Shown piece after piece: positions 1 to 64,000 of a stretch of 64,000 nucleotides of DNA. Below the pieces are notes generated by a model. It worked only from the letters and a program-made list of their open reading frames with translations, searched no databases and was not told the origin of the DNA. Source of the DNA: Prorocentrum cordatum (taxonomy: Eukaryota > Sar > Dinophyceae > Prorocentrales > Prorocentraceae); the NCBI GenBank assembly GCA_963575745.1, contig CAUYUJ010000891.1:1360993-1424992 (forward strand), read 5' to 3'. The position numbers and the translations under genes are program-made. Position 1 is the first letter of the stretch. Every line of letters starts with the position of its first letter.

Positions 1-683
1 GAGAGAGCCTTCGGCCCCCCGAGGCCCCCCAGGGCTCCAGTGCGCCCCCCAGCACCGTCGGGGAGAGCAGGGAATTCCGTGGGGGGGCCACGGCGTGGGC
101 CACTTGCCGGTCGGCCAGCTTCTCGTTGGACGAGCCTGATGTAATTTGGACCCCGGCATTGGTCAGGGAGGCCCTCCCCCCGTCCTCTCTCAGGGCGGGG
201 CGCAGGCGGGGGAAGGGGGGGGGCACTCCGGGGGCAAAAGATGTACCGTTCTGCCCCCGCGGCTGCGGAGCTGCGGCAGTTCGCCGCGTGTTGCCTGCTA
301 TGCTGAGCGTGATTTCGAGACAGAGACACGGCTCTGGCGATCTTGGGCCGCTCAAGCATTTCGCATGCTTTGTCCCACCGGCTTCTACAAGTCTCGGACT
401 CAACATCAGTAATGTGGCCCCCGACGCCGAAGACTGACGGAGGCGCCGCGCCGGGCGTTTCGGCGAGGCGCCGAGGGGGGGGGTCCTGGGCTCGGCTACG
501 CGCAGGAGTGGCCTGTCGCCGGAGTGACCTTGTGGTGCGGGCACGCCGGGGGCCCCCAGATGGCCGACGGCGAGGCGACAGCAGCGGCTTAGCGCGCTCG
601 GGCTGGGCCTCCCCGTCGCCCCCCCCCCCCTCCCCCCCCGAAGTCCGCGCACCAAGGGCCACCCTTGCCTGGGATCGCTCTTG
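1..683. other. No supported gene; GC-rich flank
   Basis: I see no exon I can support here. The stretch is GC-rich with short C and G runs (for example near 170-230 and 615-640). A frame around 280-412 reads like ordinary protein but has no conserved motif and no convincing splice pair, so it is not called. The end of the block supplies a TGCAG acceptor-like sequence used by the next feature. Confidence 0.5.
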
Positions 684-803
684 CGTGCAGTCGATGGGCA
701 CCCCCTGCGCCTGGAGGAGCAGAGCATCACCGACGCGCGGCGGCGGGCGCTGACGCTCGTCGACGCGATCGGGGAGCGCGACGGTCCCCTCAGGCCCTCT
801 TCC
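684..803 (+). CDS. Exon-like island, unknown protein
   Basis: About 38 codons of normal amino-acid composition follow a TGCAG acceptor-like site: the reading includes VDGHPLRLEEQS and DARRRALTLVDAIGERDG. It looks amphipathic and helical, unlike the repeat-derived frames around it. I recognise no family. The 3' end is uncertain because the sequence passes into a CTC-rich tract just after the last Arg codon. It would be one internal exon of a + strand gene; no partner exon can be joined with confidence. Confidence 0.4.
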
Positions 804-815
804 ACGCCTCCCCTC

Positions 816-846
<31 letters not shown>

Positions 847-1180
847 TCTCGTCCCTCCCCACGTCCCTCGACCCTCCCTCCCTCCCTCCCTCCCTCGTCT
901 TCCCTCCTCGTCCTACTCCTCCTGTCTCCTGCTGATCTCCCTCGCTTCGCTTCCTCATCCGCCTCCTCATGATCCTCTAGGGTACCTTAACTCCTCATGA
1001 TCCTCTATTCCTCGTCTTCCTCCTCCTCCTTCCCGAGGATCCTCCTCCTCCTCCTCCTTCTCCTCCTCCTCCTCCCTCTCATCATCCGCATCCTTAGAGG
1101 CCCGATGCCTTATCTTGTTCAATACGGGTTCTCCAGAAGTCCCGATCCTTTCCCCTGAGCCGATCTTTCGCCCCAGCCCC
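804..1180. repeat. Pyrimidine-rich tract with CTCCTCATGATCCTCT repeats
   Basis: CTC/CCT-rich sequence with two copies of a CTCATGATCCTCT segment near 965 and 995, then more CTC units to about 1080. No gene seen. Confidence 0.6.
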
Positions 1181-1690
1181 GGGGTGTTTGTTGGCGGTCT
1201 TGGTCCCGGGGCCTGCCGAGGTCTCCCAGAGACCAAGGACAGCGAAAAACCTCTGTCTTGATTTTTGTTTCCAATACGTCGGATATCCTGCGTTCCCGCC
1301 GACGCCGTCGGGGAGCGCGATCGGGACTCCCCACGCAAAATCACGACTGGAGCCCGAGCCCCCCGTCCTTCTGCGGCATCTTGCGAGCCAGGTCGATCTG
1401 TGATGGTCCCAGGCCGAAGGCCAGGCGAAAACACCAGGTGCGCAACAAACGCAACGGCTGCATCCCAGGGCCATCACTCCCGTCCCATCTCTCCCCAGAC
1501 ATCGGGCGCCCCGTTCTCGTTCGAGGCGTTGACCCCCGGAGGTCTGTACCACTCTCTCTTAGGGCCGCTTTCTTCCTCCCGAGTCTCTTCCTGACGGTCG
1601 TGGGACCCGCTGGGGCCCCCCAGCGGCCGAAAGTGGCCAAAACCCCGCCGCGCAGTGCTTGTCGGGGCCTCTCTCCGGGTCCCTCCCCGC
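1180..1690. repeat. Dispersed repeat family R1, two diverged copies
   Basis: Two segments share the wording of a family seen many times in the window: a core like CAGCGAGGGCCCCCAGAGG next to AAAA-rich text, a GACCGGC/CCCGGTC segment, and a GATCGATCTGTGATGGTCCC segment. Other copies lie near 4225-4480, 10080-10290, 11560-11680, 18020-18135, 19000-19060, 19290-19480, 19740-19870, 27570-27860, 41330-41560, 42360-42480 and 55720-55880, in both orientations. No protein is evident. Confidence 0.5.
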
Positions 1691-1830
1691 CGACACAGTC
1701 GGGGGGCGCGATTGCCCCCCCCCTCCCCGTCGAGGCCCCACCGCCTGCTGGCCGCCTTCGGCGTCTCGCTCGTGTACTGGTGGGGCGTGTTGCCGGCCGT
1801 CCGCGACTTCGGCACAGGCCTGCCAGCTTG

Positions 1831-2275
1831 GGGAGAGGATCTCGAGGATCTCGAGCATCGAGGAGCATCGATGAGGAGGGAGGAGGATCGAGGATCGGGG
1901 AGGATCGAGAGGAGGATCGAGGGGGATCAGGAGGATCCAGGAGGATCCAGGAGGATCGAGGAGGATTTCGAGGAGCGAGGAGGAGCGAAGAGGATCGAGG
2001 GAGAACCAGAACAATGGAGAAGGATCGAGGATCGAGGATCGCGGGAGGAAGCAGGCTCGATGGAGTTCGAGGGTCCAGGTTCTGGCCTGCCGAATCGGCA
2101 GGAGCCGAGGATCGAAGGTTTCGAGGAGGATCGAGGGATTAAGGATCGAGGGAGGAGCGAGGAGCGAGGATCGAGGATCAAGGGATCAAGCATCGAGGAT
2201 GGAGCATCGAGGATCCAGGACCAGGGAGGATCGAGGAGGACCGAGGGATCGAGGATCGAGGGAGGAAGCCTGACA
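1831..2275. repeat. GATCGAG-based minisatellite, block 1
   Basis: Degenerate array of GGATCGAGGA-type units, many containing GATC. Open frames across it (Arg/Ile/Glu/Asp-rich, or Pro/Arg/Ser-rich on the other strand) are products of the repeat and are not genes. Confidence 0.8.
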
Positions 2276-2576
2276 ACCCGACGATGCGATGTTTTCGATG
2301 CGCGGCCGCAGAGAGCCCAACCCCCTTCTCCGGGGGGGCACTGTTTCGTCCTGGACCCGCTTGGACCCGAAAGCGGTCTCCTGGCGATGGAATGAAGAAA
2401 GCATTCCCAGGTTGACGTAGGGGGCGGCCAAGAGGGGGATGATGACAAGGGGAGGTGTGGATTATCATGGCGTGGGCCATGATATGTCCTCCCATCTGAT
2501 GGCGCCCCTTCTTACTTCGTTGCGTCCCTGGCCCCGCCCCTGGGTCGCGCACATGCCGCCGGCCGTGATTTGCGCC

Positions 2577-2700
2577 CCCCCCCCCCCCTCGAGAAGGAGA
2601 AGGAGGAGGAGAAGGAGGAGGAGAAGGAGGAGGGGGAGGAGGAGGAGGAGAGGAGGAGGAGGAGGAGGAGGAGGAGAGGAGGAGGAGGAGGAGGAGCCCC
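2577..2700. repeat. GGA/GAA purine microsatellite
   Basis: Imperfect GGA and GAAGGA repeats directly after a C run, between the two GATCGAG minisatellite blocks. Confidence 0.85.
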
Positions 2701-2769
2701 CCCCTCTTGGACGCCCCCCTCTTTGGCCGCCCCCGAGGAAGAGTCATTTCTTCGTCGGAGGCCCGGGGG

Positions 2770-2945
2770 TCGATGAGCATCGAGGATCGAGGGACCATCG
2801 ATGAGGATCGAGGATCGAGGATCGAGGATCGAGGATCGAGGGAGGATCGAGGATCGAGGGAGGAGGGATCGAGGATCGATGAGGATCGAGGATCGAGGGA
2901 GGATCGAGGATCGAGGGAGGATCGAGGGAGGATCGAGGGTCGACG
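2770..2945. repeat. GATCGAG-based minisatellite, block 2
   Basis: More regular than block 1: runs of GGATCGAGGATCGAG with AGG insertions. It starts at the GATGAGCATCGAGGATC segment and stops sharply at about 2945, where unique GC-rich sequence begins. Confidence 0.85.
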
Positions 2946-4825
2946 CACGTTTGGAGGCGCCCTCGGCCTCCCAGCCAGCCCCCTCGGAGGCCTCTCCTGG
3001 GGACCTCGCAGAGACTCCGCGGCTGCGGCACGGACCTCCGCGATTGAACACTCAACCCGCCGCGGGTCACAAATCGGCCCTCCGACCTGGCCCCAGGCAC
3101 GCTCTGGGCAGAATTCCCGGGGCGGATTTCCCGCGGTGGCCACCAGGCGCACCCCAGCGACGACCAGACAAGCAAGCGGTGCCCTGTCCAGACGAGAGGG
3201 TCGGGAGAAACTGCGGATCCGCGCTCCCGACCTTCCAGGGCGGCCCAGGCGGGCGACCAAGGCGGCAAAGATGGCCCATGGTGGCAACAGGGCCGCTGGC
3301 CCCTCACATACCTTGACCCGTAGACGGCAACGCGGGCTCCTGGCAGTCTGTGCTACGCGGCGGTGGAGGGGGTGGGGGGAGAGGGGGCGAGAAGTACAGC
3401 AGACGAACCCCAGAGGCCCCCGGCCCCCGCAACCAAGCCCACGAACCTCCGTCCAAAAGCCTCCTCGAGCCTCGAGCCCCGATTTCGGGTCGCCCCCCCC
3501 CTCTCCGTCGCAGGTCTTTGGTACACGGGGAGCCCAGGGATCCGAGATCTTGATTCGAGCGGCCTCAGGCCAGTGCCGCCGATCCGGGGCTCTCCCTCCA
3601 TGCGGGGGGCGCCGGTGGGGGAGCACGGGCTTCCTGCCCCCGGTTCCGGGGGGATCCTTGGGACCCTACTCGGGATAGTCAAATGTCAAATCCATATCAA
3701 AATGGGTCCCCCCGGGGGGGCGGGGGATTTCGCACACGCCCCAACCTTCCCCTCCCGCCCTTCCCCGGCAGAGCCCCCCCGCCCCCCCCCAGAGCAGAGC
3801 TGAGCTGAAGCTTAAGCCCTTTGAAAGTCACACGCCGGATCGGCGGATCTGTTCAAAGCGGGCAGATCCAGGGGGCCGGCGAGGGCCCCCAGCGGCCACA
3901 ACGGACGCAAAGTGATTGTCTTGATTTGGTCCATATGCTGGAGTCCTAGTAGCCACAGTCGAGCAAGTAGGGGAAGAAGGAGAGGTTCAGGGCTCAACTA
4001 CGTTCAGCACGAATGCTGGTGGCGAGATACACCACAGTGATGATGTGGAACTCCACCAGCCGTCACCCGAAAGGGATAGCCTTGAAAGGTCTCGCCCTCC
4101 AGCTTTTGGATGTCTGGAAGCCTCGGGCCTCGATTGCAGGCCGCCCCCCACCCTCTGGTCGCACACCTCCATCCCCGAGCCTCCTCGGACCTCGAATTCT
4201 CGTTTTCGGGCTGCCTCCACCCCTCCCAGAGCCCCGACGTCATGTTTTTCCGCGACGTGGACCCCCAGAGGTCTGAACCCCTTCCCTGGGACCGGCTTTT
4301 GATTCTAAGTCGTTTTTGTTAACGGTCCTGGGGCCCAGCGAGGGCCCCCAGAGGCCAAAAATGACAAAAGAATTGTTTCGGGGAGATGTTCAATACGTTG
4401 GATGTCTGGGAACCTCGATCCTCAATTTCAGGCCGCCTCTCTCCCCCCCGTCGCAGCCCTTCGTGGATAAAAAACATATCCGTTCCCGCGGCCTCGCGGG
4501 CTGGGCCCCTGGGCCGCGACCCTGCGGATACGCGAAGTGTTTCTCTCCCAGGTGCCACACGCGGAACGCACCCGTGCCACCGCGTATCCGCGGGATCCCG
4601 CCCCAGAATCCAGGCCGCGAGGGCGCGAATCGGAGGTTGGGGGGTTAGATCGCAGTGGAACGGAGAGCCCCCCGCCGGGATATCGGTTTCGGTTTCGTGT
4701 TCGTGCCGCGCGTGCGGGCGAGGCGAAGTTGCGTGGGCGCGCGCGAGAGGCATGATCCCGCTGTCGCTAGGGCGATTCGCGTGCAAAAGTCCGGCCCTCT
4801 GGTGAGCGCGCGGTGGCTGGGAGTG
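2946..4825. other. Intergenic or intronic, no gene seen; contains R1-family copy
   Basis: GC-rich unique sequence to about 3800, then moderately AT-richer sequence. A copy of dispersed family R1 occupies roughly 4225-4480. I find no exon with normal composition and acceptable splice borders. Confidence 0.5.
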
Positions 4826-5140
4826 TCCCGCCGTGGTATCTCGCGGTGTCCCGATGGTGTCCAGCGGTATCTCGCCGTGGGCGCGCGAGAGGAATGACCC
4901 CGCCGTCGCTAGGGCGATTCGGGTGCAAAAGTTCGGCCCTCCAGTGGGCGCGCGGTGGCTGAGGGTGTCCAGCCGTTATGTCCCGCGTTGTCCCGATGAT
5001 GTCCCGCGGTGTCCCGCCGTGGTGTCCCGATGGTGTGCCGTGGTGTCCCGCGGCGTCCCAGTGGTGTCCCGCGGTGTCCCAGTGGTGTCCAGTGGTGTCC
5101 CGAGGTGTCCCGCGGTACCCCGCCGTGGTGTCCCGATGGT
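4826..5140. repeat. GGTGTCCCG minisatellite
   Basis: Tandem GGTGTCCCG/CGGTGTCCCAG units. It also contains a roughly 115-bp diverged tandem duplication: the GCGCGCGAGAGG...CGCTAGGGCGATTCG segment near 4738 recurs near 4880. Confidence 0.8.
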
Positions 5141-5147
5141 GCCCCGA

Positions 5148-5480
5148 TCGATAGTGATATCAATGACGGGCGAGATCTGGTGAGATCGGTAGTGAGATCG
5201 ATAGATGGATCGATACAAAGGTCGGTAGTGAGATCGGTAGTTGCATCGATCGTGCGAACGGCAACGAGATCGATAGTGCGATCGATAGTCGCATCGATAG
5301 TGCAGTCGATAGTGAGGTCGATAGTTCGATCGATTGCGACATCGACAGTGAGATCGATCAGTGCGCTTCAGAGATCGAATGTGAGATTCACGGTGAGATC
5401 GTTCCAATGAGATCGATCGTAAGATCGATCGGAAGATCGACCGTAAGATCGATAGTGAGGTCGATTGTGAGATCGGCTGT
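5148..5480. repeat. GATCGATAGTGA minisatellite
   Basis: About 25-30 degenerate units of GATCGATAGTGA/GATCGATAGTGC. Each unit carries GATC or the palindrome ATCGAT. Frames translate to Arg/Ser/Ile/Val repeats without meaning. It abuts the GGTGTCCCG array. Confidence 0.85.
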
Positions 5481-5618
5481 GGGATCGAGGGCGCGCCACG
5501 AGCATCGCCATCAGCACACTCGTCGCAGTTGCCAGCAGCGGGTTCTTCCTCCTCACCCCGAGCGCCTGATCGCCCGAAAGGTGGTCGTATGGGTACGGAT
5601 CTGTTCGCCGCTCGCCAG

Positions 5619-5720
5619 GCCTCTGGTACACGAGGGCGGGCGAGGTCCGCTTCGAACGCGCGGGCGGCCCGTGGGCCGAGCTGAGCTGGCTGATCTGCCT
5701 GGCGGCGGCCCCGGCAGCCC
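5619..5720 (+). CDS. Exon-like island, unknown protein
   Basis: After a CTCGCCAG acceptor-like site the frame reads GLWYTRAGEVRFERAGGP then WAELSWLICLAAAPA, a normal-looking peptide with a possible start of a hydrophobic segment, before turning Pro-rich. The donor is not obvious. A long CTC tract follows within 100 bp. Family unknown. The island may belong to the same gene as the island at 6223, but the SL relict between them argues against simple continuity. Confidence 0.35.
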
Positions 5721-5810
5721 CCCCGCCCCCACCGGCGCCAGGCCTGCTCGGGTGCGCCGGGCCGCCGGCCCGGCCGATCCGGTCGGGGCTCGTCTTGCTG
5801 CCAGTGCTCT

Positions 5811-5993
5811 TCCTCCTCCTCCTCCTCCTCCTCCTCCTCCTCCTCCTCCTCCTCCTCCTCCTCCTCCGCTTCCTCCTCCTCCTCCTCCTCCTCCTCCTCC
5901 TCCTCCTCCTCCTCCTCCTCCTCCTCCGCTTCCTCCTCCTCCGCCTCCTCCTCCTCTTCCTCCTCCTCCTTCCTCCTTCCTCCTCCTCCTCGC
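5811..5993. repeat. (CTC)n microsatellite
   Basis: About 180 bp of near-perfect CTC with a few GCTTCC interruptions. Poly-Pro, poly-Leu and poly-Glu frames across it are artefacts. Confidence 0.95.
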
Positions 5994-6148
5994 TCCAACA
6001 AGGCCCCGGATGCGTGCAACGGCTCGCGCGAGCCCGACGTCTTGCATGCTGTTGCAGTCGGGGACGTTCAAGAAGGGGTGAGGACTAGGGGTGCGCGGTG
6101 TGCGTGTGTGTGTGTGTGGATACCATGGCCAGGGCCAGGCATTCCCTT

Positions 6149-6169
6149 CGGTAGCCAATTGGGCTCAAG
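6149..6169 (+). other. Relict dinoflagellate spliced leader
   Basis: This 21-base segment matches the conserved 21 bases of the dinoflagellate spliced leader at 18 positions, including the GTAGCCA block and the 3' GGCTCAAG. A spliced leader inside genomic DNA marks a reinserted cDNA of a trans-spliced mRNA. It lies 50 bp upstream of an exon-like island in the same orientation, as expected for such a retrocopy. Confidence 0.6.
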
Positions 6170-6222
6170 CCGCGCCGCTTCTCCGGGCACGCGCCCGAGG
6201 TCCGCGGGGTCGCGCGGCGCAC

Positions 6223-6430
6223 CAGGTCTCCCGACGCATTCGTGGGGTTCGCGGGCAGTGCGCTGCCACCGGGGACCATACCAGCTGTGGCGCACCAGCT
6301 GCCGCTTGGCCTGGAGACCAAGAATATTTTCCTGGACTGCCAGTCGCCATGGATCGACTACGTCACGGTGGGCGAGCGCGCGAAGTCGTACCCCACATAT
6401 GACGCGTCGTCCTCCTCGGTGGCCGCCGAG
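6223..6430 (+). CDS. Exon-like island downstream of SL relict, unknown protein
   Basis: The frame is open from an ACCAG acceptor-like site and reads through SPDAFVGFAGSALPPG, PLGLETKNIFLDCQSPWIDY and VTVGERAKSYPTYDASSS. Composition is normal and very different from surrounding repeat-derived frames. No family recognised. The frame closes at 6497-6499 (TGA), so the true coding end may be anywhere from about 6420 to there. It is AT-richer than most of the window. The SL relict upstream suggests a retroposed gene, in which case there need be no intron between the relict and the coding part. Confidence 0.45.
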
Positions 6431-6524
6431 CTCTCCCAAAGCAGCTGGGTCCTCGCGGAGACTTCGGGTACAGTCCTGAGGCGAGGCTGCGCGACTTGAA
6501 GCTGACCGAGACTTCTCCACAGAC

Positions 6525-6584
6525 GGGTTTAGGGTTTAGGACTTAGGGCTTAGGGTTTAGGGCTTAGGGTTTGGTTTAGGGCTT
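6525..6584 (+). repeat. Interstitial telomere-type tract (TTTAGGG)
   Basis: About 60 bp of TTTAGGG with CTTAGGG and ACTTAGGG variants, some eight units. TTTAGGG is the plant-type telomere repeat, also reported for dinoflagellates. Sequence continues for more than 57 kb on one side and 6.5 kb on the other, so this is internal. A satellite array begins about 60 bp further on. Confidence 0.85.
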
Positions 6585-6639
6585 GCCGCGGCGCAGTTCC
6601 GACGAAATAGCTTTGGCGCAGCGTCGCGACAGGGCCTGG

Positions 6640-7915
6640 GCCAGGTCAGGTTACAGGGATTTGCCACCTCAGGGAGGGGGGGCTTGTACCGCGCATCCTT
6701 ACCACACCAGCTGACTGCACAGTCAACCCGCATAGTAAGGATGGACGACCTTCCCACGGTTACCCTTGCATCCTTGCTTCCTCGGTCCACCCTTGGCCAC
6801 TTTCGTTGGCCGCGCCCCGCTCGAAGAGCTTCGAAACGGGCGTCGAAGGCCCTTGCACCCTGATGGCGCATCCTTACCATACGGGCCGACTGTAGGGATT
6901 TGCCACGTCAGGGAGGGAGGGCTTGTACCGCGCATCCTTATCATACTGGCTGACTCTCCATAGGGATTTGCCGCGTTAGGGAGGGGGGGGCTTGCACCGC
7001 GCATCCTTACCACACCGGCTGACTCGACTTAGGGATTTGCCGCGTTAGGGTAGGGGGCGCTTGCACCGCGTATCCTTGCCACACCGGCTGACTCTACACA
7101 GGGATTTGCCGCGTTAGGATGGGGGGGCTTGCACCGCGCATCCTTACCGCATGGGCTGACTCTACATAGGGATTTGCCGCGTTAGGATGGGGGGGCTTGC
7201 ACCGCGCATCCTTACCGCATGGGCTGACTCTACATAAGGGTTTGCCGCGTTAGGATGGGGGGGCTTGCACCGCGCATCCCTGCCACACTGGCTGACTGTA
7301 TATAGGGATTTACCGCGTTAGGGAAGGGGGCCTTCCATCGCGCATCCTTACCACACCGGCTGACTCTGCACACGAATTTGCCGCACTAGGGAGCGGGGGC
7401 CTGCACCGCGCATCCTTACCACACCAGCTGACTCTACATAGGGATTTGCCGCGTTAGGGGAGGGGGGGTCTTGCGCCGCGCATCCTTACCACATGGGCTG
7501 GGATTGGCCGCGTTAGGGAGGGGGGGCTCCGCGCATCCCTACCACACGTGCTGACTGTACATAGGGATTTGCCGCGTTAGGGAGGAGGAGCCTGCACCGC
7601 GCATCGTTGGCACGCCGGCTGACTGCACATGGGGATTCACCGCACAAGGGAAAGGGGGGCTTGCACCGCGCATCCCTGCCACACTGGCTGACTGTATATA
7701 GGGATTTGCCGCGTTAGAGAAGGGGGGGCTTGTGCCGCGAATGCTTACCACACCGGCTGACTGTACACAGGGACTTGCCGCGTTAGGGGAGAGGGAGGTT
7801 TACACCGAGCATCTTCACCACACCGGCTGACTCCACATAGGGAGTTGCCGCATTAGGAAAGGGGGGGCTTGCGCCACGCAACCTCACCGCACCGGCTGAC
7901 TATACATATTGATTT
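6640..7915. repeat. 68-bp satellite array
   Basis: About 17-18 units of roughly 68 bp. Landmarks in each unit are GGGATTTGCCGCGTTAGGG, a G run, CTTGCACCGCGCATCC, TTACCACACCGGCTGACT and CTACATA. Two units near 7085-7250 are almost identical, while edge units are diverged. The first unit is separated from the rest by about 135 bp of unrelated sequence (6735-6870). Its position beside the TTTAGGG tract suggests a former subtelomere. No coding sense. Confidence 0.9.
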
Positions 7916-7934
7916 GCCTGGGCTGTGGGTATGA

Positions 7935-8560
7935 CGCCTGTTGGATGTTGGTTGGGATCTCGTGGGAGGCCCCTCGGGGGCCTCTTGGAAGCAGTTTGGA
8001 CACCTCTTGGGGGCCGTTTGGGTGCCTCTTGGGGGACTCTCGGGGCTGTTTTGGAGTCTCTTGGGTGCTTTGGGGGGCCTCGGGCGTCCTTTGGGGCCTC
8101 CTGGGGGGCCTCTTGGGGCGGAAGGCTCGGATGTTCAGTCCGTGTTTCCTTTTGTGGGCCCTTTTTGGGGCCGTCTTGGGGCGCCTTTTGGGCAGTTTGG
8201 GGGGCCTCTTGGGCCGTGTTGGGGCCCTCTTGGGCCGTTTTGGGGCCCTCCGTCTTGGGCCGTCTTGAGGCGGTCTTAGGGGGCCTCTAGGGCCGTCTGG
8301 GAGCGTCGGGAAGCCGAAACGGCGAGAACGCCAAAATCCCTCAAAACCTTCGGGCGATCAATGATTTGGCCTCTCGGGGCCCTCTTGGGAGGCCTCTTGG
8401 AGGTCTTTTGGGGCGTCTTGGAGGCCCCTTGGGCAATCTGGAGGCAATTTGGACGCATTCGAGCGATCGTTCGGCGACTCGGGGCCCTCTTGGACCGTCG
8501 TCGGGGCCTCTTGGGGCCATACTGGCCCGTCTTAAGGCCCTTTTGGGCCCGGATCAGTCA
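7935..8560. repeat. Degenerate GGGGCCTCTTGGG repeat field
   Basis: Irregular repeats of GGGGCCTCTTGGG/GGCCGTCTTGGG about every 14-30 bp. It is the reverse complement of the CCCAAGAGGCCCC-type field that fills 57-64 kb. Frames are Gly/Leu/Trp-rich artefacts. Confidence 0.85.
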
Positions 8561-8934
8561 CGCGCCACCACTTGGCAAAGCCCAGGGGGCACGCGGGAAG
8601 CCCCAGGAGACTTCGGAAGAGGGGGTCCAGGCCCCGTCAAAATTCCTCCGGAGTGAGGATGGAGGCCTAGAGGATTAGGCAGAGGACCTGAGCACACGCC
8701 CACTCCGTGCGCATAAGCACGGTTGCGAATGTGTTGTGTACATGTATGTGCATGTGTTTGTTTGTATGTGTGTATGTCTGCATGCATGCATACATGCATG
8801 CGTGTAAGCGTGTATGTGTGTATGTATGTGTGTATCCTCCTCCTCCTCCACCTCCTCCTGCTCCTGCTGCTCCTCCTCATCATCATCATCCTCCTTTTCA
8901 TCCTCCTCCTTCTCCTCCTGCTCGCCCCCCTGAG
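8561..8934. repeat. TATG/TGTG tract followed by TCC and CAT microsatellites
   Basis: Unique sequence to about 8735, then TGTATGTG/CATGCATG alternating tract to 8835, then TCC and CATCAT repeats to 8930. The pyrimidine tract runs straight into a CTGAG acceptor-like site, so it may serve as the polypyrimidine tract of the next exon. Confidence 0.7.
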
Positions 8935-9015
8935 GCGATGACCGTGGCCTACCTGTTCGGCGTGGGCGCGGGGATCCGCGTGATGGAGAAGCGCCCGCCC
9001 GTCCAGGAGCCGACC
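8935..9015 (+). CDS. Exon-like island, possible membrane segment
   Basis: Following a pyrimidine tract and CCCCCTGAG, the frame reads AMTVAYLFGVGAGIRVMEKR then PPVQEPTTG. The first part could be half of a hydrophobic helix. It is one of several exon-like pieces preceded by long CTC tracts. No family recognised. Donor uncertain. Confidence 0.4.
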
Positions 9016-9067
9016 ACGGGGGCGGCACCCTTTCCTTGGTCCGCCCTCGGCCCTGCCCCCCCTCGAG

Positions 9068-9168
9068 AGGAGGAGGAGGAGGAGGAGGAGGAGGAGGAGG
9101 AGGAGGAGGAGAAAGAGGAGGCGGAGGAGGAGGAGGAGAAGGAAGAGGAGGAGAAGGAGGAGGTCCAC
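9068..9168. repeat. (GGA)n microsatellite
   Basis: About 100 bp of GGA with few interruptions, the opposite strand bias to the CTC tracts upstream. Confidence 0.95.
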
Positions 9169-9179
9169 ATGGTCTCACG

Positions 9180-9420
9180 AGGCCTGGGTATTCGCCCGCA
9201 AAGGTGGTGCGTTCGTCCCTTCCCGGATGGGGTCGGAGGAGGCTCGCGCCGCATCGCCGATGCGTCGGCGATGCGGATCGATGCGGAGCCCTCGTGTCTC
9301 CAGGCCGACGGCGACGATGCATCGCCGCTGTCGCCGACACATCGCCCGTGCATCGGCCATGCGGGGCGTTCATACAACCCCCATCGAAACACTCGGACTC
9401 ATTTGGGAGGCCTCCATCCG
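9180..9420. repeat. Dispersed repeat R3 rich in GCCGATGC palindromes
   Basis: Contains GGATGGGGTCGGAGGA followed by several CATCGCCGATGCGTCGGCGATG-like imperfect palindromes. A second copy with the same order lies at 18760-18960. Coding frames across it have no meaning. Confidence 0.65.
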
Positions 9421-10555
9421 CCCCGACTTCTTCATTCCCCCCCCTCATCACGGGAGGGGCCCTGAGATCTGCGATGGTCTCCGGGCGGCCAAACGGTGCG
9501 GTGACCACACCGTGTGGTGAGTCAGTGGGGATTCGGGGTGGCCGCAAGTTTTGCGCGACTCGGGCCGCTCTCTCCGGGGGGCGTCTCGGGCGGATGGGGC
9601 ATCCCCGCTCCCCAAAACAGGGTGGTGACGGACCTTGCGGTGGGGTCTTTCTGGGGGCCTCGAGGTCCCCGCACGGACCGCCACCGCACCGTCTTGGAGA
9701 CTCCAGCTCTGGGCTCCTCCGCTCCGGCTGCCTCGTCCCCCTCGTCAGCTGGGAGGCCCCGAGCTCCGCGAGGATTCGCAGGCGTCTTCGTGTGCATCCT
9801 GGGAGGTCTGCTCGCCTCGGGCTGCTTGCCGACAGCAGCTTCGCCTCTCGCAGGGAGCGCCGTCGGGGGGCGCCCGGGTGGTCCCGAGCGTCCTCCTCCT
9901 CCTCCTCCTCCTCCTCCTCCTCCTCCTCCTCCTCCTCCTCCGCCAGAGACCAGAGTTATGACCTAAGAGCCCCCAACGATCGCCCCAACGATCGCCCAAG
10001 GGGCCTCCAAGATGGAACGGCTCAAGAGTTCCCCAAGACGGCCCCAGGAGGGCCCCAAGGGGCACTCGGACGCCCAATGAAGGCCTCCAAGACGGCCCTG
10101 GAGCACCCCAAGAGGGCCCCAAGTCGGCCGGAAAGCGGAGTGACCCTCCGACGTCTCCTGAGATTCGGGCGCGACATCCTTTCCGCACTGGGCGCTCTCG
10201 GCCGGCTTCGGGCCCCAGGGCTCTCGCGGACGGATCCGGCTCGAGAAGTGCCGCCGGAAGAGGGGATCTGGGGCCCCGGTCGTGATTCGTGACGATGTTG
10301 TGCCTCTCGTCGCGGCGTCGAGTCTCAGGGGAAGGGGTGTGGGCGAGGGGGTCGGCTCCGGAGCAGTCCAGCCTCCTGAGGAGTGCTCTTTCGTCGGGAG
10401 CCAAAAATTACACGCTGCTCACTTCTGATTCTTCGAAAGTTCTTTGATGTTTTGGGGGCCAAGATCCTTCCATTTCTAATTGCTCTAGCCTGGGCCTCTG
10501 CCTGGTCACTAGGCGGCCAGGACCAATTAGAAGCGAGCACGACCATAGAAATGAA
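9421..10555. other. No supported gene; TCC tract and R1-family copy inside
   Basis: A (TCC)n tract fills 9895-9942. The segment 9970-10130 is a short CCCCAAGA-type repeat field. An R1-family copy, with GGGGCCCCGGTCGTGATTCGTGACG at its end given here only by position 10265-10290, occupies roughly 10140-10290. From 10380 the sequence becomes AT-richer without a clear exon. Confidence 0.5.
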
Positions 10556-10742
10556 CGACGTGCACGAGCTCGATCAGAAACGAGCACGATCAGAAACGAG
10601 CACGATCAGAAACGAGCACGATCACAAACGAGCACGATCAGAAACGAGCACGATCAGAAACGAGCACATGATCAGAAACGAGCACGATCAGAAACGAGCA
10701 CGATCAGAAACGAGCACGATCAGAAACGTGCACATGATCAGA
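10556..10742. repeat. 16-bp minisatellite ACGAGCACGATCAGAA
   Basis: About eleven tandem units of ACGAGCACGATCAGAA, some with the variants CACATGATC and GATCACAA. It ends exactly where an inverted-repeat element begins (10745). Confidence 0.9.
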
Positions 10743-10744
10743 AG

Positions 10745-10872
10745 CGTGCGGAGGTCCGCGCGGATGCCTCTGCTCGGCACTGGAAAGCCTCCGCCCCGGG
10801 CGCGTCGTCCGCGCGCCATAGGGGAGCGAGGTCCGGCGCCGATATCCCGGAAATCCGCGCGGACGCACACAC
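10745..10872. mobile_element. Small inverted-repeat element (introner/MITE-like), copy 1
   Basis: The left arm starts GTGCGGAGGTCCGCGCGGAT and the right arm ends ATCCGCGCGGACGCACAC, complementary over most of their length. The centre has the family's GC-rich core with GCGCGCCA, and the right arm carries GGTCCGGCGCCGAT. The same order of arms, core and CCAGCGCCGAT block recurs at 12559, 18466, 42935, 44648 and 53014. No coding capacity. Confidence 0.7.
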
Positions 10873-10903
10873 GTTTTTTGCGTTGACGTCACTGCTGCGA
10901 TTC

Positions 10904-11035
10904 TCCTCCTCCTCCTCCTCCTCCTCCTCCTCCTCCTCCTCCTCCTCCTCCTCCTCCTCCTCCTCCTCCTCCTCCTCCTCCTCCTCCTCCTCCTCCTCCT
11001 CCTCCTCCTCCTCCCTCCTCCTCCTCCTTCTCGGT
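10904..11035. repeat. (CTC)n microsatellite
   Basis: About 130 bp of nearly pure CTC, one of the longest clean tracts in the window. Confidence 0.97.
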
Positions 11036-11798
11036 AGTCTCTTTCGACGAGAGCTTGGTCACTGTAGTCTCAGTAGTTTTTCAATTTCTCAGTAGTCTCT
11101 CAGTTCCTCAGTAGTCTCTCGATTTCTCAGTAGTCTCAGTAGTTTTTGCGTTTGCGTAACTGTTGCTCTTCAATTTCTCCGCCGACCCATGCTGGTGGTC
11201 GGGAGCTTCGAGACGGGGGCTCAACGGGGGTCAGCGGGGGTCAGCCAGAGCGCCGGAGCTTGCAGGATCCTGCAGAGCCAGGGTCTCAGTGACCCGGGTC
11301 AGCGCGCAAGATGTTGCAGGATGTTGCAGGATCTTGCAGGATCTTGCAAGTCTTGACTGACCCGGGTTTGCATTGACCCGGGTCAGTGCGTCCCCGAGGT
11401 GCGCCCCCGTGCCTTGCTAGAAGGCCGCCCCCCCCCCCCGACCCGATCCCGCCACATCTGCGCGCCGCCAATCATCACCGCCCTCCTCATGGCGCAGGGG
11501 GCCTCCCCTTGACACCAGTCTGGGCGTCCAGCATCGGTTCTGGGAAGCTGGAAGGGGAGCGAGGTTCGAGGTTCTCAGTTCGAGGAAGTTTTTGCCACGT
11601 TCGGCATCCAGGGGCCGTTTTCGAGCAGGGCCGTCCAAAACGCATCCCGGGTGAAAAACTCGCCCAGATGGACGCCAGGAGAGGTCCAGGGTCCGATTTT
11701 GAACAGATTTACCCTTCTCACCTTCCTCCTGACAGATTCTCTCGGAGCCCCACCAGCGCAGCCCCCCCAGCCGCCTTCATCTCCCCCCATCCCTTCAG
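11036..11798. other. Upstream flank of elongase exon; short repeats, R1 copy
   Basis: Holds CTCAGTAGT repeats (11068-11150), AGGATCTTGC/AGGATGTTGC repeats (11300-11350) and an R1-family copy (about 11560-11680). The last 90 bases are pyrimidine-rich and end in CCCTTCAG, the acceptor used for the first recognised elongase exon. Upstream exons encoding the elongase N-terminus must exist but I could not find them here. Confidence 0.5.
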
Positions 11799-12928
11799 CG
11801 GCGGATCTTTGAGTTCATGTTCATCTACAACGTGACGCTGGTCATGCTGAACGCTTCGCTCAGCTTCACGCTGTGGAAAGAGGCCTGGGACCTTGGCTTC
11901 CCGTACCCGTGGGGCAACGGCCTGGACTTTTCGGAGCGCGGCCATAGGCTGGGCATGCTGCTCTGGTTCGAGTACCACGGCCGGCAGCTGGAACTCCTGG
12001 ACACGCTGTTCGTGATCCTGCGGAAGAAGTTCTACCGCATGTCGCTGCTACACATCGCCCTGAGGCTATCGCACATGTGGGGCTGGTTCTCACAGCAGGG
12101 TGAACTGAGACAGCGGCAGCTTGGCCTTCGAGGGGGGCTCTCGTCGCCATGGTTGCACGCAGCTCGGAGAACTGGTGCGTCTGGACCCCGGGAGGGGTCT
12201 GGGGACCGATGTTGAGCTGACGCTGTCTCCATTCGCCTCATTCGCCCTGGTCTGCAGGTTCTTCTGCTGCCGGCACGCCTGCGGCGGCGACTCGTACTTC
12301 CCCGCGGCGGTGAACTGCACGTGCCAGGCGCTCGTGTACTCCTACTACTCGCTGTCCCTCCTGGACTCCCCCGGCATACCGCCGGTGCTGCTGAAGAGGG
12401 CCCGGGTGACGGAGGTGCAGATCTCCAGGCTCTCGGGAGACCTAGCTGCACAGACATGCATTTGTTCGGAGGGCCTCCTCTTTCCCCCATCCCTCCTCCA
12501 GGGGGGGGCGCCTACCCAGATACATCGAGCCAGGAAGCATTGTTTTATAAACATACCGTTTCGGAGGCCCTCGCGGAGTTCCTGGTGCCCCCCTTGGCGC
12601 GTTCCGCGCGCCAGGGAGGGAGGGGGTCCGGCACCGATCTCAAGAAATCCGCGCGAACCTTCGAAGACTCACTTTTTTGCCGCTCCCTCCCCTGCCACAG
12701 GCGCACCGCCAGGGCGGCGCGTGCGCGCCAGCGCCGAGCCGAGAAAGCCGCACGGGGCTCCGAGCGTTCGCTGTGGTTGGCAGTTGCCGTGTCCCTCCAG
12801 GCTCATGCTCTGCTCGGCGCACGCGCTCTACGTGCTGATCCAGGGGAACCTCCCCCGGGCCATTGCGGCGGCCAGCCTGTGCATCATGGGCTGCAGCCTG
12901 CTCCTGTACATCGACTTTGACGGGCAGG
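11799..12928 (+). CDS. Fatty-acid elongase, ELO family (3 exons, 5' part missing)
   Basis: An ELO-type condensing enzyme would carry out the malonyl-CoA condensation step of very-long-chain or polyunsaturated fatty-acid elongation in the ER membrane. Exon 11799-12085 has the family's YN motif (FMFIYNVTLVMLNASLSF) and the ELLDTLFVILRKKFYRMSLL block (family E-x2-DT-x-F-x2-LRKK). Exon 12258-12428 has GGDSYFPAAVN, then LVYSYYSLSLL (family MYxYY) and a KRARVTEVQIS segment (family T-x-x-Q). Exon 12801 onward has hydrophobic helices ending LLLYIDFDG. Phases agree across both junctions. Oddity: the catalytic HxxHH box after LRKK reads HIALRLSH, so the usual paired histidines are not present; activity is doubtful, or the protein is a divergent homologue. 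The N-terminal third is not in view. Exon 3 stays open to 13635, so its end at about 12928 is inferred from usual family length. Confidence 0.85.
12086..12257 (+). other. Elongase intron 1 (GT-AG, 172 bp, GGTTCT at both ends)
   Basis: The best frame-preserving junction starts GTTCTC and ends CTGCAG. The hexamer GGTTCT occurs at 12085-12090 and again at 12257-12262, in the same reading phase on both sides. The joined reading is W-F-F-C-C, which restores the elongase frame. Confidence 0.7.
12429..12800 (+). other. Elongase intron 2 (GC-AG, 372 bp, 10-bp direct repeat at ends)
   Basis: CTCCAGGCTC is present at 12423-12432 and at 12795-12804. Cutting after CCAG at both sites gives a GC-AG intron and the reading QIS-R-LMLCSAHALYV. 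GC donors and an AG|G pattern are typical of dinoflagellate introns. The intron encloses an inverted-repeat element. Confidence 0.8.
12559..12667. mobile_element. Introner/MITE-like element inside elongase intron 2, copy 2
   Basis: Left arm TTCGGAGGCCCTCGCGGA, core GGCGCGTTCCGCGCGCCAGG, right arm with GGTCCGGCACCGAT and AAATCCGCGCGAACCTTCGAA. Same family as the element at 10745. It makes up about a third of the intron. Confidence 0.75.
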
Positions 12929-13008
12929 GGTCCGAGGATCGCGCGGGCCGCGCGCGCGGGGGCGCCCGCCAGCGCCGCCCGCGAGCACGAGGGCTCGGCC
13001 TCCTGCCA

Positions 13009-13011
<3 letters not shown>

Positions 13012-13081
<70 letters not shown>
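13012..13081. repeat. (GTC)n microsatellite
   Basis: About 23 perfect GTC units. Frames give poly-Arg, poly-Val or poly-Asp artefacts. Confidence 0.97.
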
Positions 13082-13082
<1 letters not shown>

Positions 13083-13828
13083 GGAAGCTGGAGGCACACG
13101 GCGGGGCGAGACTGGGCGAGAGCAGGATTCGCGCGATGTGGCCGCACGTCGCTCCAGCGGTCGGGCCTCGCACGGCCCGGAGAGCGCTGGCCCTCCGCAG
13201 GTGTGTCCGGCGCGCGGGCTCCGCACCGTCCGCGGGCGAAGCCGGCCGAGCGGGCTTCTGGGAGGCGCGGGCGCTCTCCGGCCCGGGCCCGGAGAGCCCC
13301 TCCGGCTTGGGCTCCACGGGGGGCCCGCCTCTTCGGAGTCCGCCGCGCTCCGCGGGCTTCTCTGGGGCTCGGGCAGCGCGTGCGGCGCTCGGCTGGGAGC
13401 ACGGGGAGGGTCTTGCTCTGCTCGGCCGCCTCGCGCTCCTGGCGCGGCGGGAGCAGGATCTCTGAGAAGCCCCCGCCTTCAAGAGGCCTGCTGCCGTCTC
13501 AGGGGGCGGGGCACCCCAGGTAACCTGGGTCGCCCGCGGAGGCACGAGGACAGCCGCGCCTCCCCAGCAGCCAAGGTACGAGACCGAAACAGGGCTGAGG
13601 TGCTTCGTCATGTCCAGTCTCCGGGGCCAGCATGACAGAAAAAGCGCACTGGGGAAGCGGGTCGAGGGACCCAGGGGCCCGACATTGGGAAAGCCCGACG
13701 TCAGATGTACAGCTTCGCGGCCTGGGCCTGAGAGCGTTGATGGGCCGATGTTCCACCACCACCACTGCCATAAGCATGAGGGGGTGGAGGAGGAGCCGAT
13801 GTTCCACCACCAACACCACTGCCATAGG
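13082..13828. other. No supported gene downstream of elongase
   Basis: GC-rich unique sequence to 13500, then a mixed region with two CACCACCAC segments (13752-13815). Long frames stay open in several phases because of composition; none shows a motif. Confidence 0.45.
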
Positions 13829-13983
13829 TATGAGAGAGGAGGAGGAGGAGGAGGAGGAGGAGGAGGAGGAGGAGGAGGAGGAGGAGGAGGAGGAGGAGGA
13901 GGAGGAGGAGGAGGGGAGGAGGGAGGAGGAGGGGGAGGGGGAGGGGGAGGGGGAGGGGGAGGGGGAGGGGGAGGGGAGGGGGA
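13829..13983. repeat. (GGA)n then (GGGGGA)n microsatellite
   Basis: About 80 bp of GGA followed by about nine GGGGGA hexamers. Confidence 0.95.
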
Positions 13984-14016
13984 CCTCCCCATCCTCCCTT
14001 CTCCTCCGTCCTGCCT

Positions 14017-14200
14017 GTGGCGGTGGGGATGGAAAACTGGCCCAGTAAGCGCCCCTCTCTCACGGAGGCGGCGCGAGGGCGAGAGGAGATCGCGCCCCGC
14101 ACGCTTCCCGCCTCGCCCTCGCTGGGCTCGCCCTGCGCTGGGTCCGTCGCACCAGGCCTGCGCTACTCCGCCGGCGGAGGAGCGGCCACGGACCCAAAGC
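14017..14200 (+). CDS. Weak exon candidate with GTAAGT donor
   Basis: The frame reads MENWPSKRPSLTEAARGREE and onward with normal composition and stops looking coding at a strong GTAAGT donor (14201). No family recognised and no clear acceptor, so this may be chance. Confidence 0.22.
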
Positions 14201-14800
14201 GTAAGTCGGAGTCGGGCATGTCCCCCTACAGGGGGAAAAGCAATAATGCTAGAACAAAATCTTCTGGCGACGATGTTTCGCGCTTTCTTCACAATATGTT
14301 ATCATGTGGTGGCTATTGTTATGGTTCTTCAATACCCGCCTGTAGCAGGACATACCCGATCTAACCCAAAACAGGCTCCCCGAATGGCGAAAGCGCGAGG
14401 GCCAAGACAAGACGCAGGCTCCTCGAAGCTTCGGGGAGGGGCATTCCAGGGCAGTGTTTCATACTAGGGAGGGGGGGGGACAACGACGAGCGCAAGCCAT
14501 GCCCCGAAAGCTTTTTGGCCAGTGTTCGAACCTTCGATGGATCCATCATTTGGGGATTCGAAGTGTGTCTTTCCTTGGTCGAGTGGGCCAAGCGGCCCAG
14601 CGACGGGTAATTAGAGATGCGTGGACAGCATTTGCTTATCCATCTCGTACTGCCCCGATGCCGAGTTGCTGCTGCTACATTCTCCTCCCGCTCCTCTCCA
14701 TCCCCCCCCCTTCTTCCTCCTCCTCCTCCTCCTCCTCCGCCTCCTCCCCCTTCCTAAGTCCTCCCTGTCTCACCACCGGACTTGTCCGTAGGCCGGGCCG
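14201..14800. other. No gene seen
   Basis: AT-richer unique sequence with short Pro/Ser-coding CTCCTC stretches at 14710-14745. Nothing supported. Confidence 0.5.
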
Positions 14801-14809
14801 AGCGTTTCG

Positions 14810-15095
14810 CCCAAGGCTTCTTCGCCAATCATGATCTTGAAGTTTGCATTTTGCAGCAGCTCCGTGGACGGAGCCCCGGTGGTTTTCAAAAAAGTTGCTC
14901 TCGCCGCAGGGCGGCGTACATTCGTTTCAAAACTGGCAACAGCTTCAAGGATGGAGCTGGGCTGTGTTTCGACAAATGGCCCTCGCCAAACCGCAGCGAA
15001 CAGCCGTTTCAGACAAACATTTGATACAGCTTCACGGGTGGAGGCTGGCTCGACTTCAACATGTGGCTCTCGCCTGAGCGCCGCGCACACCTATG
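14810..15095. repeat. Dispersed repeat R2 array (about 86-bp units)
   Basis: Three or so units containing GCAGCAGCTTCACGG...GGAGG, a TTTCAAAA block, GTGGCTCTCGCC and GAGCGCCGCGCACA. The same unit recurs near 16370-16500, 16915-17045, 26370-26665 and 54930-55620. Non-coding. Confidence 0.7.
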
Positions 15096-15169
15096 CGACC
15101 CAACCTGCAGCAACCTACAGCCTGTGAGAAGAAGTTGGAAACAAAACGTCGCATTTCTCGAGTGGATCC

Positions 15170-15290
15170 GGGCGCTGCAGAAGGTCTCGAAGTGCCACGA
15201 AACCCTCGGCGCCGAGCGCATGCGCGCGTTTCACAAGGGTATCAAAGTGTCGCGAAACCCTCGGCGCCGAGCAAATTGTGGCCAGCGCAG
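15170..15290. repeat. Short tandem duplication with CGAAACCCTCGGCGCCGAGC
   Basis: The 20-base core, itself containing the palindrome CTCGGCGCCGAG, occurs at about 15198 and again at 15257, within a unit of about 60 bp. Confidence 0.75.
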
Positions 15291-15599
15291 CGGCGAGAGC
15301 ACCATTCCGACGGCAATGCGCAAGCACGCGATAACGCAAGCACGCAATCATGCGTCACGCAGGAGTACCACCCACTGGATCCCTGATGACGATGCCGCAG
15401 AGAGCGCGGCCACGACGCGAGCGCGGGACCCATTCCCACTCATTCACTCTTGGATTGTAAGCCCAGGAAATCGCCCATCGACTCGGTCTTGGGACGCCGA
15501 AGGCAGACAGTACCACTCGCACCCTGATGAAGATGCCGTGAAAAATGCGGCTCCGAAGCGAGCGTGGAATCCGTTTCCAAACATGTCTTCTCGGACTGC

Positions 15600-15985
15600 A
15601 TGCACCAAAATATCATTATGTGCAAACCCATCCGACCCAACACTCACCATCCTTTGCAACAAATACAAGTCTGTCTACACCCATACGGCCCAACCCTCAC
15701 CATCGTATACAATGCATGAATATTCGGCGCACATCCGTACGACCCAACCCGCACCACTCGATGCCACCACAAATCGTTCGGTGTATACATCCACCGACCA
15801 AACCCTCATCATCCCACGCAACATACTGTATTATGTGTACACCGTCATCATCCGATGTAGAGAGTATTCGGTGCACCCATCCGGCCCAACCCTCACCACC
15901 ATATGCGGCATACATATACACATATATAACCACATATGTATTATATTCGGCGCGCGCCCACCCGGCCCAACCCTTAATTGGGTGC
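15600..15985. repeat. About 63-bp tandem array
   Basis: About six diverged units with CCCATCCGACCCAACCCTCACCA-type cores and an ATTCGGTGYACA segment. The array is AT-richer than its surroundings. Confidence 0.7.
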
Positions 15986-17220
15986 GCAGATGGTGATCAT
16001 CAACATCTACCCATCCCCTGGCTCCGACAGCCCCATAAGCACAAACGGCACAACCAAGTAGAATTGTATATATATACAGCATGTACATACTACATCGATG
16101 GTTTTCGGGCACCCTTCGCCAACACCAATTTGGGACCCAACTGCTCCCCAGGCTGTCCTTGGCGCTCCCAGGCGCTCCAAGACGTTCCCAGGCGCGACCA
16201 GACTCTACTGCGCAATCACCCCTCCAAGCCCTTCCAGGCCTGCCGTCGCCACAAGCAGCAACAGCATCCACATCCTCATGTTCATCGTCATCATTGCCGA
16301 AGGAGGCCTAAAGGAGCAGCTGAATTCAGATCGCGATGGCTCGTGGACCACACATGGTTTCCACAATTGGGCTCTCGCTTTGCTGGCACCGCACACCATC
16401 GTCTTACATAATCAAAGAACAGATAGAGGCCAGGTGGTTTCCAAGAAGGGGTTCTCGCCCTGGCGCCGTGCATGCTCGGCGCCTCAATTGTTTTCAGCTG
16501 CGCGGGTGGTCGGCGAGTCCTTTCCAGGACGGTGGGGAGCACTGCACAAGGAACCCTTAGATGGATGATAAGGAACCCAGGGTCTGGAAGCCGGTGGAAC
16601 TCGAATCGTGGCTCGGCCATGGAAACCACCGCCGCCGTTATCAGGTAGGGAATATCTCGGGGTCTGCAGCTTCCCTAGCGCATTCCGTATTGATCGCCCC
16701 CGCCGTTTTGTGAAGGCCCCTTTGGCCTCGCGCACATCCGAACACAATGCCAATTTATCTACAATCACGTGACACTTCCTCGACCTCGCGCGACCCTGCA
16801 TTCCATGGTGCACAGCACCTAACACGGATGGAGAGCGGCGCCTATTTCGAAACGGGGCTTTCGCGTGAGATTTCCGCGAAGCATGCGTCCACGACGTTGA
16901 CATCTTGCAATGCTTAAGCGGACGGAGGGCACGTTCTTATCAAAATGAGGTTCTCATTTGGCCTCTTTGATGGGCTTTCGCGTGGGAGCAACGCTTAGAC
17001 GGATGGAGCGCACGTGCTTTTCAAAATGGGGTTGCCTTTGGGCGTCCTTAAATTGGAAGGGGATCCATTACAACCGGCGCCCTCGCTTGATTGGCGGATT
17101 GACCAGCCGCTCGTCATTCAAAGGTGGCGCCCGCAGTGGAAATCGAAGGTTTGTACGGACTCACGAGGAGGGAATTTGGGACGGGAAAGTGTAACGAAGC
17201 ATCGGTGGATGCATCCTGGG
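15986..17220. other. No supported gene; R2 repeat pieces
   Basis: R2-family pieces at about 16370-16500 and 16915-17045 carry the GGTTTTCAAAATGG/CTCTCGC landmarks. Remaining sequence shows no exon I can support. Confidence 0.45.
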
Positions 17221-17393
17221 TTGACTCTAGTCCTCATCCTCCTCCCCCATCTGCCTCCTCTTCCTCCTCGTCCCCCTCCTCTCCCTCCCCCTTGTCTGAG
17301 GCCCTTTGCCTCCCGTGCCCCGTGCCCGGGAAGCCACTCCCGTGCTTCGTGTGCGGGTGCAGCGAGCAGGCGGACCGTTTCGGTGTTGTCTTT

Positions 17394-17401
17394 CCTCCTC
17401 C

Positions 17402-17433
<32 letters not shown>

Positions 17434-17800
17434 CTCCTCTTCTCCTCCTCCTCCTCCTCCTCCTCCTCCTCCTCCCCCTCCCCGTCCTTTTCCTCCTCCT
17501 TCTCCTCCTCCTCCTCATCCTCCTCTTCCCCCTCCTCCTCCTCCTCCTCCTCCTCCTCCTCCTCCTCCTCCTCCTCCTCCTCCTCCTCCTCCCCTCCCTC
17601 CTCCTCCTCCTCCTCCTCCTCCTCCTCCTCCTCGTCCTCCTCTCTCCTCTTCCTCCTCTCCTCCTCCTCCTCCTCCTCCTCCTCCTCCTCCTCCTCCTCC
17701 GCCTCCGCCTCCGCCTCCGCCTCCTCCTCCTCCCTCCTCCTCCTCCTCCTCCTCCTCCTCCTCCTCCTCCTCCTCCTCCTCCTCCTCCTCCTCCTCCCCC
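17394..17800. repeat. (TCC)n microsatellite, about 400 bp
   Basis: Largely TCC with occasional TTCC, CCCC and GCC interruptions; the longest trinucleotide tract in the window. It ends about 100 bp before an exon-like island. Confidence 0.95.
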
Positions 17801-17904
17801 ATCTCTCCTCCCCCGCCCATTGGGCCTCCGATAGCGCCGCCGCCCCGGCACGCCCGCGCCCAGAGCGTGCAAAGTCCCGCCCACCCACACCCGATGCCCT
17901 GCAG

Positions 17905-17970
17905 GACCGCGCGGCCGCTGAGCTGCTGGAGGGCGCCCACCGGCGCCTCACGTTCCGCTTCGACTCCTCC
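17905..17970 (+). CDS. Exon-like island, unknown protein
   Basis: After a GATGCCCTGCAG acceptor the frame reads DRAAAELLEGAHRRLTFRF then DSSGC, helical and of normal composition. Upstream lies the 400-bp pyrimidine tract. No family recognised; donor unclear. Confidence 0.4.
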
Positions 17971-18019
17971 GGCTGTCGTGGGCAACGATCCCAGATATGC
18001 TCGCGTCGTAAAAATATCA

Positions 18020-18465
18020 GCACGGGAAGTGTTTTGCCACGTTCGGCCTCGGGGGGCCCTCGCTGGGCCTCGGGACCGTCGACAAAAACACTCAGGACGA
18101 AATCCCGGTCCAGGGAAAGAGTCGGGATTTCCAAGGACGCCGTGTGAAAGGATCAGGACGTCGCATGTCTGTGATAGGGGGGGATAGGCATGGGGGAGGA
18201 ACGTATCGACCCCCCGTCGCCCGTGGATCGCCGAGAAGGGCCCGATAGAAGCCCCACCCCGCCCAGGAAGGTGCGGATTCGCTACCGCGGGCCCGTCGCC
18301 GGTCTATCGGCGATGCCTCCCCGATTCCCGGCCGATGTCCCCCCCCCCATGCCAGTCCCCCCTTATCGTTGCCCTTCAGGCTGGTTCTACGTGTACCACT
18401 GGGGGGTGCCCTCGGAGGTCCGCAAAAACGCTCGGGGGACAGAGGATTGCACAGACATCGACTCG
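18020..18465. repeat. R1-family copy and R4 repeat
   Basis: 18020-18135 is an R1 copy in reverse orientation. 18178-18330 (R4: GGGATAGGC..., ACGTATCGACCCCCCG, CTATCGGCGATG) recurs at 44060-44215 in the same order. R4 lies just ahead of an inverted-repeat element here and ahead of a TCC tract at 44 kb. Confidence 0.55.
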
Positions 18466-18598
18466 TGGAGCTCCGCGCGGATTTCTCGGATCGGCGATGG
18501 AGCCCCCTGGCATCGCTTCCGGCGCCGCCCCCGGCGCGTTCCGCGCGCCAGGGAGGGGTGTCCAGCGTCGATCCAAGAAACACGCGCAGCTTTCCAAA
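18466..18598. mobile_element. Introner/MITE-like element, copy 3
   Basis: Left arm TGGAGCTCCGCGCGGATTTC, core GGCGCGTTCCGCGCGCCAGG, right arm TCCAGCGTCGATCCAAGAAA then CACGCGCAGCTTTCCA. Arms pair imperfectly with each other. Confidence 0.7.
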
Positions 18599-18759
18599 AG
18601 TTCATGTGTATGTTCCTTCTCGTTCCTTGAGACGCGGCCCCCAGATTCCCGACGGCATGATTTTGTTAACGGCATGATTTTGTTAACGCCCAGCGTTTGT
18701 CCTCGATTTCGGCTCCTGGGGGATGCCCTCTAAGGTCCCAAAAAATCCTTAGGCCTGCC

Positions 18760-18960
18760 GGATGGGGTCGGAGTAGATAGGGTCGGAGGATCGTGCCACA
18801 TCGCCGATGCGTTTGCGATGCGGCTCGATGTGGAGCCCAATGTTCTCCATGCCAGCGTCGCCGATGCACCGCCGACGTCGCCGATGCCTCGCCGATGCAT
18901 CGGTGATGCATCGGGGATGCGGCGCGATCCTCTGACCCCATCTCCTCGGAAGCCATCTGG
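18760..18960. repeat. Dispersed repeat R3, second copy
   Basis: Same GGATGGGGTCGGAG start and GATGC-palindrome-rich body as 9180-9420. Confidence 0.65.
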
Positions 18961-19987
18961 GAGGCCTCTACAAAACGGTCCCCAGGTTTCCGACGACAAG
19001 GTTTTGTTCAACCCCAGCGTTCTTCCTCGATGCCGGCCTCTGGGGGCCGTCATCGGGCCCCGAGGCCATCTATCATGGAGCCGGAGCGACCAATTGGCCC
19101 TGGGGAAAGGGTCGGGACGAGGTCCACGAATTGAAATGGGCAAGAGATAGGCTTTCTCGGAAGGTCCCCGAAGGCGCTCCGCGGGAAGTGTTCTCGCCTC
19201 GGGGTGCTTTTTTGTTTCAGGCAGTTGCGCCTCGCATGGGGTGTTCAGGGGGTGCCCGGATCGTCCCTAACGGCCGTTGGAGACCCGAGTTGTGATCTGA
19301 AAGCCTAGTGTTTTTTCCGGCATCCCCTGAGATCTGGACGTTGCATTTGTGTTTCGCATTGGGCTCCGGGCATTTTCGCCCAGTTTCGGGGCAGAAATGC
19401 CGCAGAAGGACTTGGTCTCGGATTCCGTTCGTGATTTGTCACGTGTTACAATTTGTTCGCGACCTCGGATCTCATGGAATGTAGCCAGCCAAGGAGTCAC
19501 GGACTTCGGCGAAGGAGTTCGATGTAGATGTGCTCCAGTGACCTGCTTGGGAAGGCGTCGGTACAGCGAGCTCCGTGGCCGACCAGACGGCTTGGTGTCT
19601 TGGTGTACATTTCGGGCCTCTCCCCGTCCGGCCAGCGCTGGCAGGGCTTCACTCGGGCGTCGGCCGTTGTTCTGCATGTCCAGCCTGCAGAGACCCTGAC
19701 ATCCGCGTCGCGAAAAAATTGCAGCGTCGCGAGAAATCACAACTGGAGCCCCTGGATCGGTCTCTCTGTGTCATTATTCGAGCCCGATCGATCTGTGAGG
19801 GTCCCGGGGCCCGAAACTGGGCGAAAACGCCGGGTCGAACAAAAAAACGCCAGGATCTCAGGGTCTCAGGGGACGGTTATCGTGAGGGGTCCACAAGAGC
19901 CGAAGCGCCAGCCCGAGAGAAGGGGGTCAAGGTGGGTGGGGTACGGCTTCAGAACTTGTGCCATCGGCTGACGATGCCCCGAGCCTT
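18961..19987. other. R1-family copies, no gene
   Basis: R1-like segments near 19000-19060, 19290-19480 and 19740-19870, the last with GATCGATCTGTGAGGGTCCC and GGGCGAAAACGCC. No exon supported. Confidence 0.5.
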
Positions 19988-20073
19988 GTGTGTGTGTGTG
20001 TGTCTGTGTGTTTGTGTGTCTGTGTGTCTGTGCGTCTGTGTGTCTGTGCGTCTGTGTGTCTGTGTGTGTGCAC
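19988..20073. repeat. TGTGTGTC/TGTGCGTC microsatellite
   Basis: Alternating TG with C every eight or so bases, about 85 bp. Confidence 0.95.
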
Positions 20074-20747
20074 AGGGGGGGCAGGGTGGCCTCGCAGGTT
20101 TCGCGCACCGTCGGACCAGCTGTCTTCTCCACCCGCTCCTCCTCCCAATCCGCCGTCCTCTTGCTCCTCCTCCTGCTCCTCCTCCTCCTCCCTCCTCTTC
20201 TTCCCCCTCCCCTTCCCCATCCTCCCACATCCGTCCTCCTCAACATTCGCCTTATTGTCATGCTCATCCATCCTTCCTCTTCCCTCTTCGTGAAAAGCTG
20301 AATGAGTCCTCCATTACCCTTACATGGACTCCAAGCCCGCTCAAAATTTGAATGACTCATTACCTTCCTCCTTCTCCTCCCTCCTCATCCTCATGTTCGT
20401 CCCTTATCCCTCATCCCTCCTCCCTCTCGCTCGTCCTCTTCGACTCTTCCCCTTCTGCCTCCTCCTTCTCATGAATCCTTATCTTCGGCCTCTTCCTCCT
20501 CCTGCTCTTCCTCCTCCTCCTCCTTCTCCTCCTCATCCATCCTCATCATCATCATCATGGTAAGCAGGATCACCAGCATCAGCATCACCACCACGAGCAT
20601 CATCATCATCAGCATCATCATCATTATCGGCATCAGCAGCATCGTCATCCTTGCCTTCGTTCTCCTCCTCCTTCTCCAGCCTTTTATGTCCCCCCTCCTC
20701 CCCTTCGTCGTCCTCCTCCTCCGTCCTCCACGTCCCCGCATCTGGAG
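20074..20747. repeat. Pyrimidine-rich block with CAT microsatellite
   Basis: CTC-rich tracts (20160-20220, 20470-20540), a CAT/CAG tract (20540-20645) and a short pyrimidine stretch leading to a CTGGAG acceptor-like site at 20747. Confidence 0.7.
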
Positions 20748-20862
20748 GTTGCAGCCTGGCTCGAGGAACACATCATACCGCAGGGCCTCTCGGAGGAGGA
20801 CTACTTTCAGGGCGACAAGTACCCAAAGGCCGTCGCCTTCAGCGGCTCCAGTGGGGAGAGGG
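20748..20862 (+). CDS. Exon-like island, unknown protein
   Basis: The frame reads VAAWLEEHIIPQGLSEEDYF, QGDKYPKAVAFSG and SSGERDAPW. It is acidic and helical, with codon and amino-acid use quite unlike the repeats on either side, so I regard it as a real exon. No family recognised. CAT microsatellites flank it within 100 bp on each side. The end is uncertain. Confidence 0.5.
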
Positions 20863-20919
20863 ACGCTCCATGGGCCAGCCTCGTGCTCCTCGTCTTCTTC
20901 ATCTCCTCCTCTTCCTCCT

Positions 20920-21185
20920 GGTCATCATCCTCACCACCATCATGATCATCCTCATCACCAGAATCACCATCATCAACATCATCAACAACATCATCATAGT
21001 CATCATCAGCAGCATCACGATCAGCCAAAGTATCATCTGTCTCATCTTCATCATCATCGGCAGCATCGTCATCAGCGTCAGAATCATCATCTGCAGCAAC
21101 ATCGTCATCATCATCATGAGCATCATCATCAGCATCATCAGTATCATCACTATCGAATTCAGCATCGTCAGCATCAGTATCCTCA
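20920..21185. repeat. (CAT)n/CAG microsatellite
   Basis: ATCATC with CAG and GTC interruptions. Similar blocks lie at 20540, 21600, 49500, 51535 and 53765. Confidence 0.9.
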
Positions 21186-22329
21186 TCATTGTCTGCCATG
21201 TTGCCCCTCATCGTGGTCACCATAACTCTGCCTCCGCATCCTGCTCCTGTTCCTCCTCCTCATCGTCCTCATGATCCCCCTTTCACCCTCACCCGATTTC
21301 GCCGCATGCTGCTTCTCCTCGTACGTGGTCTTAGAACCGACGTATCCCCTAACCCCCCACCACCACCACCACCACCACCACCACCCCACCCCCCACTGTT
21401 CCTTCCCCCCCACCCCCAGAAAGCACACACACACATAGCACCTCACGTAGAAGCCATGACACAGCATTACAACAAGTTCAACGCCCTACTACGACACTAG
21501 AATAGCCCGGCGTCCTTCGACTCGACCTCCTCGTCCTCCTCGTCCTCCTCCTTGTCGTCCTTCGCGTCTTTCTCGTCGTCCCCTCCTCTTCTTCCGCCTT
21601 CTCATCATTATCAGCAGCAGCAGCATCATCGGCATCATCAACATCATCATCAGCATCATCATCATCGTCGTCATCATCATTATCATCATCCTTATCCTCC
21701 CCCGCCTTCTGGTCCTCATCCCCCTCGTCCTTCAGAGGCGTCTCATCCTGCTGAGTTCCGCCTAACGCCTGAAAGACTGCAATCGCCCGAGGGGAGTACC
21801 CACCTCATCCGAAGCGAACAAGAATAGCCCTGCTCCATCCGATACACATGCGTGCACCAAAGGACATGGAATTCTTTCGACGCTTACATAGAAAGCCATG
21901 GACGCCGCTTGAGATCTGGCAGTGGCGGCATTCCAACGTCCCACAGTCACCTGAACACCTTGGAGATGTAGGTAACGAGTATGGGTCGCAGGAGGGCGAG
22001 GAAAGAAGACAAGGAGACGAGGCGGTGTTGGTTAAGAAGCGACAGGGAGGAAACGAACAAGCAGGAAGCAGACGACGAAGAGGTAAATAACGGATAGCTG
22101 CGAGACGGGGTGAGTAAAGGAGGGAACGCAAAGGCAAGGGATAGAAATAAGGTCGGTCGCCGACGAAAGACGACGGCTCTTCCCCCAGCTAGCAAGTCAT
22201 GTAGGAATGCTGCCAGGCCGACATCGCGCGATAGTTTCTCGTTGGTGGCCCTGCACGCTTGGGAGGGGCACTCGCATTGCGCAGTGGCACAGCCGGATCC
22301 GTTGGAGAGCTTCTGTTTGGATTGAGATA
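21186..22329. other. No supported gene; CCA and CAT tracts
   Basis: A CCACCA tract at 21357-21392 and a CAT tract at 21600-21700. The 21840-22100 part has an AT-richer composition and open frames without motif. Confidence 0.45.
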
Positions 22330-24420
22330 GGACCGCACCGCGCTCCACCTCCTGGGAGCCCAAGAAAGTGGCGACAGTCGCGCAGTTGACAGCACACAGG
22401 GAGAGCGAGGTTCCGTATGGGGTCTGCGCAGGACCGCACTCCGCGGAACATCCCAGGAGCTCACGCTGTCGAAAGTCTCGCAGGTGGCAGCACCCAGGGA
22501 GGCCGAAGTCTCGTTCGGGTCTGCGTGGGACGTCACGCCGGCGGACCTTCCAGGAGCTCACGAGAGCGGCGACAGTGCACGCAGCTGGCAGACATCGGGG
22601 AAGCGAGTCCCCGTTCTGGGTCAGCCCAGGACCGCACCTTGCTGGACGTCCCAGGGGCTCACGAAAGCGGCGACGGCTCGGCAGCTGGTAGCACCCATGG
22701 AGATCCAGGTCTCGTTTGGTTTTTGCTTAGGACGTCACCCCGCTGGACCTCTCAGGAGCTCACGAAAGTGGCAACAGTTGCGCACGCAAGTCAGCACCCA
22801 GGGAGAGCGAAGCCTCGTGTGGGTCAGCGTGGGACGTCACCCATCTGGACCTGTCAGGAGCTCACGAAAGTGGCGACAGCTGCGTAGGTCGCAGCACCCA
22901 GGGAGGACGAAGCCTCGTTTGGGTCCACGTATACATAGGGCGTCACCCCACTGGACCCCTCGGGAGCTCTCGAAAGCGACAACCGTCACGCAATTCGCAG
23001 CACGTCGGGACGTGGGGTCAAATTAGGAGCTCTCTGTAGGACCGCACCGCGCTGGACACCCAGGAGCCCACGTGAGTGGCGACTGTTGGGCGACGCAAAA
23101 AACGGGGTCGACTGCGCCGACATTGGCGTACAAGCTGCCCTTCGTAAGCTCGCGCGGAAACGCCTTCGCTTCCAGCGTAGTGTGCCGTGTTGGCGGCCCG
23201 CAGAAGCCGCGGCATAACGTCGCTGTGCCAACTCGCGTAAGACCCCTCGTTGATCGTCGCCCAGCTGCGCTGAAGGCACCACCTGGGGGAGGGAGGGCGG
23301 CGCTGGCGGAGAACGAGGCCCAGCACGGCCAGCTCAACACCATCCGACCGCTGCAGAGCTGGCAGCACCCAGAGGGAGGGCCAGGCCCCGCCTGGATCCC
23401 CGTGCAGGGCCGCACTCCGCTGTGAACCCCGAGCTCACGAAGGTCCGGGTGGCGACAGCTGCGCTCTTGGCAGCACCCAGGGCTTGGCACCGCTCGGACG
23501 CCTGTATTTTTGTTCCTCGGCGAGGGCCATCGAGGCGCATGTCGGGTCATCTTGCGGGAATGCACGCAGGAAGCCGAGAAGATGCGCGGGGAATGGGCGT
23601 CCGAGCGATGGCGAGGGGAGGGTGAGGTCGCACGTGGACCCCCGCTGGACCCACCCCGCCAGGAGCCCACGGAGGTGTCGGCAGCTGCGCAGTGGGCAGC
23701 AGCCACCGAGGGCGAGTTCTCATGTGGATTCCCGTCGGGCCGCTTACAGCTGGGCCATCCCAGGCCGGGCGAGAGTGCCGACAGTCGCGCAGGTGGCACC
23801 TCACAGTGAGAACGAGACCTCATCCGCTGGACACCCCTCAGGAGCTCACGAAAGTGGTGCCAGCTGCGTTGCCGACAGCACCCTGGGAGGGCGAGGTCTG
23901 GGCGAGGTCTCAGTGAGATCCCAATCGGAGTGCATTCCGCTGAACCACACCGGAGCTCAGGAAAGGTGGCGACAGCTGCGATGCTGGCAGCACCAAGAGA
24001 GGGTGAGATACCATTTGGATCCCATTCCGTTGGACCATCCAAGGGCTTACGAAAGGGACGACAGTCGCGTAGTTGACAGCACACAGGTAGGACGAGGTCA
24101 GATTCGAAGCCCCGTCGGACCGCACCCCGCTGGACCTCCCAGGAGCTCACGAAAGTGTTGTTGTCATCTGCGCAGCTGGCATCACCCAGGGAGGGCGAGT
24201 TTTAATGTGGAACCCCATAGGACCGCACTCTGCTAGACCCCCTGGGAGCTCACGAAGGTGGCGATATTTTGCGCAGTTGGCAGCCCCCAGGGAGAGCGAT
24301 GTCCCATGAGGATCTCCGTAGGACCGATCTCCGCTGGACGTCCGAGGAGCTCATGAAAGTTGCGACAGTTGCACAATTGGCAGCAGCTGGCAGCGCCCAG
24401 GGAGGCTAGCTAGGAGGTAG
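22330..24420. repeat. About 90-bp tandem array, about 20 units with interruptions
   Basis: Diverged units carrying GGACCGCACTCCGCTGGAC, TCCAGGAGCTCACGAAAG, GGCGACAGTTGCGCAG and GGCAGCACCCAGGGAGAGCGA. Interruptions of non-repeat sequence sit near 23090-23310 and 23490-23640. Long frames on both strands derive from the repeat. Confidence 0.85.
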
Positions 24421-24781
24421 GTCGGAGGCAGGAGGAAACGAGGAGGTGGGAAGAGGCTCGAAAAGGAAGGAGTAGAGAAACAGCCGTGCTCCATTCTAAG
24501 GGAGTCCCCAGCCAACGGAGCGTTGGGAAGCAAGAAGTGCATTTGAATTCGTTCGGCCCTCTGGTGCCTCCTTGAGACCCGGGCCGATCCACCCACACTA
24601 CCCAGACACGCGATGTCTTTATTTGGCCAGTTTCTCGTCCCGAGCCGTCTTTTGATTGTTCTTGGGGGCACCAGAGGCCAAAGAGGGGCCAATATCTTCT
24701 GTCGTGATGTCTTCACGACGCAAGTGTGTTTGGGTCTCATCCGCCGACGACGACTGCCCAAGGAGCGTCCGTCTCCCTTCC
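24421..24781. other. Upstream flank of patatin-like exon; R1 piece
   Basis: Unique sequence followed by an R1-like segment around 24600-24700. The last part is pyrimidine-rich and precedes the first patatin-like exon. Confidence 0.4.
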
Positions 24782-24852
24782 GGCGGGGGCTCTCTCGCAG
24801 CAGTTGCCCTGGCCACCGGGATTCCGGTACGCCCACTGTTCGAGGACACCGG
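24782..24852 (+). CDS. Patatin-like phospholipase, candidate nucleophile-region exon
   Basis: The frame reads GGGSLAAVALATGIPVRPLF then EDTGW. In patatin-like (PNPLA) hydrolases the nucleophile motif G-x-S-x-G is followed by S-L/A-x-A-x-A-L-A, which this resembles; the Ser itself would come from the previous exon or the start of this one. A TCTCTCGCAG acceptor inside would instead begin the exon at 24801 (AVALATGIPV). Patatin-like enzymes hydrolyse acyl esters of membrane lipids. The call rests on agreement with the three downstream exons, not on this piece alone. Confidence 0.45.
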
Positions 24853-24884
24853 GTGGGGAGGATGAGGAGGCGGGAGGTGGAAGA

Positions 24885-26060
24885 GGAGGAGGAGGAGGAG
24901 AAGGAGGAAGAGTAGGAGGAGAATGGAGGCGAACGTTGAGGAAGTGGTGGTGGTTGTGTGGCGTTTGAATGCTTTGTTTTTTGTTTGTGGGGACCAGTTC
25001 GATATTTTGTGATGGTCCTGCTGGGCTATGGAAAGCGGGGAGAGGTCACAAAGAGGTCAGATGTGATCGGCTGTTTCTTATTGGGCGTTTCGATGCGTAT
25101 CGATGTTTCTGGAGGAAGAGGATGAAGAGAAAGAAGGATCAGGAATGACAAGAGGAGGGTGCGGACGAGGACGAGGAGGAGGGGGGGAATGAGGAGGAGA
25201 AGGAGAAGGATATGCAAGTGGACGTGGACATGTAGGGAGAGGAGGAGGAGGAGGAGGAGGAGGAGGAGGAGGAGGAGAAGAAGAAGGTGTTTCGATAATT
25301 CCAGGTTTCTTCAGGGTGTCGGTGGCGAGAGGGAGGGACAAACTACTAGGAACGTATGTGCTTTTTGTGGGCGAGGTGAGAAGCACGAGGGGGAGGTTGA
25401 GGTGGAGGGAGAGGAGCATGAGCAGGACTAACATAACAAGGGGGGGGCCAGGAGGACTAGGAGTAAGAGGAGGAGCAAGAAGATGAGCAAGGAGGAGGAC
25501 CAGACGAGGAGCAGGAGGGGGAGGATGAGGACCATGGAGGGGAGGAAAGAACCAGGATGATACGGAACTTGCCCCTCGCAGCAACGGCCATGGCCACCCC
25601 ATACGGCTCCCGTTCCAGGGTCCGGAGAAGCATGAGGATGAGGAGGAAGGGTGTGAGAAAGAGGTGTGCACGGGACCAGAAGAATTCCAACATGGGATTT
25701 GGAGGAGCAGCAGCAGCAGCACCAGGACCAAGAGGACAAAGAGGAGCAAGAGGAGAGGAAGAGGAGGAAGAGGTGAGGGCGAGGGAAGAGGAAGAGGAGG
25801 AGGAGGAGGAGAAGGAGGAGGAGGGGGATGAGGAAGGGGGGGAGGAGGAGGAGGAGGAGGAGGAGGGGGAGGGGGAGGAGGAGGAGAAGGAGAGGGAAGA
25901 GGAAGAGGAGGAGGAGGAGGAGGAGGAAGAGGAGGGGGAAGAGGAGGAGGAGAGGGAGGAAAAGGAGGGAAACGAGGAGGAGCAGAAGGTGGAGGAGCAA
26001 CAGGGATAACGAGGAGGAGAAGGAGGAGGAGGAGGAGGCCCTTGCCATGTGGCATATCCA
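24885..26060. repeat. (GGA)n and AGGAGG purine tracts
   Basis: Purine tracts at 24885-24925, 25225-25275 and 25740-26040, with interrupted AGGAGG elsewhere. Strand bias is opposite to the CTC tracts in most of the window. Frames are Glu/Gly/Arg artefacts. Confidence 0.85.
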
Positions 26061-26369
26061 TTCGGCGCCAACTCGAGGACGTGGTCGCAGCACACCCGAT
26101 GTGCAGCCGCAACCCGTTCATGATGCTGCCCGCTGTTGAGAAGGTCCTCCCTCATCTTTCTCCTCCTCCTCTTCCTCCTCCTCCTCCTACTCGGTCCTAC
26201 TCCTACTCCTTTTTTCCCTCTTCCTTGTCGCCCTCCCTTCCCATCTTCCTTCTCCTCCCACCCCAACCTGATCCCCCTTCCATTTCTTTTCCTTACATAG
26301 ATAGCCCTGTCCGGTCGCACCCCAAGACGTGTTGGTAAGGCGGGCCGGGCGTTTCGCCTGAGACCTCCT

Positions 26370-26665
26370 CACCGCCTGCGATCCTGAAATTAAGATTTGG
26401 AACAGCTTCAAGGACGGAGGGCGGATCGTTCTCAAAATGTGCCTATCGCTTTTGCGCCGCGCACATTCTTTTTGAACAAATTGCAGCAGCTTCACAGATG
26501 TACGGCGGCCCGTTTTCAAAATGTGGCGCTTGCCTTAGCGCCGCTCACATCCGTCTTCAAAGTTTGCAGCAGATTCTAGGATGCAGGGCGGCTCATGTTC
26601 AAAAAGTGGCTCTCGCTATAGCGCCGCTCACATCGGTCTTGAAACTTTGAAGCAACTTGAAGGCT
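26370..26665. repeat. Dispersed repeat R2 array, three to four units
   Basis: The most regular R2 array, with a period of about 86 bp: each unit has TTGCAGCAGCTTCA...GG, GTTTTCAAAATGTGGC and GCGCCGCTCACAT. Confidence 0.8.
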
Positions 26666-27922
26666 TCGTATGGTCGAAGTTCCAGGAGTGGTGTTCTGGC
26701 ACGATTTACGAGTGCCAGGACGCAACAGCCACGATGATGCGCGATGTTGAAGTCCCAAGAATGGTGTCCTGACACGACTTGTGGTTGTTAAGACGCAGCG
26801 GCAGTCAAGTTGATCTCTGGCGTTAAAGCCCCTGTAATCGCTCTTTGGCACGGTTGGGGATTCTCAGACGGTTGTCTTCCAATGGGGCACTTCTCGCACA
26901 GAAGTTGAATTCTTACAGGAGCTTGTGAAGAGGGAACTGGGAGGGAGAATTTGCCGGAACGTCCCGGATGCCGTTTGGGTTTGATTTGGTGTTCTTGTTT
27001 CTCTTCTTCCTACTCCTCCTCCTCCTCCTCCCACTTCTCCCCCCCTCTCTTTCTCCTCCCCTCCTTTCCCACCCCTCTTCCCCCCCAGGCGCCAAACAAA
27101 TAATTAAAATAATCGTTTCCTCTTCCCGCTCCTCCCCTTCCCGCGAGAGGGGAGAAGGAGCAGCAGCAGCAGCAGGAGCCTCGTCGAAGAGGGGACGGTG
27201 GCGCGCCGATCTTGCAAGCTTGAGCGCGTGTCGCGGGCAGCGGCGCTTGGCGGGCTACCCCCAGCGGTGCATAAGCAGAGGCATACATAACAGGGTTCAG
27301 CACCTTGGCTTGTCTTGTCCTGTCGTAAGGGATCTGGCCCCCAGCGACTCGAAGACCGTGGGACACGGGAGGGAGGGGGAGTCGGACGGAGCTAGGGCGA
27401 GGACAAATCCGTTCCGTCACGCTCTGAGAAGGCCGCGGCGCCCGAGACATTTTCCAACGCAGCCGGACCTCAGAGATTCTCGATTTGTGGTCAGACTGGT
27501 GGAGACGGGTGGACATGAAGGCCCAATGGAACAGGAGGAGGAGGTGCTGGAGGGGGGCACCCAGAGCTCCGATGTGTTGTTTTTTTCAAGGCGGTGTCCC
27601 CAGAAGTCCCGACCCTTTCGTCCTTGGGCCTGGCGAGGCTCCCCAGAGGCCGAAAACGGCGAAACACCTCCGTCGTGCTTTTTTGAGAACGTTGAAGCCT
27701 GAGATCCTGGCGACTCAACTTTTTGTTCCGGGCTGGGCGTTTTCGTCCGGTTTCGGGCCGCGCGGGCCCTCACCGATCGATCCAGCTCGAAAAACGACGC
27801 AGGAAGATAGGGTCTGGGGCCCCGGTCGCTCAGTTTTTTCGAGACGTCGGATCTCCGGGAATGTCTTCGGGGGGGGGGGCGGGGGGGGCACCAGCGGGGC
27901 GGAGCCCCCCCCGCCCACCGAG
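26666..27922. other. Putative intron sequence with R1-family copies
   Basis: Contains a CTCCTC tract (27010-27090), AGCAGC (27160-27180) and two R1-family copies (about 27570-27700 and 27715-27860). The end is G-rich, then CCCGCCCACCGAG, an acceptor-like site for the next exon. Confidence 0.45.
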
Positions 27923-28022
27923 GTCATGCAGACGTGGCTCCCCCGGAACGCGGCGCGGTCCGCGACCGGCAGGGTGCGCGTGCTGCTCACGCGGGTGTCG
28001 TTGCGCCCGCCGTTCCTCACCG
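27923..28022 (+). CDS. Patatin-like phospholipase, middle exon
   Basis: The frame reads VMQTWLPRNAARSATGRVRV then LLTRVSLRPPFLTG. This fits the PNPLA region in which an LP-x-D-A-H-like helix is followed by GR-L-x-V-S-L-TR and a V-S-x-F strand. The next recognised exon, 14 kb on, continues directly with FDSWSDVF, matching the family's S-x-F-x-S-x-x-D-L segment. The donor is not clear; the sequence after it contains a GGCGCGCGCCAGG core like that of the inverted-repeat elements. The retroelement begins about 210 bp further on. Confidence 0.55.
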
Positions 28023-28232
28023 GCGTGGCGCGCGCCAGGCGGGGCGCTCCAGAAGGGGCCTCGCCTTCGAGGGGTCGAAGGAGTGGGCATCTCTGCCTCG
28101 GCGGAGGGCCGGCGGTGAGCGGCGGAAGTAAGCCGAGGCCGCCTCCGTTGGCGGAAGACCGCGGAAAGCCAGCGGATGTTTGCGGAAGACAAAACATGTT
28201 TTCCAAGAGACGCAAATGTTTTCAGGTTGAGA

Positions 28233-28483
28233 GACTCGACAGTGAGCTGGGCGTTGCATGTGGGTGGGAACGAGCGTGCATCCGCGGCTGCTTGGCTCAA
28301 AGCGGCCGGCCGCCCAGATCTGACTACACCTCAGCGCGAGGTGTACCATTTGCCATCGATACCAAAACTGCTTGAGATGACTCGCCCCCTACTACTAAGA
28401 CTATCGCTACTACGGTACAACAGAGCGGGAGCTGGGCTTCGCATAGAGCGAAGCTGCTGGTTGGGCCTCCCAACCCCGTTCAA
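28233..28483 (+). repeat. 5' long terminal repeat
   Basis: About 250 bp, matching 40989-41239 with some 17 substitutions and no length change. It includes the short hairpin ACCTCAGCGCGAGGT and, near its end, GGCTTCGCATAGAGCGAAGC, a diverged form of a perfect hairpin kept in the 3' copy. The exact terminus is uncertain: similarity starts at GACTC before AGTGAGC and fades after GTTCAA. Confidence 0.85.
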
Positions 28484-28486
28484 ACT

Positions 28487-28504
28487 TGGTAGCGGAGCTG
28501 GTAG
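28487..28504 (+). promoter_or_regulatory. Primer-binding-site-like sequence
   Basis: TGGTAGCGGAGC begins about four bases after the 5' repeat. It starts with TGG, complementary to the CCA tail of tRNAs, and resembles primer sites complementary to initiator tRNA-Met. This supports reverse-transcriptional origin of the element. Confidence 0.5.
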
Positions 28505-28672
28505 ATGGTGGTCAGTTCTAGCTCTATTCCTCACTATCCACGACACTATATGGTGGATTACTGACGTCGTGGAACATCAGGGTGCAGTGGGTTTGCGCGG
28601 AGGAATGTATATAACTACGCAGCATAGCAAGGACACTTGCAGTGACACTTCTGCCCACGCGGAGGCGTTCAC

Positions 28673-29029
28673 TTGCGTCCTACATCCCTGCGCTACTACA
28701 CTCCTGAAGTCCACCCTCCTACTCCAATTGGAAACATATTGGAATACATACTGCATGGAAACATGCGATACGACATTGTGCCGTCTCCACCCCCACGCAG
28801 GCTTACGACCACATACTGCAAACCCCAACCGCCTACATCCGACTACGACCTGCGAGGCCATTGGATTGGTATTATCATATTTGGGCTCACGTGGGCCGCT
28901 ATCGGGTGCGCGGTAGGATACATATGCGTGGGGGAGACGACAAAAGAACGACCGGCCCCCATTGGGACCCGTCCGGTCAAGTACCTTTCCGCGAAGTCGT
29001 CCGCGAGGTACATGCCTGGATCAACATGA
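28673..29029 (+). CDS. ORF between 5' LTR and gag, one hydrophobic segment
   Basis: About 118 codons open from a TTG (no ATG at the start). The C-terminal half has HWIGIIIFGLTWAAIGCAVG, long enough for one membrane helix, followed by a basic tail. I do not recognise it. It may be leader sequence that happens to be open, or a small element-encoded protein. It lies in the 620-bp stretch between the PBS-like site and gag. Confidence 0.25.
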   Translation: MRPTSLRYYTPEVHPPTPIGNILEYILHGNMRYDIVPSPPPRRLTTTYCKPQPPTSDYDLRGHWIGIIIFGLTWAAIGCAVGYICVGETTKERPAPIGTRPVKYLSAKSSARYMPGST

Positions 29030-29106
29030 CCACAGGCAACATGACGCCCTCCCAATAAGCTGAAGCCTTGCAGCGAGGCTTGTGAGGCCTCGCACGGACC
29101 ATAGCC

Positions 29107-30081
29107 ATGAGAGTTCCCCCAGCAGTTATCCATTTCGGTGTTAGCATAGGTGGCCGCCATACCGACGGTGTCACCTACATCATGTTCTTCGTAAGTACGA
29201 AGTTCAAGAATCTAGAAGAGGAGCGCCAACTCAACTCCGGTACAGCTCTCATTGACTTCCGAGTCCATGTGGGAGAACGGATCGACCAGACTTTGGCACG
29301 CTTCGAGATAGCCCGCTATGATGCTGAAACGGCAGGCTTTAACATCCCCAACTTCCCAATTCTAGCAGTCATTGTATTCAGAGCCCTTGGAGTGGGGACA
29401 TCGCGTGCACAGCAACTCCTGCAGCCACTAAACCACCACATGCCGAGGGACAAGCAACAGTTTGACTCTCTACTTGAACGCATGAGGTCATATGCACACA
29501 TTGCTGAGAGAACCCCTGGCAATATTGGTGGTATTTTCAGTCACGGTCACCGAACCGAGACCTTCCACGTTGAGGCAAACGCAGGGCAACCTGCTGATAA
29601 CGTCTGAAATGACGATCCGCAACCAACTGAGACCAGTACACTACTGGCTCAAAATGGTGGACCGGCTTCGGGGTCGCAAGACTCCCGGGCCAGGTTCCGG
29701 GGGCCGCCCGACGCGGCGTCCCCTACACAAGCCGCAATCCGAATGGGCTCCGCGGGGCAACCTGCTGAGTCCGACTTCGACTCCGGTACTGACACCGACA
29801 CGTCTTCGGACCAGGAGGCGACTGCCCTTGACTACTCCGATATGCCTACGTACCTTACGGAAGAGCAACAGGCGCGATGGTTATTGTTAGGATACCAGAA
29901 ACATTAACGCAGGTGGAGGCGATTTATGAAGAAGCCAGTTCGCAAAGCACGGCGCATCGTCCGACGGGCATTCAAGGGGAAAGGCAAGGGTCGAGGTAAG
30001 GGTAAAGGTAAGCGGCGGCGATTGCATGGCAGGGGCGTGTTAGCATTCCTTCCTAGCATCCCTCACCGGGCCATCACATGA
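29107..30081 (+). pseudogene. Gag-like capsid and basic region
   Basis: Starts at an ATG and runs in one frame to a TGA at 30079-30081 with only two internal stops (TGA 29605-29607, TAA 29905-29907). The first 167 codons contain a helical capsid-like segment (ERIDQTLARFEIARYDAETA, LAVIVFRALGVG, LLQPLNHHMPRDKQQFDSLL) of the kind found in Gag of dinoflagellate retroelements. The middle is acidic (SDFDSGTDTDTSSDQEA). The end is strongly basic (KKPVRKARRIVRRAFKGKGK), typical for nucleic-acid binding. Two hairpin motifs (29581, 29752) lie in phase, encoding AGQPA. Confidence 0.7.
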
Positions 30082-30133
30082 AGATATATTCCCAGGCGCA
30101 GGCAGGAACTGTAAGCTTGCATTAGGAAAAGGT

Positions 30134-31348
30134 AAGTGACGCCGGGGAAACCCGAAGGATGCCAACGGTAAAACTATGGAGGGCGACATATGCCACAGCA
30201 CAAAGCACTTTTGCCGCGACTGCCCTCAGGGCGAAGGGAGAGGCAGAGGTCCGTCGATACATGTGGCTCAAACTGATTCGGATATACAGCACGTTGACTG
30301 GGAGTCGCTTTTGGCCGACCCTGCCGATAGCTCAGTTGCAGTTGTTAACTTCATGGCTGCCAGACATTTGAGCGCCAGCGTGTCCCTCGAGAAGTACGCC
30401 GACGGGCTGTTCGAGGAGGTATTCACTGGCCACAGCGATATTGATCCGGCAGGCTGGCTGGGCATACCCATCGCGAGGCAACCTGCTGATATTGAATGCG
30501 TCGAGAACTTCCGCGCGCCCGCCGAAGGAGATGGCGAAATGGCGGGGGCGCCCGCGGATTCAGAAGCCACTGCTCCTGCAACAGAGGAGGACATACGGTT
30601 GATGCTGCGTCTTCGGGTTATTGGCAACCCGACAAACATCGAATTGAGCGATGACGACCCTTCGCGGGGAAGCCCGCGAGATGTTAGCGACCTGTCTGAG
30701 CGCATTCAGCATGGGCTCGGCCACAACGAAGGATTTCAATATGCATTCGTAGCTTCTGACCGCCCCATGAGCGGCCAGGAGCGATCGGCAAGCCGCCAGT
30801 CCTGGAGACGCAAGTATCGCGCCGACGACGATGACGAAGAATGGAAGATGACGCTCGTCTGGCACGTCGCGGTCGGGCCCGCGGCGGCTCGCCCGACCGC
30901 GCGCGCGCGCTCCAACGGCGCTCGATGTAGCGGCCCTCAGCGCCCTCTTCTTCCTGGCGCGGGGGGGCCAAAGACCCCCCCCCCATGGAGGGTCAGTAGA
31001 CCTGGCGCTCCCCCGAGGAAAGAGCGCCCGCGGGGACGCCCGCCTCAAGGGGGACAACCTCACGAAGAGCATCCAGAAGACGAAGTGCAGCGCCTTGTTG
31101 GCTACTCGGATGCTGGATTGGCTCGCCAGCACATAGACCCAGATGCAGCGCAACAGCGGTTGGGCAACGATTGGACTGAGCGCCAGATTCGCCGCGGGCA
31201 TTCTCTTCGCAAGGTTGGTCGACCAAAAAAACGTTATAAAGCAGGCAAGGTCATTCGCTCAAATAGGACAGGGGCTGCCAAAACACAAGAAGCCCCGATG
31301 AGGCGCGACCTCGACAGGGCCATCGTCGATGGGGCGGAAATTTTATAG
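30134..31348 (+). pseudogene. Zinc-knuckle segment and long linker
   Basis: A frame shifted against gag reads GNPKDANGKTMEGDICHSTK then HFCRDCPQ. This is a CCHC knuckle with spacing C-x2-C-x4-H-x4-C in which the first Cys is replaced by Gly (GDIC), so zinc binding is probably lost. It continues open to 31348 through a low-complexity linker; 30880-31060 is a GC-rich insertion coding Ala/Arg/Pro. Hairpin motifs at 30473 and 30542 are in phase. Confidence 0.55.
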
Positions 31349-31577
31349 AGGCGTGGTTTGCGCATGCTTCGAGCATGCCGACCACGGGCTCGGCCGCCCC
31401 ATGAGGCGCCCATCAAGGGGCCCCAACTTCCGCAAGGCACCGCGGGCTGGTCGCACGGTGATGGTCGGGGCGACTGTGCCGATCCAAATGCAACACAATA
31501 CAACGAGCAGTTGACGGAGGACGACTACGAGCAAGCTACAGCTCAAGAGATATCCCAATCTATTAAGCGAGGGATGC

Positions 31578-33250
31578 ATTTTTCACCTGTTCACCATTGA
31601 AAGATATTCAAACGCGATTACAATGCGGGGGAACTTGCTTCGCCCAAACCAGAAGAATACGACCAACAAGGAGATGGAGAAGCTGAAGATATGGCTGAAG
31701 CGGTAGACCCCACGGCAGCAGCTCTTGCAGGGCACGCCTCGGATTACTCCGACGCCCTCTCCACTGTCACGGACGTCACTTACGATGCGGGCGCCCCTAT
31801 TGGTCCGAGGTACATCGCCACTGAAGACATGGATCTTTCCCCAGAAAGAAGGATCGCTTACCGCGCTGGATCTGTAAGTTGGGTAAAGACTAGTATTGAA
31901 CAAAAGTTTAGCGCTTCTAAATATAACCGGTCCATCAGGGGAAAGGCCATTATCGGGGATATGGCATTCAGAAAGCCTGATGGCGTGGACCTTAACCTTG
32001 GCAGAGAGCCCGTGCGACATGGGCCATGGACACCCGTAGGGGCAACGCCGAAATCGCCTCCTCCCAAGCCGAAGACAGATCCGCCTGTTAATATTTCTCC
32101 ATCTTCGGATTCGTCGAGTCAGTCTAAGTCGCTCGGACCTGATCAGCTCAGACCACCGCCTATACAGAAGAAGAGGAAAAGCCCAGATGACCCCAATCCT
32201 GGAGATAGCAAGCAACAACGACCTGAGGGGCAACCTACTGATCGACGTCGATCCAGAGGACAGCAGCTGCATTTCAAGGCGCCAGCACTCCTACTCCGAA
32301 GGGCCCTGTACCACGTCGCGGCCCTACTCCTGGCCGGACACACTGGACTGGCTGGACGCCGACGCTGGAGGGATCATCCAAGCATGCTTCTTCATCACGG
32401 CGCGGTGCCAATAAAAAGGCCATTGGAAACTACATTGAAGGCATCAGGGGCAGCTCCCAAAGACAAGAAGTGCGAGCACTACAACATCAGCGAGAAGAAA
32501 CGACAGAATTTCGATATCAGTACTCCGCCGAGGACCTCTCGAACGCCCAGAGGATCTGCAGGCGCCGCCACCTCGTCATCGGCGGGCGCCCGTGCACCCG
32601 CGGCATCGGCAGCAGCTCAGAGCTCTGGGGGCAAACTGCTCTTACTTTGGAAATGCCCGTCGAATGCCGACAGCATTGGGGCTGCATACGCACTATCAGG
32701 CGCACAAAGATCAAACCAGCATATCACCCCTATAATGATGACGGGTCTGATCGATACATTGCGGCGGAATGCGACGTCCAGGACGCCGCCGTCATTGCCG
32801 GCAAGGACGCCCACGCGCGCCAGGTTATACGCGACATCTTGCGCAGACGCCCGGCGCCCACGCATCTGTCCGAGAAGATCGACTTGATGGGGATCTTGAA
32901 AGCAGACAGAGCTGTTGGTCCAAATTTGACCCATCAGAAGCAGCGCTGCTGCTCAGAATGGATTACGACTGCTACGCGTCACAAACCATTCCACAACCAC
33001 CATCTCTCTGATGGGTATCTGCGAGCAGTACCGTCTTTCGACGAATTCGATGGATGGGCGGAGCTCTCAGAGCTGCTCAACCAGCGGCCGCCTGTTTCCA
33101 CCCCAAACACTTGGAGACTGTCCAGCGGTATCTCAGCAACCGCCATTGGGCATATCAAGCATTGACTGTGCTGAACTCGATTGGCATGGTCGATAACGCT
33201 GGGATGCAGAAAGCAAGCTCCAGACCAATAAGTGCAAGTTCGTTTCTGAG
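31578..33250 (+). pseudogene. Unassigned retroelement polyprotein part
   Basis: The same frame as the knuckle segment is open again with normal composition (for example DYNAGELASPKPEEYDQQ, AEAVDPTAAALAGHASDY, RSIRGKAIIGDMAFRKPDG). Later frames (32470-33160 and 33054-33317) contain helical stretches. No domain recognised. Hairpin motifs at 31625 and 32225 are in phase. Frames change at least twice, so this is decayed. Confidence 0.45.
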
Positions 33251-33690
33251 ATGTACGAGACATACTTCATACGACGCAGCAGTCCTGGAATTAAATGCCC
33301 TGAATTATTGTATATGAGGAAACCAGATTTGATTATTCCAGTTGCACCTTGTTGTTTCATTCATGATACCCAATGGGAAAATATCCCTCATATACTTCGC
33401 ATAGGGCTGTCATGCCCCACCGACGACACCATCAAGATAGCACGCAGAGAGTTTGTTCACGCTTGCCAAGATCTACCGGGTGACAGCAGAATCCAATCCG
33501 GCCTGCGCGTCGACTCCGAAGTATTGATTATGGTTAGTCTGAAGAATTCGCTTCGTGATAATATGGCTAGTTGACGCTCAGAAAATGACAATGTCGGCAG
33601 GCCGGAACGGCAGAATTTCCCCGACTCGCATCGTCAAGCTTATAGGCATTCTGCCCAAGGGTAAGTGCAGGTACAAACGCGTGGGACATG
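33251..33690 (+). pseudogene. RNA 2'-phosphotransferase (Tpt1/KptA)-like remnant
   Basis: Tpt1/KptA enzymes remove the splice-junction 2'-phosphate from RNA using NAD+. Here the frame shows, in family order: an H-x-T element (FIHDTQWENI), W-x-x-I-x3-L-x-x-GL, a REFVHACQDLPGD segment (family x-H-I-H-F-A), SGLRVDSEVLIMV (family SG-x-R-x4-VLI-x-V) and a D-x-x-x-A position. A TGA follows at 33572, then RSEND in the same frame (family S-x-N), then in another frame MSAGRNGRISPTRIVKLIG (family L-T-x-G-x-x-G-x-I-P). The order and spacing make the match convincing to me, though I have run no search. One stop and one frameshift disrupt it. Confidence 0.6.
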
Positions 33691-34911
33691 CATGGATCAA
33701 TCCCTTGTACCTGTGGGACCGCTCAGAAATATCAGAGAAATTATATTTCCACCGACGATATGTACGAATTTCACAATGATGCATCATCGTTGAAAGATCG
33801 GCTTCTTCCAAAAACATACAATTTGAAGTGTCTCGAACCGACGCCCATCCAGGAGGTCGAGTTCTCTACGGTATTTTTGCTGCAAGAAGTGTATCATGCG
33901 GGGGCACCTGCAGGGGGATCTGACGGATCATTGATCCAGGCCCAGAGTGCGGACATGACTGGTATGACATCGAGTGGAATTACTTCCACCGACATGCTGT
34001 GCGCCAACGATCCGTGGCGCACCCAGACGCAGCAGCTGCCAGCACCTGCAGGGCAACCTGCGTCGCTTGCACCTATGCGCAGGGTCACAGCTCCATGTTG
34101 GACTCCACAGAGCGCTGGGAGCACCAATAGCATACAGACAAGGCTGGAAAGCATCCGGATGGACCCGCGGCTCTACCAGGCTTTGCAGGTGACATCGCCG
34201 TTCGCATCGCCGCGTCCACATGCGGGGCAACCTGCTTTCCCTGACCACCACGCTGCACCGAGGACCGAGAGCTTGGTTGGTCAGCAAGAGTGGATGCACC
34301 GGCAAATGCGCGAAGCCGCACAGAGCATGCGCAGGGACGGCATCGACCTCCCGAGCGCTAGCTGGACGCCGCCTTGGGAGGATGTCCCGGGCCCAAATCC
34401 ATCACCGGACAACCCCAAGAGGTACGGATACATGCCAGCATTTTTCAGTCATCCGACATACGATCCGACAGCTGCAGAGCGCCCTACAGCACCACCGATG
34501 GACTTCCCATTATATCCTGACTACCATGCTCAGGGGACGGGTAACCCTCGCGCGGGAACGCAGCCGGAAAGCCCGTATGCACGGGCGACAGCCGACGACT
34601 TCTATCAGTCTCAGTTGACACGCGGCTCTGGTCACACGTCTGGTGTGCCGGGCCAGATTCCTCATTATGGATATCTGGCTACCCCTATGGATTCAGATGT
34701 GACTCAACAGGCCCCCGCCCTGGTAGCGCCATCATCCATGGGGGGGTTGCGCCCAGAGATTCTGGCCATTCACGAGGCGCAGCGGGCCAATTTCTCAATG
34801 CAGCTGGCCCGCAAGCGTCGCAATCATGAGCGCCGGGCGAACAGGGTGCGCATTCAACCCAGCAGCACTTGCAGCCATGCAGCCACCGTCGGCCCCACCG
34901 ATTCAGCATGA
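33688..34911 (+). CDS. Pro/Gln-rich polyprotein region
   Basis: About 400 codons without stop, low in hydrophobic core, rich in Pro, Gln, Ala, Thr and Met. Hairpin motifs at 33898, 34048 and 34222 are all in phase (AGAPA, AGQPA). It ends in a basic stretch (QLARKRRNHERRANRVR) and overlaps the RING frame by 86 bp, implying a frameshift at that junction. Function unknown; probably a disordered linker. Confidence 0.5.
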   Translation: MHGSIPCTCGTAQKYQRNYISTDDMYEFHNDASSLKDRLLPKTYNLKCLEPTPIQEVEFSTVFLLQEVYHAGAPAGGSDGSLIQAQSADMTGMTSSGITSTDMLCANDPWRTQTQQLPAPAGQPASLAPMRRVTAPCWTPQSAGSTNSIQTRLESIRMDPRLYQALQVTSPFASPRPHAGQPAFPDHHAAPRTESLVGQQEWMHRQMREAAQSMRRDGIDLPSASWTPPWEDVPGPNPSPDNPKRYGYMPAFFSHPTYDPTAAERPTAPPMDFPLYPDYHAQGTGNPRAGTQPESPYARATADDFYQSQLTRGSGHTSGVPGQIPHYGYLATPMDSDVTQQAPALVAPSSMGGLRPEILAIHEAQRANFSMQLARKRRNHERRANRVRIQPSSTCSHAATVGPTDSA

Positions 34912-35296
34912 GGTTGGTGAAACAACTCTGGAGCGCCAGACGCGTATCAGGCCATCGGCAACACCGCCAGTCATCAGCGACGGTGAATTTCACAGGTGTG
35001 CCATATGCCTGGGCCACTTCATGCATCGCGACAAGGTCTGGAGGCTTCAGTGTGGCCACATATTCCACGCTCAGTGCTGGGACCGAGCTGCACGCGCCCA
35101 TGCGGACAGACAGTTGGCTGGCACGATGGAAGGTGCTGCAATTGAGGCACCCTGCGCTATTTGCAGGGGCGCTGGTCTAATCACAGCTCAGTTTCATTAT
35201 GCCCTTGCTGGAGATCAGGATGCAGCAAATCGTCATGGAGAAATACTCCGAGGAGCTAACCAAGTCAGGGACCTTCGCGAAGAGCTTACATTATGA
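34826..35296 (+). CDS. RING-H2 finger protein region in retroelement
   Basis: From ATG 34826 the frame is intact for 156 codons. Residues about 58-112 form a RING-H2: CAIC, 14 residues, CGH, two residues, HAQC (C-x-H-x2-H-x2-C), a linker of about 24, then CAIC. All eight ligands (C3H2C3) are present. RING-H2 domains usually recruit E2 enzymes for ubiquitin transfer. The N-terminal 50 residues are Pro-rich linker; the C-terminal part is helical and charged. The intact zinc ligands stand out in an otherwise decayed element. Confidence 0.8.
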   Translation: MSAGRTGCAFNPAALAAMQPPSAPPIQHEVGETTLERQTRIRPSATPPVISDGEFHRCAICLGHFMHRDKVWRLQCGHIFHAQCWDRAARAHADRQLAGTMEGAAIEAPCAICRGAGLITAQFHYALAGDQDAANRHGEILRGANQVRDLREELTL

Positions 35297-35751
35297 ATAC
35301 CACAGCAGTCCTTACAACAACACCTGCGGGGCAAGCAGCTTCATCAGCCAATGTGGTGCAGGCGACGGAAGTTACCGCGCATGCTCTGGATACGCCTATG
35401 CCATTATTAGCAGAAACAGCCAACAATGCAGGGGCACCTGCTACGACTGCACCTGCCGCGTTGCCGGCCAACGACACGTGGCTGACCCGTATGGAGAGAG
35501 CCACCGAGAGGAGCGCGCAGCGGCTTCAATCTCCACATACCTACAGGCCATATGGGCGAGACATCCGCCCGCGCAGCCAGCGCAGGACGGAGAGCCCGGT
35601 GAGCGCGCGCAGCGGCATCAGTGAGATATCCGAGCGTGACATGCTACACACTGTGTTGATGGTGAACACAGGCGGCCAGAGGCATGCGTGCCGACGAGGA
35701 TACATTCATGAACATGCCGCTCGCATCTGCACCACACACGCACATGCATGA
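35293..35751 (+). CDS. Ala/Thr-rich linker region
   Basis: An open frame overlapping the end of the RING frame. It is Ala/Thr-rich with in-phase hairpin motifs at 35326 (diverged) and 35428, then Arg-rich (YGRDIRPRSQRRTESPVSAR). No domain recognised. It bridges RING and protease. Confidence 0.4.
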   Translation: MNTTAVLTTTPAGQAASSANVVQATEVTAHALDTPMPLLAETANNAGAPATTAPAALPANDTWLTRMERATERSAQRLQSPHTYRPYGRDIRPRSQRRTESPVSARSGISEISERDMLHTVLMVNTGGQRHACRRGYIHEHAARICTTHAHA

Positions 35752-36502
35752 CGAGTCTCCTACGGCCTGGGCTTTCGAGAAGAACCCCATTACGGAGGAG
35801 GAGGCCCGCGTATACATGAACGTCGTCACGCTTCTGACAAGGAAGGATTGGGTGTTGGAGCTGAGGCGCCGCAAGGGTACGCATGGCACGACACTGTCTG
35901 AGGTGCCAGGAATATTCGGAGAACGCCATGAACTGGCCCTGGCCGCTCACAGCGGGACCATTGTGGATGGAATGCTGACAATCATTCTGGAAATCGGCAG
36001 CAACATCAACATCAGTGGACTAAAAACGGCACGGACATTTGAACGGGCATCCCGTTCCCACAAACACGACATCATGAGGCTGAACTTGACAAAGAGGCTC
36101 TACGTGTCGGGAGTGGGACATGGCGCCGCTGTAGGCTTGCATTGCAAAATTGCGCGAGAGGAAGAAGGATATCCGGCGGGGGCACCTGCTGTGCCGAGAC
36201 TTGATGCCCACTCAGCTAACGTGGCTGAGTGTTCAGGAGAACATATCCTTGTTATCCTGGGTCTGAGGAGCATGTCTAGCATGAAGACTCTCCTGGTCCT
36301 GCAGCAGGGGCACGAGAAGATGATCATCCCTGGCTCTGATATGCACAAGCTCCTACTTGGGAAGGGTGCCAGAGCATTCGATTTGATGGAAACGCCTCCT
36401 GGGCACCTGGCGCTCAAGATCGACGAGTACGGGGCCGCAACTGAGGACAAAAGGTCGATGTCGTTTACTATTGCAGCCGCTGCTCGTCAAAGAGGCAGCT
36501 GA
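35684..36502 (+). pseudogene. Retropepsin-like domain with altered active site
   Basis: The frame contains GTIVDGMLTIILEIGSNINI, where the family has L-x-D-T/S-G-S, then a GHGAAVG flap-like segment, VAECSGEHILVILGLRSMSS (second hydrophobic strand, family I-LG-x-x) and a GHLALKID end. The expected catalytic Asp is replaced by Glu and T/S by Ile (LEIGS), so proteolytic activity is unlikely in this copy. A hairpin motif at 36176 is in phase. The frame is otherwise intact for 272 codons. Confidence 0.6.
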
Positions 36503-37091
36503 CACAGAGCCAGCCGCGGGGGCACCTGCTACGCGCGATGCCCATACATGTATGATGTCACAGGATACCAAGGGCATCAGCTTCTCCATCAAAGAGGATA
36601 CGTTCGCTTCTGCGATCCAGCCTTTGGCGAATAACACCTCGAAGACTTGGCATCGCAGGAATGCGTCCTGCGGGGCTGTTCCCACACCGGCCGACCAGGA
36701 CTTCGCCATGCGAAGCTTGCAGGCAAAAGTCTTTCAGGCCATTTACGAGGAGGGCACTAAGTGGATGCCGCCCGACGCGAAGGCAGGGACACATGCGGAA
36801 AGGGGGTGATGCCGCTGAGAAGTTTGATATTTTTACTTCGAGCAGCGGCTCTGCAGCGCAGCATGGCACGGGCATTTGGACGCCTCCACCGCTTGAAAAT
36901 GAGTGACGGGGGCAGGCGCGTGCCACGGCCACCCGCGCTTGCTCCGACAGGCCGAACACGCAGGTTCTGCCATCTAGCGCGGGGGAACTTGCATTATTTT
37001 CCCAGGCGCCGGCTGCGCGCGCCAGGGAAATTGGCAAGCCAGGCTGCGCGGCTGCCAAGGGCAGCAGTGGACCCGGCTGCGCGGCCGCTGC
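36471..37091 (+). CDS. Helical spacer after protease
   Basis: A frame with in-phase hairpin motif (36516) reads FSIKEDTFASAIQPLANNTS and later QDFAMRSLQAKVFQAIYEEG, likely helical, to 36809. A GC-rich Ala/Arg region with a diverged hairpin motif at 36979 follows. Not assigned. Confidence 0.35.
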
Positions 37092-37706
37092 AGCGAATGA
37101 ACGCCCATCGCATCAGTATCATTCTCGTGCACTTGTCATTGAAGACACACGGACAGCTTGCGCTGAACTCCGAGCTCGTGGTTACATGTGTGACCGCATT
37201 ACACATGCAGAGGTTATGACTTCCATTGGTACACAGTATTTGGGTGCTCTACTTTCGGGAGTTATCAATTGTTGTGGGTGGCAACGCCCGCTGACTGGCA
37301 CGTTAGGATGCCTGGAAAGCGGGCAGGGCCACATCATCAACGCATCCACAATTTGATGACTAAGGCTCGGGCTCTACGCATGTCTACTGTACTAGTGGGA
37401 CCACCAGGTTACTTATGGAAACAGGGGCCCATGCGAGATGCCATTGAAGATCTCGACTTGCAGGCCATGCGTATGCGATGCTGCCATTTCGGTCTGAAAT
37501 ACGACCGTTCAAGTAAGTTGCCTAGCGGATCAGATCTGCAAGTGGCAACTACTTACACGCGCATTCCAAGCATTTTGTGGAGATGTACGTATCAACCTGC
37601 AGGGAAACCTGCCCAACTTGCGAAGCATGAATTGGACTGGCATGGACAAGGCGCTCAGAAGGCAGAATGGTGCCACAAAACATTGGCTATCATGACCGCG
37701 AGATGA
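37092..37706 (+). pseudogene. Methyltransferase-like segment A
   Basis: Before a frameshift near 37262 the reading is ALVIEDTRTACAELRARGYM then GTQYLGALLSGV; after it LLWVATPADWHVRMPGKRAG, MSTVLVGPPGYLWKQ and HFGLKY, ending with LWRCTYQ and HELDWHGQGAQKAEW. The layout of the second part (hydrophobic strand, then P-rich turn, later a strand, W and a C/H-rich tail) resembles the region with the S-P-P-C step in methyltransferase-like domains of dinoflagellate retroelements, but the catalytic Cys is not visible (TPAD). Hairpin motif 37599 is in phase. Assignment to the cytosine-methyltransferase class is tentative. Confidence 0.4.
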
Positions 37707-38127
37707 TCAGACGTATCTACACAAAACAAAGAGAAACCACACGAGCGCTGTGCACCTTAGCATTCACACACGAGTGGATAATGGAGCTCGAACTTACGCT
37801 CAGTCTCAGAAGAATGGCCGTGAATGGGACCATGTCGTAAGACGAGTAACGATGAACTTGGGCGATAATCACATTGACAATACATCAAGATCCAGGACCA
37901 ACCTATCGGGTACAATGACAATGCGCCGTTACCGAATGGTGCAAAAACATCCCTACTCGGTTATACTGGGTGCCGCCAGATACGGCTCTCATCGGACAGG
38001 AGGATCCACGTCCACGCCCATGGCGAGTGGCGTTCGTCGATGACGATCCTCTCCCCCCCCTTCGATTGAGCGCGGCCGCCGCGCACTCCCCTCTACCCCC
38101 GAATTTCCGACGCTAAGTTCACCTGAC

Positions 38128-38403
38128 ATTGAACAACGGACAGCACTACCGACCGATGCCCGAATCAAACAAAAGAACAACTGAAAGCCGACACAGAAGC
38201 GGGCATCAAGCCGCGCAAGATACCCAAGGTAGTCGAAGAAGGCAACGACGACTGCGGGGATGACTTTAAGGGTCTCGGATGTAGCGCGCGCTACACCGAC
38301 GCCCCCCTTGACTCCGACACGGAAAGTGATGTTGAAGAGGAAACTTTCATCGCATCACTTGCGGGGCCATTTGCTAAATCCTACGCCGATGTATTCTCAT
38401 AAT
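38128..38403 (+). CDS. Basic then acidic linker
   Basis: The frame reads ARIKQKEQLKADTEAGIKPR, KVVEEGNDDCGDDFKGLG and DSDTESDVEEETF before a TAA at 38401. Charged and probably disordered. The 37707-38127 stretch before it has only short frames. Confidence 0.4.
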
Positions 38404-38440
38404 CCCAACGTTATGCTCTGGACGACACAACAAGGTTGAC

Positions 38441-39075
38441 ATGTTGAAGTTGCGTGGAGGAAGTGGAGGCATATCGCAGCTAGCATTCAGCCGGGGTTTG
38501 TCTTCTGGGGGACATTTAAACAAACGCTCCTATGTTGATCTTGGAAACAAGGATGTCCAGACTGCAGTGATGCACTACCTAGACGCTTGCTTCGTCAACG
38601 TTGTCATACTACAACCCAAACTGCAGAACGACTGGACTACCTTCATATTTCCATTCCCAAGTCAACTTAGGTACTTGGCATGAACACCACAAAGAAGATC
38701 TTCCACATGTGAAGTTCTGTGGTAAGGTTACCATACGCCAGAACGATCTTCGACGGCTTTATTTACGAGAACAACCAGTGGGTACTTGGGTGGACCAGAT
38801 ACCACCATGTACCACATTGGCCAAAGTCAAGGGCACTTGCAAGGTGAATACAGAGCAATGTACTACCGGCATACGTGGTCCCCATGGGGTATCGATACGA
38901 AAGCCGACAGATCATGGCCAACCCCCGCCTTCTACTACACCTTTACGACGTGCTGGGCATCATCAACATGCGTCGGTATGTAACAAAGAACTGTCCATGG
39001 TTGCACATTATCCTTCAATGCTGCAGTCTAGTTTTGTCGACGCAGTTCAGATCGCGCACGATCTTTTCCTGGTAA
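38441..39075 (+). pseudogene. Methyltransferase-like segment B
   Basis: Frame 1 (38441-38640) has VDMLKLRGGSGGISQLAFSR, whose L-x-G-G-x-G-G-x-S is a class-I methyltransferase motif I-like loop, then YVDLGNKDVQTAVMHYL. After a frameshift near 38640 the reading continues RTTGLPSYFHSQVNLGTW, HHKEDLPHVKFCGKV and LREQPVGTWVDQIPP, then a further break. This is the better preserved of the two methyltransferase-like parts. Capture of cytosine methyltransferases by dinoflagellate retrotransposons has been reported (de Mendoza and co-workers); whether this domain is of that kind needs a profile search. Confidence 0.5.
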
Positions 39076-39078
39076 ACC

Positions 39079-40055
39079 GTGATCCTTTTCATGGTCACCC
39101 TTATTCATCCACCGTGCGCGAGCAGCCACGACATTACAGTAGGCAGACATGCTGCTGAACCTGCTGCAGGGCAACTTGCCTCGAGCGGAGCTGGGAGTTC
39201 GGATGGCCACATCCGACTGCCACAGGTCAGAGTCAGACGTGGCCGACAGCAAGGAGGAGATCCACCTCCACCGCCACCAGCGGGCAACCCTGCTGCACGA
39301 CCACGACTTCCAGACTGGTCAAGGTTCGACGTACAAATCAGTCTTCAAAACTTACGAAGCAGTGACCCAAGCGTGGTAACACGCGAGCTGCGGAATCTAC
39401 GCTTGCGCTGGTTCCATGCGAAAGAGCCATCTTAACCAAGATAGGTCTGGACACTGTCAGACTCAACCTCATGAAAGGTGTCTGCGACACATGTCGGGAG
39501 CGCAGGGTTTGGGACAAGCCTGGTCATACCGTTATGCCATCTACTGCACTGGCTGGCAGGTTCAACGAAGAAGTTGAATGTGACCTTATATTCTACAAAC
39601 AAGGACATCAGAGATCTCATATCATCGATCGTTGTATTCGATATGCTACTGGAATGGAGATACCAGGCAAGACGATGACCAGTATCCTGGTTGCATACCA
39701 TCAGTGATGGATGCAGTTTGGACATGCAAATGTTCTCTACTCCGATGGAGAGGGGGCCCTCAACAACGACACTGCGAAAGCAGTCCTTCAGGCAAGGGGC
39801 ACTGAACCAAGGATACGTGCGCGTGGACAACACGCTACGACGATCGAAGCCAGAAATGACATATTGCGCCATCTACTTCATGTCATGGAACCTGAACTCA
39901 ACAGGTTAGACATACCTCTCGTGTTCACACGACTACTGCATGAGGCCTTGATTGCCGCCAACGCGTTGACCTTGTATGGCGAGGTGTCTTCATGCAACGC
40001 CCTGTTTGGACGGCAACCGGCAAGGCACCCTGACTTGCGTATCCTGGATCACTAA
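39079..40055 (+). pseudogene. Retroelement integrase (D,D-E)
   Basis: 39079-39435 holds a Pro/Ala linker with two in-phase hairpin motifs (39166, 39280) and the start of the integrase N-terminus (LRNLRLRWFHAKEPS). After a frameshift near 39450 the main frame reads CDTCRER (Cys pair of the HHCC site) and then the catalytic core: D in EVECDLIFY, D in YSDGEGALNND and E in HATTIEARNDILR, so all three acidic residues of the D,D-E triad are present. The end has EALIAANALTLY and NALFGRQPA, as in copia-type cores. A single in-frame TGA (39705-39707) splits the core between the two Asp residues. Confidence 0.75.
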
Positions 40056-40091
40056 CAGCCGACGGAAACGCCGGATCATTCTCGTGAAGAG

Positions 40092-40772
40092 ATGATACGC
40101 AAAGTACGCATTGAAGCTATCACACAGGCCACTGCAGCAGCCAAGGCCAATCGTACATTACGCACTAAGACAACTATCGCCGTTCAGCATTACTACGATG
40201 GAGGAGATTTTGTTGATTACCATCGCCCCACAACCACGAAGGGCGACTGGGGAGGCTGGAATGGCCCATCCCCAGTCGTAAGAAACGATCCCGAGAGGGG
40301 TCAAGTCATCATTCGAGTGGGAAACCGCGACGTTCAGGCACAATACGGCGATGCACGACATTCGCTCTATATTGAAGCTTTGCTCGCCGGAGAAATTGGC
40401 TCCTGCAGCGCTGCATTACGGACAGCGTTGACGTTCGTGGCCAGTTTACCTGCGGGGAGACCTGCTATGACATTCGGCTATGTCCCGACCAAGAAGGGGA
40501 TGCTTCATATGACAAGTGCAAGCCGACGATCTCCTAAGGTACATCTGGCTTTTCCATACATCATCAGAAATTCTTTCCGCATTGAGAACGTAGTTTCGGT
40601 CAGGCTAGCCAAGGGCATCCATGAGCTACCTCCGGTTGCTTACGCTGACAGGTGCACATTGGTCCACTACGATAAAGGTGTGAATCCAGGATTCCACGAT
40701 TATGAAGCAGAAGGCACCGCCCTTAACATTCACGATATGATTGAATTAGCACATTCAATCTGTCAAATTTGA
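40092..40772 (+). CDS. Integrase C-terminal domain and tail
   Basis: In frame with the integrase core and separated by a short gap with stop. It reads DFVDYHRPTTTKGDWGGWNG, PSPVVRNDPERGQVIIRVG and VQAQYGDARHSLYI, the W-x-GP-x-V...G-x-V-x-VR pattern of a small beta-barrel DNA-binding domain that follows integrase cores. A further conserved-looking tail runs to TGA at 40770. Hairpin motif 40452 is in phase (AGRPA). In fuller relatives reverse transcriptase would be expected after this; here it is absent. Confidence 0.6.
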   Translation: MIRKVRIEAITQATAAAKANRTLRTKTTIAVQHYYDGGDFVDYHRPTTTKGDWGGWNGPSPVVRNDPERGQVIIRVGNRDVQAQYGDARHSLYIEALLAGEIGSCSAALRTALTFVASLPAGRPAMTFGYVPTKKGMLHMTSASRRSPKVHLAFPYIIRNSFRIENVVSVRLAKGIHELPPVAYADRCTLVHYDKGVNPGFHDYEAEGTALNIHDMIELAHSICQI

Positions 40773-40988
40773 CTTAAAGCGTCGTGCTCCCTATCGGGCT
40801 GGCCAGACATCTCGTTCTGCAGCCGTTTTTCGGAGCATTCGTATGCACAGTATAGTGCAGGCAAGGCAACTTGCCTGCGGGGCCACCTTCCTTACAGCTC
40901 CGCCCTTTTGCTGTCCTTTTTGTAAATAGTCGCTGCTGTACCTGCTGTATAGCGGCGACAGATTCACGCCTCGTCTCCCTTCCCCCCC
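40773..40988 (+). other. 3' non-coding leader to LTR, with hairpin
   Basis: Contains a perfect hairpin at 40857-40878 with nine-base arms GCAGGCAAG and CTTGCCTGC. The stretch just before the 3' repeat is pyrimidine-rich (CTCCCTTCCCCCCCGA), so there is no normal polypurine tract on this strand. Confidence 0.6.
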
Positions 40989-41239
40989 GACTCTAAAGTG
41001 AGCTGGGCGTTGCATGTGAGTGGGAACGAGCGTGCATCCGCGGCTGCTTGGCTCAAAGCGGTCGGCCGCCCAGATCTAACTACACCTCAGCGCGAGGTGT
41101 ACCACTTGCCATCGATACCAAAACTACTTGGGATGGCTCGACCCCTACTACTGGGACTATCGCTATTACGGTACAACACAGCGGGAGCTAGGCTTCGCCT
41201 AAGGCGAAGCTGCTGGTTGGGCCTCCAAACCTTTTTCAA
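40989..41239 (+). repeat. 3' long terminal repeat
   Basis: Partner of 28233-28483. It keeps a perfect eight-base-arm hairpin GCTTCGCC-TAA-GGCGAAGC near 41193 that has decayed in the 5' copy, and the ACCTCAGCGCGAGGT hairpin. Confidence 0.85.
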
Positions 41240-42057
41240 CCGGGGACTTCCTGGAGCCCGCCAGGTGTCATCTGGTCGCCCAGCCACCGCCAGGCCCAAA
41301 CCTCCGACGATTTGTTTTTTTCAGTCGCGGCAGCGTTTGCTGAAGTTCGGCATCCGGGCCCCGCTTTCGCGCCTGGGGGCAATCGAAAGCGGATCCGGGT
41401 TGCAGATTCGCCCCCAGGGAAGCGGTCGGGACCGCCTTCGTCATGGCAAAATCTCCAGGCATCCAGCGGTTCCCCGGCGAGGTCGAGGCGGTTGTGTTTC
41501 ACGATGTGTTGCCGGGCTCCTGGGGACAAGTTTCGGGCCCCAGGACCGCCGACAACAACTCGAGGATGAGAAGCAGCTGTCTGTTGGGTTCGTCCTCCCC
41601 CTCCCTGCCGCGCCACCGCCTGCTCCCACCAGTCGGCACACTGCCGCGCCGCGCGCGTGGGCCTTTTCATGCCCCGGGAGATACCGAGCCGCTGGATGTC
41701 TGTGTCGAAACGGGCGGCCTGTTCTCCATGGGGGGACCATCTCTCGCGTGCCTGATGGCCCCAGAGCAATCCAGGGAGGAAAAAACACCCAGACCCAATA
41801 ATTGGCGTTTACTAGACGGCCCTGGGCGTTGACTAGCAGCCCTTGTCCTGTGCGAAACCTTCTTTGGGCGCGTGCACTAAACGATTTCGCGTGTCGGGGT
41901 GGTTATTATGGGGGGGGACTTTTGACCTCGAGTAAAGAAACGGACCCCCGAGGCCGAGATAGAGGGACACCGGATTCGTTGCTCGCCTGGGGAGCGTCCG
42001 CTCGGTGGCGCGTGGTCCCCGGGCCCTGGGGGTGGCAACGAAACGACCGCGGCACAG
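41240..42057. other. Intron remainder after retroelement; R1-type sequence
   Basis: R1-like segments at 41330-41560 (GAAGTTCGGCATCCGGGCC, CAAGTTTCGGGCCCC). No exon supported until the GCACAG acceptor at 42057. Confidence 0.5.
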
Positions 42058-42192
42058 GTTCGACAGCTGGTCCGACGTCTTCAAGACGTGCCGGGCGTCG
42101 TGCCACGTGCCAGGGATACACCTGTGCCCGTACCGGCACAACGGCCGCGGCTACTTCGACGGCATGGTCTGGAGCTCGCTGCTGGTGCCCTG
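42058..42192 (+). CDS. Patatin-like phospholipase, catalytic Asp exon
   Basis: After GCGGCACAG the frame reads FDSWSDVFKTCRASCHVPGI, then HNGRGYFDGMVWSSLLVPW. The A-S-C/S-x-x-P segment and the G-x-x-x-DG motif are the second half of the Ser-Asp dyad in patatin-like hydrolases (usual form DGG or DGA; here DGM). Together with the upstream TGRVRVLLTR exon this supports the family call. The exon joins in phase to 42534. Confidence 0.6.
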
Positions 42193-42533
42193 GAGCTCAG
42201 AGGAGGAAGAGGTGCTTGCCGATACCGCTGCCCCTGCCCTGGGCGTCGCCTTCCTGCGGCCTCCCGGGAGGCCCTCGCCGCCACGGCCCGGTCCGCTTCA
42301 CGATCCTGGCCAGCACGCGCCCCAGGAGAGCTCCCTGGGGAGCAGCGGCATCGGCATCCCAGAACACCACCACCGCGGAAACCACAACCGGGGCCCCAGG
42401 CCTCGTCCTTCCGCGGCCTTCTGCGAGCCGCATCGATCTGTGATGGCCCCCCGGGGGCCCGACGAGGGGCGAGAACACGCCCACCGCGAAGAAGCTGCAG
42501 GGCCCAGGTCTGAGGGCCGAGGGCTCCCCCCAG
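42193..42533 (+). other. Intron with GA-AG ends and GGAGC at both borders
   Basis: 341 bp. GGAGC occurs at 42192-42196 and 42533-42537, in the same phase. Cutting at the repeat gives GAGCTC...CCCCAG, a GA-AG intron, and restores the frame W-S-G-N-D-L. An R1-family piece fills the middle (42360-42480). Confidence 0.6.
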
Positions 42534-42725
42534 GAGCGGCAACGACCTGGAGCTCGTGGTCAAGGTCTCCGCCGTCTCCGCGCCGCTGGCGGACATCCGC
42601 GCGCCCCTCAGCCCGCCGTGGTGGATCGTGCTGCCCCCGGGCGTCGACGCCCTCCGGGGCCTCTTCTGGCTGGGCTACCGGGACGCGGCGCGCTTCTTCG
42701 CCATCCCGCCCCCCAGCTCGAAGAA
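42534..42725 (+). CDS. Patatin-like phospholipase, C-terminal region exon
   Basis: The frame reads SGNDLELVVKVSAVSAPLAD, IRAPLSPPWWIVLPPG and LRGLFWLGYRDAARFF. In PNPLA-type proteins the DG motif is followed by a V-x-V-S-P-F-x-x-x-x-D-I strand, an aromatic/Pro stretch and a G-Y-x-D-A helix, which this matches. The end is uncertain; the frame turns basic (SSKKHKRHGH) before a stop-rich region. A later island at 43448 may be a tail exon of the same gene. Confidence 0.55.
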
Positions 42726-42934
42726 GCACAAGCGGCACGGGCATACCCCAGACTTCGTAAATAAAGGGAGGGGGGTCTCATTTCGGGGGGGGTCTCTTCC
42801 AGGCCAGCTCGGAGGGCCTGGGGGGGTCTGGGGACGATGTTTTGGAGGGTTCTCCCACGGGGGGGGTCTGAAACGGCTTGTCTTGGAGGGTCCAGACCCC
42901 CTCCCTTTTATTACGAAGTCTGGCGTAGGCATAC

Positions 42935-43060
42935 TCGAAGGTTCCGCGCGGCACAGGTCGGTGCCGGGCCCCCCATGGTGGCGCCGCCCCCGGCGCGCCC
43001 CGCGCGCCAGGAACGGGGCCAGCGCCGATCCAAGACAATCCGCGCGGGGCTCCGAAAGTT
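42935..43060. mobile_element. Introner/MITE-like element, copy 4
   Basis: Core GGCGCGCCCCGCGCGCCAGG, right arm CCAGCGCCGATCCAAGACAA then TCCGCGCGGGGCTCCGAAA; the left arm is diverged (TTCCGCGCGGCACAGGTCGG). It lies downstream of the last clear patatin-like exon and may mark another intron. Confidence 0.65.
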
Positions 43061-43447
43061 TATGTTTACGGTGGGGACGTTATTCAGAAACCTTCCGAAA
43101 AGCTGGGCCATCGTTCCTTGTCCAACTTGTCGGAAAGCTGGCCCAGTCTCCTGAGCACGTTCGCCCTCCAGCGTTAACAGCAGACCTTGACCCAGGCTTG
43201 TGTCGAGAAATTTCTGGGAGGCTGGCGCAGATGTCTTGGAGGATAGGCTTCTTCATCACATGTTCGGCGGCACAGTCGGGGCGCTGAAGAAGGAACTCTT
43301 TTCGTTGGGGAGGGGCTCGGTGTTCCTTGATTGTTTTACAGGTTGCCTTGGGTTTTCCTGAGGTTGTCCATGGGAAATCGAACTTTCACTTATAGGAAAA
43401 AGGGGCCCCGTTCCTTGTTTAGGGTTCCTTGGGTCAACGCCCCGACT
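43061..43447. other. No gene seen
   Basis: AT-richer sequence with TTCCTTG-type short repeats. Nothing supported. Confidence 0.45.
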
Positions 43448-43590
43448 GTATGCTGGTGCCGCTCTGTCCCTCTTCGACCCCAGCCCCTTCGAGCAGTGCA
43501 GGTGCCGGAACGCCGCCTCGGCGCCTCGGCGGGCCTCCCCCGAGGCGCAGGACAGCAGCAGCGGCGACGCCCCCGAGGTCAGGGGCAGTG
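43448..43590 (+). CDS. Exon-like island, Cys/Ala/Ser-rich
   Basis: The frame reads GAALSLFDPSPFEQCRCRNA then ASAPRRASPEAQDSSSGDAP. It is of normal composition at its start, then disordered. It could be a C-terminal tail exon of the patatin-like gene or part of the next gene; there is no family evidence. Confidence 0.3.
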
Positions 43591-43599
43591 CGTGGGGGG

Positions 43600-44060
43600 G
43601 GGGGGGGGGGCATCGATGGGGGCAACGGTACCCTCAGGGGGGATTTAGTGTGGACCCCCAATCACCTCCTCCTCCTCCTCCTCCTCCTCCTCCTCCTCCT
43701 CCTCCTCCTCCTCCTCCTCCTCCTCCTCCTCCTCCTCCTCCCCCCCTTTCCTGGCGCGCGGAGCGCCGCCAGGGAGCCGCAGCACCTGGTCTCTCGGCGG
43801 TGATCAGCACTGGCCCCAAAACCTAAAAAGCACTGGTCCGAATGATAGGGAGCTGTCAGGATCAAGTGTTTCAGTGACCCCCTAGGGTTCGGGGGGGGGA
43901 GAGGGAGGGCTTCGAGGTTCGAGGTTCGAGTTCCTTCGGCATCTTCCTCGGTGCTCGGCGGTTGTCCAGCCTCGGCGTCGCCTTCAAGCGGCTGCGCCTC
44001 GCCAGGAGCGCTCGGCGGGGCCCAGGATCGCTCCGAGCCGCCGCTGGACAGTCGAGTTCT
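43600..44060. repeat. G run, (CTC)n tract and flank
   Basis: A run of 14 G at about 43597-43610, (CTC)n at 43664-43742, then unique sequence with GAGGTTC repeats. A possible basic peptide frame at 43960-44050 is too weak to call. Confidence 0.6.
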
Positions 44061-44232
44061 GGTCCGAAAACCAGGGGGATAGGCTCGGGGGGGGGACGCA
44101 TCGACCCCCGATCGCCCCTTCATCGCCGGGGAGGTCCCGACAGCCCGCTCCGCCAAGGAGCCCGCAGCTTCGCTATGATGGGGGCTTGTTGCCGATCTAT
44201 CAGCGATGGATCTCCAATTCCTGCTCGACGCT
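44060..44232. repeat. Repeat R4, second copy
   Basis: Matches 18178-18330 in order: GGGGGATAGGCTCGGG, ACGCATCGACCCCCGATCGC, then GATCTATCAGCGATGG. Confidence 0.55.
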
Positions 44233-44283
44233 TCTTCCTCCTCCTCCTCCTCCTCCTCCTCCTCCTCCTCCTCCTCCTCCTCG
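44233..44283. repeat. (TCC)n microsatellite
   Basis: 17 TCC units directly upstream of an exon acceptor; probably acts as its polypyrimidine tract. Confidence 0.9.
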
Positions 44284-44305
44284 GGGCACGGCTTCGGCCA
44301 GCCAG

Positions 44306-44453
44306 GTGGACCCCCTGCTCAAGAGCCGCACGGCGAAGCACGACTTGGCGAGGACGCTGCTCGTCCGCGACGTGCCGCTGGGCCCCGAGGGGGTCCGGCT
44401 GCCGGAGCGGGACCCGGCGACGGGGCAGCCCGTCGAGGAGCTGATCCCCCGAG
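44306..44453 (+). CDS. Exon of unknown tail-anchored protein
   Basis: After TCGGCCAGCCAG the frame reads VDPLLKSRTAKHDLARTLLV, RDVPLGPEGVRLPERD and PATGQPVEELIPRG. Composition and length are those of a normal exon. No family recognised. It is followed at 44648 by an inverted-repeat element and at 44789 by a terminal exon in the same phase class, so the two may be neighbouring exons of one gene. Confidence 0.5.
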
Positions 44454-44647
44454 GGCCAAAAAACGGTGCAGACCTACACCTTAGGCGATGCTTAAGAAAA
44501 CTTAAGTTTTTGGCCAGAGTCTCGATTATTCTTAACGTTTCAATGTAAATCTTAAGCTTTTAATAGGAACGTTGGGTTTTTATTCAAGTTCTGAGACTAT
44601 GAATTTCTTAACCCATGATTTCTTAAGCATTTCGCAGGGTGTACGCC

Positions 44648-44762
44648 TTCGGAGGTCCGCGCGTGTTTTTTCTTGGACGGGAGCTGGCCCCCCGCTGGCG
44701 ACGCGCCAGGGTAGGGGGGTCCAGCGCCGATCCCAAAGAACCGCGCGGAGCCCCGCAAGCTT
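44648..44762. mobile_element. Introner/MITE-like element, copy 5
   Basis: Left arm TTCGGAGGTCCGCGCG, core CGCTGGCGACGCGCCAGGG, right arm GGTCCAGCGCCGATCCC then AACCGCGCGGAGCCCC. It sits between two coding pieces about 330 bp apart, where an intron is expected. Confidence 0.7.
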
Positions 44763-44788
44763 GTGTTTGTGCGTTGTTCTGCTCCTCG

Positions 44789-44893
44789 ATGATCGCCTGC
44801 TACCGGACAGCCGTCGCCCGGAGCCACAGGGTGGCGGCGTTGCTGGCCGCGGCCGCCGTGGTGGTGGCCGCAGCGCTCTCCGCTGCGTACTAG
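44789..44893 (+). CDS. Terminal exon with C-terminal hydrophobic helix
   Basis: The frame reads MIACYRTAVARSHRVAALLA then AAAVVVAAALSAAY and stops at TAG 44891-44893. The roughly 20-residue Ala/Val/Leu stretch preceded by Arg/His is a typical C-terminal membrane anchor. The acceptor is not clear; coding may begin slightly before the Met. It is the only convincing natural stop codon of a host gene in the window. Confidence 0.45.
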   Translation: MIACYRTAVARSHRVAALLAAAAVVVAAALSAAY

Positions 44894-45396
44894 GGCGCGC
44901 CCTCGGCCTCACAGACCCCTGAAGCAGACCAAAAACTACCTGAAGGCACTCCTGCCCGAAGACGGCCTAGCAGTGTTATGTGTGGTCGTTTTCGGAATCG
45001 CAGGTCGGACTGATATGTGGCTATACCAAGTTTGGGGAAGTGTACTTTGCACTTTCCTAGAATGTGCTTCGTGCCGTATTCTTTCGATACATTCGCATAC
45101 GATGGGGGCGTTCGTTGAGGAATGTGCCCAGGAGGTCTCTGGGGCTTCCGACCCTGGAGGGTTCCTTATCTGATGAGGGCGGCGGTGATACCCATGGCCA
45201 AGCCTAAATTGGTGTTCCAGCAGCTTCCAGTCCCTGGATTTCTTACGCAACGATTATTTACTCAATGCCCTTGCCGCGTTTCAGACGTAGGAAAATGTTG
45301 TTCGTGCGTTCCTACATGTTGTGTTCGCGAGTTGAGTGTTGCAGGTTCCGCATCGAACTCCTCTCACCCGGTGTTCTCTTCGTCCTCCTCCATTGT
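44894..45396. other. Intergenic, AT-richer, no gene
   Basis: Follows the stop of the previous gene. No coding piece supported. It ends at a spliced-leader relict. Confidence 0.5.
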
Positions 45397-45417
45397 CCGT
45401 GGCCATTTTGGCTCAAG
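45397..45417 (+). other. Relict dinoflagellate spliced leader, near intact
   Basis: 20 of 21 bases match the conserved spliced leader; the one change is A to G at its fifth base (CCGTGGCC...). All of CCATTTTGGCTCAAG is intact. Spliced leaders are added in trans to mRNA, so a genomic copy away from SL RNA genes indicates a reintegrated cDNA. Downstream sequence (GCCAAAACCAAAATGATATT) shows an ATG, but the frame from it has no recognisable domain. Confidence 0.85.
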
Positions 45418-45814
45418 GCCAAAACCAAAATGATATTACATGAATTGCTTCAGCGGTGTAGGCTCCCATGCGAGCATCCAGTTGTTCCTTGGGTGGGTGA
45501 AAGTGGGGGTCGGCCGCAGGGTCCCGGCAATGATGTCTTTATGGGCCATGAATGGGCGATGCATCCTCGATTGCTGTGGTCGGCGGGGGAACTAATGGAA
45601 GCCCCCCGCTTGCACCCATGCGCGATACTTGAAAGGAAAGGAAGCAAGGGGGCGGGGGGCTCGGGAAAGGCGACGAAGGCAACGTGCGCTGAGGGCGCAG
45701 AAAGAAAAGGCTGGAACACACGAAAGCGGTCATGTGAGTGTCGAAGTCTGCCCAGCCAATCTGACATGCGGAACAAAACGCCTCAGTGTTGGGGATCTTG
45801 AAGGCCAGGGCAAA
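45418..45814 (+). other. Possible retrocopy body downstream of SL relict
   Basis: An ATG 13 bases after the relict opens a frame of about 125 codons with low-complexity Lys/Gly parts and no domain. I do not call it a gene. If the relict marks a retrocopy, its coding part has decayed or is non-coding. Confidence 0.3.
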
Positions 45815-46042
45815 ATGTGAATTCACATTGTGGGGGAAAGCAACATGCGAATTCACATTTTGGGAAAAAGGAAAATGTGAATTCACATTTTGGAACAAAG
45901 GAAAATGTGAATTCACATTTTGGAATTTTGTGTAGGATTCTTTATGAAAGGGGCCAGAATGTGAATTCACATTTGGGGAAAAAGGAAACTGTGAATTTAC
46001 ATTTTGGGAAAAAGGAAAATGTGAATTCACATTTTGGGAGAA
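45815..46042. repeat. Tandem array of AAATGTGAATTCACATTT palindromes
   Basis: Seven copies of an 18-22 bp palindrome centred on GAATTC, spaced about 30 bp (one gap of about 55), separated by TTGGGAAAAAGGAAA-like spacers. Copies near 45880, 45902 and 46018 are perfect; others have one or two changes, one of which breaks the centre (GAATTT). Confidence 0.9.
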
Positions 46043-48582
46043 AAGTGGGCCCCAATCCAAATCTGTCTTGGGGGTCGAGAAGTCATCGTTTGGGAACATA
46101 CACGATCATCAATCGCACAATCAAGACATACTTGCACTCCACTTCGCTGCCCCACGCGCAATATGCATGAACCCCCGCACGCATGAACGATAATGGATGG
46201 ACGGCGCGTGTGCCCGCGCGGGCAACGCGCGGGCACGAACGACTGGCCCTCAATGACCGCCAACATTGGATGCCAATCGTACCCGTTCACATACATGAAC
46301 GATACATTGAGCATACATGGGCCATTCAGCCCCCATTGAAGACACCCTGTTGCAGACCCCCTCTTTCACCCTCCAAGTTGTTGATGTTTTCTCGCGCAAG
46401 TCCCACGCCAAGGTTGGCATTCCATCTTCCAAGCCCAGCGCCCGCCATTGCTGCAGCGCTGGCCTCCGTAACTTGCACACGTGCATGCTGCTCTTTGTCT
46501 TCGTGCAGTGGTCTCAGTACACCATCGCGACGCATGTCTACACTCGTGTTGCCAAGCCTCCTCTTCGACAACGTCTCCTGGACATCGGCGCCCAGCAGTA
46601 CCTCATTTCACCACGATTGCAGGCATGGAATCAGAAAGCAGCCGAAGTAGCAGAAGTGATGGCGGACGCAGACAACATTCACCACATCAACGACGGAGAG
46701 CAACGGACACTAGTCAAAAAAGAGTCGCAGCGGAGGAGAGGGTCGAACACGCAGTGACCGCAAAGATCGGCATCGTGGCAGGCGCCCTGACCAGCAGAAC
46801 GCGATGGGCATTCAGAACATCGGGCTGACTGTCAGGAACGAGACAAACACTTTCATCGTAAACAAGCAGGTCGGGACCGCGGGCCCAGTAGAAGAACTGG
46901 ACCTTCATCTGGCAGAACGGACCACCTTTTCAACAATGAGGTCCATGGCGAGACCCAAATGCTCACCGTCCCGCCGAACATGCTGGGGCTAGTGGTGGCC
47001 TCGCCGTTGCAGCAGCTCCTCGGCAATATGTTGTCTCCCTTCGTGGAGTCCAGTGGCTTGAAGCTGCAGCTACGTCCCCTTCCCAACCTGGGCCAAGTGG
47101 TCCTGCTGTCCCTGCCAAAGCTCATGCCGACGTGGAAGGCATGCCCATGCCCCCCTGAGCTCGCTCCGCACCCTCCTGCTGATCTACAATTTGGCTGCAC
47201 TGCGGGAAGCAAGAACAGATTGCACCAGCGACGGCGCAGCTCACTGACACAGCGAACCTCCTCATAAGGGAGCAGCAGCAACAGCTGGCTTTCAACTGCC
47301 AGGTGCAGGAACCCCGCCAGCACTGCAGGCAGAACATTGCGCACCTTGAGCCGCATGGCCGCAGCATACATGATTTGCAAGAACGAGCACACAAAGCCGA
47401 AGCTGATCAACAACGAACGCGGGCACACATCGCATCAATGGACGCTACCCTGTCTATGGCAGAGGCACCAACACCCTTTGACTTACAACGGATGGCAGAC
47501 GGGAACGAGCGACAGACCCCACCAGGTTCAGCAATGGAGCGCCCCGTGCGATCGTATTGCAGTCGGCGTGTGTTGTTCGGGATCAGTGGATTACTGTTTA
47601 TGGCGCTCTTCCTGGCCAAGACGGCTAAACGGTGACACCCCACAGCTCATAGTATACTTACAAGTGTTGGGTGGAACAAGTTGTTGGATGGCCTTATCGA
47701 AAGCACTTCGTACCACAGCAGGGCCACAAGACACAGCTGGAGCATAAACACCCGTCTTCGTTGACACAAACAAGGGCCCCGAATAAGGATGATTGGAATG
47801 TGAAACGAAGCGTTTGCAGAGCATCACCCAAGAGAAACATGTTGGATACACGATTGAAGCCCAATGACCGAGAGGTGCCATCATTATTGGCACTTTTTCT
47901 TTTTCGTGGTGGCCGAAATCCAAGGTGCAGAGGAGCCATCGAGTCTCCATTGGGGTGGAGCAGAACTTACGAAGTTTCCCATGCACAAGACTTTTTGGCG
48001 GAGGCGTTTAGCAAGGCATTCGCGAGGTGGTCGTCGTGGAGCGCAGCGCCTTCGGGTACATGCGACATGCGGTATGGTCGCCAGCTGGAACGCTGGAAGC
48101 CCCGTGCGCTACAGACCGTTCAGGCGCGAAGCCCAAATCCAACAAGCTCGCGACGCTCATTAGAAGAAAAGCTGACATTTGGATCCAAGGATGCCGCTGG
48201 AGCCAAGACATGCACGAGGACACGGTCGCATCCTACCAGTGCCCACACAAGGTGTTCTGCATCCACGCCCCGCGTATTTCTGGCGGCATTGCCGTCCACA
48301 TTCCGCAAGATCAGCGACGTGAGGGTAATCTAGAAATTCCATGTTCACTTGAAAAGTTCAATCATTGGCGCATCGCTTTGCCCCCGATTACGAACCAGAA
48401 GGGCGACGTCACATACCGTGGCCATGTTCGCTGCGCACACCGTCGGGATCGATGCAGGGCGCCAGAGTTCGATTCAGAATCGCTGGGGGAACTTGGTACG
48501 CTGGAATCGTGAGGACTCGCCGCGTGGGGTCATTTTCGCAGCTGGTGGCTGGTGGTTTCAACGCACGCGCTGGGATCCTGGC
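46043..48582. other. No assignable gene; possible decayed retroelement frames
   Basis: Composition is even and several 100-codon frames look protein-like, for example 47303-47635 with a probable coiled coil (LQERAHKAEADQQRTRAHIA) ending in a hydrophobic segment, and 48027-48512. Frames change every few hundred bases. I recognise no reverse transcriptase, endonuclease or capsid. It may be a decayed non-LTR element, but that is a guess. Confidence 0.3.
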
Positions 48583-49045
48583 TCCCCCATGGCTCTCTCA
48601 TGCCTCCCTCATGGTTCCCTCATGGCTCCCCAATGGCTCCACCGTGGTTCCCCATGGCTCCTGCACGGCTCCCGCATGGTTCCTTCGTGACTCCCTCATG
48701 GGTCCCTCATGTCTCCCCTATGTCTCCCTCATGGCTTCCTCATGATTCCTTCATGGCTCCCGCATCGCTCCCGCACGGCTCCCTCATGGCTCCCTCACGG
48801 CTCCTTCATGGTTCCCTCATGTTTTCTTCATGGCTCCCCAATGGCTAAATCGTGGTTCCCTCATGGCTCCCGCACGGCTCCCTCATGGTTCTCTCGTGAC
48901 TCCCTCATGGGTCCCTCAGGTCTCCCCCATGTCTCCCTCATGGCTTCCTCAGGATTCCTTCATGGCTGCCCCATCGCTCCCGCACGGCTCCCTCATGGCT
49001 CCCTCACGGCTCCCTCATGGCTCCTTTCTGGTTCATTGATGGCTC
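48583..49045. repeat. CTCATGGCTCC minisatellite
   Basis: About 38 units of 11-12 bp (CTCATGGCTCC, CGCACGGCTCC), with a larger-order repeat of about 215-220 bp: the CTCCCTCATGGGTCCCTCA segment near 48690 recurs near 48908. Frames are artefacts. Confidence 0.9.
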
Positions 49046-49436
49046 CTGCATGACTTCCTCGTGGCAGCTCCCTCGTGAATCCCGCGTGGCTTCCCCGGTA
49101 GCCTTTCGGCAGCTTTTCGGCCGCCGTGAGGCCCCCCAGAAGGCCCCCAGGAGGCCTCCAGACTGCCTCGTCCACAGTCCAAGTCTGCTCCTCCTCCTCC
49201 TCCTCCCCCCTCTCCTCCTGAGTGCCACCCGCCGGCCTGGATGCAGCCTGAACGCCACCACACTGAAAACCAAGCACAACAGCACACAACGCTTCGGACG
49301 AATACCCTTGGGCCGATGGCAATCCCAGAAGTTCTCCCGGCATTAACATGTTGCCCCCATCTTGTGGTGTTGGGTTCTCGTGATGGAGAGAGCACCCCGC
49401 GTTCCTCATCCTCCTCCGCCTCCTCCGCCTCCGCCT
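49046..49436. other. No gene seen
   Basis: Short GGCCCCC-type repeats and a CTCC tract (49190-49215), then unique sequence. Nothing supported. Confidence 0.45.
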
Positions 49437-49880
49437 CCTCCTCCTCCTCCTCCTCCTCCTCCTCCTCCTCCCGCTGCCTCCCTCCCCCTCCTCCTCTCAT
49501 CCTCATCATCACCAGCAGCATCAGCATCAGCATCACCAGCATCATCATCATAATCATCATCAGCAGCAGCATCAGCATCATCAGCATCAGCATCATCATA
49601 ATAATCATCATCATCCTCCTCATCATCATCATCAGCAGCAGCAGCATCATCGTCATAAGCATCATCAGCATCATCAGCATCACCAGCATCATCATAATAC
49701 TCATCATCAGCATTATCATCAGCATCATCATCAGAATCATCATCATCAGCATCATCATCATCAGTATCATCAGCATATTCGACATCATCAGCAGCAGCAG
49801 CATCAGCATCAGCATCAGCATTAGCATCAGCATCAGCATCAGCATCAGCATCGTCAGCATCGCCATCCGCCTCATCGTCA
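49437..49880. repeat. (TCC)n then (CAT/CAG)n microsatellites
   Basis: TCC at 49437-49480, then ATCATC/AGCATC to 49870, some 370 bp. Confidence 0.92.
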
Positions 49881-49905
49881 TCCGCATGGCGGCAGCGCCC
49901 CATTT

Positions 49906-50745
49906 TTGCACACCCCTCACACGCGTCGTGACCCCATAGGGAGCTCCACCGAAGGCACCAGTGGCACAGTTCGCATGCGGTTCCCCCCCCATTTCGGCAC
50001 ACCCTACGCACGGTTCGTGGCCCCATCAGGAGCTCCGCGGAAGGCTTCAGAGGCCAAGTTCGCATGCGGTACCCCGCCCAATTCGGCACAGCCGTCACGC
50101 GGTTTGTGGCCCCATAGGGAGTTCCGCCGAAGGTTTCAGTGGCGAAGTTCGCACGCAGTTCCCCGCCCATTTCGGCACACCCCTCACACGGCTCGTGGCC
50201 CCGTAAGAAGTTCCGCCGAAGGCCTCAGTGGCAAAGTTCGCATACGGATCCCCACCAAATTCGGCACACCCTTCACACGGTCCGTGGCCCCATAGGGAGC
50301 TGCACCGAAGGCCTCAGTGGCAAAGTTCGCATGCGGTTCCTCGCCCATTTCGGCACACCCTTCACAGGGCTCGTGGCCCCATAGGGAGCTCCGCCGAAGG
50401 CCTCAGTGGCAAAGTTCGCATCCGGTTCCCCGCCCACTTCGGCACACCCCTCATACGGTTCGTGGCCCCACAGGGAGCTCCGCCGAAGGCTTCAGAGGCC
50501 AAGTTCGCATGCGGTACCCCGCCCAATTCGGCACAGCCGTCACGCGGTTTGTGGCCCCATAGAGAGTTCCACCGAAGGTTTCAGTGGCACAGTTCGCACG
50601 CGGTTCCCCGCCCATTTCAGCACACCCCTCACACGGTTCGTGACCCCACAGGGAGTTCCGCCGAAGGCCTCAGTGGCAAAGTTCGCATGCGGTTCCCCGC
50701 CCATTTCGGCACACCTTTCACACGGTTCGTTCATGGCCACTGGAA
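49906..50745. repeat. 89-bp tandem array, about 9.5 units
   Basis: The unit includes CGCCGAAGGCCTCAGTGGCA, AAGTTCGCATGCGGTTCC, CCGCCCATTTCGGCACACCC and CACACGGTTCGTGGCCCC. Units at 49961, 50050, 50139, 50228, 50317, 50406, 50495, 50584 and 50673 are exactly 89 bp apart. Since 89 is not a multiple of three, all three frames are cycled and the long open frames are chance. Confidence 0.95.
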
Positions 50746-51184
50746 GGCCCGTCGAAAGATGGACCCAGAACGCGGTATCCACATTTGCTTATGGTCGGGT
50801 CCTTCGTCAGGCTACCTAATTGTTTGAGATGTTTCTTGCCGCTTCTGCTGAGACCGCAAGTGGAAGCCTCCAGAGACCTCCAGCGCAAATCTGGAAAAAC
50901 ATTCAAAACCGCCCAGGCCTGCAGACAGTCTGGCGCCCCTCCTCCTCCTCGTCCTCCTCCTCCTCCTCCTCCTCTTCCTCCTGCTCCCCCTCCTCCTCCT
51001 CCTTCTCCATCTCCTCCTCCTCCTCCTCCTCCTTCTCCTCCTCCATCTCCTCCTCCTCCTCCTGCTCCTCCTCCTCCCCCCCCTCCTCCTCCTCCTTCTC
51101 ATCCTCATCCTCCTCCTCATCGTCCTCATCCTTCTCCTCCGTCTCATCCTTCTCCTCTTCCTCCTCATCCTCCTCCTCCTCTTC
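50746..51184. repeat. Short unique flank then (CTC)n tract
   Basis: Unique sequence to 50940, then CTCCTC with GCTCC, TTCTCC and CATCTCC interruptions to 51184. Confidence 0.85.
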
Positions 51185-51480
51185 CTGCCCGCCCTTCGGA
51201 ACCAGGGGCTACGCCCCCTGGGGCTGCTCAGGGCAGGGTTCCAAGGGAGCCTTCTGCGGCGGGCCCCCCCGCTCGATCGCGCTTGGCAGGGAGCCCTGGG
51301 CAGGCCTGTGCGAACGCGGGGCCCGCGCCCACATGTCCCGCAGAGGCACCGTCCCCTGCCGCATCCGGTCGGCCGCCGCTCTCGGGATCCACCCCCGGCG
51401 CGCGCGTTTGTTCTCTCTCTGGATGCGGCAATAATCGCTCCCCCCCCCCTTGGATCCGCGGGGGGGGCGCACGCGATGTC
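51185..51480 (+). other. Non-repetitive island between microsatellites, possibly coding
   Basis: About 300 bp of unique GC-rich sequence open in more than one frame on each strand. One + frame is Cys/Gly-rich (GYAPWGCSGQGSKGAFCGG). There is no motif and no clear splice border, so coding status is undecided. Confidence 0.25.
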
Positions 51481-51534
51481 GGAACGGGCGGAGGGCGGGT
51501 GGAAGCAGAGGAGGGGGAGAAGGAGGAGGAGAAG

Positions 51535-51896
51535 GCCACCATCACCACCACTGCCATTATCATCAGCAGCATCATCAGCAGCAGCATCACCGTCATCGTC
51601 AGCGTCATCATCAGCGTCATTATCATCAGCAGCATTAGCATCATCATTATCATCATCAGCAGCATCATCACTATCAGCATCAGCATCGCCATCGTCATCG
51701 GCATCATAATCATACTCCGCATCAGCAGCAGCAGCATCATCATCACTACCACCACCAACATCACCATCAGCATCATCAGCATCGGCATCAGCATCAACAG
51801 CATAATCGTCATGGTCATCATCGCCATCACTCCCATCACCATCACCATCATCATCACCACCACCAGCATCAACATCCTCATCATCACCATCTGTAT
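51535..51896. repeat. (CAT/CAG)n microsatellite
   Basis: CATCAT, CAGCAT and CACCAT mixtures over 360 bp. Confidence 0.93.
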
Positions 51897-51904
51897 CAGC
51901 ACCG

Positions 51905-52410
51905 CCTTCCCCCTCCTCCTTCTCCTCCTCTCTCCTCTCTCCTTTCTCCTCTCTCGCCTCTCTCCTCTCTCCTCTCTCCTCTCCTCTCCTCTCCTCCTCC
52001 TCCTCCTCCTCCTCCTCCTCCTCCTCCTCCTCCTCCTCTTCCTCCTCTTCCTCCGCCTTCTCCTCCCCATTCTCCTGCTCCTCCTCCTCCTCCTCCTCCG
52101 TCCCCTCTCCCTCCTCTTCCTCCTCGTCCTCCTCGTCCTCCCCGTCCTCCTCCTCCTGATCCTCTCCATCCCCCAACCCCCGAAAACACCTCAAGAGAGC
52201 ACCCCCGAGCACTTTATACGCCTCCTAAATAGATTTCTCGTCCTCTTCCTGCTGCTCCTCCTCCTGCTGCTGCTCCTCCTGCTGCTGCTGCTCCTCCTGT
52301 TTCTCCTCCTCCTTCTCCTCCTCCTCCTCCTTGTCCTCCTCCTCCTTCTCCCTCATCCTCTTCCTCCTGCCATCCTCCCCCCTCATCCTCCCTCCTCCTC
52401 GGCCTCCTCC
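51905..52410. repeat. (TCC)n/CTCTCC microsatellite
   Basis: TCC and TCTCC runs with CTGCTGCTCC (52250-52300) interruptions, running directly into a tandem spliced-leader relict. Confidence 0.93.
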
Positions 52411-52414
52411 TCCT

Positions 52415-52450
52415 CCGTGGCCATGTTGGATCAAGCCATTTTGGCTCAAG
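52415..52450 (+). other. Tandem relict spliced leaders (full-length plus 15-base)
   Basis: 52415-52435 matches the 21-base spliced leader at 18 positions. It is followed without gap by CCATTTTGGCTCAAG (52436-52450), an exact 15-base truncated leader. An older relict joined to a 3' truncated leader is the known signature of repeated mRNA recycling in dinoflagellates, in which a retrocopy carrying a relict is trans-spliced again at the AG of the old leader. Confidence 0.85.
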
Positions 52451-53013
52451 CACAGGCTCGAGGATTGTCCGTAGCATGTTTTCTCTCGGATGGGGCCTCA
52501 GCGAGTCCGAGCCCTGCGCCGTCAAGGGGCCCGCGGGGGGAGACGTGGCAGCCGCACGCAGTACTGCAGTTTCACGCGTGAAGCAGGGCGAGTGCGACTT
52601 CGGCTTAACACTGCAGCTTCACCTGTCAAACTTTGGAGATTTTCGCTGGGGCCCTCTTCAGCTAGCCGTCCTTTGGTTATGGCAGTCTCGTGCTGCTGTT
52701 CTGTTGATTCCTCCCCATGGTCCTCGGGTGTCTGTTCTGCCGTGCAGGGGAGGATCCGGGGGTGCCCTGTCAGTATGTCCTAAAGGCTTATGTTGTTGCC
52801 TGTTTCACACATCTCCTCCTCCTCCTCCTCCTCCTCCTCCTCCTCCTCCTCCTCCTCCTCCTCCTCCTCCTCCTGGGTATGTATCTCAAATCTTTGGGTG
52901 CAACCGCTGGGCCTTATTTCAAACATTGCTTCCTTTGTTACCATGGCAGTAAACGTTGGTGCTGTTTCGTTTCTCTCCCCACTGAGAGGAACGAAGAATG
53001 GCATAAACATACA
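52451..53013 (+). other. Body downstream of SL relicts; (CTC)n at 52811-52875
   Basis: A frame from ATG 52476 is open for about 110 unique codons (MFSLGWGLSESEPCAVKGPA onward) before entering the CTC tract. No domain recognised. It may be the remains of the retroposed gene. Confidence 0.3.
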
Positions 53014-53147
53014 AACTCGGAGGTCCTCGCGGATTTCTGGGATCCGCGCTGGAACCCCTTGGCGGCGCCTCCGGCGGCGCCCCTGGCGCGCTCCGCGCGT
53101 CAGGGGGGCCAACGCCGATAAGAGAAATCTGCGCGGACCTCCGAGTT
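53014..53147. mobile_element. Introner/MITE-like element with best-preserved inverted repeats, copy 6
   Basis: Starts AACTCGGAGGTCCTCGCGGA and ends TCTGCGCGGACCTCCGAGTT. The arms pair over roughly 38 bases with few mismatches and include GGATCCGCGCTGG against CCAACGCCGAT. Weak symmetry extends about 15 bases further out on each side (CATAAACATAC against GTTATGCTCATG). Core CCTCCGGCGGCGCCCCTGGC. Confidence 0.8.
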
Positions 53148-53640
53148 GTTATGCTCATGCTATGTTTAGTTCCCCTACCCATGGCTTTCGGGTTCCTATT
53201 ATACCGTGCCGGGGAGAAGACCTGGAGTGCCCAGGGCTGCTTGGATGTTGGGTTGGTTGGTTGTTTGTTCGTGTTCATTCGGAGTTTAACGACATTGTCC
53301 TCGCGTGCTTGAGCATGGCGCAATGGTTTTCTGTCTACGAACCGTGCTTTGTGTCACGCTCGTACAATCAATTGCGTGGGTCTCGTCATTTTTGGTGGAT
53401 CGGGAGGTGTTTTCTGCGATGTGGATGTGGCGCCGCGGTCGCCGCACATTCCTCAGCTGTCTGCGTGGGTTGCATCTTCCTCGTTCTATCAGTCGTTGCG
53501 TGTTTCTCACATAATTCAAATTGTATCCGCTGTTAGTGGCTTGGCTTGGAAGGAGCGAACATCCTCATGGTGGAGGGACTCCGATTACGATATCACGTTG
53601 TTTTCGTCGTTTTCCGCAGCTTTCTCGGCTGGCTCCACAG
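53148..53640. other. AT-richer flank; no supported gene
   Basis: Open frames of 70-80 codons exist but show no motif. The end carries two acceptor-like sites, TTTTCCGCAG and GGCTCCACAG. Confidence 0.4.
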
Positions 53641-53690
53641 GTGGGCCTCCTGTTCTTCGTCGCCGCGGTGCTCATCGAGTTCAGGGGGTG
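53641..53690 (+). CDS. Short exon-like island, hydrophobic
   Basis: After GGCTCCACAG the frame reads VGLLFFVAAVLIEF then RGW, a good membrane segment. The donor may lie after GAGTTCAG. Very short, so weakly supported; no family call. Confidence 0.3.
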
Positions 53691-53771
53691 GCGTGCTACT
53701 TCATATCACTCCTGTGATTTCGGTAACCCTGGTAATCCTCCTCCTGATCATCTCCTCCTCCTCCGCGTCAT

Positions 53772-53802
<31 letters not shown>

Positions 53803-53937
53803 ATCATCATCAGCAGCAGCATCAGCATCAGCATCAGCATCAGCATCATCATCAGCTCCTCCTCCTCCTCATCATCATCATCATAATCAGAACCATCAGC
53901 ACCTGAATCGTTTCCTCTTCTCCATCCTCCACGGCAG
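53691..53937. repeat. (CAT/CAG)n microsatellite region
   Basis: CAT/CAG repeats at 53765-53890 between two exon-like islands, ending in a pyrimidine stretch and ACGGCAG. Confidence 0.85.
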
Positions 53938-54122
53938 TACCCGCTGGAGTGCCCGCCGCGCCATGTGTCCAGCGACCGCCTCCCTATGCCCGTCGGCCAC
54001 CCGACGAGGTGCTTCGGCCGGGCGACAACGTCCAGGTGGAGTACGCCGGGACGCAGGGGGAGGAGCGGGCCGCCTTGAATGCCTTGTGGGCCCGCGGAGG
54101 AGGAGCACGTCTCGTTTTCGCT
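53938..54122 (+). CDS. Exon-like island with GTGAGT donor, unknown protein
   Basis: After CTCCACGGCAG the frame reads PAGVPAAPCVQRPPPYARRP, PDEVLRPGDNVQVEYAGTQG and EERAALNALWARGG, ending at GCT|GTGAGT, a consensus donor. The DEVLRPGDNVQVEYAG part resembles the start of a small beta domain, but I cannot name a family. With 53641 it may form part of one membrane protein gene. Confidence 0.45.
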
Positions 54123-56329
54123 GTGAGTCTTCTGCCCCATCGCTTGGTGTTGCTCCCGGTGTACAGGGCCAGGAGTCGGCCCCAAAGGCAACAACCAAAC
54201 GAGGAGCGGGAGGCACCCCACAATTGGCAGATGTTATGGGATGCGAGGAACTTATTTGCCCCAGACGATGGCGTAGCGTAGAAACGCGTTGGGATGTGTC
54301 AATCGCTTGTTTTGTTCATCGCTCTCTTTTCTCTCTATATATACGTGTGTGTAAATACATTTGCACGCATTTTAGATAAATCTTGTATCGTCCGCCCCAC
54401 GTCTCTCTGGATCTGCATGTGTCTACAGCATATGTCCAGTATATCCCTTTCGTTCTTTCTAGGGAGAGATGTATGTATGTGCTTATAGTTTGGCCCCCTC
54501 CCTTTAGATAGATATATATATATATATATGAGACACCTGCGCCGATGTACAAGCACATACCGGTGTGTCATCAACGCACTCTTCTGTCGCGGTGCAAGGG
54601 GCAAGCCGACGAAGGAGAAAGGGGGGCGCTAGCAGGGTAGGTGGGGTTGAGAAGTTTGGATAGTTTGCAAGTGGGATGGGGGAGGCGGGCAACACTTTGG
54701 AGTGGGAGAAGGGGGACGGGGAGGATTTTTGGGCGTCGCCGCCATCTTCTCCTGTTCGTTCTCCCTTTCCCGATTCCGTCCCTTCCTTCACCGTCCCCTC
54801 TCGTGCTAGGCAACTCTTCCTCGTCGCACCACCAGGCGTGTCGGTAGGGCGAGCCAGAAGCTTCTCCAGATGAATCTGATCGATGCCTGATCCCAACGCT
54901 TGACAACCTCAAAGGATGGGGGGGCGTACGGCTTTCGGAATGTGGCTCTCGCCGAGAAGCCGCGCACATCCCTAGGGTTCCAACAGCAGCACGGCTGGAT
55001 GGTGAGTGGTTTTCAGAGAGCGGCTCTCGTGTTCTTATTGCGCGCTTTGATATAACAAGTCACCTCAGCGCCGCGCACATGTGCATCAAAAGCCAGCAAG
55101 AAAAATCACCCAGATGGAGGACCGTCGATGTCCGAGATGTGGTTTTCGTTTGCGTGCCGCGCGCATCCGAATTGCCACAAGCCATACGGATAAAGCACAG
55201 GTGGTGTTCCAACATGATTATTATTTCTGCACCGCGTACATCCGTCTTCAAAGTTTCCAACAGCTGCACGGCTGGCGGGCGGGTCGTCGTCACAACATTG
55301 CTACCGCGTGATACTCGAGACCTTTGCTGTCTTACGTTCCGACCGAGCAGCAAAGAAGGTGGGGGCGGCCCCATTCGATCATGCAAATAGCCTCCAGCCT
55401 CGTGGCACGATCAGGTAAAGCTTGAACTGTCCAGCAGCTACACGGACTGAGGGTGACTACGTTTACAAAATGTTATTATCGCTCTGTCGCGGCACACATG
55501 CTCAAGCTCCTCGCACTTGCATGCGTGGTGCGCGGTTCCCTTCTCGAGCCGAGCGCGTGCTTCCAAGCGTCTGCTGCCGAAGTTGCACACATGGCGGACT
55601 CCAGAAGCCCTGAATCCAAGAGCGTCGACGTCTCACTGTTTTACGTCCGCTGGCAGACCTGCCGACGTTTCCCTTCCGCCGCCTTCTCCAAACATCCGAC
55701 GCGTTTTTTTTCTCAGCGCTCCCCCGAGGTCTGGACCTCTTCCCCTGGACGGGTTTCATCCCGGGTCGTGCCTTGCTGTCCCTGGGGCGGGTGAGGGCCC
55801 CTGGAAGCGGATCAGGATGGAAAGCCGACTTGGGGGAAAGGATCGGGATTTCCGGGAGGCCAGATTGGAAAAATCTAGGCATCGGGATTCTGGGTCAGGA
55901 CAGCGACGGTCGCGCGCGCTGGGCTCACCTCTTGGCCCTGCTCCTTCCAGTTGCGGCCGGACCGAGGTATAAGGTCGAGGTCGGTTCGGGGAGGGTGCCC
56001 TATTGCTCTTCGTGATTGTTGGATGTTCTTGTGCATCCTGGAGGAGAGCACCCTCGAATGTTCTTCAGTTTGGGCTGGAGGAGGGTCTCATGTTCTTGCG
56101 GGGTGCTCTTCTGTCCTAGGTCCGAACGTAATCCTCCTCCCGGGCACTAGCTTTGGCAACCGCGCCGCCCGTTCAGTCCCTCCTGTTCTTCATGCGTTTG
56201 GTGACAGTGCGGGGTCCGTTCGCTGTGCCGGCTGAGGTGGGGTAACTCAAGGCGTGAGCTCCGCCACAGTAAGAATTGTAGGCGCGTGATCTGTTGTGTT
56301 GGCCAGCGTGGGCCCCAAACAGTGTATGT
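54123..56329. other. No supported gene; R2 repeats and R1 copy
   Basis: AT-rich sequence with TATATA at 54518-54532, R2-family units between about 54930 and 55620 (landmarks GTGGCTCTCGCC, CCGCGCACATCC, TCTTCAAAGTTTCCAACAGC), and an R1 copy at 55720-55880. Frames here derive from repeats. Confidence 0.45.
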
Positions 56330-56745
56330 TTCGGAGTATATGTAGTGCCATATATGTGGTGCACTCCGTATGGTACAATCGATGTGGTGCAGTATAGATG
56401 TGATGCAATCTATGTTGTGAACTCTACGCTGTGGAACACATGTTGTGCAATGTGTGTTGTGCTATCTATGTTGTGCAATCGATGCGGTGCAGCTTATGTG
56501 GTGCAAGATCTGTCATACAATCTAGGTTGTGCAGTATATGTGGTGTAATATGTGCTGAGCAACGGACGTGGCTCACTACATATATATATATATATACATG
56601 ATCCACACATATCTATATGACAATGTGTTGTGCACTCCTGCGTGGTGCAATAGGTGTTGTACAGCTCATGTGGTGCAAGCCATGTGATGCAACATATGCG
56701 GTGCAATGCATGTGATGTAGTATACGTGGCTCTGTGTTTCGCCAT
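56330..56745. repeat. TGTGGTGCAATCTATG minisatellite
   Basis: About 20 diverged units of 18-20 bp, with a TA tract (56578-56597) inside. It is AT-rich and ends near 56730. Confidence 0.85.
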
Positions 56746-57640
56746 CTAGGGCGGGGCGGCGGCGACATGGCGGCCAGAGCGCCAGACGGGCCCAGACGAC
56801 AGGTGGCGACGAAGCGTCGGCATGGCCGCCAGGCCGACCGTCAGGCCCAGTGTCTTAAGTGTAACCATTGTTTGGAGAATGAATGTGTGTGTGTCTATGT
56901 ATATATATATATATATAATAAAAATTTAAATAAAAAACAAAAAACAAAAAACTGGGGGGCAGGCCCGGTGCCCACAAACAGCTGCCCCGATCCCCCATGG
57001 GAGGACGGGGCGGCCGGGGAGATCCAAAATAGTCCAGGAGGGCCTCCAGAGGTTCCCCAGCCGGCCCAAGCGGGCCCCGAGTCGCCGAAAGACCGCTCCA
57101 GGACGCCCAAGATAGGCCCAGGACGGCCCGAGAAGACCCCCAAGGCACTCCACGACGCTTCAAGAAGACGCCTCTCCCGAGCGCTTCAAGAGACCACAAT
57201 CGTCAATTTTGCGAGGGTTTTGGAGAGATGTTGGCCTGCCAGCCTTTTCGGCTGTCCGACGTCCCAGGCCGGCTCCATAGGCCCCCAAGAGCGCCCCAAG
57301 ACGGCCCATGAGGGCCCCCAGACGGCCCCAGAGGCGCCCAAGAGAGCCCCAAGACGGCCCCAAGATGCGCCCAAAAGGGGGACCACGACTCCAAAAGTCG
57401 ACCCTCCCGCTTGAAGAGTGTCCCAGGAGGCCCCAAGGAGCCCCCCAGAGGCCCCAGGAGGCCCCCGAGAGGAACCCATGAGACCCAAACAAAGCCTCAA
57501 GAGGCCACAAAACAGCCCCGAGGAGGCCCCACAACGGTCCCAAAACGGCTACCGAGAAGCTGCGAAATTGCCTTCACGACGTCCCCGACAGGCCAACCAC
57601 GAGATCCAAACCAACACCCATGAGGCCTCTGACCCACCAC
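56746..57640. repeat. Long dispersed repeat D, copy 1
   Basis: The unique part 56746-56890 is followed by a TA tract (56897-56920), then from 56955 a repeat block starting CTGGGGGGCAGGCCCGG and ending near ACCCATGAGGCCTCTGACCC (57640). A second copy lies at 60880-61540 in the same orientation, also directly after a TA tract. The inside is CCCAAGA-type low complexity. Confidence 0.85.
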
Positions 57641-57674
57641 CTAGGGCACCCGCCGCCCGCCCGCCGTCCGCGTA

Positions 57675-57955
57675 GCACGCACCACTCTGTACTCAACAGC
57701 TTCAGTCTCCAAGACAACACCCTGTAGTCAACAGCCCCGTCTTCAAGGCAACACCCTGTACTCAACAAGCTCCCGCTGCAAGAGAGCACCCTTAAGGAAT
57801 TCATTCAAATCCCGACCCGCCCGCCCGCCCGCCACCCGCCCGCCCGCCCGGCGCCCGCCCGGCCGCTCGCCCGCCTTCCGCGTAGCACGCGCCACCCTGT
57901 ACTCAACAGCCTCCGCCTCCAAGACAACACCTAGCATTCAACAGCCCCCAGGGCT
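57675..57955. repeat. CAACACCCTGTACTCAACAG tandem units and (CCGC)n
   Basis: Units of about 40-45 bp at 57683-57780, then CGCCCGCCCGCC at 57815-57885, then the same units and the same CCGCGTAGCACGC leader again at 57886-57945. So a block of about 220 bp is partly duplicated. Confidence 0.8.
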
Positions 57956-60760
57956 CCCGGGACTGCCCGGGCCCGCTCCCAAACACGCACGACACGCCAA
58001 GAGGGCCCTAAAGATTGCCAAGACAGCCCCAAGAGGCCCCGGACACGCCGAAGATGGCCTCAGGACGGCCGACGACGCCGCCACAACGCCCCAAGAGCGC
58101 CTCCAGAGGCCCCTCCAAATCGCCCCGCATTTTTGCGCTCTCGCATGTTCCGCCTCCCCACGGTCCCGGACGGCGTCAGAGGCCCTTCAGATCGCTCCAA
58201 GACGGCCGAAGAGGCTCCCAAGGAAAGACCAGAGACGGCCCAGGAGGCTCCCCAGATAATTCAAGAGGGCCTCGAGAGCGCCCCAAGAGAGCCCCAAGAG
58301 CGATCCAAGAAGGCCCGAAGAGCGCGACATGTCAAGGTCTCCGGCCTGAGAGGCTCCTAGGACGCCCCCGGAGGCCATCAAGAGGCTCCCAAGAAGCCCC
58401 GTGAGGCTCCCAAGAGGGCCCCCCGGAAGCCCCAATAAGCCCCCATGCGGCCCCCAAGAGACCTCGGTAAATCGTATTTCCCAGAGCTTTCCGGGAGCAT
58501 GATTCCTTGGGCTTCCGCCCACCGCCCCAACAATGTTTACAACAGACTTGCCGACAAGGCCAAAAAGAGCTCCTCGGTAAGCCCCCAGAGCCCTAGAGAG
58601 CAGAACAAATCATGCTCCCGGAAAGCTTCCTGGGAACATGATTCTCGGGTTGCCGCCCTCTCCCCAAACCAGGATAAAAAAAACGAGAGTCCCAAGCAGC
58701 GCTACCTGCCGCCACGCTCGGAGACGCGTCAGGCCCCGAAGCCTCCGGAGGCGCCCAACGACACCCCAACCAATCATGTCCCCAGGAAGTCTTACGGCCA
58801 GTGCCGCCGACGTTGAAGGAGGACGGTCCAGGACACCCAGAAATCTTCCAAACAGGCTTCCAATAGGGCGCCGAGACCCCAACACAGACGAAAAGGGCCG
58901 CAAGAGGCCCCGAAACGAGGACATACCGTTCGAACACGCCCAAGATGGCCTCCGGACGGCCCACAAGGCTTCCAACACGGCCCAAAGGGACGCCAAAATC
59001 ATTGATTGTCCCTAGGTTTTGATGGATTTCAGACACCCAATGTCGCCCCAACAGGCTCCCACGAGGGCGCCGAGACGGCCCAGGGACGCCCTGCCGCAGG
59101 CACGAGGCGGGGCCCGCGGGACGGGGCCCTCGCACCGGTGGGCCCGGGGGCCCTGCCGTGGCGCTGGGGGCCTTGGAAAGTCGCCCGAAGACGGCCCTGG
59201 CGTTTCCAGACAACGAAAACGACCAATGACCGCCCGAGATCACCCCAGAATTGGTCCCTGACTGTCCAAGAGGCCTCGAAGACGCCCCAAGAGGTCTCCA
59301 AGATGGCTCCCAAGGAGCCCCAGGAGGCACAGCTAATTTGTTTTCCTGTGGTTTTTTATCGATTTTCGAGTTCTCGCCTAGATGCTTTAATTCCCGCTCC
59401 AAGGCATCCCCAGAGGCCTCGAAGACGGTGACAAGACAGCCCACGGGGGTCCCAAGACGGCGCCAGAGGCGCCCAAGGCGGCCCGAGAGGGCCCCAAGAC
59501 GGCCCCAAGATGGAGCCAAGAGGGTTGACACGAACCGGAAATCCGAGTCTTCCACCCCGAGAGGCTCTCAGGAGGCCCCGAGAAGCCCTTAACAGGCTCC
59601 AAGAGGCCCCAAGAAGCCCCCCAGCGGGCCGAAGAGTATCCAAGAGGCCTCCCACGAAGGCCCCAAGAAGCAAAAATCCATGTCTTGCCATAGGCGTTTG
59701 ATTGATGTTAGAGTTTTCAGCCTTTTGGCGCCCTGACGCTCCAAGACGGCCCAAAAGGCCTCCAAGATTAATCCAAGATAGCCCAAGAGGCCTCCAACAG
59801 GGCCCAAAGTAGTCCGAGAGGGCACCAATACGGCCCCAAGGGGGGCCCACGAGAGGTAATACGAACCGAAAATTCGAGCCTTCCACCCCGAGAGGCTCTC
59901 AGGAAGCCCCAGAGGCCCCCGAATAGGACCCAAGAGGCCCCCCTCAAGAAGCTCCCCAGAAGGCCGAAGAGGTTCCAAGAAGCATTGTTTTCCCATCGGC
60001 TTTTGATGGATTTTTGAGTTCCCAGCCTTTTGGCATCCCGACGCTCCAAGACGGCCCAAGTGGTCCCCACGGCCGCTCCAAGATAGCCGAAGAGGCCTCC
60101 AAGAGGGCCCCAAGACGGCCCACGAGGGCCCCAAGACGGTGCCCGAGGCGCCCAACACGGCCCGAGAGGGCCCCAAGAGAGTCCCAAGAAGGGGAACGCG
60201 AACCCAACAGCAGAGCTTTCCGCCCCAAGAGGCCCACGTGAGGCCCCAAGAGTCCACAAGTGGTCCGACGAGGCCCCCCAAAGCCCCCCAAAAGGCTCAC
60301 AGGAGACGTACACGGGGCCCCAAGGTAGCCGAGCAGTGTTCTCGATGCATCAAAATTGCTTCAAGGAGGCCCCGGGAGGCTGCCGGATTGCCCCAGTGTG
60401 GCCTCAAGCCGGGCCTCGACGCAGCCAAGACGGCCAATTGACTGCTTCAGACTGCAGAACATCACTTTCCAACTGCCCGGAGAACCCCGACGATGCCCCC
60501 AAGGGACCCCAAGAAGCCCCAAGATGCCCCCCCTTGAAGCACCCAAGAGGTGTCTCCAACAGCCAATTGAGGAAGAGCACGGAGAACCCCCCAGAAGCCC
60601 TTCAGATGCCCCCACGAAGACCCAAGAGGTTCCCAAGAGGCCCTCAGGAGGCGCGACTATGTCACGCGCCTGTGCTTGATAGCGCTGTCCAAGATCTTCT
60701 AGCGCGCCCCTGGGCTAGAACCTGAGCTCGCGCGAAGCGCGCGCGATGGTTCTAGTATAT
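57956..60760. repeat. CCCAAGAGGCCCC / CCCAAGACGGCCC low-complexity field
   Basis: Degenerate purine-pyrimidine alternation with a CCCAAGA core every 10-30 bp. Larger-scale duplications exist: the block around 59400-59700 (AATCCGAGTCTTCCACCCCG, GAGAGGCTCTCAGGA) recurs diverged near 59860-60000 and again around 60010-60250. No genes; all long frames are compositional. Confidence 0.8.
58480..58800. repeat. Recurrent palindrome with GGAAAGCTTCC centre
   Basis: A near-perfect palindrome of about 36 bp spans 58608-58643 (arms AATCATGCTCCC and GGGAACATGATT around GGAAAGCTTCC). Half or diverged copies lie at 58487-58512 and 58775-58795, and further copies at 63800-63830 and 63915-63945. Confidence 0.75.
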
Positions 60761-60769
60761 CTATATATA

Positions 60770-60832
60770 AAAATGTGTATATATATGTACATACATACAT
60801 TCATATACATATATACATATATACAAATATAC

Positions 60833-60873
<41 letters not shown>
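60770..60873. repeat. (TA)n / TATACA microsatellite
   Basis: TATATACATA changing to pure TA at 60840-60871, directly upstream of repeat D copy 2. Confidence 0.95.
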
Positions 60874-60876
<3 letters not shown>

Positions 60877-60879
60877 CCC

Positions 60880-61545
60880 TGGGGGGCAGGCCCGGGGCCC
60901 ACAAACAGGTGCCCCGACCCCCCATGAGAGGACGGGGCGGCCGGGGAGGCACAAAATAGTGCAGGAGGGCCTCCAGAGGCTCCCAAGACGGCCAAAGCGG
61001 GCCCGGAGTCGCCGAAAGACCGCTCCAGGACGCCCAAGATAAGCCCAAGACGGCCCGAGAGGCCTCCCAAGGCACTCCACGACGCTTCAAGACGCCTCTC
61101 CAGAGCGCTTCAAGATGCCGAAATCGTCAATTTCACAAAGGTTTGGGAACGATTTTTGGCCTTCCAGCCTGTTCGGCTGTCCGACGTTCCAAGACGGCTC
61201 AATAGGCCCCCAAGAGCGCCCCAAGACGGCCCCAGAGGCGCCCAAGACAGCCCAAGAGAGCACCAAAACAGCCCCAACATGCGCCCAAGAGAGGGACCAC
61301 GACTTCAAAATTCGACCCTCCCGCTTGAAGAGTGTCCCAGGAGGCCCCAAGGAGCCCCCAAGAGGCCCCAGGAGGCCCCCAAGAGGCACCCAGAAGGCCC
61401 AAACGAGGCCTCAAGAGGCCACACAACGGTCCAAAACGGCTACCGAGAAGCTGCGAAACTGCCTTTACGACGTCCCCGACAGGCCAAGCACGAGATCCAA
61501 ACCAACACCCATGAGGCCTCTGACCCACCACCCAGGGCACGGTGG
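60880..61545. repeat. Long dispersed repeat D, copy 2
   Basis: Starts CTGGGGGGCAGGCCCGGGG and follows copy 1 through GGACGGGGCGGCCGGGGAGG, CCGAAAGACCGCTCCAGGAC, CTTTTCGGCTGTCCGACG-like and GCTACCGAGAAGCTGCGAAA landmarks with scattered substitutions and small gaps, about 3.93 kb from copy 1. Confidence 0.85.
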
Positions 61546-62344
61546 CGGGACCAGGGACAGCACTTGTGCACAGCACGTTCCGGTGGGAGCCTTCCGGAAC
61601 ACACATTCCAAGATGAGGAAGATCACGAGGAGAGAGAGCTGGAGTGGGAGGAGGAGGAGGGGGACGAGGAGGAGGATGAGGATGAGGATGAGGAGGAGCA
61701 GGAGGAGGCGGACGGGAACGACGACAGTGAGGACGACGACGATGCAGGATGATGATGCTGCCACGACGACAAATGTGACGACGTCAACGATTACCGCGAC
61801 TGTTTTTGTGTTGATGATGGTGGTGCTCTTGCGTGTCATGGTGATGGTGATTGCGATGATGCGGGAGCAGGATCACGGGCCTATCTTGGGCCACTCCTGA
61901 GACCATCTTGTAGCCCTCTTGGGCCTCTCTCGGGCCCCTCCTGAGCCTTCTTGGGGCTGTGACGAAGCCTTGGAAGGCTCCAGAAACCTCCAGAAGCGCC
62001 AAGAATGCACCACAAGTTCAACGCGAGCCCCCTTCCATATGCGAGAGTGCCTTGTGTTTTTGGATTGAAGCTTTAACGGCTTGAAGGAACCATCTCCGGG
62101 CCCTCTGGAACCTCCTCGGGACTTCTTCACATGAAACGGGGCACCGGGCCCAGGGCCCAGGGGCCACGACCTCTAGCACAAATGTGTTGCCCGGGGGCCC
62201 GGCTGGATCTTGAGGTGCCCAAAATCGCCTAGGAGGGCGGTCCGATGAGCGTCACGGCGGCCTCAGCCAGCCGACCACCACCCTGAAGACGGCTTCGACG
62301 GATCACGGGACGTCTCCAACGGCTCCAGAGGCTTCGCAGATGCT
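61546..62344. other. No gene seen; GGA tract
   Basis: A GGA/GATGAGGA tract at 61640-61710, a GATGATG stretch around 61740-61880, then a short reverse-strand CTTGGG field. Nothing coding supported. Confidence 0.5.
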
Positions 62345-62760
62345 TCTAAACTCTAAACCGTGCAATTTGCCCTCCACGAGGGCCCCGAGATGCAAAAAAT
62401 GCCCCTTTGCTTTCGTAACGCGTACATCCCCTAAGATCGCCCCTGCACGCCCCAAGAGGCCCCCCAGAGGGCGCCAAGACGGGTCCTAGGCCAGTCCCAG
62501 AGGCACCCAAGACGGCCCCAACGGCCTCCCAGAGGGCTCCAAGAGGAGCCCAAGATGGGGCAATCCAATTGGAATCGCGAGCCCCACGCCCCAAGAGGAC
62601 CCCCGAACCCCCCAAGAGGCCCCTAAGCAGCCAACAAGAGGCCTCCAAGACGTCTCGTAACCCGTGCAATTTGACCCCCCCGAGGGCCCCGAGATGCAAA
62701 AATGGCCCCATCCCCATTGTAAAACGTATATGTTGACCGCATTCGTGTTTTTCGTCGTCG
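62345..62760. repeat. Duplicated CGTGCAATTTGNCC segment, 305 bp apart
   Basis: The segment CGAGGGCCCCGAGATGCAAA and its flanks (GTGCAATTTG before, ATGGCCCC-like after) occur near 62360-62410 and again near 62664-62712. Confidence 0.75.
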
Positions 62761-62857
62761 CATCGTCCTTGAAAGCCTCGGGGGCCGGGGGGAGAGCGGG
62801 CCGGTGCCTGTTCCCTCAATGGGCGCCCGCACAGGGTCTGTTGGGGGGGTCCAGAGC

Positions 62858-63640
62858 TCCCGAGGCGGCCCGGGCCCGTCCCGAAACAGGCCACGACAGG
62901 CTAAGGGGACCCCGAGAGGGCCCAAGACGCTCCCAAGAGGCTCCGAAGACACCCAAGATGCCAGCAAGACAGCCGACGGGGACTCCAACACGCTCCAGGA
63001 CGGACTCAAGAGGCTCCCCAAGAGGGCCCGCTGAATTCATTAATTTCCGATTGTTTTTGAAGAATTTTGGCGTTCCCGTTTTTCCCGCCTCCCAGCGCTC
63101 CTTCACGGCCTCGGAGGCCCTTCAGATCGTGACGGCCCACGAGGCTCCAGAAGTGGGCCTCAAGACAAGACGGCCCAGGAGGCTCCCCAGACAACCCAAG
63201 TGTGCCCCAAGAGCGCCCCAAGACTGGGCCCAAAGGGGTACCGAAGCGGCCCAGGCCCGCCCCGAAGCAGGCCACGACAGGCTAAGGGGATCCCGAGAGG
63301 GCCCAAGACGCTCTCAAGAGACGCCGAAGACGCCCAAGGTGCCCTCAAGACGGCCGACGAGGACTCCAACACGCCCTAGGACGGACTCAAGAGGCTCCAC
63401 AAGAGGGCCCTGGGAGGCTGAATTCATATATTTTCCAAAGGTTTTTGAAGAATTTCGGGCGTTCTTGCTTTTCCCGTTTCCCAGCGCTCCCTCACGGCCT
63501 CGGAGGCCCTTCAGGTCGTGCCGGCCCACGAGGCCCCGGAAGAGGGCCCCAAGACGGCCCAGGAGGCCCTCCAGACAACCCAAGTGTGCCCCAAGAGCTC
63601 CCCAAGAGTGGGCCCAGAGGGGGACCGCCAACCGATATTT
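62858..63640. repeat. Tandem duplication, two units of about 390 bp
   Basis: Unit 1 (about 62858-63244) and unit 2 (about 63245-63640) share GCAGGCCACGACAGGCTAAG, GACTCCAACACGC, TTTTTGAAGAATTT, CCCAGCGCTCC, CTCGGAGGCCCTTCAG and CCAGACAACCCAAGTGTGCC in order. They are diverged by small indels and substitutions. Non-coding. Confidence 0.9.
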
Positions 63641-63784
63641 CGAGGTCTCCAGTCCTAGAGGCCCCCAGTAGGCCTCTGGATCCAATCACGAGTCTCCCAC
63701 GAAGCCCCGTGAGGCGCCCAAGAGGCCCCCAGGAAGCCCCACGAGACCTCCAGAGGGCTCCCAGGGAAAGCCCAAGAAGCCCCC

Positions 63785-63975
63785 CATCACACCCTAAGAA
63801 ATCATGTCCCCAGAAAGCCTTCCTGGGACATGGTTCATCATGGGCCCGAGAGTTCCCGGAGGCCCCCAAGGGCCTCCCAGGGAGCGCCCAAGAGGCCCCC
63901 CAACACACTCCAACAAATCATATCCCCAGAAAGCCTTTCGGGGGCATGGTTCACCATGGACCCGAGAGTCTCTGG
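63785..63975. repeat. Tandem duplication carrying the GAAAGCCTT palindrome
   Basis: Two units of about 115 bp, each with AATCATGTCCCCAGAAAGCC, a pairing right arm GGGACATGG / GGGGCATGG, CACCATGG or CATCATGG, and CCCGAGAGT. They relate to the palindromes at 58.5-58.8 kb. Confidence 0.8.
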
Positions 63976-64000
63976 AGGTTCCGAAGTACCATCACGCTAC

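Follow-up and report, generated by a model that had tools for sequence, protein, structure and literature searches.

The window, that is, the whole 64,000-nucleotide stretch of the Prorocentrum cordatum genome analysed here, contains a Ty1/copia-like element that is the host of the hairpins listed in Table 1. The sequence TGGTAGCGGAGC, which resembles an initiator-Met-tRNA primer-binding site, lies within a few bases 3′ of the 5′ long terminal repeat (LTR). No target-site duplication was recognised at the LTR flanks of the window copy. In a related copy (L013/L014), with LTRs identical at 220 of 254 positions, GAGGT was present at either flank, representing a 5-bp target-site duplication (ends placed by eye). 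A CCHC zinc knuckle in the relative L031 scored just below the Pfam cut-off (zf-CCHC, E 0.0015, 19.0 bits against 20.8), with the C-x2-C-x4-H-x4-C pattern visible, and a second relative had a basic tract in its Gag. The Tpt1/KptA domain was also found in the diverged elements L049 (E 3.7e-17) and L040 (E 4.4e-15). The rve match in the relative P0004 was weak and under the cut-off (E 0.047). In C78, a contig carrying a diverged element whose reading frames are long and open, an integrase-like region (L051) was located upstream of an RVT_2 match (E 6.5e-7). That match was truncated where the stretch ends and, at 29.6 bits, fell below the cut-off of 31.6. A domain search of the window copy did not find the RVT_2 reverse transcriptase. 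Given the LTRs and duplication, the order of integrase and then RVT_2, and the CCHC Gag, each found in the window or in relatives, we classify the element on sequence grounds as a Ty1/copia-like LTR element.

Table 1. Features of the element in the window. Fractions for hairpins give the related stretches with a strict hairpin at the aligned place, unless stated otherwise.
Feature	Positions	Strand	Remarks
5′ LTR	28233..28483	+	229/251 identical to 3′ LTR
Hairpin GCAAG-GACA-CTTGC, presumed 5′ leader	28627..28640	+	4/7
Hairpin GCATG-GAAA-CATGC, presumed 5′ leader	28753..28766	+	4/7
Gag-like reading frame, stop at 29605	29086..29904	+	contains hairpins 29581 and 29752 (AGQPA)
Hairpin GCAGG-GCAA-CCTGC, AGQPA, in Gag-like frame	29581..29594	+	6/7
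Hairpin GCGGG-GCAA-CCTGC, AGQPA, in Gag-like frame	29752..29765	+	only 2/7
Hairpin decayed in window, 4/5 pairs	30473..30486	+	3/9
Hairpin GCGGG-GGCG-CCCGC, AGAPA	30542..30555	+	4/10
Hairpin GCGGG-GAAG-CCCGC, codon phase 2, RGSP, not AGxPA in open frame	30664..30677	+	GNNA-looped hairpin in 5/10
Hairpin GCGGG-GGAA-CTTGC, AGELA	31625..31638	+	3/8
Decayed hairpin, 4/5 pairs	32225..32238	+	6/10
RNA 2′-phosphotransferase domain (Tpt1/KptA, PF01885), decayed	33344..33592	+	E 3.8e-6
Hairpin GCGGG-GGCA-CCTGC, AGAPA	33898..33911	+	7/11; AGTPA in P0001
Hairpin GCAGG-GCAA-CCTGC, AGQPA	34048..34061	+	7/12; AGQPA in P0001 too
Hairpin GCGGG-GCAA-CCTGC, AGQPA	34222..34235	+	10/12
Two-unit place, 47 nt absent from window	34834..34865	+	12/12 aligned related stretches; spacing about 27 nt, some units decayed
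RING finger	34994..35167	+	–
Decayed hairpin, 3/5 pairs	35326..35339	+	8/13
Hairpin GCAGG-GGCA-CCTGC, AGAPA	35428..35441	+	10/13
Hairpin GCGGG-GGCA-CCTGC, AGAPA	36176..36189	+	9/13; 7-aa gap in C78
Hairpin GCGGG-GGCA-CCTGC, single unit in window	36516..36529	+	two units 24 nt apart in 6/12 related stretches
Decayed hairpin, 4/5 pairs	36783..36796	+	7/10
Hairpin GCGGG-GGAA-CTTGC, AGELA	36979..36992	+	6/12
Hairpin GCAGG-GAAA-CCTGC, AGKPA	37599..37612	+	9/10; overlapped by 5-aa gap in C78
Hairpin GCGGG-GCCA-TTTGC, G-U pairing	38361..38374	+	6/10
Hairpin with one base decayed, stem type GCAAG/CTTGC	38827..38840	+	3/10
Hairpin GCAGG-GCAA-CTTGC, AGQLA	39166..39179	+	8/10; about 5 aa absent from P0011 (by eye)
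Related hairpin, loop CAAC not GNNA, AGNPA	39280..39293	+	motif scan and alignment
Integrase-like region, decayed, stops at 39705 and 40053	39366..40769	+	comparison with relatives
Hairpin GCGTG-GTAA-CACGC, phase 1, SVVTR	39371..39384	+	8/11
Hairpin GCGGG-GAGA-CCTGC, AGRPA	40452..40465	+	9/9; place and phase common to C78
3′ non-coding hairpin, 9-bp stem, GCAGGCAAG-GCAA-CTTGCCTGC	40857..40878	+	sequence inspection
3′ LTR	40989..41239	+	229/251 identical to 5′ LTR

The motif is a 14-nt RNA hairpin with a 5-bp stem, GC-NN-G (GNNA tetraloop) C-N′N′-GC. The sequence-only reading had counted about 20 copies of an inverted repeat in the element, which agrees with the 20 plus-strand matches to GCRGGGNNACCTGCT (up to two mismatches) between 29581 and 40877. 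The rest of the window had one plus (58696) and one minus (22743) match; a minus match at 39293 is the palindromic site already counted as 39280. Five-pair hairpins with a GNNA loop and G-C closure numbered 21 on the plus strand of the element (Markov control: mean 1.0, maximum 4 in 30 runs), against 1 on its minus strand and 3 (plus) and 4 (minus) in the other 51 kb. The earlier remark that no copies were noticed outside the element held within the window, but genome-wide the search proposed with it returned 8012 matches, against 449 for the reversed control (17.8-fold). Equal density in unrelated sequence was looked for and was absent. A second paired form was 5.6-fold over control genome-wide, and one mispaired form only 1.2-fold; the mispaired form GCAGGGNNACCMGC still reached 3.0-fold, a count that takes in clustered repeats and places inside elements. 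Copies in the genomic sample (98 of the first 100 listed motif places, with C270 left out, and matches within fetched clusters taken together rather than singly) were mostly within related elements.

The window sites aligned with hairpin-like sequence at matching places in related copies. At some sites the strict hairpin was kept by a minority of copies (e.g. 29752, 2/7, and 30473, 3/9), and L032 was poorer in sites, with both inner pairs formed at 7 of 10 over 10 kb. The GAAA-looped copies of the 30664 site encoded RGNP, as read from the codons. The counterpart of 34222 in C78 was a hairpin in another phase (QGNL), and L025 possessed a compensated stem, GCGCG/CGCGC, at 39371. A long stem had been claimed for the last copy, and this was confirmed (Table 1). 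In the decayed window copy, 6 out of 17 hairpins were not the favoured local fold.

Constraint was compared over 19 stretches (164 comparisons, 18 sites with data; the nineteenth site, 39166, was without data), and every mismatch value includes the decay of the window copy itself. At the synonymous hairpin bases 3, 6, 9 and 12 the mismatch was 0.09, 0.07, 0.12 and 0.15, below the 0.283 of flanking third positions, while base 15, just past the hairpin, was free (0.29). Third positions were more variable than first and second positions (pooled mismatch 0.16) in the flanks of each of the 18 sites, and the AGxPA frame is therefore the coding frame there. Bases 10 and 11 (0.19 and 0.22) were not lower than the flanking first and second positions. 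Among 205 instances at 20 sites, including the window, pair 3-12 was G-U in 105, A-U in 71, G-C in 18, A-C in 1 and otherwise unpaired in 10; AGxPA kept with unpaired codons at the same sites was rare among these instances. Pair 4-11 comprised 15 G-U against 3 A-C, and the closing pair had no preference for G-U over A-C (6 against 7). Of the non-canonical plus-strand matches to GCNNGGNNACNNGC, 51 of 70 in the window family and 30 of 35 in diverged families had both inner pairs complementary, compared with 1 of 7 and 2 of 3 on the respective minus strands. Both pairs were complementary in 220 of 239 window-family sites (5000 shuffles: mean 176, maximum 187).

C78 contained 38 matches to GCNNGGNNACNNGC, of which 36 had both inner pairs complementary, with 13 different stems. 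In 20000 shuffles the mean was 8.6 and the maximum 18. The loops were mostly GNRA (GAAA 25, GCAA 5, GAGA 3, GACA 2, GTAA 1), and a scan of the minus strand for fully paired hairpins found none. The covariation score of 37 C78 sites was 0.520 against 0.091; two of the five measures were no higher than in the shuffles, namely pairs changed on both sides (2, shuffles 2.0) and further pair types (8, shuffles 8.1). Predicted stem probability was above 0.5 for 32 of the 36 hairpins, compared with 37 of 155 other hairpins with 5 bp and a 4-nt loop. Stem covariation in C78 is the decisive evidence for a conserved hairpin structure. Together with the synonymous constraint, the pairing counts and the shuffles, it strongly supports the earlier view that the hairpin is kept as RNA and not as a peptide alone.

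The motif is thus plus-strand specific and not tied to one reading phase; its outer and closing pairs and the frame of its loop are fixed, its inner pairs covary, its synonymous constraint stops at the hairpin edge, and copies differ by short in-frame units. We suggest that it is a small cis-acting RNA hairpin, for which Gag-mediated packaging of the genomic RNA is the best explanation (probability roughly 0.45). The hairpin is kept at about 20–36 dispersed plus-strand places per element in a group of Ty1/copia-like retrotransposons. Since many copies share one sequence-and-structure motif, one RNA-binding protein would find many candidate sites along the same RNA. Its likeliest identity would be the element's own Gag, which may use the hairpins to coat and select the genomic RNA and to package it. 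Packaging is suggested because the sites are spread along the element, including outside long frames, because the element is RNA-borne, with LTRs, a zinc knuckle and RVT_2, and because loop and stem preferences differ by element family. New sites would arise by short in-frame duplications at places that can tolerate a small flexible peptide. The more specific proposal, somewhat more tentative, is that of strict dispersed packaging signals, in which some 20–36 hairpins, gained in frame and maintained by covariation, would serve as multi-site tags for each element's Gag to select and condense its own RNA. Of the explanations first offered, we would retain the one of RNA structures that serve in packaging or translation.

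A host RNA-binding protein could instead act on the hairpins, so that they serve the export of the long element RNA from the nucleus, its translation or its stability. This would explain the same cis evidence (constraint, covariation and shuffles), with sites within and outside long reading frames alike. We consider it rather unlikely, as the family-specific preferences fit a partner encoded by each family. Moreover, blastn and tblastn left 11 of the 98 sampled places without assignment to the elements, against about 6 expected from the control; in this small sample, host transcripts bearing the signal did not emerge as a clear set.

A mobile or self-duplicating micro-palindrome, spreading in frame without function for the element, is improbable, although part of its expectation was observed. 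Copies differed by short in-frame units of about 15–24 nt: the gaps of 5 and 7 aa relative to C78 and of about 5 aa in P0011 (Table 1), 24-nt units present one, two or three times at 36516 and 32612, and shared 19–22-nt blocks round some C78 hairpins. The micro-repeat inserting in frame that the sequence-only reading had envisaged is thus partly supported; the window sites were, however, matched by hairpin-like sequence in relatives. The covariation of stems whose outer pairs and loop stay fixed, which implies a maintained structure, the synonymous constraint at orthologous sites, the single orientation and the few places outside elements in the sample all argue against mere spread. Rickettsia palindromic elements are bacterial palindromes of about 100–150 nt inserted in frame within reading frames. 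The present repeats are likewise palindromic and in frame, but they are 14-nt hairpins in units of about 15–24 nt, occurring in one element group and with covarying stems; identity with the Rickettsia elements was rejected on size.

About equally improbable is that the structures are read by enzymes of the element, through reverse-transcriptase pausing or template switching, or through RNA cut-and-repair with the Tpt1/KptA-like 2′-phosphotransferase. The window and two diverged elements each contain that domain, and dispersed hairpins could act as strand-transfer points. However, pausing is not expected to depend on conservation of a GNRA loop and of outer GC pairs, and KptA substrates are not known to be hairpins.

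A linker or protease-recognition peptide, AGxPA, with the DNA likeness due to descent or codon habit, is very unlikely. Window sites with a legible frame do encode AGxPA-like residues, the flanks of the 18 sites with data are under coding constraint in that frame, and AGxP-like residues are kept at the integrase site in several diverged proteins. In C78, however, 25 of 33 coding hairpins were in phase 2, 19 of these encoding xGNxP, and three more lay outside long frames; these phases refute the peptide as sole cause, and linkers between polyprotein domains are not supported as the only reason for the repeats. In the window, the claim that the hairpin, where a frame is legible, is always read as AGxPA described the dominant form but not 30664 (RGSP), 39371 (SVVTR), or 28627 and 28753, which precede the Gag-like frame; 40861 lies at the 3′ end, and the synonymous constraint stops at base 14. 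As C78 hairpins are mostly in another phase, AGxPA is not the feature conserved between families, though it dominates in that of the window. Phase preference is nevertheless strong within each family, with phase 0 used in L040 and the window family and phase 2 in C78, and a protein-level or copying explanation must be added to account for it. Lastly, PMC10666404 describes introner elements bearing inverted repeats as enriched among P. cordatum introns, but hairpin arms that are terminal repeats left by spliced introners after intron loss through RNA are hardly credible, given that the stems covary around a loop frame fixed at 4 nt. No intron was found between hairpin arms in copies among the alignments listed; the hairpin scans require a 4-nt loop and are blind to separated arms, which alignment of related copies could show.

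The lambda boxB, bound by the short basic N peptide, has a 5-bp stem and a GNRA-like loop fold; it is a pentaloop in one or few copies, whereas the present hairpin is a tetraloop in dozens. Retroviral packaging stem-loops are mostly clustered near the 5′ end, unlike the approximately 20–36 copies found here through reading frames and beyond. Packaging signals of ssRNA viruses overlap coding sequence, and dispersed signals are usually argued from looser motifs. The present hairpins resemble the retroviral stem-loops treated for MMTV in PMC8096270 in being structures of a reverse-transcribed RNA, with recognition by Gag here only proposed. PMC6281560 describes dispersed packaging signals in MS2, picornaviruses and the hepatitis B pregenomic RNA, namely stem-loops scattered in the genomic RNA that share aspects of one high-affinity recognition motif and whose binding by coat protein is known. 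Multiple scattered stem-loops with a shared motif were likewise found here; in contrast to those viruses, the motif is strict and highly repeated, has covarying inner pairs and belongs to an algal LTR retrotransposon whose Gag is the putative partner.

Being strict, covarying, family-specific and present in dozens per RNA, the motif makes the packaging idea directly testable. It is a natural case of a repeated RNA structure shaping coding sequence, the same hairpin being read by one family as AGxPA and by another mostly as xGNxP. Element families in dinoflagellate genomes may thereby be recognisable by RNA structure.

The element in the window carries along its length an RNA hairpin that is selected on the plus strand, its loop frame constant and its outer and closing pairs fixed. 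We put the probability of this structural reading at about 0.95. The sequence-only reading had suggested that the motif was selected, or spread, as an RNA hairpin and not only as a peptide, and the support now exceeds what it could show. Written as RNA, the motif is a 5-bp stem, GCRGG/CCUGC, closing a GNNA tetraloop.

Same-genome stretches of the window's family (L009-L028), 70-92% identical to the window in matches of at least 100 nt, carried hairpin-like sequence at the window's own sites. Under a strict rule (GCNNGGNNACNNGC with complementary inner pairs), occupancy ranged from 2/7 to 9/9 related stretches per site, after 18 of 203 hairpins that could not be mapped were dropped. Mismatch rates come from 164 comparisons of the window with a related copy, over 19 stretches and 18 sites (site 39166 gave none); the window copy's own decay enters every one of them. 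In the flanks, third codon positions mismatched at 0.283 and first and second positions at about 0.16. Because third positions changed most at every one of the 18 sites, the frame that reads AGxPA is the coding frame. Within the motif, third positions 3, 6, 9 and 12 mismatched at 0.09, 0.07, 0.12 and 0.15, while position 15, immediately outside the hairpin, reached 0.29. The constraint thus tracks the 14-nt hairpin and not the five codons, although bases 10 and 11 (0.19 and 0.22) count against this.

Pair 3-12, where in the AGxPA phase a base change leaves the peptide the same, was G-U in 105, A-U in 71, G-C in 18, A-C in one and otherwise unpaired in 10 of 205 instances (20 sites, window included). 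The sequence-only reading had proposed asking whether synonymous substitutions keep pairing, and at this pair they mostly did. Pair 4-11 also favoured G-U over A-C (15 vs 3); the closing pair 5-10 showed no such preference (6 vs 7). In the family 220 of 239 matches were paired; after 5000 reshufflings of the 3′ arms the average was 176, and none went above 187. L009-L028 and most of L029-L048 were picked for holding the canonical motif, which biases the canonical count there; in the window family, non-canonical matches were paired at both inner positions in 51 of 70 cases on the plus strand vs 1 of 7 on the minus strand. In the decayed window itself, 11 of 17 hairpins folded with a stem probability above 0.5.

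The diverged families settle the hairpin question. Five stretches (L001, L031, L032, L040 and L045) lie beyond the reach of blastn and are still relatives by protein. In L040 all 11 hairpins with both inner pairs complementary had GNCA loops and the 5′ arm GCGGG, facing CCCGC in nine and CCTGC in two. The C78 element, a diverged relative that is covered by the stretches L031 and L049-L052 and has open frames of up to 999 codons (the entire stretch L049), was reached through a single genome-wide motif place, and its stretch L031 holds two canonical 14-mers in 4 kb. It had 38 matches to GCNNGGNNACNNGC, 36 of them with both inner pairs complementary and with 13 different stems. The 36 loops were GAAA (25), GCAA (5), GAGA (3), GACA (2) and GTAA (1), and the base after the hairpin was C in 31. 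Redealing the 3′ arms left a mean of 8.6 and a maximum of 18 paired in 20000 shuffles. An alignment of the C78 matches (37 of 38, one at a stretch edge being omitted) gave a covariation score of 0.520 vs 0.091 in shuffles and 39 two-sided changes vs 10.3; two coarser counts, of pairs changed on both sides and of pair types, showed no excess over shuffles. By thermodynamic folding in windows of up to 134 nt, stem probability exceeded 0.5 in 32 of 36 C78 hairpins vs 37 of 155 other C78 hairpins with 5-bp stems and 4-nt loops. The C78 minus strand had no fully paired hairpin of this type. Across the diverged stretches included in the pooled count, non-canonical matches were paired at both positions in 30/35 (plus strand) vs 2/3 (minus strand).

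A pure peptide linker would fit the window family and L040, where the hairpin stands in codon phase 0 and is read as AGxPA. The earlier statement that it is always so read wherever a frame is legible goes too far. The AGxPA frame is the one under coding constraint at the 18 sites with data, and 30664 and 39371 stand in other phases (worked out by hand); three window sites are either upstream of the Gag frame or at the 3′ end. In C78 a hairpin was given the phase of its longest open frame, provided that this had 150 codons or more. Of the 33 that were coding by this rule, 25 were in phase 2, with xGNxP as the reading in 19, five in phase 0 and three in phase 1; three more lay outside such frames. 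We reject or demote the linker as sole cause on these grounds. The window's site 34222 has a counterpart hairpin in C78 that stands in another phase.

Copies have some sites in common and differ at others by short in-frame units. Within the aligned parts of the window and C78, the integrase site 40452 has the same place and phase in both. Relative to the window, C78 has gaps of five residues at 37599 and seven at 36176, and by eye the related protein P0011 apparently lacks five residues at 39166. A second unit stands 24 nt off at 36516 in 6 of 12 related stretches, and three units, some decayed, are found at 32612 in 2 of 7. A 47-nt segment is missing from the window at 34849; in each of the 12 aligned stretches it holds two units, some of them decayed. 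The suggestion of a mobile micro-repeat inserting in frame survives for short units at some sites and loses ground to the hairpin-like sequence at the same sites in relatives; a purely mobile repeat was demoted or rejected, as were introner scars.

The motif GCRGGGNNACCTGCT, at up to two mismatches, had 20 plus-strand matches in the element and one on each strand in the remainder of the window. The genome-wide search that the sequence-only reading had proposed gave 8012 matches vs 449 for the reversed pattern (4.13-Gb assembly), so its remark that none lay outside the element applies to the window and not to the genome. Paired GCTGGGNNACCAGC was 5.6-fold enriched (3665 vs 651 control) and mispaired GCTGGGNNACCYGC 1.2-fold (3123 vs 2601); such counts of repeats may be lower bounds, and the pairing test covers part of the pattern set. 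Mispaired GCAGGGNNACCMGC was 3.0-fold enriched (1703 in the control vs 5109, a count that mixes clustered repeats, e.g. on C112 and C148, with places near or inside elements), an excess beyond the prediction of a simple pairing model. Of 98 motif places examined, 11 were not assigned to these elements, with about 6 expected by chance, so within this sample the hairpin signal is almost restricted to them.

The element is flanked by 251-nt direct repeats (LTRs), identical at 229 positions, and these LTRs recur in a related copy (L013/L014), with GAGGT on either side. The window copy is decayed, and its reading frame changes along the element. Pfam searches of its frames gave RING and KptA alone above noise and no reverse transcriptase, which Pfam also did not yield in L014 and L032; an Rfam scan of the whole window had no match. 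In relatives an integrase-like region precedes RVT_2, the Ty1/copia order. Same-genome relatives also carry a RING finger, a Tpt1/KptA RNA 2′-phosphotransferase (E 3.7e-17 in L049, 4.4e-15 in L040) and, slightly below the Pfam cut-off, a CCHC zinc knuckle (L031). A search of one open-access library joining Tpt1, 2-phosphotransferase and retrotransposon found nothing. Homologous proteins came from metagenomes and a EukProt data set named Pyramimonas sp., the latter matches perhaps reflecting contamination, prey or transfer between algae; searches of viral-contig and genome-contig collections yielded no relatives. The G+C content of the window is 59.6%; for Prorocentrum cordatum the published figures are 4.15 Gb and 59.7% (PMC10666404).

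Features of the window element, its relatives and other repeats
Feature	Position or entry	Remark
First LTR	28233-28483	TGGTAGCGGAGC directly behind
Second LTR	40989-41239	
Plus-strand motif matches	29581-40877	
Stops	29605, 39705, 40053	
Tpt1/KptA-like sequence	33344-33592	encoded by the retroelement, also in L049 and L040; RING finger also encoded
Arrays of imperfect 10-11-nt units	8148-8298, 57280-61385	types such as CCCAAGAGGCC
TTTAGGG-like short repeat	6525-6584	
68/136-nt tandem array	6893-7918	adjoins TTTAGGG-like repeat
30-nt unit, eight copies	45810-46045	palindrome AAAATGTGAATTCACATTTT in each
Self-similar repeats	L052, oriented 1951-2828	adjoin C78 element
GCAGGGTTACCCGC, from genome-wide GCAGGGNNACCMGC listing	C2:1090373, C225:1109807, C325:430151, C336:1178117	opposite strand; at, or close to, several copies of the element
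Proteins of this type of element, EukProt Pyramimonas sp. (green alga)	P0001, P0002, P0008, P0009, P0012, P0014-P0020, P0023-P0030	40-89% protein identity

In one open-access library we found no publication on RNA secondary structure of dinoflagellate copia elements, and a search for GNRA, hairpin and Gag in retrotransposons returned only unrelated ones, by title and start of abstract. Within that library this suggests that a repeated hairpin in a retrotransposon is apparently not in print. The RNA hairpins would offer one RNA-binding partner many sites on each RNA. The element's own Gag is the leading candidate, since L031 has a zinc knuckle and another relative (P0025) a basic tract, since in the sample examined the signal is nearly limited to these elements, and since loop and stem preferences differ among families. 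The closest analogy is with the dispersed packaging signals of RNA viruses (PMC6281560); the hairpins are compared with these and not placed in their class. By that analogy the hairpins may serve in packaging, a role to which we give slightly less than even odds.
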